Shown here piece by piece: positions 1 through 64,000 of a DNA stretch of 64,000 nt. The DNA is from Owenia fusiformis (lineage: Eukaryota; Annelida; Polychaeta; Sabellida; Oweniidae). The translations under genes and the position numbers were made by a program. The DNA is taken from contig CAIIXF020000003.1 of NCBI GenBank assembly GCA_903813345.2, forward strand, positions 10,742,931 through 10,806,930. Reading direction: 5' to 3'. Positions within the stretch are counted from its first letter, which is position 1; every line of letters begins with the position of its first letter. The notes beneath the pieces are model-generated. The model was given only the letters and a program-made list of their open reading frames with translations. It made no database searches and was not told the DNA's origin.

Positions 1-310
1 AAAAATTCTTATGTAATTTTACATCTAGCAAAGTTCATTTATCATTCATTCAAAAAACTGGATTAATATTGTAACAATGATACATCACACTGATGTTTTA
101 AATTCTGTCATGTTGTATCTGTATTTTACAATTATCTCATTTTTGTATTTTACATTTTGTGATGCTGTAATTGTATTTTACAACTTTGTATATTTCCTAT
201 GAAGTAGTTAGTTTAGTCTTAGTTTAATTTTGTATATTGTAGTTTGTAGTGACTAATATGTCATTGCAATGACAACAGAGAGTCAATAAAAGATATATAT
301 ATATATGAAA
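1..310 (+). repeat. AT-rich 3' end of a retroelement-like repeat
   Basis: The stretch repeats TGTATTTTACA-like words between 110 and 200 and ends in AATAAAAG followed by a (TA)n run at 291-305. That layout resembles the 3' end of a non-LTR retroelement. No coding part is visible. Immediately to the right, at 308-318, comes the ACACCCTGTA word that recurs at element ends across the window. Confidence 0.25.
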
Positions 311-2029
311 CACCCTGTATGTCATATGTTGAGCTACTGAATCGGTCGCTTCCAGGAATTGCTAGAACCTGGTTTGATTGGTGTTTCAAATTGATGGTTA
401 AAGTATTTGATTGGATACTGTTCCCACTCAGCCAATTAATTTTAAAAAATGCTTGCGGTCAATTGTTCCACACACATGTCAGGCAAATCTTTATACGGAG
501 ATCCAACTGTATACGTTATATCTACGTAAATATACCGTTTTGTAAGTTCATTGAACTTATACTGATCATGAAAACATTGAAATAATCAACTTGTTTATGT
601 AATGACTCACTTTAAAGAATCATGACTCCCTTTAAAGGATCGTGTTTATAATACAACTACAAGGACACGGAAGCAAGCATTTAATTATAATGTGTATAAT
701 CTACATGTGTATACGTATACGCGTATACGTATAAGTTGTACTTTCACTTATGTGCGAAATCTCTCTAATGTGTAATTCCTTACTATACATTCATATAAAT
801 GTACTTGCAAAATTGAGATGATTGTTGTACAATCATTTAATCTTCATGTGACCATATGGGCTCTCTGATAGAGCCCATGATGTGACAGGCGTCATTTTTG
901 TCAATGAATATTTTTTATTATATTTCTTTGGCTGATCAAACCAATGGTCATATTTAGAAATCCAGCTCAACTTTATTGTGCAGAAGAAATATATTTTAAG
1001 TCACAATCAGTATCAACATTTGCTAATAAAATCCCCAGAGCATGTGAGTGAACTGCAATCACTCAGTACCCCCTATATGGAGACAGAGGGTTACATCTAA
1101 ATTGTAGTGGACTCTTTTGAGGACTTCCCCATTCTGACTGAAATTGATGTATGTCAACTCACTTTTGGTGTATATCAAGCCAACCAATCTAAATGATGTA
1201 CAGACGGCCATCTTCAAGTAGATGGGAAATATACCATCATTGTTAAGAAAAGAAACATGGCCTAATTTGTGTAAAAGCCCAGTAAGAGGTTTGTGTCCTC
1301 TAAATCTCACTAGCATGGGTGGAGTACAACCCAGATCCAGATGTATGTAATAGTATTGATGCAATCACTCTGGTGTTGTTCATGCCCAGTTGGGAGTAGG
1401 GCTGTAGGTTCATGTGCACACATTGATTGTGCTATTTTGTTCCTAGGCTGTGGTAGGCACAAGGGGTATAAAAGCAAAGGAAATGCACAAAGTTTGACAT
1501 TTTAAAATCAAAAGATATGTCTGAAATGTTGTCATCTGAAGAAGATGATGATAGCTCATAGATAGCTCTATTATAAATGAACAAACACATGAATGTGCTC
1601 ATCTATAGAAGTACAACAGTATTCTTCTCTGACATATTTTTGTAGACAGTTGATCTCAATGAGTATATTCAATATTTTTTTGCATTTTTGACTTGTTATA
1701 TTTTACGTGTTTTCAAATGTTGCCCATTATGCTTTGTCTCTATTATGTAAGATAATACCAAAAGGATCAAGTAAAAAGTCTTGATTGACTGTAAATAATG
1801 ATTATTTTGATAATAAATAGATACAGTGACAATAATGATGTGAAAAGAGTGATTTTTCCTTCAAAAAGTCATTTTATACATGTTAATAGAATGACCTATA
1901 TTTTGAAATATAAAGATCACAATGACCTAATTTTGGGATCTGGTTATCAAACAAAGTCCCTTCTTTGATATCCTGTACAATTTCGTCACAATACTGTATC
2001 TTAAAGACATTTGTCCTTTAGCGATTTTT
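311..2029. other. Non-coding stretch, no gene seen
   Basis: Only short ORFs without family features occur here. A perfect 22-bp palindrome built on ATACGTATAC sits at 711-732. Right after it, 733-772 is shared almost exactly with 21882-21921. A short hairpin (GGGCTCTC/GAGAGCCC-like) lies near 858-876. I see no exon with both splice sites. Confidence 0.4.
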
Positions 2030-2412
2030 TAGCTTTCAAAACGCCATAACTTGGGAACCGGAAATCAGATTGAAATAATTTGGTTTGCAGATGTGGATTC
2101 CTGAGAAAATTTTACCCTTTATTCATAACTCATACGTTAAATCTGGAGAATTTTTTATTTTGACCTACTTTTGGACACCATATCTCAAAAGTGGGTCAAA
2201 TTACTTTCTGACGGCAAAAGGCTAACTTTATAACCACACTCTTGGCTACATGTATACACAATTTCGAAGAATATAATTAAAGTGTAGTGTCAGAATCGCA
2301 AAAAAAGAGGAAAATCTTTGAATTTGACCTAGGCATTTTGGTGTCCAAATTTTGAAGCTGATGGCTTTTGAGGTACCCTTCTTTTAAAGGCTTTCTTATA
2401 TTAAGCTGTACT
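2030..2412 (+). repeat. Dispersed repeat, copy 1 (related to 4020-4372 and 54520-55290)
   Basis: It shares long stretches with 54700-55030, including GGATTCCTGAGAAAATT, CTCATACGTTAAAT, AAAAGTGGGTCAAA and CTTGGCTACATGTATACAC. The copies are diverged and show no coding potential. This copy is cut by the element at 2422-3985. Confidence 0.6.
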
Positions 2413-2421
2413 CAGTCTATA

Positions 2422-3985
2422 GGCTTTGTATAAAAAACCTCCTACCCACGTACCCTCGTACCCACGTACGTGGGTCCTGACCCAGTCTTTAAAGAGTTAA
2501 ATTTTTAAATGTTTAAAACATTATTCAATCTCAGTTTATCCTGAATTATAGATGAATTTATGCATCCATATGCCTTTATTTATAGGTCTGACATCTCTCT
2601 AGTAAAATAAAATAAAGCCGGAATTGCATAAATGTTCATTATTTTTGAGCTATTTGATTTATGTTTTTGATATGTCGAAATGTTTTTTGTTGATCGGGCA
2701 GTCTTACCTGTATAACACATCAGTGCTGATTAGCAATCTCCTAGCCTTCGTTCAGTGCAATCCGTGCCTCCTGTTACCTCATGCAGATTGTAAATGTCCC
2801 GGGAAGTTTACCCTTGTCCAAAAGTTGACATCTTTTTAAAAATATATTTCTTAGAGTTTCCAACCAATTAAATTCACCACATTTTATTAGATGTTTATTT
2901 CAAATGTTATTAGAATTCATTCTTACGAATATTATACGTTATTAACGTATGTTAGTCAAAGATTTGGTGTCTTTGTTGTCCATTGTATTCACGTTTTACG
3001 CGCAAAAAGCTAGAAACTACAAAGCTGAACTTATATCATTCAAACCAGTTTTACATCAAATCATTGTCAAAATAAAACTCTACTCTTCATATTACCTAAT
3101 TATGGATCAAACGGCCATGAATAATGTCGAAGTTTACAAAACCAAACTTACACTCCCCTGCATAAGTTTGGCAACTCTAACTTTTAATTCCATCTAAATG
3201 ATTCACTGAACTAGTGCGCACAATTATCCTTAAATTGTGCCAAAAAGCGATTAAAAACGAATATAGCGAATCCTTCTACTTTTCAAATATTTCGTTATTC
3301 AATTGCGCCACGGTTAAACAGAAATGCAGCCTTTATTATTCCTTGAGATCGTGTGAATTGATCACTCTATCACTTTGTATCTCCAATTCTGATGTTAAAT
3401 TAAATAAAAGACATAAGACAAATTACACGTATAGTTCAAATCTGTCGTGCAAACAATGAATACTTGTAATATCGTTTGAAAGAATAAAAAGTATATGTGA
3501 TAAAAATCGAAACTACAGGGTGTTAAAAAACAGGACCGATGAAAAGTTGAATAACTTCGTCAATCCAGAATCATTCAGGTCATTCAATGTGAATTTTGTT
3601 GTGAAAGTTTGACCATATTCTGCTCATGGAGTCAAAAACTACAGCACTTTACAACACATGCCCCATGTGGCCAATTTGCGCCAAGCAATAGATTGGTTGT
3701 ACACTGCAAGACTGCCCGATCAACAAAAAATCGCTTCGATATATCAAAAACAACACTCAAATAGCTCAAATGAACATTATGCAATGCCGGCTTTATTTTA
3801 TGACGAGACAGATGTCCGATCTAGAAATAAAGGCATATGGGTACATAAATTCATCCATAATTAAGCATACATTGAGATAGAATAATGTTTAAAAAATGTT
3901 AAAGATTTAACTCTTTAAAGACTGGGCCAGGACCCACGTACGTGGGTACGAGGGTACGTGGGTAGGAGGTTTTTTATACAAAGCC
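2422..3985. mobile_element. 1.56 kb foldback TIR element with 9-bp target duplication
   Basis: The ends are perfect inverted repeats (GGCTTTGTATAAAAAACC at 2422-2439, its complement at 3968-3985). The arms continue with moderate divergence for about 300 bp, to roughly 2725 and 3680. The arms carry short CGTACCCACGTACGTGGGT-like palindromes. Nine bases CAGTCTATA (2413-2421 and 3986-3994) flank it directly. A 9-bp duplication is typical of Mutator-like elements (family knowledge). The 2949-3459 core has only short ORFs that I do not recognise, so it is probably non-autonomous. Confidence 0.8.
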
Positions 3986-4019
3986 CAGTCTATATCTCGT
4001 ATTTTACACTTTAAAAATA

Positions 4020-4372
4020 TTTTTTCCCTTTGACTTAACACGGGGCAGCAAATTTAGTGATTTTTTAGCTTTCAAAATGCCATAACTTCTGAACCGTAAG
4101 TGGTTTGCAGATTCGGATTCCTGAGAAAACTCTACACTTACTCACATGTTGAATTTGGAGATATTTTTATTCTAACCTACTTTCCAGGCGCCATATCTCC
4201 AAATCGATAAGAGATATCAAAAAATTAAATCAACAGTTTGTACCCCTACTTTTTTATGAGGAACACAATGAAAAAAAAACGATCGAAAATAATGAAGGAT
4301 GACTGAGTAAATTGAAAAAAGTGACAAAGTACTGGACCTAGATAAAAATTCGATCCCATTTCCCACCAACTA
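4020..4372 (+). repeat. Dispersed repeat, copy 2 (empty-site relative at 54520-55290)
   Basis: 4025-4190 matches 54550-54800 and 4190-4372 matches 55070-55275, skipping the middle. Shared words include AAGAGATATCAAAAAATTAAA and TATGAGGAACACAATGAAAAA. The copy resumes at 5415 (ACTATACCTTAAT) after the TIR element at 4375-5412. Confidence 0.6.
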
Positions 4373-4374
4373 TA

Positions 4375-5412
4375 CAGTGCGTATAAAAAAAAAACGCAAC
4401 AGATTATTATGTCAGAAAAGCACAAAACTAGTGATAACAGCATTGATTTCATTCAATGCAACATAAAGCCATGTGTCTCCTCTTTACAATGATATATCAT
4501 TCATTGATATTTGATCATGGTTGGGCGAGAAATCATTTCTTAAGCAAAGTGGGCCAAAATTAGCTTGGGGCCAAGTTATAAACATCGCAAAAGTCGGTGT
4601 ACGGAGACCGATGCAATATTGGAAGAAAACATAAAATCAATACTGACTGCATCATTTTCATTATGTCATTCAATGTACCAAGAAGCCAAATTACTCCTCT
4701 TTGAAATGGAATATCATTCATTCACAGGGAGTCATCTCTGACCGAATTATCATTAATTTTGCAAAGTAGGGCAAAATTCAGCTCGGACCCAAGTTTTAAA
4801 CATTGCAAAAGTCAGAACAAGGGGCATAGGGGCTATTGGAAGAAGGCATAGGGGCTATTGGAAGAAGGTGTGACAGGTGTGGCATAGACAGAAAAGTGTT
4901 CATACTCATACTCTTGCAAGAATACATCCTATTTCCCTCCAAATTGCCACCACTTCCTTGCACATAAAGATGCGCTCTTCTATCCAGTCATGCATGGTTC
5001 AGCCCTGACTCATCTGTGGGTTAAAGCAGAGAAAAGCAGTCCATGGGCAATTCTTTCTCGAGGTTTTGCAATATCTGGTGGAGGAATTGTGAGCACAAAT
5101 GCTCCTGAGATAGCTAGATCTAGATAGCTCCAAAAGAAAAAGCCGCAACAATTCAAGTCAGGGGACCTTTCATTGGCACTTAGCCCTTGCGCTGATTTTT
5201 TCAATATCTAAAACTTGGCCCAGAGCCGATTTTGACCCACTGTGCAAATGGAAGGATTTCTTACCCAACCATTACCACATGTGAGTGAATGACATATCAT
5301 TGCAAAGAGGAGAGACGTGGCTTTATGGTACATTGAATGACATTGATGTAGTCATCACTAGTTTTGTGATTTTACAAGATAACTATTTGTTGCGTTTTTT
5401 TTATACGCCCTG
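4375..5412. mobile_element. 1.04 kb TIR/foldback element flanked by TA
   Basis: The outer ends CAGTGCGTATAAAA and TTTTATACGCCCTG are inverted copies followed by GCAACA/TGTTGC. The arms extend about 190 bp (4375-4570 and 5215-5412), sharing CATGTCTCCTCTTTACAATGATATATCATTCA-like sequence. Flanks are TA (or TATA) on both sides, as expected for Tc1/mariner-type insertion. The interior has no transposase ORF. A related repeat at 55265-55290 is uninterrupted at the same place, which supports a true insertion. Confidence 0.75.
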
Positions 5413-6350
5413 TATACTATACCTTAATTCACCATGACCAGTAGCGAGAAGACGGACCGGTTCGGGGCAATCTCCTTGCAGCGAGAAGACGGACCGGTTC
5501 GGGGCAATAGCTGATGAAATTCTTTGTCACAAAGTTTGGCATTTTTTATAAAATCAAACGCGCGTCATTGAAACTCACAAGATGTAAATAGCATGTCATT
5601 TACATCATACCTTGATGGGGAAAAATAGATCTTATATGTTAGAAGTACTAAATAAAAGTTATCGTGAAAATGAAAAGAGCATAAATGCGCATTTAGAGAG
5701 TTTTGGTCCGTTTAAAAATCTGTAAAAAATTGGGGTACTTAATCGGGAGGCATCATATATTTCAAATTAGACACGAGGAAGTCAATATTGAGCAAGTTAT
5801 GGCTGTTTTAAATTCAAATAAAACCGTTAACCCGTACCGGTCCAGCTTTTGACCCGTACCGGTCAATTTTCGTTAGCTGCGTATACCAAGGGACGGGTGT
5901 ATATGATGCATAAGCATTTATCTCAAAATTCTACCTTACTGTATCACAAAGATAGATGAACCTAAATGTTTGTTCTCTGTTTTCTCAAATATGGTACAAG
6001 TGGACATAAAACGTTTTAAAAGTGAAGGGACGATATGTACCTTAAGGTGCTATGGAAGTTAACAGGAAATGACAAAACAAAAAATGTCAAAACCATGCTG
6101 GATGTGACTGAAAAATAGCTAAGAGTATGTGCTCAGGAAAGGTCACTGAACAGAATCTTTTGACTTTTTCAGAAAATGTGCCCAATATATTGCTCTAAAT
6201 GATACAATTTTAAAAATTTCATATCATTCTTAGAAAAAGAAAAAAATGAAAAAACTGAATTTGAAATCGATATATTTTCCTTTTAACTACAGCCATTATT
6301 GTTTTAGACGATTTTTTTAAATTTCAAACAGTAGCAAAAGTAAGCTTCTA
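5413..6350. other. Non-coding stretch with a 28-bp direct duplication
   Basis: GCGAGAAGACGGACCGGTTC plus GGGGCAAT occurs twice, near 5442 and 5480. Two CCCGTACCGGTC words follow at 5828-5865. Otherwise it is AT-rich with no recognisable gene. Confidence 0.4.
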
Positions 6351-6352
6351 CA

Positions 6353-6852
6353 ATTCAAAATGTTGAAGATGGGGGTTTGAGAATGATTGAACCAACGCTG
6401 TTTGAACAATCCCTCAAACTAACATGGATGCAAAAACTTCTTAGAGATGGCTCTTGGCAAGAAACAGCCTTAAAAATTATCAATGTAAAATCAAGAAGCT
6501 TTTTAGGTATGATTCAAAATCACTTCACAAAATTGAGAACAGAAGGAAAAAGAAGCCGAACATAATGCTAAAATGAGAGCTGAACAAGCTACTATATCTA
6601 GTACATGTATGTGCAATACATGGGGGGAAACATACCAAAAATCAAAATCGTCAATATATATTACAAAATACAAAGGTTAACAATGAAGTAATTGTACTAC
6701 AAGATGTATTTCAAAGTTCAAAAAGACTTCTAACGCTATTAGAATTCAATGACAAATTCCCCACTTCTATTAATTTTTTAGACTATTTGAGTCTAAAAAA
6801 CACTATTCCAAAATCAAGAGATGTCATGGATAATACACTGAAAACGGCTTAA
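6353..6852 (+). pseudogene. LINE reverse-transcriptase ORF, C-terminal remnant
   Basis: The plus strand reads VEDGGLRMIEPTLFEQSLKL then TWMQKLLRDGSW at 6366-6455. This is the GGLxMxxxxxxxxxLKxxWxxxLL block downstream of the reverse transcriptase in many non-LTR retrotransposons. After a frame change near 6565-6690 it continues NEVIVLQDVFQSSKRLL and LSLKNTIPKSRDV, then stops at 6852. The frameshift and missing upstream part make it a dead fragment. Family assignment within LINEs is not possible by eye. Confidence 0.65.
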
Positions 6853-7790
6853 GTGTGAAACAAATTTGGGTAAAAGTTCAAATAACCATTAAATGTGTTA
6901 AAATGATTTTTTCATATAGACATGTAGTATATACATGTATCTGTATACATTTATACACACGTTACCCAAAGCATTGAAGTAAACTCCAAGGAATAATAGG
7001 TAATTTCAAATTGAAATTAGGGCCCGTCTCAAACGTGACGATTTTCACATTTTCCCTCCGTGATCAATATGCCAAGATATTCACATTAGAATGCAACATT
7101 TTAAAAAAACAAATGACTTTCCTCATGCTACTCTACTGTCTTTTAAAATCATAAATGAATTTGGACTACAAGTATTTTTCTTTTTATGTGCATCACTTGT
7201 CAACATGAAACATCCGAATCCATCATTTTTCTCGATTTTTTCATACGTTGTGTTTTTAATTTGAGTAAGATTGAAAGGGGTCGACCCTATTGGAACATGA
7301 ATCGATTCGGTCATGAAAAATGATGCTTTAGACGAATAGAAAATGATGAAAAAATTATTTGGGGATCATTGATCATTAGGCTGGTCCACCATTTTTCCGC
7401 GTGTCGATTTTCATAAGAAAATTGGAAAGATTTGGCAATGAGTTATATGTTCACTTAGAGAAGTCTTAATTCACGAATGGACATTTGTGAAGACTATAGC
7501 TAGCTGAATTGAGAAACAAGTTTGTATTCGTGTCTTATATTATCACCTTAATGTTTAATTTTCCGTCAAAACTCGACATAAAGCATGAATAGCAGAATCG
7601 TGCTGTGTTTCACTATCTCCAAGAAAAAAGCAGTTACGTACATGTTACATATGTGGACTCATATACAATCAGAGTTTATATGTACTGAACACATCTTTTC
7701 TAATTTCAATAACTATGTGCACACCACATTATTTATCTTTTTTAAATCAACTTCACCAAAACCTTTCACTGATTCAAGAAACCAGCACTT
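6853..7790. other. Non-coding stretch, no gene seen
   Basis: AT-rich sequence with only short unrecognised ORFs and no clear repeat structure. Confidence 0.3.
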
Positions 7791-8401
7791 TGGGACTTGA
7801 TGGTTGAATTCTGCGATCCCCGGGAATACACTGAACGAAACGTTATTTACTTAGGGTCAACTATTTTGGGCTTTGCTTGTGAAAAACGACCATGATGTTA
7901 CTCATATATTGACAGTAGCAGAGTAGTCTTGTTGGAAATGGGGCAATTTTCAAGAAAACAATATGTCCACTCCATCATAACATAAAAAGATTTTCGAAAT
8001 AACAAGCATTACCTCATCTATGAACTGATATTGTGCGAAACTGTGACAATCGTCACGCGTGAAAAACGTCACGGTTATGGCATTGAACTCAAACCAGTGA
8101 TTAGCCATTTTTATAAATCCCAGATGGATTGGTTTAATTTTATATGATAACCCATATTCTTAAAACACATGTTTAACAGTTATTCAGTAATTACGCATAA
8201 AGACAAGAAAACGATAACAGCTAACGAATTTGCCCTTTTGTAAATGTGCTTTTTACATTTTATACGTCTTTACAATAATACATAACATGCAAGCAAATGA
8301 CAAGTTATTTGGGAATTCCATAAGCATGATTTATCGGAAAAGTCATAACAAAAAATGTTATATGAAGACCATTAAAGGCAGAATTCAACCATCAAGTCCC
8401 A
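7791..8401. mobile_element. 611-bp MITE with 24-bp perfect TIRs
   Basis: 7791-7814 (TGGGACTTGATGGTTGAATT plus CTGC) is exactly inverted at 8378-8401. The interior is AT-rich with no transposase. I see no convincing target duplication at the flanks. Superfamily unknown. Confidence 0.7.
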
Positions 8402-8562
8402 TACTATTTGCATTCTGTTTTCTTTTCAATGAATGCATTATTAATGGAGAACAGCATAAACCGAAAACTCTAGTTTAGTAATATGAACGATTACAGCTTT
8501 TCAACGATGTTTTTGTGTTATTATTAATTTTGCACGATCCGTATATGATCTGCAATATTCAA

Positions 8563-8907
8563 TATTGTGATGTCATATTACTAAAGCAACCATAACTCTA
8601 CCCAAGTTTAATATATTTTGTCGAAACTTTGCAGTCTGAGTAAGGACACATGAATGTATATTATGTAAAATTTTGAAGATGATTGGTGCATTTTTAACAA
8701 AATGCCAGCACCAGTCCTGTTACTTTTGGAACACCCTGTACGGACTGGTGCTGGCATTTTGTCAAATACGCACCAATCGTCCTCAAAATCTTACATAATG
8801 TACTTTCATGTATCGTTACTAAGACTGCAAAGTTTCTACAAAATTTATGTAACTCGGGTAGAGTTATGGTTGCTATAGTAACATGACATCACAATACCCG
8901 GGGCAAC
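8563..8907. mobile_element. Hairpin of two head-to-head copies of a short repeat
   Basis: 8563-8716 and 8742-8896 are inverted copies (for example CATAACTCTACCC and AAAATGCCAGCACCAGTCC), separated by a 25-base centre TGTTACTTTTGGAACACCCT plus GTA. The same unit with the same end recurs singly at 9603-9793. The ACACCCTGTA end resembles several other element ends in this window. No ORF. Confidence 0.65.
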
Positions 8908-9602
8908 ATTCCACGCAAAAAAGTTACAGAGACATTAAGCATTTTGTACATGCCATATCATTTTGTACATGCCATATCAAAGTTAAAATGCAACAACTGA
9001 TGGGAATTACATTTGTTTTACATCATTTGATATTCCTTTGTATCCTCTACTTTGAAAAATAGGCTCCTCTTTGGTCAGTACAAGAGTAGTACTCTGTATC
9101 CATGACCCAAACACATGAGTGAGCCCATTTGAGGGCATGTCACGCAGCGTCGATTGGACAATTTGGAGAAGGTCATTCTCATATTTAAAGGTCTTACAGC
9201 ACTGATTAGCATTCCGTTCTCAATATAAGTAAAAATTAGATATTGCATGATCAGAGGAGTATGGTGCATGGTTTTAGACCTCAATACCTAGTTCTTCTAT
9301 AGCTGCATGGTCTTTAATGGTGACCTGCGGCCAGGCGCGCTATCAAGGTAGATGATTGGCTTCAAATTGGGTCTTTTCAAAAACTCAACCGTGAATTGTT
9401 CAGACTGTTATACATAGTGATATTCCAGGAAATTGAATAAATGTTATTATCATTATGAAATTATACTTGAATCTGAGTTGTATAGCAACACCTTTACAAC
9501 AAAGGAACTAATAAAATAAACAAGACATGTTGTATTATAATAGCTGAATTAGATACTTTCTTCAGTAATACAAAAATGTTAGATATCACATTTTCAGGAA
9601 AA

Positions 9603-9793
9603 AAGTTGCCCCGGGTATTGGAATGTCATGTTACAATAGTAACCATAACTCTAACCGCATTTCATCATTTTTTCTGAAACTTTGTAATTTAAGTTGCAAT
9701 ACTTCAAAATACAAATCGTGAAAATTTGAAGATACTCAGTGCAAAATTGACGAAATGCCAGCACCAGTCCTGTTACTTTTGGAACACCCTGTA
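9603..9793 (+). repeat. Single copy of the 8563-8907 hairpin unit
   Basis: It begins GTTGCCCCGGGTATT, carries CATAACTCTAACC and ends GAAATGCCAGCACCAGTCCT, then GTTACTTTTGGAACACCCTG. The end CCAGCACCAGTCC followed by TTTTGGAACACCCTGTA matches 8705-8740. Confidence 0.65.
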
Positions 9794-10335
9794 TTATCAC
9801 GATTTGTAACACGATGGTCTGATAAACTGAACTAAAGACTTGATAACCATGGATAATTTATTAATCTCGAGTTTCCCTACTGCCGTCTGGCACTTACTAT
9901 AATGGGTATATATAATCGGTTGTAGGTGAGAAGCAAATACACTGCTGTCATCACACTATGACTGAATGTTTCTGTGCCAACAGAACCAAAATGAAAAGAT
10001 GCGACCATTTATAACTGAGATATGACATGTTTTCATGGGCGGTGTTGTCCCGTTACATCAACAAATTCGCGAAATTCACAACTTATTCGCGAGTTATAAA
10101 ATTTATTTACAACCGGAATGATCAATAAGTATGCTGACCGAATTTAGATAAAGGCATTTTATTTTAAAATACATAAAACAATGAGAATAAATCATTTTAG
10201 TTTTAGCTATTTTCAATTACATGAAAAATACCCATTTTTAACATTTATTGGTTTTGAATGAATAATCAGAGTATTACTGATTATGAAAGAAACAAAGCAC
10301 AGGTAAGAACGTTTCTTACCCAGTCAAAGATTAGT
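9794..10335. other. Non-coding stretch, no gene seen
   Basis: AT-rich spacer between repeats with no recognisable exon, ORF or repeat structure. Confidence 0.3.
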
Positions 10336-12013
10336 AAAGCTACGTTCACACCAACGGCGAATGCCACGCTTTAAATCGGCGAGCAAAGCGGCACCAAAGC
10401 ATGGTGATTTTCAGAGTGATTTTTAGTGTTTTGGGTATGATTTTGTTTTGGCTGTAAAAAAAATTCGAGCACGGTGACCCTAATTTTTTTTGGTCTCATT
10501 TTTCTCAGAATTGAACAAAGTTTCACATATAAAAAAATAAAAAAATTTTATTGTTCGCATCATTAACGCAACCACCCTCTTAACAAACCGTAACAAAGCT
10601 CAGCAAAGCTTGACCCAAAGCGTAGGAAAGCTTAACAGAGCTTGGTTCAAAGCGGGGACCCCAGTCTCTTCACGGTCTGTTACCACTTGACACGCTTCGT
10701 TTACGCTACGATCTGGCATGAAGATCTGACACGAGGTCAGACGCTTTCATCAATATCTGACACTGTTTGTTACGCTTTCATGAAGGACTCCAAAGCTTTT
10801 TAACGAATTGAGACGCCTTAATCAAGGATTGAAACGCTTTGTTACGCTTGGCAAGCTTCCTCACCCCTTTTCACGCTCTTTCACGCCGTGCGACAAACAT
10901 CGTGTCTTCTTCAGATAGGTCATGATCTGGTCCATCTGGAAATTCTGGATCTTGTTGTTCTGTCATCGTCTTCTCGAGACACAGATGCAATGGTTTTATG
11001 GATTTACTGCATCTTTATACAGCCATTTGATCAAAAGCGTCATGATAAAGGCGATCTCGAAAATGCACAACAGAGCTTGGCAATCGTATCAGAGCCTGAT
11101 TTAAAGCGTCATAATCGCATCAAAGCGTAATAATACTTATCAAAGCGTGATTTCAAGCGTAACAAAGCCTGATCAAAGCGTGAGGAACCTATCAGAGCTA
11201 TGTTAAGCTTTCCTACGCTTTGGGTCAAGCTTTGCTGAGCTTTGTTACGATTTTTAAGCTTTGATACGCTCAGTTTAAACTTTTTTGGCGCTCTTGCCGA
11301 ATATCCCGCTTTACTCCGAGCTTTTCTAAGACCTATTACGACCCCGCCGCTTTAATCAAGCTTTGTTACGCTTTGGTGCCGCTTTACACGCCGCTTTAAA
11401 GCGCCATCATTTTGGTATGAACAAAAATGACAAAAGTGACGGCGCTTTGTTCACCGATTTAAAGCGTGGCATTCGCCGTTGGTGTGAACATAGCTTTGTG
11501 AACATAGCTTTAAAGCTAAAGCTACGTTCACACCTTCTTCAGATAGGTCATGCTCTGGTCCATCTGGAATTTCTGGATCTTGTTGTTCTGCCATCGTGTT
11601 CTCGAGTCAAAGATGCAATGGTTTTATGGATCTACTGCATCTTTATATAGTCATTTGATCAAAAGCGGCATGAAATCGGCGATCTCGACATTTTCCAATG
11701 TGTGACAGAGCTTAACAGAGCGTAACAATGCATAACAGAGCTTTGCAATCGTATCAGAGCCTGATTTAAAGCGTCATAATCGCATCAAAGCGTAATAATG
11801 CTTATCAAAGCGTGATTTCAAGCGTAACAAAGCCTAGTCGAAGCGGGATCAAAGCGTGAAGAACCGTAACAAGTCGGGAAATCAGAGCTTATCAGAGCGT
11901 AACATTACTTAGGAGATCGTGATATTTTTGGAAAAGTAAACAAAAATGACGGCGCTTTAATAATTGCTCGCCGATTTAAAGCGTGGCATTCGCCGTTGGT
12001 GTGAGCATAGCTT
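10336..12013. mobile_element. 1.68 kb TIR element saturated with the word AAAGCG/CGCTTT
   Basis: The ends are about 48-bp inverted repeats (AAGCTACGTTCACACCAACG at 10337 onward; the complement ends near 12012) containing GGCGAATGCCACGCTTTAAA. Internal TIR-like copies occur at 11452-11505 and 11520-11535, so it looks like two fused or duplicated units. The interior repeats AAAGCG(T) or ACGCTTT dozens of times. A near-identical block of about 240 bp occurs twice (from 10908 and from 11537). Short plus-strand ORFs here only mirror that duplication. No transposase. Confidence 0.7.
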
Positions 12014-12049
12014 AAAATAATATACTGGGAATTTGTTCAGAACCAAGAA

Positions 12050-12505
12050 AAGAATTCAAAATATATAGAAGGATGCATGGAATCAAGATCTAATTAATTT
12101 GTCACTCAATCAAAATGATTGGAAGAATGGACTTAACAAACTGAGTAACTTTTAACCAAAGTTATCATCTTTCACTTACAAAGTTTTTCATAGATTTTTA
12201 GCAACTAATACGTACTTAAAAATGTGTGGACTCATAGAGTCAAAAGTTTGCACTTTTTGTAAAGCAAATCCTGAAACGATTTGCCATCTTCTGTATGAAT
12301 GTACTTTTGTAAGTGTTTATTAAATGACTCTAAACAATGGCTCCCTTTAGAGCTCACATTGCTACCGTATGTACTTAACAAAATGTATAGATAGGACCTG
12401 AGAATATAAATGAAAAAACAATCATCCTATATAATATGCTATGTATTTTTAAAAGGTATGTTTATTTGTGCAAATATTCTATGCTAAAACCATCATTTTA
12501 AAGCT
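12050..12505 (+). pseudogene. LINE ORF C-terminal remnant with CxxC...HxxxxC finger
   Basis: 12168-12323 reads SFTYKVFHRFLATNTYLKMC, then ESKVCTFCKANPETICHLLY plus EC. The C-x-x-C-x7-H-x4-C finger with PET before the His is characteristic of the C-terminal domain of many non-LTR retrotransposon polyproteins. After frame breaks it continues PENINEKTIILYNMLCIFKR and YVYLCKYSMLKP up to about 12500. Stop codons and shifts make it inactive. It may belong to the same LINE type as 6353-6852. Confidence 0.7.
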
Positions 12506-13091
12506 GTTTCGATGAAGTTTTTAGATCAACTACACTCCGTTCACAATTCTGGCGCGTTCTTTTTTAAAATAGAGTTTTTTACCAAAACATCTGGCAAATA
12601 TGTTGACACCTTACATTTTGAATTATTTTTCGTCTTTAAACGCTCATAACTCAAACAATATATGACTATTATACTTTTTTCGTCTTGATAAAGGTAGATA
12701 GAAGTTTTATTTCAAAGGATTGATTTTAGTAAGTGTCCCATATTGTGACGTCATAGAGTTTGAAAAATAGAATCTGTTGACAGCGACCTTTTTTGCTCAT
12801 TTTTGTTACCTTCAACTTTTCAGGTGTACAAAAAATACGAGATCAATTTTTAATAAATCATACATGATTATTTTGCTCCTAAACTCTAGTTTATTAATAA
12901 ATAGTTGATTTTGTTCAAAAAAGTATGTGTTTTCTGTTGTATGTGGAAAAGTGGAGGACGAAAGGTTTTCAAAATTCATTAAAATAGGGCTGATTTACGC
13001 AATTCGCCTATTTTCAAGCACAGCAACACGTATATTTATTTCACCTAAAATATCAATTGATTCGTGTTTTATGATGCTCCTAGCCCATTAA
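12506..13091. other. Non-coding stretch, no gene seen
   Basis: AT-rich sequence between a LINE remnant and a TIR element. No ORF of note. Confidence 0.3.
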
Positions 13092-14380
13092 CACGGTGTA
13101 TAACCCAAACGCTCCTACATGCACGACGGAGCGTTTCATTACTGAAATTAAACAAAGAAACGCTCCGGAGTAGGAAAACTGGCTGGCGGGAATGATGAGC
13201 CGTCTGACGATTTCCCCAATAATAGGAATAAGAGGTATGAGTTACATATTTCGAGTATACCATTCGATGGGTGTGATATTCATGTTGTACGTGGCTGGCT
13301 GTTGAAGTTTGAAGCAATTAGGAAGAGCTATACGAAGCAGTATAGTTATCAAAATTCAAAAACGTATTTGTCATTCTACCGGTCAAAACCCCTTTTGTCG
13401 ATACATGTGATTAGTTGAGCCAAGATTAGAGCACCAACGTATATTTTAGTCAAATTCCAATGCTTCAACGCACCATACATTATCGTAATACTGATTTGAT
13501 GACCGAAAATCCAGTCTTAAAAATGATGACATTCTCATATTCAAGAAACGCTCCGATCTGATTAACACAGTGAACTGGAAACGCTCCGGTAGTCTAGATC
13601 AGTTTAGGAAATATATAGCTTGCCTTTCCTTTTCAGGAAGAGAAAGAAAAGATCCATTATACCCCTTGGCATCAATAGAAGAAAGATTAATTCACATATA
13701 AATTTTCGTTTTTTTCTATAGTATTATGATTTAGCACATATGTAGGCATGATATCATCTAATGTATAGGCTTAAATCAGCTAGTTGCACGTTCAGCACCA
13801 CCAGGTTCAGATGTTTCAATTTGCAAGTACAACACGTTTTTAAGAGATAGATTCGATTCGGGACTCTACTCTAATAATCTGAAAATGATATCAAAACAAA
13901 ACGGTAAGAGCGTTTCTAAAATTGTGTTCTAAATCGACGGAGCGTTTCGAGGAAAACAAGCGATTTCTCGAGAACAAGTAATGGATTTGGACTGGGATTT
14001 TAGGAAATGAGAATATACGAGTTTGTGATCTACTACTTTAACAGAAAGATTAACGTTTTCATAGAAATACTAGTTTAATTCGTAATTTGTGGTCAAAACG
14101 TCATCTTTAGATTCGTTCGATCTACACTACGGAGCTTTGATCAAGCAAATAACAGTTTACCACCAGAAGTTGAATAAATAAGATCTTTGCTCACGGTATT
14201 GTTCATCGAATGGTACATAATATTTCACCATAACATATGATATGTAAGAGAAACGAGAGAAACAATACTTACGGTCATAGTGGAATCTTCATTAGCCGCC
14301 ATTTTATTTCGCTCCGGAGCGTTTCCGCGTAAATGTAACGCTCCGTCGTGCATGTAGGAGCGTTTGGGTTATACACCGTG
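13092..14380. mobile_element. 1.29 kb TIR element carrying the word ACGCTCC/GGAGCGT
   Basis: The TIRs of about 45 bp start CACGGTGTATAACCCAAACG at 13092 and end with the complement at 14380. ATTAA (13087-13091 and 14381-14385) flanks both ends, a probable 5-bp target duplication. The word AAACGCTCC or its complement occurs in the TIRs and several more times inside (near 13160, 13550, 13580, 13935, 14310 and 14335). No transposase ORF. Confidence 0.75.
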
Positions 14381-14587
14381 ATTAACGATACATATATGAT
14401 ATCAGAGTTATTCGTCTTAAATGTTTTGAGATATAGAGGTAAATGTGGAGGACGAAAGCATTTTCATGTGTGTACATTTTTCTCAAAAACGTCACATTCT
14501 ATCATGTTAAAAGCGAGGATCCTCTGGATCACGCCACAAAATGTGTAACAATGCGTGCGCGACCTTTTTGCGACACATCTACATGTA

Positions 14588-14930
14588 TGCATTTTTAAAA
14601 GGTATGTTTATTTGTGCAAATATTCAATGCTAAAACCAACACTTTTAGGTTTTATAAGTATTGTGAAGGAATATTTTATTATGGACAAACAAGTTGGCAG
14701 AGGTGATAAGGTGAAAATCGTGGAAGCAAAATTAAACAAATGACACTGATGATTTTTCCTTTAAATAAAAAAAAATTCCAAAGGTATAAAATTCTTAAAC
14801 ACTAACATGTAACCAATATCTGTATTGTAAAATTTATGTTTTCCATGTAACTGTATTGTAATTGTTTTTTTGCAATTGCTTTAACATGTTTTTTCTTCTC
14901 TGAAATAAAAAAATTAAATAAAAAAAGAAT
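14588..14930 (+). pseudogene. LINE extreme C terminus plus 3' untranslated tail
   Basis: CIFKRYVYLCKYSMLKPTLL, then GFISIVKEYFIMDKQVG and VEAKLNK ending at TGA (14741-14743) fit the last residues of a non-LTR retrotransposon ORF. It is followed by an AT-rich tail with AATAAAAAAA words to about 14930. The first 50 bp match 12446-12495 in the other LINE remnant almost exactly. Confidence 0.55.
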
Positions 14931-15054
14931 ATCTGAGAGGATACAATGATATCACAATTTACAGGTAGATACATGCCCGGGGATGGATGTTAAGGATGCA
15001 TTTACAAAATAAATCGTCACTCTTTTTGACTTGAAACTCAACTTTCTTTTGGCT

Positions 15055-15433
15055 TCTCGTACCTCGTACTCACGTACTTGGGGCATGATAAAGTCTTTGA
15101 AGGGTTCAATGGGAGGGAGCCAGGACTTCATCAAAGTGCACAAGTGAAATGCTAGTTCACTATATAGGCAATCTCGACTAAAATCGTTTTTTATTTGCTG
15201 AGGAATCCAAGGAAATTATCTAAAAGGTGTCACTCTATTTCAACATTTAGATTGTCTTACAACTTTGTCTTTATTGGTATAGTACTCTCCCCCCATTCAA
15301 TTTGGAACCAGATAGAGAATTATCATCCACAGTTAAACAAACAATTACACTGTTGAATAATATTTTAAAACCTTTAAAAAATTGAACCCTTCAAAGACGG
15401 TATCACGACCCAAGTGCGTGGGTGTGATCCCCA
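15055..15433. repeat. Inverted repeat pair with CCCTTCAAAGAC arms
   Basis: 15057-15112 (CGTACTCACGTACTTGGGGC ... AAAGTCTTTGAAGGGTTCAA) is inverted at 15376-15430. The arms resemble the CACGTACGTGGGT/TCTTTAAAGAG arms of the element at 2422-3985, so it is probably a shortened relative. The core is AT-rich and non-coding. Confidence 0.55.
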
Positions 15434-16253
15434 TAACCAATAAAAAAATATAACCATGAGATAGTTTGAAGGAAGTTGCATCAATTCTTGTAAAATTCAA
15501 AATAAATCTTCTTTTTTTTCGCTTTTTATGCCAAAATCGCACCCTTCTGACTGAAACTGAATTTTTTGGGGAAATACCCATTTAATCAATTTTTCAGAGC
15601 CTATCTGACAAAATACATGTGCATGTCCACAATGGTATTTCTCTAAAGTCCTATTTGAAATACACATGCAGTAAAACATTGGGTTGCAAAAGCAGTTATG
15701 AAAACTAGATATAAATGCGATTGAACTTTGAGATCCTTTCTACTACAATTAAATAGAAAATGATACAGTGATATCATCCAAGATATCAAATCAAAGAAAT
15801 TCTCCTTGAATTTAACTTTCAAGGACATTTTGATTTAATGCATATTGAGCTAATAATATGCAGTACAGAGATTTTACCAAATACAAAATTGACTGATGAC
15901 AATGATTCAGTACATTTCTATATACACATATAGATACATTGTCTACTAAATCCCTTGGTTCTCAATGCAAAAACTTATTTATAATGCCTAAGATATGATT
16001 GTACTTTTGCTAGATATACATATAACATATAATGTAGCTCTTATGCTGGATTTACATGTTAAGGTTGATATTGTAACAATTACTGGGTCTGGTATTTGTT
16101 GTGATCATATCATAACCCTCACTGCACTGCAGGTGTCTATGTTTGATAACATAATAACCAATGGGGCTGTTGCATTGTGTAACATCCTGGCTGGTTGCAT
16201 TTTACCTCATTTTTTCACTTATGGAAGCATTCTTTGCTTGTTTGAAAGTATTG
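15434..16253 (-). other. 3' flank / probable 3' UTR of the ADAMTS gene
   Basis: This lies downstream of the TGA at 16254. It is AT-rich, with no further exon on the minus strand. I see no clear AATAAA on the minus strand close to the stop, so the polyadenylation site is not placed. Plus-strand ORF 15995-16327 overlaps the PLAC exon in antisense and is not a gene. Confidence 0.4.
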
Positions 16254-16411
16254 TCAATGACCATGTCTACGCCGGTGTGCTACTGTATGTTCTGCATCCA
16301 CTTTTAAACATGAACTACAACACTTAGCACCATAGAATTTATGGGAGCATAGTTTGTGTTTTGGAACAAGGTAGCACCACTTGTAATAGTCACTGCAGGG
16401 AATGTCTGCAA
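16254..16411 (-). CDS. ADAMTS16/18: ADAMTS terminal exon: PLAC domain and stop
   Basis: This 158-nt exon uses two bases to finish the split codon and ends at a TGA (16256-16254). It encodes ADIPCSDYYKWCYLVPKHKL, then CSHKFYGAKCCSSC and a basic tail ending HRRRHGH. The six-cysteine layout with WCYLVPxHxxCxHKFYGxxCCxxC is the PLAC (protease and lacunin) domain in its ADAMTS16/18 form. Two in-frame acceptors lie 6 nt apart: TTTTGCAG before 16411, or TTGCAG before 16405. Either keeps frame and changes only two residues. I chose the outer one because it follows the longer T-rich tract. Confidence 0.93.
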
Positions 16412-19400
16412 CTGCAAAACAACAACAATAAGTATTAAAGTAAATAAATACCTAGATTTAGAGTGAGCCCAAAAATGTAACCCAATGAGATGTTTATAAT
16501 GCAGTCATTCAGCATGAATATGACTATGCCTATGGTCATGATTTTATGGTTATATATTTTGCATGTGGATCCAAGAGACCAAGTGGGTGAGTCCATTATT
16601 TTGTAGGGGTGGCAGAATACACACAATCCAATTTTGGGTAAACACGTTAAATAGCACCCCCGAAGACCCCTTGGAAAAATCAAAAATAAGCATAAATGAA
16701 TATATCCCAAATCCCAAAAGGTAGGCCAGCACAATTCCTATTTCTATTGTGGCATGATAAAAATTATATTGTTAATACTGTATAATAGGGAACATATTGG
16801 ATTGGATTCATGGCGGAGGGGCGCTAATTATCGAACTATAATAAGACACTTCTTCCAAGTCTATTATAAAAAAATGTTGTGATCATCGTCTTCCTATATA
16901 GTATAACTCATCAAATATAGTGCCCCTACATGTTATTTTCCCATTGGATTTATGACGGAGGGGCGCTAATTAACGAGCTATAATAAGAGACTTCTTCCTA
17001 CTGTATAATAAAAAAATTAAGAATGAAAATAATTTTTATTGTTAGTACCTCAGTTGAAATACCCGATTTTGATTGGTCAACGAGCGGTGAATAATTTTAA
17101 CTGTACACCGCGCAATGCATTGCCGGTGAATAATATTCCCAGCATTCCACTAAAATGACGTCATAATCAGACGATAAAATGGCCGCCGCTAGCACTAGCC
17201 GTTTCAAAAATGTTGAAGATGAGGATATTATTAGTCTCTTAGAGAGTAAAGACAGTCAAAATACGAAGAAAAATCTAAAACTTTGTACAAAGCTTTTAGT
17301 GGACTTCGCCCAGGAGAGTAATTTGACTCCATTGAGTGAACTTACTGCCGATATACTGAAATACAACATGAACGTCTCGAGGGTCTGGATCCAACTTCAA
17401 GTCAACTTCAAGGGTCAGAAAAATCTAAGATATTCTTCGGACTAACAAAACAATTATAGACCTCTCCATTTGGTTTACTGTCAAAATTATATCCCGAGAT
17501 ACAAATCTCCTCTGGAGAGGTCAATAATTGTATATTATCTAAGACACTTCTTCCTAGTCTATAATAAGAACAAGGCACAGACGTGAACAATGAATAAATA
17601 ATAGATGTAATATTATTTTGCATGGGTGGGCTAGAAGGGTGACCTAGTACCTGCTCTGATACACAATCTTATTTTTATTCCAAGGGTAATTTTAGACTTC
17701 ATTAATCATAAGGCAGACTGGTTTGAAGATCCATATCATCTGTTTTCAATCTAAACTGAACATAGCAGAAATGTTTTGCAAACATTCCCACATAAATTTG
17801 AATGACAGCTTGCTTTTATCTACAAGTTTTTTACAAGGGAAAGCAGTTAAATACTTAAGAGTACTATGAAATAATTGGAGTATGTATTTGTCATTGCCTT
17901 GTTCTGATTTCTCAAAAGGGACCTGTAATACTGTAGAGGGAGATCAACAGAAAAAATCGTATAAGAAATTCCATATTTTGAAGATTCCCGATCCAATCCA
18001 CCTTTTACATGAATCCAATCCACTAGATCCAATCCACCTTTTAATCTCTACCTACTCTATCATTCTTTTAGGTAAGTTTTCAGGGTTTTTTCAAAACTAG
18101 GCCAGTAAAGGTCAAATCGAGGTCAACAAGACTTAGGGGGCTGTATAGTTTTTTAGTCTATTTTCTATTATATAAAATAAAAATCAGGGTTAAGGCTTTT
18201 CTTTTACTAAAGGTACTTGCAGAGATAGGCCGTATTGCAAAAATCATATTTCCTTTCACCCCACAAAGATCATTAATCAAAATAAGTTTGACAATATGTG
18301 TAACCCTGGGGAACACCTTTGATGAAGATAATTTAAAACCGTGGATTACACATCAAATAAATAGTATCTTTGAAAATTTACTAGTCATATCCTGAAGAAC
18401 AAGATAGATGTTTTTAGAAGGTAAAATAAATGTGACAATTATTTTTATCATTTTGACCAGCACAAGCTTGTTTTCAACTAAACAGCTATAATTATTAGAC
18501 TTAAAATCTGGAGTCTAGTGCTTTTGCCAGTATTCTTCTTATTATTGTTTTTGCCTCTTTTCTTATTAGTCCTATCTATAAGATTTCTCAGTAACTGAAA
18601 AAAGCCATTATCTTCAATAAAATCTTCCAGATTTGTTTAATATCTAGTAGAAATCACCATCATAGAAAACAATCATCGATATCCTGTCAATCACTCAGAC
18701 AATAAATCAAGCAACTAACGTCATCGTAAGTGTAAACTGTATAAATAACTACCTAAGACTTCCGAAATTCAGTCTCTTACAGGTTCTTGGTAAAATGACA
18801 CTGTAAAAATATTGAAGGGAAGTCTCCAAATGTGCAACTTTGAAAGTTGGTAACCCTACAAGGAACGTTAAGTACCTGGTTACCCAGCCACCCGTTTTTT
18901 TACACAAACCCTATACCTTCTCTGGTGAATCTATCTTTGAAATATGCATGAAGGTCCATTCAAAGTCAATGTTTGAACCTTTAAAAGCCATGTTTAGACT
19001 GAGGATTGAAAATGTTAACTTTTTCATTTGAGATTTTTCTTGGTAGACTGGAAGCAAAATGAGTCTTAGAAAACAGTGGTAATGTTCTTTTTAAGAAGGC
19101 AAGAAGTCAAAACATTCCTGATAAAAATCATACAAATCAATTGATCATTACGAAGCACTTAAAATTGAATTGAATGGCAGAATTTGAAAAAAAGAAAATC
19201 GTTTTCACATACTTCAGGTTTTATACCTTAATTTTAATATGTTATTATTCTATTTGCCTGATATTTGCTTAGATGTTGTTCAGTCTAACCCCCCAATCAC
19301 ACCAAACTAGTTCTTACCCGTTCTTGCCAGTCCTACAAAAACGTCGTAAAACGGGCTCAATCTGGCTGTGGTCGGGAAATATGTCTAAAATAATTAGCTA

Positions 19401-22400
19401 CTTCGTTCATAAACAGTCTTCAATATGTCCATCTCATCCGCAGTTCATTCAGGTCGCCAACGTCGGTGTGCAACATCGTGTAACACTTCCCTTAGTCTAG
19501 AAGGTCATCATGACCTGATTACAGAACGGTATGGTTGCCATCGAATTTTGAATCATTTCAAAATTCTAAAATCACCTTCCCGTCTGAGAACGTTCATGAA
19601 GTTCGTAAATAGTCCTTAGAAAGTTGCAGCTACGTTCATTCCATTCGCACACAGTTTAAAACCAGTTTTGAAGAACGCAGTGGCAACTTGTTTGGTGTGA
19701 TACCTGTAGCTATTGTTTTGCTAACTCGTTCATAAGCAGTCTTTAATACGTTCTTAATCAGTTTAAACCCGTTTGCAATTAGTTCTACCTCGTTCTCAAT
19801 ACGTCCTCAGACAGTTCAACTCGTTGTAAAAACGTCCCTAGTAGGATTGAAGTACGACTGTTCCATTCGTAGTACGTCCAGCTCGTCGTTAGTACGTTGC
19901 CACTCGTTCTAATTGTAGAATTGTAGGCCACGAGAGCATTTTGACCATGTTCTAAGTTCTAGAGGACCTACCCGTTCAAGTACATTCGATGAAGTTTGTG
20001 AATAGATCCCAAACGGTTCTAAGTACGTCCAGTCCGTTCGTACACAGTTGAAGGCCGTTTTCGAGAATGTAGTGAGAACTAGTTTGGTGTGATAGTAGGG
20101 TTAGTATTGGTTGTCGTTTGGTCTTGTCCTGAGATGTAATTGATGTAATTTATCTTAGAAATCCTTTAAGACCTGACACCACTAGTTATACTTAACATTT
20201 GTTTGGGTTACATTATTTTGGCTCACCCTGTACATACAGATATTTTTACCATTTTTACCATTCCACTGGTGATCCACTCGATTACGCTGATTACCGAAAC
20301 GGCTCGTTTTGGTAACAAAATGTCGGAACATCGAATGTACGATTTTTCTTTATTTCACACGTTGTAGGCAGTATTCCCACAATCAGTATCATATGTTTAA
20401 TAAAATGTACATACATGTATTTGCGAACAAATAGTTCAGAAGACTACAGAATCGTCGATTTAATTCCTCACTTACTGTAAGTTACATAAACAGTTTTTCG
20501 AAAATACAATAAAAATTAATAAAATAAGAATACCTGTATTTAATACACTGTTTCCCTGCTCTTTGCAAGGTTTGGGTTTACACTTCCTCTCGGAGTCTGG
20601 CTTTCTATCCTTACAAACAGCATTGTTCTGGTCATTGTTCATACACTTAACAACTCTTGTTTCTACCCCCGTACCACATGTCACAGAACACTGTAATTCA
20701 ACACAATAATAGATCATTTATTTCAAATATTTTGAAGATTTGCACATTTTTTTACGTACATGTATTCATTCATTAGATAAATAAAATAGTGCTACAATGG
20801 AAAAATTACTTTGCAGCAATACATATAACAGATTATAAAAAGATCATTATATAAAGATACAAGGCATTAACATGACAAAATGTCACCACCTAGTTGCTCA
20901 CAATATTATGAGTTCAATCTTAAGTCAGACTTGAACTGTAGATGGTTTTGTAAAAATAAATTGGTTAATTTGAAGCAAGTTGAAAAAAGACCTTTTTGAC
21001 CTTTTTTGACCTTGAGAAGGTCATTGAAGGTCGAATCTCAAATCTAAAAAAATAGGTCAATTTGAAGCAAGATGAAAAAATACCTTCTTGACTTTGAGAA
21101 TGTCATTGATGGTCAAATATTTTTTGACCCTGAGAATGTCATTGAAGGTCAAATCTATAGTCAGATTTGAACTGTTGAGAACTTGTAGATGGTTTTGTAA
21201 AAATAAATTGGTTAATTTGAAGCAAGTTGAAAAAAGACCTTTTTGACCTTTTTTGACCTTGAGAAGGTCATTGAAGGTCGAATCTCAAATCTAAAAAAAA
21301 TAGGTCAATTTGAAGCAAGATGAAAAAATACCTTCTTGACTTTGAGAATGTCATTGATGGTCAAATATTTTTTGACCCTGAGAATGTCATTGAAGGTCAA
21401 ATCTATAGTCAGATTTGAACTGTTGAGAACTTGTAGATGATTTTGAAAAAGAAATTGGTCAATTTGAAGTAAATTAAGACACCATTTTTTGTTATATAAA
21501 ATTCAAATCCAATTTTCTACTTAACTTAATGAAGGTATTAAAATGAATTATATTTCCCCTCCCAAAATATATTTTTACAAATTATGCATATAAGAATTCA
21601 AGATGCTTTAATACATAAACCAATGGGTTAGTTAGCATTGCCAAACTTTTAGAGGGAGTGTAATTGTACAAATTGCACAAAACTGATTTTATTTGAGGAA
21701 CCCTAATCTAATGAAGGGGGGGGGGTATTTGTAAATAACATAAAAATAGAACCCCTGGTCACCAAATCCTGGCTACGCCACTGACAGTCTCTAGTTGATG
21801 GAGTTTTTCTATATCGGGAATAGTTATGTTCCATTAAGTACAATTTAAAATTGATTTTAGTAAATAAAATAGTCCGGTGTAATAAGTTGTACTTTCACTT
21901 TTGTGCGAAATCTCTCTAATGTTTTTTGGGTTTACTAAAACAACTATGTAAAAAATGGATATGAATATTTTCAATTTAAATTGTAACCATTGCTTGACCA
22001 TGAACTGATTAGTTTTTGGGCATTCTGGGTAAATGTTAAGGCAGCCATTTTGGATTCTCAGTCATAAAAGTCTTGTCTATCGAGGCTTGTCTTAAGATTT
22101 CCAGCCAAACTGTTTCAAGGATTTGATATGAAATTTTAAGGGATGTTTCTACATATGAAAATTTAGAACTGATTAGTTTTTCGGCATTCTTGGTAAACGT
22201 TAAGGTGGCCATTTCAGATTTCCTGTTTCAAAATCTTGTCTGTCAAAGGTTTCCAGCTAAACCATTTTATGGAATCATCTGAAATTTTCAGGGATGTTTC
22301 TTTGGGACCACCAGGTAAATTCCTGGCATTTTGAAATGATAACATATAGCAGGTTGACCTTATATCCAGACATTGTTTATTTTTCAAACCAATATTATGG

Positions 22401-25400
22401 TGGTATGTTACATGTAGTCGAGACATCCTAAAATTGTGAAATATGCCTGTATTATGATGACATTATTAGTGGGAGAAGGAAACCTGCAAGTGAATAGGGC
22501 ACCATGGTCTAATGAAAAATAACAATGATAGAAAATGTAAAATGTGCAAAATAGTATGAGAATGTCCCCAAAGATCTGCCTTCTCGGAGCTTTCTTCAGT
22601 TTGAATAGTATCTTTCCCTGGAAAATATTCTACTTTGGACCAATCATGAGACTTTTGGTATGGCATTGGTCCTATGTTTGGGCATTTGGTATGGCATCGG
22701 TCTTATATAATATGATCTTGGTTGGTATGAGAACATATTAAAATTTTGACAGATTGGTATGGGAACATACTGATATCTGAGGGTTCAGCCTAGGATCCCC
22801 GCCTAATTTTGTATACCGTGAACCCCCCCCCCAAGTAAAGTCCCATTGTGTAGCCCCCTAAATCCAAGAAAGGAGACAACTGTTACAGTATCTTTCACCT
22901 TATTTATTGGACACCCTGTAAACATTATTATACATACTTGAAACAGTTTTTTAGCCAGAAACTATTGAAGAAAAGCTTAGAAATTGAATGTGTGGAGAGT
23001 GGACACCTACATGTACTACTGTAGGTGTATTTTAGCAAAACCTACAGGGAAGTAAATTTTTGAGTAGAGAAAACTCTGAAAATGTATTTTAATGAAAATG
23101 TTTCTAGTATCATTTGAAGATTAATACATATAGGAAGCATTTAGAGTTGAATCTATCGCAACAAATTAAAATAGAAGTGATTTAATTGGGGACGGGCGTC
23201 AGAGGACAAACTTCCGGTTTTATAAATGTTGCTTTTTATCGACATAAAAAAGATGTTATTGATTTGAGCCATATCTGCATTTATTAGTGTGGAATTTTAA
23301 ATGAAAAAGGTAGGGATTTTAATATATCAAGGATTTTGACTTAGATCTTGTAGGATAAATGAATTCTTCTGGGTCAAGCACCCTCTGTTGATTATGTTTT
23401 TTGCGGGAAAAAAAATTGATACTACATGTACTTTTAATGAGTTTTGCATCAGCCCCCTTCCCCCATCGTATCTGAAACACTCTGAGAGGGGATGAGAAGA
23501 CCAGACTTGAAGGCTAAAATTACACCAAAAAGATTCTTACTTTATTCCATGCCGTGACATACCAACGTGCTCTGTAGCACTGTTTGCTGATTGTACACTG
23601 CTCCACTAGTGCTATGTTAGGTTTAGGAAGGTTGTAACACTGCGCTGTGGCCACTGAGACTACCCCACCACTGTCCATGTTACTGCACATAAGTTTTCTC
23701 TTTCGTACCCCTGGGCCACAGGTGGTAGAACACTGGAGATAAATTATCATCATTATTGATTGTCTTTTGGAATATTTAACATGCACTGCATACCCCATGA
23801 CTTTAATGCCAGCACAATGCACATTACCTTTTCTAAACATCCTTAGACAAGTGGATGAACACTACACAGTAGAACAAGGAATAATTCAAAAATATTATGC
23901 ACTTATAAGCCAGTTGGTTAGGAGTTACTCAATCAGCTATTTCAAAATGCCTTGACCCTGATAAATCACTGACATGAAGTGATTCTGGAATTCGTAAAAT
24001 CTACATGGTATAAAAGGTTGTTCCTATATGCGTGGTAATAATTTTACATGGTAAATTTAAAGCTCAGTCATCTGGGCACTTACTCGCATTTGCATTAGAA
24101 AGCAGCCTTGCTCAATTTCTATACATCCATTCACGCCTAACCATCGGCAATGTACAGTGACAAAATATACTGTCGTACATTTTAGATGTACTGTCACTAT
24201 TAACTGATTTGAAGCAAAAACTATGATGTAGGTTTTAAAAAATTAATCTGAGGAATACATAAAGGATTTCATGTTAAATTTTCTGTATATATACTTAAAA
24301 GGACTTTTAGCTTTTTGATTACGTTAAAAGATTCTCGAGCAGTGCTCGATTATTTTAGTATTTAATCTACCCACAAAATTGATTGGTTGAAAAATGTTGT
24401 TTTTTTACATTCCCTTTGATTATTTTTTCCCCTGTCGCCTAGGAGTGTCAATTATTTTATATGCTTCTCTAAACTACACAATTTAGGATGAGTGAAGATT
24501 TGATAAATAATTCTGTATTGGGTATACTTTAAAAAAATCAGAAATGTACATTGTCAACTCCACTGTACGGTGTCAGTGTAATTGGCATTCATGAGATGTA
24601 ATATTAATTAATGGAATCATTATATTTCAAAATCCATTCAGGTTTTTAATGAGTACGAATACACACAAAATCAAACATGAAATCTTTATGTAGTCCTCAG
24701 ATTAATTTTGTTAAACTGACATCAAACCTGCATCATAGTTTGTGCTTCAAATCAGTAAATAGTGACACCGTACATTTAAAGTGTACGACAGTATATTTTG
24801 TCACTGTATGTTGTCGATGGTTAGGCATGCCATTGCAGGCCAGCAGATATTGAAAGATAAAATAGTTCATTCATAAGACATCAGTGAATATAATTTCATG
24901 CAGAGTAGATTGCTGATTGATCATTTTCTATTTCAATTATAGCCTCTTTATTCGGAAGCCTGTGTAGTAGTGAGCTATACTTGCCGGCCAACCCATTAAT
25001 CTGGGTTTGAATCAGATAAATATTGAAGAAATTTGGGGTTTGTGTAAAAAACCAAGTGACCGGGTAGCCAGGTGACCGGGTACCTAACGTTCCTAGCAGG
25101 GTTACCAACTTTCAAAGTTTCACATTTTCCCCGAAATATAGTAGCGAATTGACTTGACAGACTTAGCCTACCGAGTGCACTCCTGTTCGATATTTTTTAC
25201 CCTATAAGAGACAGAGTACTTTTTAAAATAATCGATCCAGCAAACAGTGACGTTCCATGTCATCTTGCTCATGAGTTGCATATAAGTTCCTAGAAGACGT
25301 TGCATATTTTCGTTCTTTAAACGTCGAGGCAACGTAAACATGAGACACAGTAACGTGTTCGTAAAGTTCGTTAGTGTGAAAAACTTTCCAGGAATGTTTG

Positions 25401-28400
25401 ATTTTTTACCACATCGGTCCATATGCGACTTAACTCAAACGTTAAAATTCAACGTTGTCGAAACAGATTGAAACAGATTGAAAATCTGGAGTCTATTGCT
25501 TTTGCCAGGATTCTTCTTCTTATTCTTCCACGCAAGTTTTCTCGCTAAATAGAAGAGCTTACTTTAAATGGCTTACATGGTTAGTTGAGGTGTGTGTCTT
25601 GGATCATGAGAAATTAGGTCAAATTTTTATCTAGATCAAAGGTCAAGAACTAGGTCAAATCTTACATTTTCAACATTTTGTCATACATTCACAAAATAAT
25701 TAAAACAAAATCGCTCTGTGATTAAATTAAAAACGAACAAGGTGAATGATGGATATTGAAATGAGAGAGTTTATTTCCAATAACTCCAAATGTCCCTATA
25801 CATGTTTTTCACTCTTCAGAGATGTAACATCCAGTTTTTACTGAGTTACAAAGTTCATTTTTCTGAAATACATGAATTTGTATAAATTTCTCCACTTTAA
25901 AGACATATTACTCCCCCTTCGTTCACTCCCCCATTCAATTTTAATTATTTTTTGACTATTTTTAATCGAACATATGGATAAATCAGCAATGATATTAACT
26001 TTGTGATAATAAAGTAACTTATACGAGTACGTATTTATTACAGGAAGTGAATTAGTTCCTTGATTCATAGCAAAAACACTGACTTTTTCACATTGGTGCA
26101 CATTTCACATTTTCACACTTCTGCATATCTTAGAAGTGTATCAGTTCAAAAAATCCTATAACTAGCATATTCTACCATTCCATGCACCTATTCATTTACC
26201 AAACCAGTAGTAGACTTTCTCTTGAAAAAATAAATATTCCATTTGTTGAATTCTCTAGCAGTAATCTGCTACTCCCCCCCCCATTCATTTTTTCTGCAGT
26301 ACAAATATGTACTGAAAAATGCTCCTTTCAGTACAAATGTGCTCCCCTAGTGAATGTTTGTGTATGTGTTCATGCGTGAAATAAATACTCCAATGGCCTC
26401 ATCACAATTCTCTTGCATAAAATCTAACATTGGAATGGTGGCAGTCTGTTGTTGAAAAGTAGCAGCATGGGGTCAACCCAGTTGTCCGAAACCCAGTTCT
26501 CCGAAACCCAGTTCTCCGAAACCCAGTTTTCCGAAACCCAGTTCTCCGAAACCCAGTTCTCCGAAAATAAGGGGATCTTATTTGAAAAATACAATTTTTT
26601 TTAACGAATCTCGTTGTCGCAACCTCTGCGAATCACAACATAACATTGGAATAACGTTGACATCATTGCAAAATTAGGCTAAATATGCTAAGTCAAGACG
26701 TTAATTGTTTAATGTTAAGCCTACGAAAGTTCATATACAGGTGATATAGATGTTCAAACAAACAAAGTTAAATTATGTTATTCTCATTGTAAAATGGCGT
26801 TTACACAACATACATAGATAGGGGTCTACAATTTTTAAACCAATTTTCTTTATGGCCCATGGGCCTTTTTTGAGAGGGAACAACATTTTTCCAATGGGTG
26901 ATGAGCGTTAATAAAAGGAAAAATAGCTTTCCCAAGCCAGTGGGCATTTATTTAGTAAGTATTTAGTTATGTACATCTTTTGAAACCAAAACTTATTCTT
27001 CATTTACGTACTCTGTTCGAGAAATAGAGATTAAATTAAAAGGATGAAGTGAGCACATGGCGAAAATGAAACTTCTTGCAGCGAATGGGAGAACATCCAT
27101 TTTGATACGAGGACAGCCTGCCGTCGTTTCCAGTTTATCCCAAGTGATTAAGTTATAAATGTTTTGTTCTTTTACGATTTGATAAAATACAGAGACTAAG
27201 AAATTAAATGCGACGAAATATTTTGACAACGTAATATGTATACTGTTTTATTCTTAAAGTACTATATGCGTAAACTTATTTTATCTGTTTCAAAATGATT
27301 CATTTTATTTTGCCTATATAAAAGAGATTGAAGAAGATAAGATAAACTGTTCCGTAATATATATTGTGTTTTGATAACCTTTTTTTAGAATCACAATGTA
27401 AAATAAATCCCCCGTTCCTGCCATTCTGGTAACGCGTGCAATGGATGCAATTTAAAGTGAGAGAGAGAGATCTATGAACATCAGAATGCGTCCATGCCAT
27501 TAATTTGGCCAAATACATGGCATGAAACTGGCCTAAGCTTAGTACGTCTCCCCTTTCTCTGGTAAATTATGACTATATTTTTCGGAGTAATGGGTTTCGG
27601 ACAATTGGGTTTCGGACAAGTGGGTTTCGGACAACTGGGTTTCGGAGAACTGGGTTTCGGACAACTGGGTTTCGGAAAACTGGGGTGCACCCTAGCAGCA
27701 TACATGTAGCTATTCCACCAGGTTTTTCATCGATTTCAGCATCAATACATGCCAATGTAAACACAAGGCAAAATCAGCAAATAATTAATCACAAGATTAT
27801 TTTCAATAAAGATCATAATATTTCACATCTTACTTTGCTCCATGAAGAGAGTAACCACTGCAACTTTGGACACTTTCCAAGATAGCAGCTTTGTGTGGTG
27901 ACAGGTTTAGGTATGTAGAGACACATGTTGTCAGTTAATGAAGTAACACCATTCACACCAACACTACGACATACAACATCACGTTTTTTCTTCCCACTAC
28001 CACAGCTTGCTGAACACTGAAAAAATATTTTTTATCTCTTTTGATGAATTAATCCGATTGATTATCACCAGGATCACTGTCACTAACAGTTATCATAGGA
28101 AATCATATCAAAACATACAATCATGTTGACAAAATAGTCATAGATGTATTCTCAAAAGATGATGTATCACTCATAAAATATAAGCAAAATCATTCTTTTC
28201 TTTTCCAGTTGTATCAAAGAATATGTATAATGGCCTCCATTTTCCAAAATTGCCTTTTTATTGAGCAAACTGAGACACATGTCGCATGCTTCCATACAAA
28301 TATCAACATGATGAAATAAATAAATTGAACTGTAATTAAAAATAGTTCTTTTTGAGTAAAATGGCTGTCAATTTCAAAATGGCAGCCTGACCAAAGAATC

Positions 28401-31400
28401 ATTAGGGAGTATGGCATGCAAAGTCTTACATTGTTGAATATGGTCACCATGTCTTTTTTAATTAGATCTTAAAACTAAATCAATATCCTACATAACTTTT
28501 TAGATAGAAACATTTGTCAGATGGATGGACGTATGGATGGATGATGGTTCTATTGTTTTGAAAATATGTAGTATTTTAATTTCACACATGGCAAGACAAG
28601 GTGTTTCTGATTCCAGCCAATCCAAAGACGCTATTTCACATAACTGCATTCCATAATATAACTAATGACCAACTCAAAGTATAGGGTTGTCAAGGTGACA
28701 ACTGGACTTTTCAGAATGAAATTGATACTTTGCCAACTTGACCCTTGCATAAGATTTCATTAAAAATATAGAATTAGTGAATAGTGAATTCATATCTTTA
28801 AGATGGTTTTGTGGAAACTATTTTACGATGTGTGAAAGGAATTCAAGCCAAAGACTCAATAAATCCAGTGTAATGACCATTCCTTTCAGCTGTTGTTTCC
28901 TAAAATGAACACTCAATTGCTTAGCATCTCTTGCAATCCATCTCCATCTCTGTATAGGACTCTCAAGTTTGGTTCTTGTGCAGTTGATTTGTTTATATCA
29001 TTAATGTTAATAAAGTTCACTCACTCATTATTTTTATATAACTAGATATCAAGATTGCAATCAATCATACGGAGGCCCCATACGCCTTCTTTTTACCTTT
29101 TGAAAGTCAGCCAAAGGTCAAATTTCATAAACAAGGCCATATATGAGCTCCAAGCAACTTGTCGATGGTTTTAAAAAAAAGTTTGGTCAATTTGAAGCAA
29201 GCTGATATTTATATGTTATATGTATTTAAATGTGCCTAAATTTGAATCAAGAAAATCAATTTGAAAAATCAAGGTTTTTGACCTTTTGAAGGTTACTGAA
29301 GGTCATCCAAATGTCAAATCTAAGGTCAGATTTGAACTTTTGAGAAATTGTAAATGATTAATAAAAAAAAGTTTTAAAAGTTTTAAAAATAGGTTTTTGA
29401 CCTGGAAAAATTTCAAAATTTGACCTTTTTCAGATTTTGAGATCTAATATCTAAAAACCTTTGCAAAACTTTAACTGATAATCAATTGCTAATATATGTA
29501 GAACCTTTAGAAGAATATATATCCTGACTTTCATCCCAATATATTAATTTGTAGTCAGCAAATTTGAGAAATTTAGAAAATACAGTTTGTGATTTATTTT
29601 GATGACTTTGACCTTTCGAATTTTTCTTTTTTCAGACCTCAGTAGGTCTTTAGTGATTGAATATACCGGTACCTAAATTTGAATCCAGGTAAGTACCCTG
29701 TAAGTCACTTCTTTTGTTCTTGGTATCATATGTTTGGAATGAAATGAAACATCTTTCCGAACAGTTTAGGTCTCTCAATATTGTAATTGTACAAAGGAAA
29801 TTTTAGTTGATTTTAAAAAAGTATCTTGTTAATGAAATACAAGAACACAAATGTGTATAACATGTTCCCACCGACGGTTGATCCTACAAACTGCACATTT
29901 TTCATTCTGAATGCCTAACACTAATCAGTTGAAAAGATAAGATTTTAAGAGAAAAATCCAATGTGGCCGTTTTAAAATTTAGCAGGACTGCCCAAAAACT
30001 AAGTAGGTTGAGATTTTCATACAAAGAATCATTCCTGGAAATTTGAAATCGATCTGTCAACTGGTTTGCAAGGAAAAGTGTAAACGAGACTTTACAGAGA
30101 GGATTTCAGGATGGAAAATCCAAAATGGACATCTTAAAATTTACCCAGAATGCGGAAAAAGTAATCAGTTCCAAGATTTTCATACTAAAAATCATCCCTG
30201 AAAATTTGAAATTGATCTATCAAATGGTTAACCTGAAAAGGAGTAGACAAGACTTTACAGACACAATTTTAGGACGGAAAATCCAAAATGGCCACCTCAA
30301 AATTTACCCACAAAACCCAAAAATTAGTCAGTTCTCTGAAAATTTGAAATTGATCCGTCAAACAGTTAACCAGAAAACGCATCAACAAGACTTTACAGAC
30401 AAGATTTTAGGATGGAAAAATCCAAAATGGCTGCCTTGACATTTACCTAGAATGCCAAAAAACTAATTAGTTCTAGATTTTCATACTAAGAATCATCCCT
30501 GAAAATTTGAAATTGATCTTCCAAACAGTTCACCTGAAAACGCGTAAACAAAACTTTACAGACAAGATTTTAGGATGGAAAAATCAAAAATGGCCGACAA
30601 TAAAAAAGTGATGCCAAAAAATTAGTCAATTCTAGATTTTCATACTAAGAACCACCCCTGAAAATTGAAATCGAACCAGCAAACAGTTAACTTGAAAAGC
30701 CGTTAACAAGACTTTACAGACAAGATTTTAGGACGGAAAATCCAAAATGGCTGCCTTGGCATTTACCCAGAATGCCAAAAAACCAATCACATCTAGATTT
30801 ACATACTGAGAATCCTCCCTGGAAATTTCCAATTGATCTACCAAACGGTTCACCTGAAAACGTAGAGACAAGATTATAGGATGGAAAAATCCAAAATGGC
30901 CGACAATAAAAAAGTGATTATGAGTTTTTGATTCTTTTTTTACAAAATTATTGCATATAACTACTGTTATTTATTAACAATAACATAATCTTTTACAACA
31001 AAGTCCACCTGCAATCTTTTCTGATATGATAATGTATTGAATATGATACAAAGTATTATCATGCGCTAACTTTTCTTAAAACATTCAAAATGGCTGACAT
31101 GACTGAGCTAACAGGTCCAAAACCTAATCAGATCTAGAATAAAGTGAGCTGAACAAGATGTTAAAGTTTTAAAAGCAACTGTGAAGCCATTTTTCTTAAC
31201 GTTTGCAGACAAAGATTTTAGCATTTGACTTCAAAATGGCCGACAGGAAGTAGGTATCGAGTTAAATCTTTTTCATCCACATCACTATGTGGTGGGATAA
31301 AAACTATAGGAGGCCCCATGGAGGGCCTCCTAATAATCAGTTAGGTTGCCCTTGGTGCAAGTCAATTGCATAATATTTAATAAGTTTTCCCCCTAGGTAT

Positions 31401-34400
31401 CATGAAAAAGAACAATAAGTCCCTGCTGTGCAAATTACATGGTCACAAGTTTTCACTTACACCGCTAATTACAATGTGCCAAACTTGTCAGGTAACCATG
31501 TGTGTCAACTGCGTCGGCTAGTTGCTAGTGCACCATAGGAGAATGATTGCAATAAACCGTGATGTCTTTCAAAAGAATTGGATGAGCTATTATTGTAAAA
31601 CTACGTGAGCATGTAATTTGTACTGCAGGGGTTATTGTTCTTTTTAGTGATACCTGGCGAGAAAATTCATTTAAATATTATGCAATTCATTTGCACAGCG
31701 GTCATACAAAATTACAGCCTTGGAGTAGTTTCTTAGTTTGTAATTGAGATAGACTAAGGTGTCATGCTTTAACACTATTGTCAATAAAAGAAATATATAA
31801 TAGACAATACACTACAAAACTTGAATTCAGCCAACCTGACTCCAGTGGCTAATATGCCATTCGGGTGGGCACTCATGTTCATTACAGTCCTGCTTCCTAG
31901 GTGGCTTTATCTGCTGACAGAACTTTGGCTTCACCTTGAAGTCTTGTGTAGGGGAAACCTGCTGCATACAGTATACTCTCCGCTTCTGTTTCCCACCACC
32001 ACAACTTCTGCTGCATTGCTGCCATGCCTGCGTTACCCACCTAGAAGTGAGAATATATACACTGAACAATAAAACATTGAGCAAAATGTCAATCATTTGT
32101 CTTTTACAGATCAAACTGCAATATTAGTAGAGCAAAGCAGGGTCAAAAGAATGTCGCTATTTATGCAAAGGTTCCAATATACCATTGGAAAGCTTAGAGT
32201 GTCAGCTTTAAGGATCTCAACTGATTTCGGATGTTTACTTGTTGCAAAGTTGAAAATTCACCCTTTCATCACAAAGGGGTAAAATTATGAAATTGAAAAA
32301 GCCTATGGAAAATCATCTCCAATTATCACCTAACTTACTATTGATAATTAGTTGAAAGTTAGGTGTAAAAATTCACATGCAAATGAGCTAATTATCAACT
32401 TAATTAACGCTTAATTTGCAACTTAATTAACGATTAACTACCATCAATATGCAAATGAGCTATTTACGTAAATTAGTTGAAAGTTAGTTGTAAGTTTGAT
32501 GTAAGTTAATCTCTAATTATCACCTAACTTACTATTGATAATTAGTTGAAAGTTAGGTTTAAGTCAGATTTGTGACATCTCAAAAATGACTCGCTTCTTT
32601 TTTGCTTCTCTTCACTCGGAGGTTTTGCTTCATCTTGAACTATTTTGTGACGAAATATTCATCTTAATTAGGATCTTTCAGAACAGACAACATTGAACTT
32701 GAACTATTGAAATTTCACAGCAAGAGGAGGGAAAACCCCATGATTCAATTGATGACATACGATTTCCTCCTTCGCACACCTCCTTTTGTCGAAAACGTAC
32801 CCTCCATCTTGGTTTTCAAAGTTTTCAAATTGACCTAGTTTTAAACCAATCAATGATCGACTCGCTAAACCAATCAGCGACGATGTCATCTCAATACAGA
32901 TTTACATTATAAGCGTATGTCATCTTTGAACCCTGGGGTTTATCCCCCTCTTTTTTAAAGCTATTCTATTTTGCAAATTTTTAAGATTCATGAAAAGCAT
33001 GTGAAAACATCATTATTGCCATCAACAATTAAAATCAGAACACAAACATTAGACTATAATGTTACATAATAAGGACGTAACAGATACAATCAAAAATATG
33101 TTTTGAAATGTCTTTGATCTAACAATCATTATTTAGAAGAGCACATTTGGATTACTTGTGAAATATAGGTAACCCATGTTAGTACCTAAATTGCATTCTA
33201 GGATTAATATTATATGATATCTGATTCAAAAAGATTTTCAAATTCAAAACATTTCAGACAGAAGTGTGAATAAGATTTAACATACATTGTATTCATGTTC
33301 TACATACCCTTATAATAATGTTGACCAAATTTCATGGTAGTATACGCACAATTCCCGTTGTAATTCTCAATTTTATGAGAGAAATATCTCTCACATGTTT
33401 TCTTTTTCCACCATCTTGAAATTAAACTTAGGGGGTTTGTATTTCTAAATCATGGGCCTAATTTACTACTAATTATCATTATAATCATCCTATATGTTAA
33501 CTATCAACCAATAATCTACTTCAGAACAAAAACGTTTTAATTTACCACTTACTATCACCCTCAAACATTTCATATCTTAATTATCAACTAAAAATCATAA
33601 ATCAGCATTATTGTAAGTTAATTTACGTTGAACTTGCTACTGATAATTAGGCCATAATTATCATTGATTTAATTAACGCTTAACTTTAATTCCAATTGCC
33701 AGCAGAATTGTTGATAATTAGTTGTAAATTAGTTGGTAATAAGTTGGTAATTAGTTTTATTTTTCAATTGGGATAGTTTTAATTACTAAATCCTCAATTT
33801 TTTCATCAATTACTTCATATTTTCTTTTTAAATAATTACAGAATTAATGTTGCAAGAAACACACTAGTGTAAAATTAGGGTGGATGACCTCAATTGTTAA
33901 CATTTTGTCTTTGAAAAATTGTCACCCAAAAATATATGAAAATAATGCCAACTTTCTTTTAACCATCATATTTTTCATTCATTTTTCGTTTAAAATGGAA
34001 AAATACACTTCAATAATATAACTAATATATTTAAGTCACTGTCCATGGCCAATTGGAATATGCATCTATACATGTCATACATAGTTCAGGATGGGAGGGT
34101 GGTTATATTGTCAGAATACCAGTTCTACTTAACTCCTTTCTGACTTGTTGCACCTAAGAAACTCATTCATTGGAATATCTCTATATTTGAAATTATGCAT
34201 AATGCATAATTATGCATAATGGAAATTTACATGAAAGTCAGCGAAGCTTAAAGTCCCCATGTAATGTTTAAAAATATGTTTTTATCATTCATTTATTATT
34301 TGTCATGACTTTAAAAGTTTTTACAGATTTTTTGAAAATAAATTTGTTGTCAGCTTTTCATTTCTCAAATATTCAAATTTCCCGCCATTTTTCAAAAAAG

Positions 34401-37400
34401 TTGAAATTTTTTAATCATCAAATATTCCACCATACATTTCAAAAAATATTATCTTTTTAATTAACACCTATGCAAAGATTGAGCAAAGGACACACTATTT
34501 CAATAATAAAATGCCATATCTAATTAATGTGCCACTTCAATGTTTTAGCATATCAAAAATATTGATGACTCACTCAGGTGGCAAAAAAAATTTGAAAAAT
34601 ATGAAATTTTTTTCAATGTCAATCTTTTCTAAATATGCTCAACTTTAAAATGAAATCAATGCTGATTGTCTAACCAGGTTAAAAGGAAGAATATATTATG
34701 TTTTAGATATTACTGTACCATTGGTTTCTATGAGAACTAACATTTTGAAACCTCTAAAAGTTAGTTATAAAGAAACTCACTATTTTCGAACAAAAAGTCC
34801 TTCAAAAACCATTTTTTGAAATTAAAATAAAGAGTTTCACATATCAGACTTTGATAACATTGGGTAAGACTACAATACAAGCCAAAATGGTTTAAACTTA
34901 ATATGGGGACTTTAAAGATGCTGTATTAGAAAATAGGCATGGTTATAAAGATGGCCACTGCTCTGGAGATGGCATAACTTTTTCATTTCTAACCAAAGTC
35001 CACATTAATGGCAAATTATGTAAATAAGTGTGGTTTATGAAAGTCAACACTTAAGCTCCTCCCACCATGCAGAGACAGAGCGCTGGCCAGCTTAAGATAC
35101 TTGCAAGTGAAACTAAATCTGTTAACTGAACACCGCCCCCTTCATTCGTTTCGGTGCCTTGGGTGGTAACTTCGAGCACAAATTTTTTACATAAACATCA
35201 AGGTCTAACATCCTTATTATACACTGACATGTTTCTCAGAGCACTAATCGTTGTTATTATGGACATTTAACAAGAAAACATAAATGATTGACAAAGAAAT
35301 GATGGATTGAATAATTGTGATTAATTTCATAATTTTACCCCTTACTGATGAAGGGGTTGATATTTCAATTTGCAACAAGCAAACATCCGCAAGTAGGCTA
35401 GATCCTTAAAGCTGACACTCTCAGCTTTCCAATGGTGTATTAGAACTTTTGCTTAAATGGCATCATTCTTTTTTCATTAAGGAGTGTACTTTGAGGCTCT
35501 ACTTTGCTCAAGTATATATGGTTGAAGCATGAATGAATAAATGCAAGGGGCTCACACTTTTCAATAACATAGATGCCTTAATATCTGACTGTATTAGAGC
35601 ATTATAAGGTGGAGCTCTGAAACAGGCTTTCTATAGCTTTCTTTCTTTTAGGTGCCTTTTGCTGTCTAGACAAAGTTTGCCTAGATTTAAGATATTGAAG
35701 GTCAAAAAGGTATTTTTCAACTTAAACATATAACAAGCTATTCAGTAAAAGTTGTGACTGATACAGTTTGTAAACTTTGTTAACTCTTTTGTCCAATTGA
35801 TATCAAGGTGGTTGGTCACAATTATAACCAAAGAACAATTCAACTGAATCCAATCCCCTTTGGAATGGTATGGAACCACATCTCAACCTATCGGTATTAG
35901 TCATAAGTAAACTCAATATCATGCATCAATGAATATTTTAAATTGTAATATAAATCCTTGACTGTTCGGCAACCAAGCTTAGAATGATTTTTACTCACTC
36001 TCTTAAAGGCGCAATCATACAAAACCTCATTACACATATTAAGAAAACATTCATATTCTCAACTGAATGATTTAGTACCTGGCTGGGCAGGGCTGTTCAT
36101 TACATGGGAACAATCCTGTTATTGGCTTATCTTTCTTGGCACAAAATTTGTCTTCCATTTCATCTGCATAATCTCTGAGGCACTTGGCTGAGGTGACCTG
36201 TGTACCTATAAGTATACACGAATGTCATTAATCGCTGAGGTACTTACATGTAGCTGGTGTCACCATTGTTCTTGTAAGTATATAATGATGTCAATAATAT
36301 CAGAAACATTTACATGTAGCTGGTGTCACCATTGCTCTTGTAAGTATATAATAATGATGTCAATAATCTCAGAAGCATTTACATGTAGCTGGTGTCACCC
36401 ATGCTCTTGTAAGTATATAAAGATGTCAATAATCTCAGAAGCATTTACATGTAGCTGGTGTAACCCATGCTCTTGTTAGTATATAATGATGTCAACCAGA
36501 ACAACGGCAACGCCAAAGCGTAGCGAATCCCATCAAACAGCCATGGATGGCATTTTTACAAACAAAGTATATAGCAAAAATGGCAGCCATTTTTCAAAAT
36601 GGCCGCCTTCTACCAAAAGTGTCATTAGACCATGTGCCATGCTTATAGTATTCACATACCAAATATGAACAAAATCGCTCTACTACTTTTCAAGTTATAG
36701 TAAAATATGTTAAAATGGCGGCCATTTTTCAAAATGGCCACCTTCTACCAAAAGTGCCATTAGACAGTGTGCCGTGCTTATAGTATTCACATACCAAATA
36801 TGAACAAAATCGCTTCACTACTTTTCGAGTTATAGTAAAATACGTTAAAATGGCGGCCATTTTTCTACCAAAAGTGTCATAGGACAGTGTGTCATGCTTA
36901 TAGTATTCACATACCAAATATGAACAAAATCGCTCCACTACTTTTCGAGTTATAGTAAAATATGTTAAAATGGTGGCCATTTTTCAAAATGGCGGCCATT
37001 TTGAAAAATGGCCGCCTTCTACCAAAAGTGTCTTTAAGCAGTGTGCAATGTTTATAGTATTCACATACCAAATATGAACAAAATCGCTCCACTACTTTTC
37101 AAGTTACAGCAAAAATCGTAAAATAACTAGTAAAGTCCGCCATTTTTCAAGATGGCTGCCATGTGCTTCTTTAATATCTACATTCCTAGCTTTATTAATG
37201 TCCTATATAATTTTTTTACATCTCAAACATATTGCTATTACAGTTTTACATATTGCACCTAAATTACTGTAAATTTGGCACTAAAATGGCCGCCATTTTG
37301 AAATGAGTGGCCATTTTGAAAATAGGCTTTTGAGCAGAACTTCTACCCCCATAGGGTATATGTGTACAAAATATGAACAAAATCGGGCCAACGGTATTTG

Positions 37401-40400
37401 AGTTATTGCCCGGACGGACGGACGGATGTACGGACGTACGTATGGACGGACGGACGGACGGACGGAGGCGTTCCCTATATCCCTCCGAACTTCGTTCGAT
37501 GGGATAATAATCTCAGAAGCATTTACATGTAGCTGGTGTCACCATTGCTCTTGTAAGTATATAAAGATGTCAATAATCTCTGAGGCATTTACATGTAGCT
37601 GGTGTAACCCATGCTCTTGTAAGTATATAATGATGTCAATAATCTCAGAAGCATTTACATGTAGCTGGTGTCACCATTGCTCTTGTAAGTATATGATGAC
37701 GTCAATAATCTCAGAAGCATTTACATGTAGCTGGTGTCACCCATGCTCTTGTAAGTATATAATGATGTTTATAATCACAGAAGCATTTACATGTAGCTGG
37801 TGTCACCCATGCTCTCATAAGTATATAATGATGTCAATATTCTCAGAAGGATTTACATGTAGCTGGTGTCACCAATGCTCTTGTAAGTATATAATAATGA
37901 TGTCAATAATCTCAGAAGCATTTACATGTAGCTGGTGTCACCATTGCTCTTGTAAGTATATAATAATGATGTCAATAATCTCAGAAGCATTTACATGTAG
38001 CTGGTGTCACCATTGCTCTTGTAAGTATATAATGATGTCAATAATCTCTGAGGCACTTACATATAGCTGGTGTCACCAATGCTCTTGTAAGTATATAATG
38101 ATGTCAATAATCTCTGAGGCACTTACATGTGCTGGTGTCACCAATGCTCTTGTAAGTATATAATGATGTCAATAATCTCTGAGGCACTTACATGTAGCTG
38201 GTGTCACCCATGCCCTTGTAAGTACACCGTTTGACAAAATAAAAATGACACCCACCCACACAATGTTTCATAAATATTTGTCTGAAGAAGTTCAGACTTG
38301 ATTTTTGCACATTAAAACTCCATTTTGCAATTTTAAGTTTCAGATGACTAGCTCACCTAGATGCACATTTTTATGCACAATTGGATCTTGCACAAAAAAT
38401 GACACCCCTTTTGTAAAATAATTTTGGAAATAAGTTATAATGATTTTATCAATGACAACTTCATTATTTTGTGTTTAATGGAATGGACTTCATTTTCCTG
38501 AAAGTACAAGTCAAAATCATTAGTAATTAAAAACTTATGTTTGAAAAACTGAGTTGCATTTTCTGTGCAGAATCCATGTGCAAAGGAATGAAAATTTTGT
38601 AATGCTCAAAAAATTTGACCAACTTGAGCTACACATCTAAAATATTTGGAGGTGCCTTCGCATTATGTCTTCTTTGAATGTGTGAAAGGACAAGTCTATA
38701 TGTCAATAAATAAACAAATTATGCAATGTTAGGTGGGTGTCATTTTTTGTGTCACCCTGGATAAAATGATGTCAATAATCTCAGAAGTACTTACGGGTAA
38801 TTGGTGTCAACCATGCTTTTGCAAGATATAATGATGTCAATAATCTCAGAAGTACTTACACGAAGCTAGTGTCACCCATGCTTTTGTAAGTATATAATGA
38901 TGTCAATAATCTCAGAAGCATTTACATGTAGCTGGTGTAACCCATGCTCTAGTAAGTATATAAAGATGTCAATAATATCTGAGGCATTTACATGTAGCTG
39001 GTGTCACTCATGCTCTTGTAAGGATATAATGATGTCAATAATCTCAGAAGCATTTACATGTAGCTGGTGTAACCCATGCTCTTGTAAGTATATAATGATG
39101 TCAATAATCTCAGAAGTACTTACATGTAGCTGGTGCCACCCATGCTTTTGTAAGTATATAATGATGTCAATAATCTCAGAAGGACTAAGATGTAGCTGGT
39201 GGCACCCATGCTCTAATATATACAGGGTGAGCCAAAAAAGTAACCGAAACAAATGTTAATTATTCTGTCATCCAGCATGGATTTAAATCATATTTGGCAC
39301 AAGTGAACCTTGTTTAATATTCTTGCATTCTGTACAAGTTCCATTAGTCACGATCTTATGGTCATTTTAAAAAACATGCTAAAAATACAGAAACATGCCA
39401 AAATCACTTTTATCTTTGGAGCTATATTTACAACTCTAGAATTTGATTGGTTCATTGAAACTGTTTCTGTCATGCTAATATCACCTGTGAAGAGAATGTG
39501 AGACACCTACCTCCAGCACATGTGACAGAACATTGTGATGTCACAGCACTCCATGTGTAGTTATGAGGCAGATCAACTGTCATTGCATTTATTTTAGGCA
39601 TCGTGTATTCATAGTAAATCCCTGGATTGTATCCCTGCATCAGCACCTGGAACAACAGACCAGCAATGACCTGAACTTGTAAGTATAATGTCACACCTCA
39701 ATTACTCCCCTGAAGCCCAATGGCATTGACTTTTCTCTTCCCTCTTAAAGAAACAGGTTTTTTCTTCTGAGGACAGGCCCTAATATATCATTTAGGGGCG
39801 TCAGAAGGAATTGCCAAGAGGGGAGCAACTTTTGGGTATGAAGCGCGCTTCACGTGATGCATGCTGCGCAATCTAGGGGGATCGGGGGGAGGCATGGCTC
39901 TGGTGCATTCTGAATATATCTCAGCACAAAATTCCCAAACAATAAAAACAAGAAAAAAATGTGATTTTAGAAAACTTCAACTTCAACTTCTTCAAAGTAT
40001 TTACATACTGTATGGGTTCCTGAGAAACTATACATGGCATAGAATTAAATGTAATATGAGAAATGCAGGGGCGTAGCCAGCTTTCAGGGCTTTCAGTCAG
40101 CGGGAGGTGCGATCACCAAAAAAAATTGAAAATCAGTCAAGGGGGTGCGATTTATCTTGAATTTTACAAAAGTTGATGTAACTTCCTTCAAAATTGAGCT
40201 GGAAGCTTCAAATAAAAAGCATTTTAAAGCTAATTTCTTTTTCTATCTAATGAGATCTCCTATGCTTGAAGTATAGACTGGATAAAGTATCATTTCTGTC
40301 ATTATTACACTTTGACTTTAATTAGCTATAGTGAATCCTATTGAACGAAACACATTTTGAAAATTTCTACTTGAACAGAGCACATCAGCATATTCAATTT

Positions 40401-43400
40401 GAACCAAATCTGTTCACTGGTATTTGAGTTATCAAAGATAGTCATTTTGAAATTCAGCCATCATCTTGAAAAGCATTTCATGAACAGAGTTACTATGTCC
40501 CTAGGCATCAGCATATAAAATTTGAACCAATCCGTTCACTGGTTTTTGGGTTATTATCAAAGATAACGTTTCTTTACAAAATTGGTGGCCATTTTGAAAA
40601 TCAGTCACGATCTTGAAAATTCTAGTGTGTCTCTAGGCATCAGTACATAAAATTTGAACAAAATCCATCAACTTGAATTTGAATTATCAAAGATTATATT
40701 TCTTTTGAGTTATCGCCTGGACACAAGGACAGATGGAAAGACGAAAGGATGGAGAGATGAAGGGACGGCTTTCCAATATCCCCCTCAAACTTCATTTGGT
40801 GGGATAATACATTCAATTTGAGAGCAAACTAGCAGTTAACCTACCTCAACAATCAATTGTTCATCTATTGGTCCAGGTGATTTGATCATTTCTGGCTGCT
40901 TATGTGGCCGTTTATATTCAAACTTTGCTCCTGCAAACATGAACTTCCCAGGCCAGGTGACCCTCCAATGTCCAGTAAGGTAATATGCACCATGATCATT
41001 CTTTATGGCTAGATAATTTGGTGAGATTTTTGTTTCTGAGATTTTTAAGCTTCTCGCCCCCTTTGGAATCTTCACTATCTCATGGTAATCTGGAACACAT
41101 ACATATCTGGTGAGATATTTTTTATTTTTCCACAGATAATGCTTACAATTAAATGCCACATTGATTTGCAGGGTGGGCCAAAAAGTGTCCATAACTTTAA
41201 TTTTGAAATAATTAACTGCATATATTTCAAAAATATTTCTGATTGAGATGTATTGTAATTGTTCTCAAAATAGGAAAAAAATCTTCAGGGGTTTGGGAAT
41301 AATATAGGTGAACAAATACTGGAGATCTAAGTGAAAATAAACAGTTGTCAAAAAGCAGCAATTTAACACTGATATTAGTCATATCTCAAAGAATACCAGT
41401 CTGTCAGAGAATAACATGTGGTGAGGAGTTCAGCACTGTCTGAGCTTATTTCCTGATAAAAAATGGAATATTAGAAGTATCATAATAATTAAGATGGAGA
41501 AAAGCTAATTCAGCACCGAGAAAAAGGGTGATTGGGAAAATCTGCCTGGACAATTCAAACTATTCTGAGATGTTATCTGTGGTAAGAACTAGGAGCTCTT
41601 ATGAATCAGAAGGTGAGTTAGGTGCAAACAAATTACATCATTTGTTTTTCAATGATCCCTTTTGCTAATATTCGCTGCATATGCAAAAATATTTCTAATA
41701 ATCTAGCTGTTGCTGTTACCGAAAATGTTGTATCAACAAATCAGATTTTTTCTCAATAAAAGTCCTTAAGAAATGCAAGTGAACACTACTAACAATTTAC
41801 AACCTAATAGACCAGGTATGTTATGGCAATTAGTAAAAGATGTGACTGTCTAAAGTCATTTGCCATACCCTACCTTGTCCAAGCAAACTAACATTTTACA
41901 TTTTGTATATTGTATATGTTATGTAAACTTGAATTAATTTTAAGCACACAAACAGAATTCAACATGAAACCCTCCAATTCACGTTAATAAAAGTACATGT
42001 ACTTAATATTAAGAGATAAAATCAATTAAAGTTCTATAGAACAGAATATAATACTGCTCTTTCATCACATCATCCAAGCATACAGTTGCTATATCTTGGA
42101 AATTGTACAATGTAAAATTTAGAAATAATAACAAATGAAATACGTCATGTATGTCATGTATATAAATGTGCTGTCAAAATTGACAAAGACATGGACATTG
42201 ATAAAGATACCAGTCAAAAATGTGAGAAAAAAGTGAACAATAAATATAATACAAATTACCTAAAAACTAGAAATAAGCAACTCAGCGAAGTAGTAAATCC
42301 CAATAAACAAATTATTTATGAGTATGAAATATAATTCTTCAGCATAATTCAGCCATAGTGACATATAAAATCTACTAAATATTGAGAATTCTCATATGAG
42401 GTGACCCTTTTGGATTTTCCGAAGTACTGTACATTTAAGATGAATGATACAATACATGTAATTGTGATCTACTCAATAAAATATATTCAATTCAAGTATA
42501 ATAGCCATACATTGAAGAGATCTCTATGACTAGATAATAACATCAACGCCAAAACGTAGCAAATCTAATCCAACAGCCATGGCTGCCATTTTTACAAAAT
42601 CCCTTACTACTTTTTCAGTTTCCTTCTACAACTTTTACAGTTTCAGCAAAAATCGTAAAATAACACACATAAAAATGGCCACCATTTTCAAATTGGTTAC
42701 TCATTATTCAAATTGTCATTAAAAAGTGTAATATTCTTCTGGCAAAATTTCCCAAAAAATCGCACACACGTGTAAATGGCAGCCATTCAAAACAGCCATT
42801 CAAAATGGCCACCTGTTAGCCAAAGCCAAAGTGTGCCACGCTTATATGAGTATTCACATATCAAATATGAACAAAATCGCTCTATTACTTTTTGAGTTAT
42901 AGCATGGGCTCTCTTGAAAGCTCATGGTTATTGTAAAAAAACAGATGTACAGACGTACAGAGGAATTCCCTATATTTCTCTGAATTTCGTTTGATGGGAT
43001 AATTACTGAAAATTCTAGCAATGGGTGGCCATTTTGGATTTTATTGAGGCTTGAATATGAACTACATTACAATATTGAAGTCATACTTTCAGAGTGATCT
43101 CAAAATTAATTTTTTTTTTTTTTTATAATTTTTTTTATAAATTCCTGTTTTCTTGATCGCCATACATCCCTGAACCGCATATGAAGAAAAGTATTCAACT
43201 TATTATCCAGACAGTTGAACCGCCTGAAGAATGAACTATCAGATTGACAGACTAATAAATGGAGGGCTACTGTATCCCTACTGAACTTTGTTTGTTGGGA
43301 TAATGATGTTGCTTAGTGATAGAATAAACGTCATATGTTTTTCTTAAAATTAAGATTCATATCAAGACAAATACATATTAAATGGTGTTTCTTTTTCTAG

Positions 43401-46400
43401 TGGACTATAGGGGTTACAACACTGCAAACAGGGGGGGGGGGTTATATTGAGGGATATAGAAAATACTGAAGAGTCATAGTTGATGTGTTATATGAACAAT
43501 TCATTACAAGATTATTTTGAGGGAAATGAAACACCCTATACAATTTGTTTGCTATGACAGGCTGATGAGAAAAGGTCAATACAAGCCATCTTGAGCTTCA
43601 TCAAATATTTCTCTCCATTATTTGATTTGAATAGGTTCTAGTATTTCTTTATAATTTGTTTGTTTTAAACAATTCCACTCTTCCCCCTCAACTGGACTTG
43701 AAAGATGACAACAGAATGATATTTTCTCATGGGTGTACTTCTCACATCAGTATGCATTACTGAGTACTCTTATGTGATACCTGTGCGAATTACAGTATAT
43801 AAGTACATTCCTCTGTAGTAGGCTGAAATATGGCATTAAAGTAAATCCTTCAAAAGAAAACATCAGCAGTTCATGTCAATCCATGTCAATCCATTTTAGA
43901 AAAAAGGAAAACAGTTCTGACTTTATTTCAAGATAATCCTATTCTTAAGGTTATCTGACAAAAATATTGAAAAGTGGATGTATTTTAACATCTTCAATTA
44001 TTTCTATGTTCAATCTCAATTCTCATTTCAGAAAATGAAATAAGATTGTGAGGAAAACATTAACAAGCTTTCTGAAACTAGAAATCAGCAACTCCATGGA
44101 GCAGCAAATCCCAATGAACAAAATGACCTATTTTCTAAATATTTTCTAAATATGAAGAAACTCTGTCTACTACTATATTCAAGTTATCTTCCAGACAGAC
44201 AGTCTTCAATATACAGTATATCCCTACCGAACTGTGTTCGTTGGGATAATGATTGCTTTCAACATTTTACACTCTCTATTCATTCTCCTTCATTTAAGAA
44301 AAAGCATTTACTCAAAGTATTAATCCCTTTAAACTGTATGCGTTTTTTTCTCTAAAAGAACAAATTTTCATTTAATTAAAGGTAGCTGCTCTAACATCTA
44401 ACCAGATATTCAGGAAAGACTGACTTCTGGCCTTATTGATCTCGTAAACTATTTTATGACTTCAATCAATAATTGTAAATACAATATATATTTAGAGGTT
44501 ATGTCACTATCGTGGCATATATGCCCGAGGTCTCAGTGATATATGGCCCGACCTCTGATACAATATATTTTCCATCGACTGGCATCACAACAGTCAATAA
44601 ATAACTTGTAAATGAAAATATTTTAATTAATTATTTAAAATAAATGTGCTTGGTCTATTACATCATAATAATGTGGAAAATATGAAACGGCCTGTTTGGA
44701 AAAAGGTTCGTCTAGAAAGCCAAGGGTAAGGCATCCTGAATACAAACCACATAGCCTATGTTTCATTCAAAACTTTTCACAAGTGATCAAGATAAGTCTC
44801 TTGATTGATTAGAATGATTATTGCCGAGAGCAACTACCTTTAATGCATGTAGTTATACAAATAATAATTAATGAATATACATGTATGATTCAGCCAATTT
44901 CTGCGACAATATGCATAATAGAATTATCTCATTAATCCCAATCTTTGAATGAACATGACTATATTCCGGACATTTCGTTAAAATTTTAATTTAATTTCTT
45001 CTTACCATATTGTTTGGGTTGGTCAGTAAATGTGCCATTGATGATGTCACAATCAGTTCCATTGCCGCCACACACCCCACACCTGTCAATAACAGCTTTA
45101 GACTTGACTACATTATCACATCCAACCTCCTACAATAAGACCAGAAGAAAATCACTGAAAACCACTAAATAAGCTTGAACTAGGATGGTGGTGCTATGTT
45201 GCCCAGCTTTCTTTTTAGGTAGGACTGAATTTTCCTGGTGGGAGTTCTCATTTTTGATATGGTCATAAGCATTGGGTAAATCCAAAAATGTTTGTGGTTG
45301 TGCAATTCCCCAAAGTAGCAAATCCCAAATTATGAACATTTATGTGACATGATTTCATAATATAATTTCTTTCTTGAGTAGAGATCCTATGGCCATGATG
45401 TATTAGCGTAAAATCTGACAAAAACCTGATGCCAATACCTGAATACATTTACTTGCTTTTTCATCAATAATATTTCTCCTGGAAATGGCAGCCATATTGA
45501 ATCAAGAAGCCCTCCTGAACATTTCTTATTGAGCAGGGTTATATGGCTATAGGCATCAGCATATAAAATCTGAATCAAATCTGACAACTGATATTTGAGT
45601 TTTAGAAAAATTATACTTGATAAAAAAAATTGTGTCGGTTTTCATTTCAATAGCCATCATGAAAATACCCTTTTGAGAATAGTCCTATATCCCCAATGCA
45701 TCAGCATATAAAATTTGAACTAAATCTACAAACTGATATGTGAGTAATTAAAGATTACATTTTTTATAAAAATGGCAGCCATTTTGAATTCAGTGGCCAT
45801 CTTAAAAAATTCTTACTTATAAGGCATCAGTACAAAAACTGACTGACATATGGGTTATCAAAAATGGTGGCCATTTCAATTTTAGTGGCCAACTTAATAC
45901 TTCCTTCTTGAGCCTAAGTCCTTTGTCCCTAGGGCATCAAATGTAAAAGATTTGAACTAAATCTGATGACTTGTATTTGAGTTATCAAAGATAACAATAT
46001 TTTTGAAAATGGTGGCCATTTGAAATTCTTAAGCAGATCTTCTATGTCCCTTAGGCACAAGCATATAAAATTTAAACCAAATCTGTCAACTGGTATTTGA
46101 GTCATCAAATGTATTATTCTTACAAACAAGGCGTTAACATTGACAAAATGTCACCACCTACAGTAGTTGCTCATAATATTATTAGTTCAATCTAAAGTCA
46201 GATTTGAACTTATGAGAACTTCTAGATGATTTTGAAAAAAATTGGTCAATTTGAAGCAAGTTGAAAAATACTTTTAATCTTGAGAAGGTCAATGAAGGTC
46301 AAATCTCAAATCTAAAGTCAGATTTGAACTTCTGATAACTTGTAGATGATTTTAAAAAAAAGATTTGGTTAATTTGAAGCAAGTTGAAAAAATACATTTT

Positions 46401-49400
46401 TGACATTCTTTGACCTTGAAAATGTCACTGAAGGTCAAATCTTAAATATAAAGTCAGATTTGAACTTCTGACAACATGTAGATGATTTTGAAAAAAAGTG
46501 AAGTCAGTCTAAACAGTATTTGTCAAGTTATTGGAACTTGTTTTAATAATTTGTTGCAGACACCAACCACCGATCACCAACCACCGTCACAAAAGAACAG
46601 AGACCATAATTCAATATGTCACTACTTTTTGTAATCTGGTATCTGAGTTATTGCCCAGACAAATAAAGGAAAGGACAGATGAATGGATGGACAGTCGAAC
46701 GGACAGACACCTTTTTCTATATATTTATCCCTACAAACTTTGTTGGGTGTGATAATATTCTAAAGAGGCTGAAATATTGTTTTCATGCACTTACCATGCA
46801 AAGGCCATCAACACATACATTAGAAGACCCCTGTTGACACCTAGTACCATCCACAACCTTGTTGGACAAGGCAAAGTAGAAGTCATAGCCCTCAGCTTTA
46901 CAGTATAGACGACAGAAATCATCCTCTGAAAGAATTAGGAACACTGAGAGAATAGGCCAGAAGGTAAGTTTCATTAACACAAACATTGTGGCATCTCTCC
47001 AATACAGTAGTATCTAAATAACTCGATAATATACATGTGGATAAGGCCAAGTAGCAGAATTCAAACAGTTATATCTGGGTTTTCGTAAAACACAGACCGC
47101 CGACCACCGACCACCGACCAGTCACTCTCCACAATTGGGTACATGTGGTCGGTGGTCGGCTGACGGTCTTTTACATAAGGATGAAAAATGCAAAATTAGA
47201 AGTAAAACTAAAACTGGGAATCCAATGACTATAAAACCTTTACTAGGTCGTGATTTAAAAACGTATAATTATCATTTCAAATCACGATGAAAACGTTACA
47301 TCGTCGTGGTGTGTAATGTCATATTTTTAAGTGATGTTTCAGTTGTTAGAAGACCAATTTCATCCTGGTTAGTCACTTTGGAAAAAAACGCACGTAACAT
47401 TGCATTAAGTTCATTCTTCATTCATATGAAACGCAATAACAAAAACACACAAACATCGTCGATGTTGACGTCGTAACGTTATGTTTGATTTCTCAGTTGT
47501 TAAACGTCAACTGGTAAAAACTACATTTGATATGACAAAAAAAGCTTTCTAATGGTGTACTGAAATGGTAAGTCACTTTTAATCCCGATAAGAGAACGCA
47601 TGTAACATTATATCGTGTTCAGTATTCAGGCTATGATGATAACAAATCATTTTTGTTTCGAAATTGTTAAATTTCAGTAAAAAATTAGGATAGATTCCCG
47701 TAGAAACGATAGGTTGGTTAATGATAGGTTAGGACCTAAGGCAGGACAATTAATCGAGAGGAGACAGTCATGACCAATTTGTTTGCTTGCCATTCGTTGC
47801 AAGGTACAAAATCGGTAAAAAACGTTGCCTAGTCCAACGATTGACATTCAAAATCAAATTATTAAAATTCTAAGGCTACAAATATGTTCGGTCTTTTACA
47901 TGATATGGTCGGTCTTTTACACATTTTCTTCAAACCCTGTTTTGAGGCTACCAGTGGAAAACACCGACCGGTCGGTGGTCGGTGGGGTCGGTCTTTTCCG
48001 AAAACCCGTTATATCTTGGATTATGACTATTTTCTGACCATGAAGACAGGCATATCTTTTAGAACCATTCATAATCTCAAAGAGAGGTATATATAATGAT
48101 AGTCAATTGATATTGAGGGTGCAATCAACCCATCAACATCCTTGAATTTTCAATGATGTTGACCTCATTTTCACTAAAAAGGCACACCCTATATTGTTTG
48201 ATAAATATTAGCCATGCCTGACTGAACTACCACAATAAAGTCCCAAGCATTATGTTCACCAGTTCATATTTTTAGAATGTAACAGACAATTCTGTTCTTA
48301 GGTCAAACTCACTAAATTCAATACAAAAGAGCAACCATGGGATGAATAGGATATCCTATGATTTCCTCTGGCTATCATTTTTATCTACTCATGGATATCG
48401 CGCATCTCCATTCATTCGCTGCGCTATTTTGTGGAGATGGACGATATCTTCTCATGGATGAAAATGGTATCCCTCAAAAACCATAGGATATCCTCTATTT
48501 ATCCTACACTTAGTGAACTAAATGTATGATATAAAAACATTAAAAAAGATTTGATATCTAATATTGGCAAAATGAATAACTTCAGGAAATCGCCACAATA
48601 TACTCTGGAAAACCAATACTCCGCTTGTTGATTTCCAAAAATTTATTTTTCAATGATATTCTACATTTAGTATGCCAATTGAAGAATAATATGAACACCC
48701 TATGATTTTTCCAGAATATCACTTTTTATCCCATGGTTGCAAGGATATAGATCGAATATTCCATGCAGATATTTTGGATATGTGGATCAAGGTATCATAT
48801 TTTAGCAAAGAATTCTCAAACCATTGAATATCACTTTTAAACTATCAAATATCACTTCTTAAAAAGTGATATTCGATGGTTTCAAAAGTGATATTCGATG
48901 GTATTAAAAGAAATATTCAATGGTGTCACATAGTTCACTCATAAAACTAAATTAAGCATTTCAAAACAATATTCTCTGAATTCCATGGATATCGCTTTTT
49001 TTCCATGCATTTGCAAAATATCATAAATATATTTGCATGTTATCCTTCAGATTTGCCCTCAACTATGGGATTACTTAGTATATCCTATTAAAGTTGTAAT
49101 AAAACCATTTTACTCAATTTAGATATGTTTATGCCATCTTACTGTATGAAGGCCACACTTTACGATGGTGAACCATCAACAACTCCAAAAGTTCATTTTA
49201 TCATGATATCGGATATATAAAGTCATCATGTGTGCATGTGCGGCAAAACTGATTTCATTTTCAGAGCAGAAATTTTGTTCTCATCAATTTTGCGGAGGAT
49301 ATAATATCACTTGCATTTGAGTGCGGAATCAATCTAGTTGAAACATGCTATTGAAACCATGTAAGTTATATAACAGCAAGCATTGCTAGTGTTTGCGGAT

Positions 49401-52400
49401 TAACCCAAATGTAATTGCTGTAAGGCCAAAATATAAATATTGGGTTAACATTTTCAGTTATTGATATATGGTTTAACAAATGCATTTCAATCAATTCCTT
49501 GTATATGTAATGAATAATATTGCAGTGCTCTTTCCACAAAAATTTCTTTTGGTCCAATCAATTAAAAATATCTATTTGGCTATTGGAATGCGTGCGAATG
49601 TGAAACTAATGTATATTTCTACTTTGGTTTAGCCTCAAGTAGTTTGCAACAATAACTTTTCGATTTAGCGCCAGAATAACTTGGCACACGGTACGTCAGT
49701 GCGCAAAAATTAACAACATTTCAGAGGTTGACAGTCTTATCTTAATAAATCGTGTTGTGTGGGGAAAAATCACAAGCTTTGTAGTCAAAATAACAAAAGG
49801 AATGTTATTTTTGCTAAATACAAGATAACATGAGATTCGTAAATTTGTTTTAGTACAACTTTAAAATCTCACCATCAAATATATCTGTGTAAGGTTTCCA
49901 GTTGTAGAGATATCCCCGGAACTTCTCACTATTATACTGAGCACACTGGTAGGCTCTAAAGTCTGAACTCTCTGCTGGACACTCCTACAAGAAACAGTTT
50001 ATGTGCTTTTCAACATTTATTTAGCTTAAAGCTATGTACCTCAAAATTGTATTTTAATGCTGGATATGAAAATCAATGATACAAAAATAACTAATCCAAT
50101 TTCCCCTCTAACAACCTTGAAAAAAACAGCAACTCCACGAAGTACCAAATCCCACCGAACAAAACCCATTTTGATATTTAGTGACCATCTTGAAAATTTC
50201 TTCTTCCAAAACAGAGCATACCAGCGTATAAAATTTGAACCAAATCCATCCACTGGTATTTGAGTTATCAAAGATTCTGTTTTTCCTAAAAATGGTGGCC
50301 ATTTTGAAATTCACCTGCCATCTCGAAAATTTCTTCTTGATCAGAGCTTCTATCATGGCAGCAGCATATAAAATTTGAATCAAATGTGTCAATAGGTATT
50401 TGAGTTTTCAAAGGTTACATTTTAACAACAAATAGCAGCCATTTTGATAAATAGTGACCATCTTGAAAATATCTTCTTAGCAGCCATTTTGAAATTCAGA
50501 GCAGTGTTGCTATGCCCATAGGCATCAACGTATAAAATTCGAACCAAATTCATCTAATGATGTTTGAGTCATCAAGAATTATGTTTTTCGAGAAAAATGG
50601 CATCTACTAGTATTTTGAAATTCAGTGGCCATCTTGCAAATGTTTTCTTTAGCAGAGCTAGCTCCTTTGTCTCTTGGTATCAACTTATAAAATTTGAACC
50701 AAATCCGTCAATTGGCATTTGAGTTATCAAAGATTACTTTTCAGCCGCCATCTTGAAAATTCTTTAGCAAACAGAGCTACTGTGTCCAAAGGCATGAGTA
50801 TATAAAATTTGAACCAAATCTGTTCACTGGTATTTTATTTATCAAAGATTACGTTTTTTACGAAAAATGGCGACCAATTTGAAATTCAGCTGCCACTTCA
50901 AAAATTCTTTCTCAAACAGAGCTACCATGTCCCTAGGCATCAGCATGAAAAATCTGAACCAAATCGGTTCACTGCTGGTATATGAGTTATCAAACATTAC
51001 ATATTTTATGAAAAATGGCAGCCATTTTGAAATTCAACTGCCACCTTGAAAATCGTTCTCAAACAGATCTATTGTGTCCTTAGGCATTAGCATATAAAAT
51101 TTGGACCAAATCCGTTCACTAGTATTTCAAAGATAACGTCTTGATGAAAAATGTTAAACTTCAGTGGCCATCTTCAAAATCTCTTCTTAAGCAAAATTCC
51201 TTAGTCCCATATGGCCTAGTCACATAGCCCGGCCGATGAGGTTACGATGAGCCAGCGATGCAATTTTTACCGAACTCGGCCGAACACCGGCCGGACATCC
51301 GTGGCGTTTGTTGCTTAAAACCGCATCGGTGGTAGCTCGGTGAAATTTTAACTTCGGAGTTAAATTTCACCGGGCTCTCACCGAGCTCCCTCATCATGTC
51401 ATCGCAGCCCCATCGTAACCACATCGGAAAACACGTCGGCCGGTGCATCTGAGATGGTGTCCCGTGCATCTGAGACAACCAGAGGACGAGGTTTTTTAAC
51501 GGACAGCGGCCGAGCTCCGACCGAGCTCCGGCCGATGTGGGACAGAGCATCGGCCGGTCACTGTTCAAAGCCCGTTAGCAACCCGGCCGGCGATCGCACG
51601 GTGTCCTGTTACCTGCTCGGGTACCGGCCGTATTCCTTCCGATGTCCGGCTGACCTCCGGCCGGTAGTTGCTGCCACATTGGCAGAAAAAAACTACCATT
51701 TTGAGACAGACTCCGTACGGTCACCGGCCGGTGTTCGGTCGGTCGCCTGAAGATGTCCGGACAGAGTCCGTTCACGTCACCGAGCTCTGCTTCCGATGAG
51801 GAGAGCTCGGTGGCACCAAAGAAATCCACCGAGCTCTACCGATGCCGGACATCGGCCGGGCTATGTGACTAGGCCAATAGTATCAGCATAAATAAAAAAT
51901 TTACACAAAAACCATTCGCTAGTATTTGAGTTATCAAAGATTACGTCTTTTTGTGAAAAAACGGTGGCCATTTTCAACTTCAGTGGCCATCTTGAAAATC
52001 TCTTTGTGCGCAAAACTCCTTAGTCCCTAGGTATGAGCATATAACTTTGAACCAAATCCATCTACTAGTATTTGAGTTATCGAAGATTACATTGTTTCCA
52101 AAAATGGAGGGAATTTTGAATTAAGTGGCCATATTACAAATGTCTTCAAGAGCAGAGGTCCTACCCCCATAAGGAAAAATCTATATAATTTGAATCAAAT
52201 CCTTAAACCAGTATTAGAGTTATTGCCTGGACACAAGGGCGAACGATCCAACGGACACACGGATGGCTTCTCTATATACAGTACCCCTCGAACTTTGTTT
52301 GGTGGGATAACTACCTTGGTTATTGTAAAGGGTTATGTTGAACCACATTCTATTCATGAGGGTATGACCATATTTACTTTTAAATGGATGTGTTATGTAC

Positions 52401-55400
52401 CTGTATGTTACAGATCTTGTATTCTCTGCTCTCGCCCTCACAGAACTTGCCGCCATACTGAGGTCTGAAACAAAAACAGTAAAATGTGACATTCATATGC
52501 AATGTGCAAAATAAATACCTAAGAAATAAAAATATAATAACCATGCAAAGTAAGAGTCCACAGTTATGTGAAAATATTTACCCTGCTTGGGAAATATTTT
52601 TCCAACTTTAAAGTTCATAAAGATAAGAAAACATTATTTCGTTTCAGGTTACTTGATATCTGATTTTTATCTTAAAACTTTCAAACAAACATACTTGGGC
52701 TGGTTGCACATCCTTTCCTTGTATGTGATTCCTCCCCCACATGTTCTTGTACAGGGAGTGTAGGCACCATAATCTGACCAGTCCCCATCTATTGGTTTAG
52801 GACCCTCACTGCCAAACCTTACACATTTCCCCTTCCGACACCACTGCAATAAGAACTAGATTGGTGAAATTGAACAAATTCAATTCAAGACTCCAGATTC
52901 CAGATTTTTATTTGAAAATGATTTTGACATCTGATATTGATGAGAAAATGAGAAAGAAAATTTCTTCTTTAAAAGGTCACAGAAGGTCAACCGGAAGTCA
53001 GACCTCAATTTCGATTTCAGATTCAGAATCCTATGTGAATTTCCTGATACTAATCTTGAAGGATTTAGGAGAATTTTTTTGACCAATTTTTGAGACACGA
53101 TTTCTCAAAAGGATAGGTATCGATATGGAGAACTGAATTCAACAATGTTCTTCTCTTAAACCAATCATTGAAAACATTCTGCAAAAAACATGGTATTTTA
53201 TGTAATGTTGACTGATTGACAACAATTTAATGCGAAAATGATTTAGAAATATCTTATATAACTGTTTTTGTTCACATTTTTTGTTTTTTTAGTGCAGTTG
53301 TTTTTGCTCCTTTCTACCAATTCTTGAGAATGAAATAAAATGTCTTTCCGAACCTTGTTGGAACAAAATAGCATATACAACATGTTTTTAGACCTCTCAA
53401 TATTGAAGTTATACAAAGGAATTTTTGGTTGATTTTAAAAAAGTATTCAAAACATCAAAACAAAATCCCCCCAAAATAGATAAAAATCAAGAAAAAACCT
53501 TTATTTCATTAACAAGATACTTTTTTAAAATCAACCAAAATTTCCTTTGTACAATTACAATATTGAGAGACCTAAACATGTTGTGTTTATGTCGTTTTGT
53601 TCCAATGAGGTTCGGAAGGATGTTTCATTTCACTCTGGAAACATGATACCAAGAACAAAACAAGTGTCTGATGTGTTTTTTAAAACAATACAGATGAAAG
53701 TATGTATATCTATTTCAAATTATGTTGTTACCATTCAAAAGATGGCCATTAAATTGACAATTTGTAAGATTTTCAGAAGTTTTTGATGACTGGTTTAAGA
53801 GAAACATGTGTTCAAAAAGTTCGCCATATCGATACCCATTCTTTGTAAGATTAATCAAAACTCTAATGACACATTCTCAAAAAGCTCTCTTTCTGAGCTA
53901 CACGATGAAAAAAATTGAGAAAAAATGATAAACCATGAAAAATATAATTGACAAAATGTAAATTTGACCTAGATTTTGACCTAGATAAAAATTTGACCTA
54001 ATTTTCAAGTAAGCCAGTCATATACCCTAACTAACCATATAAATAGATTTAACCAAAGTCATCTAGTTACTGAAAAAAATTTGCTGAGAATAATAAGAAT
54101 AACTATAGACATTGGAATTTGAACAAGTTCAATTTCAGACTCAAGACTCCAGATGACAGATTTGTTTTTAGTCTAAAGATAGATAATTAGACAGATAAAA
54201 AGATAGAAAGATAGATAGAGAGAAAATAGATATATAGAGAAGATAGATAAAGAAGTCAGATACAGAAGATAGATAGATCAGATAGGTAGAAACGATAGAG
54301 AGATTGAGAAGATAGATAAAGAAGTTGGATAGAAAAGTTAAATAGAGAAGTTATGTAGAGAAGATAGTTAGAGACGTGAGACTTAGATGATAGATAGATA
54401 AGATAGTAAGAGAAATAAGATAAGTTAGATAGAGAATTTAGATATAGAAGTTAAATACAGAATATAGATAGATAAGATAAATAGAAACGATAGAGAGATA
54501 GAGAAGATACAGTCCAATGTTTAGTCCCATTGACTAAACATTGGGCACCAAATTTAGCAATTGTTGAGATTTCAAAACACCATAACTTCCGACCCGGAAT
54601 GGTCCCATTGACTTTGCACCAAATTAAGCGATACCTTTTTTTTCAATTCAATTTATTTATTTCATAATTCTTATATAATATACGCTTATATCTGAGATTT
54701 TTAAATGCATAACTTCCAAACCTGAAGTCAGATCGAAATTTAGTTTGCAGATTCGGATTCCTGAGAAAATTCTAGCCTTATTTCAGAACTCATACGTTAA
54801 ATTTGGAGAACTTTTCATTTTGACCTATCTTTATTTTTCGGACACTATCTTAAAAGTGGGTCAAAATACTTTCTGATGGCAAAAGGCTAACACTATTAGC
54901 ACACTCTTGGCTACATGTATACACAATTTCGAAGAATATAATTGAAGTGTAGTGTCAGAAATAAGGAAAATTTTGACCTAGGCCTTTTGGTGTCCAAATT
55001 TTAAGGCAACTTAGCTTTAGAGGTCCACTTATACGATTGGAGCACGTTTTGATGTGACCTACATTTCGGACGCCATATCTCAAAATCAGTAAGAGATATC
55101 AAAAAATTAAACGAACAACAAGTTCTCCTTCCGTTTTTATGAGGAACACAATGAAAAAAAACAGATCGAAAATATTGAAGGATGACTGAGAAAATTAAAA
55201 AACTGGATTCGAACTAGTTCTTGACCTTTTACCTAGATAAAAATTTGACCCCATTTTCCATCAACTAGATACTATACCTTAATAACCAAGATGCGAGTAG
55301 AAATAATCTTGATTTACGTCATTAAAAATTCAAAACTCAGTCAAAGTAATATCATATTTAAAATCTACATGTAAAATTACATCTAGAAATGTGGTTTTAA

Positions 55401-58400
55401 AAAGTGTTTATCAACTTTGAAAAATTAATTTTCTTTGAAAATGTGACTTCTAGCTCGGGGAGATTCCCCATAGACCCCATGCTATAAAATCACAAAAAAT
55501 GAAATATCTTTTCTTTTAGTGGACAGATAATATTTTGCTTTACTGGACATATTTTCATTAGTATAAGTATCAGACACATAAGGGTTATATTAAAATTAAG
55601 CCACTTAAATTGATAATATTCAAGTTTAAGGGAACTTTCTTATATACCTGGCATGTTAATTGACCCGAATCAGCCACCTGGTGGTGAAACTGGTAACTAC
55701 CTACTCGCATTTGGGTAATTGACCATATAATAGTCTTGATTGAATACCTTATGGTTGTTGAGAAAATGAGATCAGTTTAATAAGAATAATAAGAAGAAAA
55801 AAAGAAGAAGAATAAAGAAGAAGAAGAATAAAGAAGAGGCAAAAGCAATAGACTAATAATACTAATAGTCTAATATGAATGAATAAATAGAGTTTTTCAA
55901 TCTGGAGTCTAATAACAACTCAGGTAAAAAGCAATAGACTCCATATTTTTAATCTGGAGTCTAATAATAAGAATGATAAAATGAAACAACTGACTGAGCA
56001 TTTTCCATAAACTGTAAATATAATGACATGGTTTTGATTTCCTTTTTTGACACCCCCAATACATATGGGCTTCATGAGTAAGTGCCACTGATTATGTGAT
56101 CGTTCCTTACTCTAAATTATAAAAAATTAAAATGCAGGTAGTTCAACATAGAACCTTGATAGTAAGGACTTACAGAGGGGCCCTACAGAGTTCTCCACAT
56201 TTTTCGAATACTTATCTAAAGGCATTCAGGTTTTCAATATGATTCCTGCAATAAGGGGTGAACCAAATAGACTAGATGCGAGAAGAAATAATCTTGATTT
56301 ACGTCATTACATATTCAAAATTTAGTCAAAGTGATGTCATATTTGAAATCTGCATGTAAAAGTACATCTAGAAATATGGTTTCGAAAATTGTCTATCAAC
56401 TTTGAAAATTTAATTTGTTTTGAAAATGTGACTTCTTGTTCGGGTTGATTCCTCATAGACCCCATGTTACAAAATCACAAAAAATGAAAAAAATCTTTTC
56501 TTGTATTGGACAGATAACATTTTCTTTTACTGGACATATTTTAATTTGCATAACTATTAGATACATAAGGGTTATATGAAAATTGAACCACGCAAATAGA
56601 TGTAATTTAAGTTAAAGGGAACTTTCTACTATACCCGCCATGCTATCTGACCCGAACGAGCCACCTGGTGGTGAATCTGGTAACTACCTACTCGCATCTG
56701 CGTTATTTTCTTACCTTTCTAAAAAGGCAGGTTACATGTATGTCCCCTAACTCAGTGGATCAATTTTCAGATAATTTACTGCAAAAATTACCTTATGCTC
56801 CACTACATAACTTATGATGACATTACATAAAAGGGGAAATTCACTCTCAGTTCAATTATTTTAGATTTCCCCATTAATATTCATATTATGAGATTAGGGA
56901 TATAGCCATGCCACCCGAAGCCAATGGTAGGAAATAGGAGGATCTAGATTCCATGAGAAAAGCGAATACTCTGCTCAGGCCCGTAAGACACTTTTCTCCA
57001 AGGGGGGTGCGGTTTTTAGCTTACTAAAGAGAATATAAAATTGTCAATTTTTTGCCGCGTAAATCAAATCGCGTAAGTCAGATGGGGGGGGGGGGGGGCT
57101 CAGTTACTCTCTATATTGGTTTGGAATTAACAAATGCAACTTCCAAACGTTCCAATTGTTTTGTGGGGGTCGTGACGAGTGGTCCACTCCCCCTAGAAAA
57201 TTTTACAGTTTTGAGATGCTATTTGGTGCTTTCTGGGCACTTTCAAAGTGTAAGTTTCCAAGTAGTACGCCACCACCACGGGAATAAGAGTTGAGTGAAT
57301 AAATACCGAGCATTCAGGGGGGTCTGGGGTCCTTCCCCAGGAAAATTTTGAAATTTGGTTGTATTTGGAGCGAATTTGCAACCATTTGGTACGCCTGTGC
57401 GTTATGAGTCAATAAGAAAAATGTGAATTTTTTTTCAAATTCTTTTGGGGGTGTCAAAGAGGATGAGAGGGTGAAGTGGGGTGGGGGCCAGTAGGGGAGC
57501 AAGGAATATTTTCTTTTGTTTTGTGGGGGATCTGAGGTGTGGCTAACTCTCCTAGAAAATTTTACAATTTAAAGATGATATTTGGTGCTTCTGGACACTT
57601 TTAAAGTGTATTAGTCAATAAAAACATTGAAAAACAAGCACATCAAATTTTGGGGTTGTCAATGGGGGGGGGGGGTGCCAGAGGGGGAGGTGGGGCTGGG
57701 GTGCCAGAGGGGAGCAAGTGTTTGTCCACCATATCAACATTTACAATATCAAGGTGCTATTCGATGAAGTTTGGGCACTTTAAAAGTGTCTGTGCCTAAA
57801 AGTGCCTATTTCCCAAGAAAATTTTACAATTTTAAGGTGCTATTTGGTGCTTTCTGGGCACTTTCAAAGGGGGTGTTAGGGGGGGGGGGGCTGCCAGAGG
57901 GGGAGGTGGAGTGGGGATGCCAGAGGGCGAGTAAGTGTTACTCTTCCAGAATCATTAACTTTATCAAGGAGCTATTTGATGATGTCTGGGCAATTTAAAA
58001 GTGTCAATACATAAAACAAAATCAGAACTTTTCCATTGTTTTGTTTGGGGTGTGAGGGGTGGCCCACTCCCCCTAGAAGATTTTACAATTTTACGACGCT
58101 ATTTGGTGCTTTCTGGGCACTTTCAAAGTGTATGAGTCAATTAAAGAATTTGAGAAAATCACAATTTTTTGGGGGGGGAGGGGGTCAAGGGGGGGCGCCA
58201 GAGGGAGGGGGGTTATGCAAGTGCAAGATGCAAGAGGGGGAGCAAGTCCCCCAGAAACACTTACTATATCAAGGAGCTATTTGATGATGTCTGGGCACTT
58301 TGAAAGTGTCTGAGACAAAACACTAAAATAAATTTAGAACTTTTCCATTGTTTTGTGGGGGGTGTGAGGGGTGGCCAATGCCCCTAGAAAATTTTACAAT

Positions 58401-60090
58401 TTTAAGATGCTATTTGGTGCTTTCTGGGTACTTTCAAAGTGTATGAGTCAATGAAAAAAAATTACAAAAAAAAATATTTTTCAAAAAAAATTATTTTTTT
58501 CAAAATTTTTTTTTCAAATTTATTTTGGGGGGTGACAAAGGGGGGTGCGGTCGCACCCATCGCACCCCCCCATCTGACGGCCCTGCTGCTGCAAGCTATA
58601 CCTATTTATTGTAGTAACATGACTACAATTAGAAGTCACAGCTTCAGGGATTTCTCTTTCTCTTTTTTTGCTAGGTAAGAAGCAGATATTTTATTCTGGA
58701 TTTGTGACTCTGAATGACCTATAACACATCTGGGCCTTCCTGAAAGTGTATTTATTTCAGTGGCGTAGCATGGGTATTTTGTGAGTGTACGCCACGAGTG
58801 ATCGAAGCCTTAGGGGGAAAGAAAATTTCGACTAATAAAATGTAAATTATTGGCCATTTTTATCCAAAATTTAATTACATGAACTTGTTTTTAAAAATCA
58901 TCTTCCCTCTAAATTTTGAGAGATCACCATGGCGTTTATGTGTATATGACACTACACCAGTGTATTTACCAAGTGATTGTTTAGTAAAATTTATTAGAGA
59001 GAAATAGGTCCAAATAACATTTGCTTTAAGTGTGCTGAAAATCAGCTTGGTTGGGAACACTGCTTCTCCTGATTACATGTAGTGAATACATTGTATTTTA
59101 ATTCTACTAAGCATGCAGCTAGCACCTCCAGAGCACACAGGGAACACAGAACAAATTGACAACACAATATGAATTATTCCAAATTAACAACACAATATGA
59201 ATTATTCCAAATTGACAACAAAATATGAATTATTCCAAATTGACAACACAATATGAATTATTCCAAATTGACAACACAATATGAATTATTCACATACTTT
59301 GGGAACAATGATTCATACATGTACATGTATTAAGATAGGGATCTCCATTATACATGTAGAGACTGCTATCCAGGACCTGATGTGTGGGTGAAGCTCTTGA
59401 AAAATTGTCATTACAATGTACTTACTTCTTTAACAGTACCTGATCAACAAAAATAAATATGCATAAATGAACATGAATAAATGTTGCTACATTTGTTGAC
59501 TATAGTAGCTGTTATTCCTCAGGGGGACCTTCATAGAGTAGCACATGTTAGCTCTTTTTGGATCTCATTCATTTATATAGTAGCTGTTATTCCTCAGGGG
59601 GACCTTCATAGAGTAGCACATGTTAGCTCTTTTTGGATCTCATTCATTTATATAGTAGCTGTTATTCCTCAGGGGGACCTTTATAGAGTAGCACATATAA
59701 GCTCTTTTTGGATCTCATTCATTTATATAGTAGCTGTTATTCCTCAGGGGGACCTTCATAGAGTAGCACATGTTAGCTCTTTTTGGATCTCATTCATTTA
59801 TATAGTAGCTGTTATTCCTCAGGGGGACCTTCATAGAGTAGCACATGTTAGCTCTTTTTGGATCTCATTCATTTATTTATCACAGTTGGATAAATCAAAG
59901 TTTCATATAACTTCAAATGAATTTACACAGTCTTTCCAATGTGAGAGGTAACATTTAAAATTCTTGAAGGATAATATTAAAGTTGAATGCTTACCCGTGC
60001 ATGACCACAAGAGGTCCCTTCAGCTGCTGGTAGGAACTTTGTCTCACATTTCAAGCCTCCACTGTGACACCATAGATGTGTGCAGACATC
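16254..60090 (-). CDS. ADAMTS16/18: ADAMTS16/18-like secreted metalloprotease, 3' 14 exons (5' part outside window)
   Basis: Joined exons (transcript order): 60090-59995, 52843-52695, 52464-52401, 49984-49873, 46925-46795, 45129-45006, 41089-40845, 39646-39511, 36205-36079, 32040-31836, 28016-27834, 23732-23541, 20690-20534, 16411-16254. They total 2079 nt, and every junction keeps frame with AG acceptors and GT donors. The product is the C-terminal part of an extracellular matrix ADAMTS protease. Modules in order are disintegrin-like end, central TSR, cysteine-rich, spacer, five C-terminal TSRs and PLAC. The ADAMTS16/18 assignment rests on family knowledge: six TSRs plus PLAC, and diagnostic stretches such as WKPYTDIF, LYCKAEGYDF, VCVDGLC, VGCDNVV, YYLTGHW, LMQGYNPGI and WCYLVPKH. 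This ancillary region normally governs matrix binding and substrate choice. The catalytic zinc site is not in the window, so activity cannot be judged. The orthologue group could be confirmed by a tree. Confidence 0.93.
16806..17016 (+). repeat. Two copies of a GGAGGGGCGCTAATTA repeat
   Basis: ATTGGATTCATGGCGGAGGG (16801 onward) and ATTGGATTTATGACGGAGGG (16944 onward) each continue GCGCTAATTA, CTATAATAAGA and CACTTCTTCC/GACTTCTTCC. CACTTCTTCCTAGTCTATAA recurs at 17546-17566. They may be parts of the element that carries the recombinase fragment at 17179. Confidence 0.5.
17179..17445 (+). pseudogene. N-terminal fragment of a Crypton-like (DUF3504) tyrosine-recombinase protein
   Basis: It starts MAAASTSRFKNVEDEDIISL and continues LESKDSQNTKKNLKLCTKLL, DFAQESN and LSELTADILKYNM. 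The pattern RFxxVxxxDIxxLLxxKxSxNTKK, then a short helix and an L-xx-L segment, resembles the N-terminal core-binding part of Crypton-derived tyrosine recombinase proteins common in marine invertebrates. The Arg/His/Tyr catalytic domain is missing and the frame ends at 17445, so it is a fragment. It lies antisense in the last intron of the ADAMTS gene. GACCTCTCCA/TGGAGAGGTC inverted arms follow at 17459-17522. Confidence 0.5.
17446..19284. other. Intron sequence between PLAC and TSR6 exons, dispersed repeats only
   Basis: AAATCTGGAGTCTAGTGCTT at 18506 is a dispersed repeat also seen near 25482 and 55905. 18832-18915 (ACTTTGAAAGTTGGTAACCC ... GGAACGTTA) is inverted at 25020-25120, spanning two coding exons. 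No coding content is recognised. Confidence 0.45.
19285..20104. mobile_element. 0.82 kb TIR element rich in CGTTC/GAACG words
   Basis: The ends CTAACCC...ATCACACCAAACTAG (19285-19310) and CTAGTTTGGTGTGAT...GGGTTAG (20080-20104) are inverted. A third inward copy (TTGTTTGGTGTGAT) sits at 19688-19702. The interior repeats CGTTC, GTTCT and ACGTCC words throughout. It is non-coding, and no clear target duplication is seen. Confidence 0.65.
20534..20690 (-). CDS. ADAMTS16/18: ADAMTS exon: TSR6
   Basis: This 157-nt exon starts in phase 0 at CSVTCGTGVETRVVKC and ends one base into a codon after NSVLNT. It holds the last TSR, with cysteines at CSVTC, VKC, AVC, RKC and KPC. No Trp segment follows, so no seventh TSR is expected. 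The acceptor is AATTACAG and the donor GTATTC. Confidence 0.9.
20865..21480 (+). repeat. Tandem pair of an about 240-bp repeat with GACCTT...AAGGTCA words
   Basis: The block GATGGTTTTGTAAAAATAAA, TTGGTTAATTTGAAGCAAG, TGACCTTGAGAAGGTCATTG occurs from about 20940 and again from about 21190. It opens with GGCATTAACATGACAAAATG then TCACCACCTAG, an entry shared with 46129 and 61019. Non-coding. Confidence 0.65.
22004..22300 (-). repeat. Two copies of a GGCAGCCATTTTGGATT repeat
   Basis: AACTGATTAGTTTTTGGGCA at 22004 and AACTGATTAGTTTTTCGGCA at 22168 each continue TTCTxGGTAAAxGTTAAGG and end in AAATTTTxAGGGATGTTTCT. They are the reverse complement of the 29940-30930 array monomer. Confidence 0.6.
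23541..23732 (-). CDS. ADAMTS16/18: ADAMTS exon: TSR5
   Basis: This 192-nt exon is phase 0 at both ends. It starts CSTTCGPGVRKRKLMC, continues with AQCYNLPKPN and EQCTISKQC, and ends ARWYVTAWNK, the Trp segment of TSR6. All six cysteines are kept, and CSTTCGPG fits the O-fucosylation consensus. The acceptor is CTCCAG and the donor GTAAGA. It has the same architecture as the TSR4 exon: the boundary falls between the Trp segment and the first Cys. Confidence 0.92.
24134..24830. mobile_element. 0.7 kb TIR element with about 170-bp arms
   Basis: GCCTAACCATCGGCAATGTA ... ACAAAATATACTGTCGTACA at 24136-24180 is inverted at 24778-24830. The arms continue to about 24300 and 24630 (GATTAATTTT/AAAATTAATC, CATGAAATCTTTATG). 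The unpaired centre is AT-rich and carries no ORF. Confidence 0.7.
25121..26468. other. Intron sequence (TSR4-TSR5), no gene seen
   Basis: It holds a dispersed TCTGGAGTCTATTGCTTTTG repeat near 25485 and otherwise AT-rich unassigned sequence. The minus-strand ORF 25168-25422 has no recognisable domain and lies inside the intron. Confidence 0.35.
26469..27692. mobile_element. 1.22 kb TIR element with 15-bp tandem units in both ends and 9-bp target duplication
   Basis: The left end GGGGTCAACCC (26469) is followed by six 15-bp units CCCAGTTCTCCGAAA (26477-26566). The right end carries seven inverted units (27580-27684) and GGGGTGCACCC to 27692. TAGCAGCAT at 26460-26468 and 27693-27701 is a perfect 9-bp duplication. 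Tandem units inside inverted ends recall foldback/TU-type elements, and the 9-bp duplication recalls Mutator-like elements (family knowledge). The interior of about 1 kb has no transposase. The minus-strand SPKPx pentapeptide ORFs are translations of the 15-bp unit. Confidence 0.85.
27834..28016 (-). CDS. ADAMTS16/18: ADAMTS exon: TSR4
   Basis: This 183-nt exon is phase 0 at both ends, so it is a symmetric module. It begins directly at CSASCGSGKKKRDVVC and runs through NMCLYIPKPVTTQSC and GKCPKLQWLLSSWSK. It holds the six cysteines of TSR4 and then the Trp segment of TSR5. The LQWLLSSWS stretch aligns with the same position of vertebrate ADAMTS18 as I recall it. The acceptor is TTTTTTCAG and the donor GTAAGA. 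Confidence 0.92.
28990..31335 (+). repeat. Intronic repeat block with a tandem array of about 155-bp monomers
   Basis: The 29940-30930 core holds about six to seven monomers of the form AAAATCCAAAATGGCCGCC, ATTTACCCAGAATGCC, AATCAGTTCTAGATTTTCAT, GAAAATTTGAAATTGATC and GACTTTACAGACAAGATTTT. Starts are near 29950, 30117, 30279, 30415, 30577, 30736 and 30885. It is bounded by GGAGGCCCCATA at 29072 and a near-palindromic AGGAGGCCCCAT/ATGGAGGGCCTCCT at 31310-31333. 29727-29850 matches the 53500-53650 arm in inverted orientation. No coding content; the ORF at 30125 is array translation. Confidence 0.65.
31836..32040 (-). CDS. ADAMTS16/18: ADAMTS exon: TSR3
   Basis: This 205-nt exon finishes the Arg codon and ends in phase 0. 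It encodes WVTQAWQQCSRSCGGG, KRRVYCMQQ, KFCQQIKPPRKQDCN and HECPPEWHISHWSQ. All six cysteines of TSR3 are present, plus the tryptophans of TSR4. CSRSCGGG fits the O-fucosylation consensus. The acceptor is CACTTCTAG. The donor reads CAG then GTTGGC, which is weak beyond the GT; no better donor lies nearby and the join to CSASC is exact. Confidence 0.9.
32130..35509. mobile_element. 3.4 kb foldback element filling most of the TSR2-TSR3 intron
   Basis: Outer arms of about 175 bp, 32130-32305 and 35330-35509, are inverted (GAGCAAAG ... ACCATTGGAAAGCT ... GTGTCAGCTTTAAGGATCT ... GGGGTAAAATTATGAAAT). Inside them, 32320-32570 and 33590-33770 are inverted tracts of AATTAGTTG/TAATTAAC words. The ORF-free interior also holds a nested TTAA-flanked element (34252-34911). 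No clear target duplication is seen outside. The intron is 32041-36078, so the element makes up about 84 percent of it. Confidence 0.7.
34252..34911. mobile_element. 660-bp piggyBac-type MITE with TTAA duplication
   Basis: AGTCCCCAT at 34252-34260 is exactly inverted at 34903-34911 (ATGGGGACT), and each end abuts TTAA (34248-34251 and 34912-34915). TTAA target duplication is the hallmark of the piggyBac superfamily. The interior is AT-rich and lacks a transposase, so it must depend on a partner. Confidence 0.7.
36079..36205 (-). CDS. ADAMTS16/18: ADAMTS exon: rest of TSR2
   Basis: This 127-nt exon takes two bases to finish Gly and ends two bases into an Arg codon. It encodes TQVTSAKCLRDYADEMEDKF, then CAKKDKPITG and PCNEQPCPA. 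It supplies the last four cysteines of TSR2 (KC, FC, PC, PC). The acceptor is ACTTATAG and the donor GTACTA. About the last 20 intron bases plus the first 45 exon bases match the unit of the minisatellite that fills the adjoining upstream intron; the shared block includes the AAGTGCCTCAGAGATT that encodes KCLRD. Confidence 0.93.
36497..37507 (+). mobile_element. 1.0 kb element with GGCGGCCATTTT monomers, inserted in the minisatellite
   Basis: It interrupts a minisatellite unit: GATGTCAA on the left, TAATCTCAG on the right. It starts CCAGAACAACGGCAACGCCA and AGCGTAGCGAATCCCATC, and ends with a GGACGGAC run plus CCGAACTTCGTTCGATGGGA. Near its ends, AATCCCATC(A/G)AAC and GTTCGATGGGAT are inverted. 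Inside are about four monomers of 130-150 bp (AAAATGGCGGCCATTTTTC, CCTTCTACCAAAAGTGTCAT, AACAAAATCGCTCCACTAC). Non-coding. Confidence 0.7.
38224..38760. mobile_element. 0.54 kb TIR element inserted at TA in the minisatellite
   Basis: It splits a unit between GTAAGTA and TAAAATGATGTC. The ends CACCGTTTGACAAAATAAAA then ATGACACCCACC, and GGTGGGTGTCATTTTTTGTG then TCACCCTGG, are inverted with some divergence. TA on both sides suggests a Tc1/mariner-type MITE. No ORF. Confidence 0.65.
39216..39510. repeat. CAGGGTGAGCC element end bordering the minisatellite
   Basis: TACAGGGTGAGCCAAAAAAG at 39222 is inverted at 20217-20236 (TTTTGGCTCACCCTGTA) and resembles CAGGGTGGGCCAAAAAGTG at 41170. It looks like a common transposon terminus. 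The other end of this copy is not clear. Confidence 0.4.
39511..39646 (-). CDS. ADAMTS16/18: ADAMTS exon: spacer end and start of TSR2
   Basis: This 136-nt exon starts in phase 0 and ends one base into a Gly codon. It encodes VLMQGYNPGIYYEYTMPKIN, a linker, then HNYTWSAVTSQCSVTCAG. The LxQGxNPGIxxEYxxPK string closes the spacer. CSVTCAGG fits the O-fucosylation consensus, and NYT is a possible N-glycosylation site. The acceptor is GTTCCAG and the donor GTAGGT. Confidence 0.92.
39700..40806 (+). repeat. Intronic repeat, GGGATAAT-ended family
   Basis: From about 40380, monomers of GGCATCAGCATATAAAATTT, GAACCAAATC, TTTGAGTTATCAAAGAT and CATTTTGAAA(A/T)TCAG repeat roughly every 150 bp. The copy ends GACAGATGGAAAGACG ... 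TTCATTTGGTGGGATAAT at 40807. The part before 40380 is unassigned sequence with a TAGCCAGCTTTCAGGGC transition. Confidence 0.55.
40845..41089 (-). CDS. ADAMTS16/18: ADAMTS exon: spacer domain
   Basis: This 245-nt exon finishes the Asp codon and ends in phase 0 after IVE. It encodes most of the cysteine-free spacer: DYHEIVKIPKGARSLKISE, ISPNYLAIK, AYYLTGHWRVTWPGKF, FEYKRP and GPIDEQLIVE. The (I/V)PxGAxxIxI, YLAI, YYLNGxW and GPxxExLxVx blocks are typical beta-strand motifs of the ADAMTS spacer, which binds substrate and heparan sulfate in better-studied members. The acceptor is GTTCCAG and the donor GTAGGT. Confidence 0.93.
41090..45005. other. Intron between spacer and cysteine-rich exons, several GGGATAAT-family copies
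   Basis: 41163-41190 carries a CAGGGTGGGCCAAAAAGTG terminus. Family copies occur at about 42540-43003 (start AACATCAACGCCAAAACGTA; end TTCGTTTGATGGGATAAT) and as a 170-bp minimal copy at 44082-44250. A T-rich run lies at 43110-43140. 41190-42530 and 43310-44080 hold nothing I can assign. No exon is seen. Confidence 0.45.
44082..44250 (+). repeat. Minimal 170-bp copy of the GGGATAAT family (no monomer array)
   Basis: It starts CTAGAAATCAGCAACTCCAT then GGAGCAGCAAATCCCAATGA, and ends CTACCGAACTGTGTTCGTTG then GGATAATG. Only one short internal segment lies between the conserved ends, in contrast to about 14 monomers at 50125-52312. Confidence 0.6.
45006..45129 (-). CDS. ADAMTS16/18: ADAMTS exon: cysteine-rich module end and spacer entry
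   Basis: This 124-nt exon starts in phase 0 and ends one base into an Asp codon. It encodes EVGCDNVVKSKAVIDRCGVC, then GGNGTDCDIINGTFTDQPKQY. The VGCDxxxxSxAxxDxCGVCxG string is the family signature that closes the cysteine-rich module. Two N-x-T sequons (both NGT) are potential N-glycosylation sites. The acceptor is TTGTAG and the donor GTAAGA. Confidence 0.93.
45550..46755 (+). repeat. Intronic repeat array (CATATAAAATTTGAACCAAAT monomers) and GACCTT repeat
   Basis: 45550-46128 holds about five diverged monomers (GGCATCAGCATATAAAAT, TGAACCAAATCTG, TTTGAGTTATCAAAGAT, ATGGTGGCCATTT). 46129-46520 is the GACCTTGAGAAGGTCA family also seen at 20865 and 61019. 46555-46610 carries the short CACCAACCACCGATCACCAA segment that is expanded at 61610-62262. 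The block ends TTTGTTGGGTGTGATAAT at 46755. Confidence 0.6.
46795..46925 (-). CDS. ADAMTS16/18: ADAMTS exon: cysteine-rich module, middle
   Basis: This 131-nt exon takes two bases to finish a Glu codon and ends in phase 0. It encodes EDDFCRLYCKAEGYDFYFAL, then SNKVVDGTRC and NVCVDGLCM. The C-x-L-x-C, DGTxC and VCxDGxC blocks are the conserved core of the module. The FYFALSNKVVDGT stretch is close to the ADAMTS16/18 form. The acceptor is TTTCAG and the donor GTAAGT. Confidence 0.93.
47077..48007. mobile_element. 0.93 kb TIR element with GGTCGGT words and 9-bp target duplication
   Basis: The left end GGGTTTTCGTAAAACACAGA then CCGCCGACCACCGACCACCG is inverted at the right end (ACCGACCGGTCGGTGGTCGG then TCTTTTCCGAAAACCC). 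GTTATATCT at 47068-47076 and 48008-48016 is a perfect 9-bp duplication. GGTCGG words also occur inside (47150-47165, 47889-47920). No transposase ORF. The GGG terminus and 9-bp duplication match the elements at 26469 and 2422 in type. Confidence 0.8.
48330..49110. repeat. Repeat rich in ATAGGATATCCTAT and GATATTCxATGGT words
   Basis: AGGATATCCTATGATTTCC at 48348 and ATAGGATATCCTCT at 48483 enclose an imperfect hairpin (GGATATCGCGCATCTCCATT against AGATGGACGATATC). Hairpin-forming GATATTCGATGG words follow at 48825-48925. A similar ATAGGATATCCTATGA pair bounds 60438-60602. Non-coding. Confidence 0.5.
49111..49872. other. Intron remainder before cysteine-rich exon, nothing recognised
   Basis: AT-rich unassigned sequence. 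The minus-strand ORF 49366-49557 has no domain features. Confidence 0.3.
49873..49984 (-). CDS. ADAMTS16/18: ADAMTS exon: start of cysteine-rich module
   Basis: This 112-nt exon starts in phase 0 and ends one base into a Glu codon. It encodes ECPAESSDFRAYQCAQYNSE followed by KFRGYLYNWKPYTDIFD. The dFRaxQC and FRGxxYxWKPYT strings are the entry to the ADAMTS cysteine-rich module, and the WKPYT form favours the ADAMTS16/18 branch. The acceptor is TTGTAG and the donor GTGAGA. Confidence 0.92.
50125..52312 (+). repeat. Long GGGATAAT-family copy with about 14 monomers, cut by a GC-rich element
   Basis: It starts AACAGCAACTCCACGAAGTA then CCAAATCCCACCGAAC near 50128 and ends CGAACTTTGTTTGGTGGGAT then AA at 52311. 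The terminal ATCCCACC and GGTGGGAT words are inverted. In between, monomers of about 150 bp repeat CATATAAAATTTGAACCAAA, TCAAAGATTAC and GGCCATTTTGAAATTCA. The GC-rich TIR element 51212-51876 interrupts it. Non-coding; it fills the intron between the TSR1 and cysteine-rich exons. Confidence 0.65.
51212..51876. mobile_element. 665-bp GC-rich TIR element with CCGGCCG/CCGAGCTC words
   Basis: The 27-bp ends (TGGCCTAGTCACATAGCCCG then GCCGATG) are perfectly inverted at 51850-51876. ATA flanks both ends (51209-51211 and 51877-51879), a possible 3-bp target duplication. CCGGCCG, CGGCCG and CCGAGCTC words fill the interior, which is strikingly GC-rich in an AT-rich intron. Overlapping ORFs on both strands reflect the lack of stop codons in GC-rich DNA. 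No transposase. Confidence 0.8.
52401..52464 (-). CDS. ADAMTS16/18: ADAMTS exon: second half of central TSR1
   Basis: This 64-nt exon completes the split Lys codon and encodes PQYGGKFCEGESREYKICNIQ. It supplies Cys 4 and Cys 5 of TSR1; the sixth comes from the next exon (ECPAESS). The GGKFCEG and YKICN words are the family GGKYCxG and YRxCN blocks. The acceptor is TTTCAG and the donor GTACAT. The intron before it is only 230 bp, the shortest in this gene. Confidence 0.9.
52695..52843 (-). CDS. ADAMTS16/18: ADAMTS exon: WC-xx-G-x-C linker and central TSR1
   Basis: This 149-nt exon starts in phase 0 (WCRKGKCVRFG) and ends with two bases of a Lys codon. It encodes the disintegrin/TSR junction and the first half of TSR1, including GDWSDYGAYTPC and CTRTCGGG. 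CTRTCGGG fits the protein O-fucosyltransferase 2 consensus C-x-x-S/T-C-x-x-G. The second tryptophan of a C-mannosylation WxxW motif is replaced by Tyr (W-S-D-Y). The acceptor is TTGCAG and the donor GTATGT. Confidence 0.92.
53320..53650. repeat. Hairpin repeat with GGTTGATTTTAAAAAAGTA arms
   Basis: 53323-53450 (TGTCTTTCCGAACCTTGTTG ... AGACCTCTCAATATTG ... GGTTGATTTTAAAAAAGTAT) is inverted at 53500-53650. A single arm is found inverted again at 29727-29850. The short ORFs here are not supported. Confidence 0.6.
54174..54510 (+). repeat. Degenerate GATA microsatellite
   Basis: GATAGATA, AGATAGAGA and AGATAGATAAAGAAG words run for about 330 bp with many interruptions. Non-coding. Confidence 0.85.
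54520..55290 (+). repeat. Longest copy of the dispersed repeat seen at 2030 and 4020
   Basis: It contains all blocks found separately in the other two copies, ending CATCAACTAGATACTATACC then TTAAT without interruption. It therefore serves as the empty-site reference for the insertion at 4375-5412. Confidence 0.65.
55291..55710. mobile_element. 420-bp element with ATGCGAGTAG/CTACTCGCAT ends, copy 1
   Basis: ATGCGAGTAG at 55291-55300 is inverted as CTACTCGCAT at 55701-55710. The interior matches 56276-56697 closely (AAATAATCTTGATTTACGTC, CATCTAGAAATxTGGTTT, GAGCCACCTGGTGGTGAA-like). No ORF. Confidence 0.65.
55775..55860 (+). repeat. AAG/AATA simple repeat
   Basis: AGAAGAAGAATAAAGAAGAA words. 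A TCTGGAGTCTAATAATAAGA dispersed repeat follows at about 55900-55980. Confidence 0.8.
56274..56697. mobile_element. 424-bp element with ATGCGAG/CTCGCAT ends, copy 2
   Basis: Same orientation as copy 1 and about 985 bp away. It starts AGATGCGAGAAGAAATAATC and ends TAACTACCTACTCGCATCTG. Sequence is similar throughout, with scattered substitutions. Confidence 0.65.
56900..58600 (+). repeat. G-rich tandem array of about 260-355-bp monomers
   Basis: CCCCCTAGAAAATTTTACA, TTTTAAGATGCTATTTGGTG, CTTTCTGGGCACTTTCAAAG and TGTATGAGTCAAT recur at about 57186, 57541, 57805, 58066 and 58378. Between them lie G runs of up to 13 and GGGGGTGCCAGAGGGGGAGG. The array begins AAGGGGGGTGCGGTTTT and ends GGTCGCACCCATCGCACCCC. 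Apparent ORFs are array translations. Confidence 0.7.
59155..59292 (+). repeat. 28-bp tandem repeat, about 5 copies
   Basis: ATTGACAACACAATATGAAT then TATTCCAA is repeated with one or two substitutions per unit. Non-coding. Confidence 0.85.
59503..59877 (+). repeat. 75-bp tandem repeat, 5 copies
   Basis: The unit TAGCTGTTATTCCTCAGGGG, GACCTTCATAGAGTAGCACA, TGTTAGCTCTTTTTGGATCT, CATTCATTTATATAG is repeated almost exactly at 59503, 59578, 59653, 59728 and 59803. Because 75 is divisible by 3, one frame stays open and gives a 156-residue ORF of identical 25-residue blocks. It lies in an intron about 120 bp from the disintegrin exon and is probably not translated. Confidence 0.9.
59995..60090 (-). 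CDS. ADAMTS16/18: ADAMTS exon: end of disintegrin-like module
   Basis: This 96-nt exon is phase 0 at both ends and encodes 32 residues starting DVCTHLWCHSGG and ending AAEGTSCGHAR. The CxxLWC start and the AA(E/D)GTxCG end are hallmarks of the ADAMTS disintegrin-like module just before the central TSR. The acceptor is TTCTTCAG and the donor GTAAGC. The GHAR end joins WCRKGKC of the next exon, completing the usual G-x-x-x-WC-x-x-G-x-C block. This is the most upstream exon I can find. The 3.9 kb to its right, up to the window edge, shows no further exon. Confidence 0.92.
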
Positions 60091-60429
60091 CTGAAGAAAA
60101 TAAAGATGAACAATCCTGTATATTCATTAGAAATTAAAAAGAAACAGGTCTGACAAAGAGGCACAACAGTCAAGCTAGTTTCATCTTTTAATAGACCCCT
60201 TCATCATCACTACTGAAGTATTCCTTCCTTTAATATGAAACCAGAAAATAACTAATATTCTCTCCAGATCTTTCCAAATCTCTAAATATTGTCAACATGA
60301 AAAATACTATGAAAACAAGTGAAACAAGCGTAGCTTCAATGTTGTAAATAAGAAGCTGTTGTTAAAATATGATGGAAAATATATGGTTGATATCTGATGA
60401 GTATGCGTTTTAGAGCCTGTATATATCCA

Positions 60430-60610
60430 AATAAGTATAGGATATCCTATGATTTTGAGTGATATAAATTTTATCCATAAGTTAATAACTAATCATAAAT
60501 GATATCAATATCTGGATGAGTGAGTGTAGCGAATGAGTGCACATATTGATCTTAATGAGTGGATTAAAAGGATATCACAAAAATTTATAGGATATTCTAT
60601 TTACTCCCAT
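60430..60610. repeat. ATAGGATATCCTATGA-bounded repeat
   Basis: ATAGGATATCCTATGATTTT at 60438 and TATAGGATATTCTATTTAC at 60588 form inverted ends of a 165-bp segment. Related words occur at 48348-48490. Confidence 0.45.
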
Positions 60611-61018
60611 ACGTCAACTATAAAACTAAACCAATCATTTCAAAACAACAATCATTCATTCATTTATCATGTGACATCATGAAATCACCACTAACAATTA
60701 ACGTCACAGGGGTGGGTCCAAAAACTAACAAGGTGGGGGCCAAAATTTCAAGTTTGAAAAAATTCAGAACTTTGTTCGATGGGATACTTATTTCTTGTTT
60801 TTTGAACATCGGTGATTTTTCCAATTTACAATTTCTTTACAATTGTAAAATGGGACAAAGGTTTTAAAACATGCTACTATTGTTGACACAGATAGGTAGG
60901 CGCACTATGACAATAGCTCACCATGTGAGCTAAAAACTACTTATAAATGTGTTTTTTTCCATTATTTCACATTGTTTGACCACAGTCTGTCCTATCACTT
61001 GAATAAAGAGGGAATTAC

Positions 61019-62340
61019 AAGGCATTTACATTGACAAAATGTCACCACCTAGTTCAATCTTAAGTCGGATTTGAACTTCCGGGAACTTGTAGTGATTTTG
61101 AAAAATAAATTGGTCAATTTGAAGCAAGTTGAAAAAATACCTTTTTTTGACCTTGAGAAGGTCATTGAAGGTAAAATCTTTTTTGACCTTGAGAATGTCA
61201 TTGAAGGTCAAATCTATAGCCAGAACTGAACTTTTGAGAACTTGTAGATGATTTTGAAAAGAATTGGTCAATTTGAAGCAAGTTGAAAAAATACCTTTTT
61301 GACCTTTCTTTGACCTTGAGAAGGTCAAAACTTAAATCTAAAGTCAGTTTGAACTTCTGATAACTTGTAGATGATTTTGAAAAAATATTTGGTCAATTTT
61401 AAGCAAGTTGAAAAAATACCTTTTTGACATTTTTTTTTAACTTTTTGACCTTGAAAAGGTCATTGAAGTTCAAATCTTAAATGTAAAATCAGATTTGAAC
61501 TTCCGAAAACGTGTGGATGATTTAGAAAAAATTGAAATCAGTCTAAACAGTAGTTATTATTAAGTTATTAGAAGTTTTAAGAATTTGTTACAGACACCAA
61601 CTGCTGCCCGCCGACCACCACCCGCCACCTATCTATTGCCGACCACCACCCGCCACCCATCTATTGCCAACCACCACCCGCCACCCATCTATTGCCAACC
61701 ACCACCTGCCACCCATCTATTGCCAACCACCAACTGCCACCCATCTAATGCCAACCACCACCTGCCACCTATCTATTGCCAACCACCAACCGCCACCCAT
61801 CTATTGCCGACAACCACCCGCCACCCATCTATTGCCAACCACCACCCGCCACCCATCTATTGCCGACCACCACCCGCCACCCATCTGTTGCCAACCACCA
61901 CCCATCTATTGCCAACCACCACCCGCCACCCATCTATTGCCGACCACCAACCGCCACCTACTATTGCCAACCACCACCTGCCACCTGTCTATTGCCAACC
62001 AACAACCGCCACCCATCTATTGCCGACCACCAACCGCCACCCATCTATTGCCGACCACCAACCGCCACCCATCTATTGCTGACCACCACCCGCCACCCAT
62101 CTATTGCCGACCACCACCTGCCACCCATCTATTGCCAACCACCACCCGCCCCCATCTATTGCCAACCACCACCCACCACCCATCTATTGCCAACCACCAC
62201 CTGCCACCCATCTATTTCCAACCACCACCCGCCACCCATCTATTGCCAACCACCAACCGCCGCCAATAAAAACGGAGACCATAACAATATGTCACCACTT
62301 CTTGGTCAATATCATTTTGGGTAAAGAGATTATGTTATAA
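61019..62340 (+). repeat. GACCTT-family repeat carrying a 28-bp minisatellite
   Basis: It starts GGCATTTACATTGACAAAAT then GTCACCACCTAG. Three to four GACCTTGAGAAGGTCATTGA blocks run to about 61560. Then 61610-62262 holds about 23 copies of a 28-bp unit CCAACCACCACCCGCCACCC then ATCTATTG. Three long plus-strand ORFs (165-201 residues) are the same repeat read in three frames; the unit lacks stop codons in every frame. A relative at 46129-46610 has the flanks but no expansion. Confidence 0.85.
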
Positions 62341-63750
62341 GTGTCCAATAGGGGACAGTCAAAACTATTAGGGGGACAATCAAAACCAAGATCCCTAGAA
62401 TTAACTATCCATTTAACTGTAACTAACTTAAAACTGTTTATCCAGAATCTTTACGATAAGAGACAACAAAAGCTGGTTCTAAGATATCATGATTGAGACC
62501 ATAACTTCTCTTTTCAGTTCTGACTATTATTTACAATATTTGCATCAATATATTGAACTGTGGTTTTTTTCTCCAGGACTTGCTACCTCAAGTTATGCAT
62601 ATCTGTATGAAGAGATTTCATTCCTCAAGAACACAAGAAAATCTTAAAAAATACATTTATAAACCAATGATTCCCATTTCAACATATGTTCCATTTAGGC
62701 TGTAAATCACAAATAAGAGATATGGATGCTTTTAACCTTATCTTACAAATGTCTAGCACTAATAAAAGCATTTCAGTCTTCAAGAGATAATTAGGTCATT
62801 GAATTGGTCAGTTTCAGGAAATTGATAAAACATCTCAACATCATAGAAAATCAAGACAGAGTGAACAGGATCACACCCGTGAATAGAATAGACAGTTTTC
62901 AGGACAGAAATCCAAAATGGCCAACCTAACATTTACCCAGACTGCCCAAAACTAAGCGGTTCTAATCTTTCATGGTAGAACTCTCCTTGCTTTTTGTTCT
63001 TCTGTTCCCCCCTCCTTTTTGTTTTTTAATGAAATTCTGGTGACCAGTTCATGGTATTTTATTCATGTTAAATGAATGTGTTCCTTTGAAAATAGGTTTT
63101 TGATTGATTTAAAGTGACAGAATGTTAGTAAGTGGCACATTGTGGCACATTTGAGGGATGCAACTGTTAACTGGCAAGAACTGCATTGAATCTCCCTTTA
63201 AATTAATAGATATGTAGCAATTTAGGTTGAATCAGCAGAGTTTAGATCGTTGTCTCCAGTAGTTAAGGGGTTAATTTACAAAACTTCAATATATCATACA
63301 AAAAGACATGTGAATTAAATACATATTTTTGAAATTCATTGACAAATGTGGTTTCTATATGTACATCTTTAAATGATCAATATTGACCATCAAAACAATT
63401 TCCCATGATTTGCTAAATATAGAAAGTATTATATGGTTATATAGCTAACATATCAGGAATGAAATAGTCTGGCGAGGAATATTCCTTTAATTTGTTTTTT
63501 CACAATTATGTATTTTGCTTGTATCTATGATAACATGTATGTTCAATATAAAGCTACAGGAAACTGTAAGTGTGAAGTGATACTATTATCAAGCTGTTTC
63601 TTACTGCTATATCTAAATTTTTCCAACAATCTAAGGAACCAACAATTAAAGACTTACTTAATGATGTACTTATCTTGCCACCAGCCAATTTCTACAAATA
63701 ACCGATTTTTCTTCTAAGATACTATTAAAATGAAAGAAAATACCAAAGAT
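62341..63750. other. Upstream ADAMTS intron, no exon found
   Basis: 62900-62960 is one AATCCAAAATGGCCAACCTA monomer related to 29940-30930. The rest is unassigned AT-rich sequence. I looked on the minus strand for HExxHxxGxxH-type or disintegrin coding sequence and saw none. Confidence 0.4.
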
Positions 63751-64000
63751 AGAACTAGAAAACAGCAACTCCATGGAATAACAAAGTCCACTAACAGAAT
63801 ATAGTTAAATAAATCATTTTGGACATTATATGATAGAGATAACCAGAAAGTAGTGGAGTAGTATTGTTTCCTTTAGGCAAAATGATGTGTGCTAAAATTT
63901 GAACCAAATCCTTAAGCTGTTTTTTGTGTTGTCAAAGATTAATTTTTTTTAACAAATAATGGTGGCCATTTTCAATGGAGTAGTCATCTGAAAAATCCTT
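63751..64000 (+). repeat. Start of a GGGATAAT-family copy, cut by the window edge
   Basis: ACTAGAAAACAGCAACTCCA then TGGAATAACAAAGTCC is the family start. AAATTTGAACCAAATCC and ATGGTGGCCATTTTC monomer words follow. Confidence 0.55.

What the first reader, a model, noticed from the sequence alone, without database searches (positions are those of the whole stretch)
36180..39215. A minisatellite made from the splice junction of the exon beside it fills an intron
Seen: read on the minus strand, each 66-bp unit aligns along its whole length with the end of the intron and the first 45 bases of the TSR2 exon at 36205. Shared blocks are TATACTTA, GGT(C/G)AC(C/A)(T/C)CAG and AAGTGCCTCAGAGATTAT (the KCLRDY codons). 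About 22 units, plus two inserted elements, make up 36211-39215 of the 3.3 kb intron 36206-39510. Inference: the array began by tandem duplication of the 3' splice site plus exon start and then drove intron growth. Each unit keeps splice-like words, including a GTAAGT on the minus strand in units with GGCACTTACATG, so the array may hold decoy sites or pseudo-microexons.
Basis: partly seen in the sequence, partly recalled or inferred. Interest (0 to 1): 0.75.

Follow-up and report, generated by a model that had tools for sequence, protein, structure and literature searches.

The report
Minisatellite copied from a splice junction
A block of 22 short repeats filling an intron of an ADAMTS-type gene descends from the junction between that intron and the next exon; the same kind of structure is known from lancelet genes as a "mirage", and it turns up in at least two more genes of this different, probably annelid, genome.

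Summary
A profile of eight 66-bp units finds 22 units (36226-39219, minus strand) and, as hit 23, the intron/exon junction 36219-36168 (16.2 bits, E 4.8e-4), in register and abutting the first unit. The next hit scores 4.9 bits; shuffles reach at most 10.6. No other copy of the array was found in the 498-Mb assembly. The exon half is TSP1_ADAMTS sequence of normal length, so the exon is the source.

This is a "mirage", a minisatellite-like tandem duplication of an intron-exon boundary described in lancelet genes. New here: the genome has 12 large contigs and an annelid haemoglobin-linker domain, so probably is not a lancelet. Two further genes carry mirages: L012 (110-bp units, intact acceptors) and L040 (three extra acceptor copies, plus a 123-bp array starting at its donor).

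The decoy/pseudo-microexon idea is weak at this locus. No AG lying wholly in the array resembles a real acceptor, and GTAAGT (7 of 22 units) includes bases the exon lacks. Yet the real acceptor also scores badly. Decoys that look functional are at L012. No RNA data were available.

The parts
36079..36205 (-). Exon coding the second half of a thrombospondin type 1 repeat; its first ~40 bases are the exon part of the array's founder sequence. Both ends inferred from splice words and reading frame
   Evidence: TSP1_ADAMTS E 1.8e-8, profile 7-55 aligned to residues 9-57 of the joined TSR; open frame 36224-36075; sequence
36166..36225 (-). Junction unit: last 20 bases of the intron plus first 40 of the exon, in register with the array
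   Evidence: nhmmer 16.2 bits, E 4.8e-4; shuffles; alignment
36226..36495 (-). Array block 1: four units
36496..37504 (.). Inserted dispersed repeat (element 1), ends approximate; splits the array
   Evidence: 4373 first-look candidates in the genome, 40 scored; other copies up to 97% identical
37505..38224 (-). Array block 2: eleven units, including the three most exon-like (38039, 38105, 38170)
38225..38765 (.). Inserted dispersed repeat (element 2) with roughly inverted CAGGGTG-type ends, perhaps a MITE-like element at a TA site; ends approximate
   Evidence: 381 first-look candidates in the genome, 40 scored; ends read by eye; the class name is recalled
38766..39219 (-). Array block 3: seven units, the last truncated
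39220..39510 (-). Intron remainder without units, up to the inferred 5' splice site (GAG|GTAGGT)
   Evidence: sequence; U1 duplex -9.9 kcal/mol
39511..39620 (-). Upstream exon with the first half of the same TSR (WSAVTSQCSVTCAGG); its own start is approximate

Best explanation
A short stretch spanning the 3' splice junction of a TSR exon was tandemly duplicated (inferred: replication slippage or unequal exchange). Copies accumulated on the intron side, because any array that pushed into the exon would break the protein (inferred). The last copy is still the intron end and exon start (shown by homology and register; use in splicing inferred from the protein). The other copies drifted, gained about six bases, and were partly homogenised (shown: 11% divergence between units, 32% to the junction). 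Two dispersed repeats later inserted into the array (shown as interruptions; timing inferred). It has no evident function beyond enlarging the intron. It is a boundary-seeded intron minisatellite, a 'mirage'.
For: The junction is the best non-array hit in 64 kb (16.2 bits, next 4.9), in register, same strand, adjacent; null maxima 10.2 and 10.6 bits. The joined TSR fits its model at equal length, so the exon start is ancestral. Exon-like states persist in a minority of units: full 18-base block in 3 of 22, parts of it in others. The array was found only here: 19 pattern hits, all in this array, 0 in the reversed-pattern control; 11 DNA hits, all here. Similar structures occur in the same genome: L012 (copies 90-94% identical to the junction region) and L040 (three extra acceptor-junction copies at 94, 89 and 83%). 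Published lancelet mirages have the same layout, with 3' intron end plus 5' exon part in BflGb6.
Against: Identity to the junction is modest (44/60 best), and one 18-base block carries much of it: the rest of those units is 26/42, and plain blastn sees only that block. That would also fit a short conversion tract from the exon. No orthologous intron could be examined, so polarity rests on the domain model. The real acceptor at 36206 scores -4.7 in my small matrix, so the exact splice site lacks transcript proof and its weakness is unexplained.
Confidence: 0.86

Rival explanations
1. The array came first from unrelated intron sequence, and a short tract was later exchanged between exon start and some units (gene conversion), giving the 18-base identity.
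For: The 18 identical bases lie in three adjacent units in mid-array (38039-38224), while the rest of the junction is 26/42 identical in the two complete ones; a plain blastn search sees only that block.
Against: The profile hit spans 52 bases including intron sequence, in register with the array and abutting it; 14 of 20 intron positions match most complete units. A conversion tract needs no register or adjacency. L012 and L040 show whole-junction copies.
Confidence: 0.08
2. The array predates the exon boundary and the exon start was made from an array unit (exonisation of the last unit).
For: The exon start and the last unit are continuous, and the acceptor is weak.
Against: The first codons of the exon fit the TSR profile with normal spacing, including the conserved cysteine. 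A related TSR exon in L040 covers profile positions 15-55, i.e. starts at about the same place.
Confidence: 0.04
3. The array is a regulated set of decoy splice sites or pseudo-microexons (poison acceptors).
For: GTAAGT in 7 of 22 units, U1 duplex -5.0 kcal/mol, like donors at L040 and L004. The acceptor-like AGs of 17 of the 22 units were tested; all 17 would lead to a stop codon before the real exon.
Against: AGs wholly in the array score 0.6 or less against 6.4-14.5 for the 20 training acceptors; the intron's real donor scores -9.9. Lancelet mirages are reported not to disturb splicing.
Confidence: 0.05

Closest known systems
Lancelet 'mirages' (Adh, globins BflGb6 and BflGb9, TnC; similar duplications in PGBD5); PMC3087553 and PMC3902484, passages read
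   Same: Tandem duplication of an intron-exon boundary next to the authentic exon; BflGb6 repeats the 3' intron end plus 5' part of exon 2; units contain splice-like words; boundary units escape homogenisation
   Different: A different, probably annelid, genome. 22 units here against 6 and 3 in the two BflGb6 haplotypes; units 59-76% identical to the junction here, where BflGb6 units are 81-100% alike; interrupted by two dispersed repeats
Human G1P3/IFI6 minisatellite with multiple splice donors (Turri 1995: only the title seen, in a reference list; PMC4526556: passages)
   Same: Minisatellite that carries splice-site sequence at an exon boundary
   Different: Donor side, and used as alternative donors; here the acceptor side, with no evidence of use
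Internal tandem repeats at exon-intron boundaries in human segmental duplications (PMC2812944, passages read)
   Same: Minisatellite expansion at exon-intron boundaries changes intron structure
   Different: There tied to new introns and variable paralogues; here an existing intron is enlarged

Membership tests
mirage (boundary minisatellite) | Tandem units contain sequence of both sides of an intron-exon boundary | tested here: met
   Up to 14 of 20 intron and 30 of 40 exon positions match; 16.2 bits against shuffle maxima of 10.2 and 10.6
mirage (boundary minisatellite) | Array lies beside the authentic boundary, same strand, in register | tested here: met
   Junction envelope 36225-36167 abuts unit 36226-36291
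mirage (boundary minisatellite) | Units more alike to each other than to the boundary copy | tested here: met
   Mean divergence 0.108 between units, 0.325 to the junction
mirage (boundary minisatellite) | Regular splicing is kept | not testable with these tools
   No RNA data
mirage (boundary minisatellite) | Copy-number instability between haplotypes or somatic cells | not testable with these tools
   Only one locus found in the assembly
dispersed minisatellite or transposon-borne satellite | Same unit at other genomic sites | tested here: not met
   19 of 19 pattern hits and 11 of 11 DNA hits lie in this array (searches not exhaustive); the inserted elements, by contrast, have many copies
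decoy acceptor array | Units keep acceptors as good as the real one | tested here: inconclusive
   AGs wholly in the array score at most 0.6, but the real acceptor itself scores -4.7; at L012 the copies score 9.5-11.4 against 8.9 for the real site, at L040 5.7-8.0 against 5.6

The most novel reading that the evidence does not exclude
Boundary-seeded minisatellites are a recurrent, continuing route of intron growth in this lineage, arisen independently of lancelets. L012, L040 and the target form an age series in which copied acceptors start intact and then decay, so one genome shows how introns lengthen and how decoy acceptors are lost.
Probability: 0.4. Interest if true: 0.65.

Novelty: new member of a known kind. 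Interest (0 to 1): 0.45.

Why it matters
Mirages have been described in lancelets, discussed as perhaps a general phenomenon of cephalochordates, and proposed as a source of new introns. Finding them at exons of three different genes in another, probably annelid, genome suggests a general by-product of minisatellite birth in short introns. It makes intron growth testable case by case. L012, with five upstream acceptors scoring as well as the real one, is a natural test of how the spliceosome picks among near-identical acceptors.

Tried and rejected
Organism: a COX1 search found no match, so no mitochondrial gene order could be used; the genome-size phrase search found no paper. Twelve contigs of 31.9-62.2 Mb hold about 477 of 498 Mb, and the linker domain Eryth_link_C has three hits over cut-off. 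Owenia fusiformis, with 12 chromosomes (PMC9539403, passages), fits but is not proven. The lancelet chromosome number (19) and the annelid restriction of the linker domain are recalled.

Unit finding: a fuzzy word matched everywhere, and a stricter anchor found 16 units; the profile found 22.

Surveys: 37 exon pieces (30 TSR loci plus 7 pieces of the window's gene) gave self-hits at E 1e-3 for 4: L012, L004, L029 and the target. L029 is 24 bases, which I take as TSR-to-TSR similarity. L004 is one extra, decayed donor-side copy (35 bases, 86%; sequence). The target's query included unit 1, so repeats it with the junction alone. Control: 41 of 1086 cross-contig pairs had a flank hit at E 1e-3; only 15 were printed, the best at E 4.6e-6, and I did not trace their causes, so weak self-hits mean little (L029 is in that range; L004 has 4.2e-7, the target and L012 far lower). 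L040 was found through an array near L003, not by this scan, so it must not be counted in that rate. Of 30 p450 loci one had a self-hit (L055, a 123-bp duplication at the coding start); six match as nearly one whole exon, so fewer introns were tested. Of 22 fn3 loci nine had self-hits at E 1e-5, which I read as fn3-to-fn3 similarity; none of 22 had a tandem array at the boundary, and 15 of the 22 lie on one contig. Prevalence is therefore not estimated.

Acceptor matrix: only 20 sites, scored on themselves, one (L001) doubtful. L005 and L011 were first given the wrong orientation and corrected.

The L040 donor-side array shares only three exon bases (TGA) with the exon, so it begins at the donor but is not clearly copied from exon sequence.

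Resemblance of exon-like units to the upstream donor (GTAGGTGTCTCA) was noticed by eye but not reported by the profile search; dropped as chance.

Literature searches. Among the papers listed (lists were capped) I saw no mirage so named outside lancelets; I read passages of five papers only. The library holds open-licence papers only, and the original lancelet Adh paper is not held.

Full report
What is there. The window carries an ADAMTS-type gene on the minus strand: a spacer domain in the open frame 40839-41264 (ADAMTS_spacer1, E 4e-23), a cysteine-rich piece at 46786-47013 that matches ADAMTS models below their cut-offs, and several thrombospondin type 1 repeats. One TSR is split by the intron 39510-36206: the upstream exon ends WSAVTSQCSVTCAGG, the downstream exon reads TQVTSAKCLRDYADEMEDKFCAKKDKPITGLFPCNEQPCPA. 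Joined, they match TSP1_ADAMTS over residues 9-57 against profile 7-55, equal lengths (E 1.8e-8). This fixes the splice position on protein grounds; no transcript was available.

The array. A profile built from eight units finds 22 units on the minus strand from 36226 to 39219, and as its 23rd hit the intron/exon junction, 36219-36168, 16.2 bits, E 4.8e-4. The junction abuts the first unit, on the same strand and in register. The seven other hits up to E 10 have E 1.6 or more and at most 4.9 bits. In 100 dinucleotide shuffles of the rest of the window the best score was 10.2 bits, and in 20,000 shuffles of the junction 10.6.

Anatomy. The junction part is about 60 bases, 20 of intron and 40 of exon; units have about six more bases (TACATG) in the exon half. 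The most junction-like complete units are U13 and U14 (44 of 60); three units share all of AAGTGCCTCAGAGATTAT with the exon. Units differ from each other by 10.8% on average and from the junction by 32.5%. By my coordinates the intron is 3305 bases: about 1444 of array, about 1550 of two inserted repeats, 291 of other sequence at the donor end and 20 at the acceptor. Without array and insertions it would be about 300 bases. Both inserts are dispersed repeats: element 1 had 4373 first-look candidates (40 scored), other copies up to 97% identical; element 2 had 381 (40 scored). The array itself was found nowhere else: 19 pattern matches, all here, none for the reversed pattern, and 11 DNA matches, all here; these searches are not exhaustive.

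Direction. The exon start is ordinary TSR coding sequence of normal spacing, so it does not derive from the array. Exon-like states (GTGCCTCAG and parts of it) survive as minority variants among units, as expected of an ancestral state being replaced. I infer tandem duplication of the junction, growth on the intron side, drift and partial homogenisation. A seed falling on a boundary needs no special targeting if the intron was only about 300 bases long; that is an argument, not a test.

Decoys. Acceptors were scored with a matrix of 20 TSR acceptors from this genome. The best AG wholly inside the array scores 0.6 against 6.4-14.5 for the training sites. Better AGs in the intron lie in the two elements and the donor-end remainder; one of them (38757, 5.6) sits at the end of element 2 with array sequence as its upstream tract. 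Gene-sense GTAAGT occurs in 7 of 22 units; U1 pairing is -5.0 kcal/mol against -9.9 for the real donor, though two other donors in this genome also give about -5. I tested the acceptor-like AGs of 17 of the 22 units; all 17 would meet a stop before the real exon. The idea of pseudo-microexons is thus weak here. Against my own test, the real acceptor scores -4.7, which I cannot explain; the matrix may be too narrow.

Recurrence. Two other genes on contig C10 show the same kind of structure. In L012 a 110-bp array (897-1542, 5.9 copies) runs into a TSR exon; units contain the intron end with an intact acceptor and about 33 bases of exon, 90-94% identical to the junction region; the five upstream acceptors score 9.5-11.4 against 8.9 for the real one and all five would lead to a stop before the real exon. 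In L040, read in gene sense, an exon that covers TSP1_ADAMTS positions 15-55, so starts at about the same TSR position as the target exon, has three upstream copies of its acceptor junction at 94, 89 and 83% identity, decreasing with distance; their acceptors score 5.7-8.0 against 5.6 for the real one, and all three would meet a stop first. On its other side a 123-bp array of 10.3 copies begins at its donor, TGA|GTAAGT, with only those three exon bases repeated. L004 has one decayed donor-side copy. Surveys of 37 exon pieces from TSR loci and the window's gene, 30 p450 loci and 22 fn3 loci show that such arrays are not at every exon; the samples are small and not independent, so I give no rate.

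Comparison. [quoted passage not shown] RT-PCR suggested normal splicing, and boundary units escape homogenisation (PMC3087553, passages read). TnC is a further case, and PGBD5 has similar, imperfect duplications (PMC3902484, passage read). The present array meets the sequence features of that kind. The genome is not obviously a lancelet: 12 contigs hold about 477 of 498 Mb, and an annelid haemoglobin-linker domain is present (its restriction to annelids is recalled); lancelets have 19 chromosomes (recalled). Owenia fusiformis has 12 chromosomes and is a candidate only. Among the papers that my searches listed I saw no mirage so named outside lancelets, but the library is incomplete, and human boundary minisatellites are known.

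Verdict. Observation confirmed; origin from the junction well supported; decoy function not supported at this locus. A known kind of structure, in a lineage where I found no report of it, with several cases in one genome.

Noticed in passing
L012 897-1542: Array of 110-bp units running into a TSR exon, five upstream copies with acceptors scoring as well as the real one
   Followed up: yes
L040 (gene sense) 1626-2384 and 2449-3727: One TSR exon with acceptor-junction copies on one side and a 123-bp array beginning at its donor on the other
   Followed up: yes
L004 1706-1825: Donor junction with one decayed copy 84 bases downstream
   Followed up: partly
L055 2440-2643: 123-bp duplication at the coding start of a p450 gene; by eye each copy has an acceptor-like word and a start codon
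   Followed up: partly
window 36206: The inferred real acceptor TATACTTATAG scores far below other TSR acceptors of the genome
   Followed up: no
window 26475-26566 and 27580-27684: Two 15-bp arrays, by eye roughly inverted relative to each other, about 1 kb apart; may be the ends of a mobile element
   Followed up: no
window 59501-59876: Five 98%-matching 75-bp repeats; no link to an exon was tested
   Followed up: no
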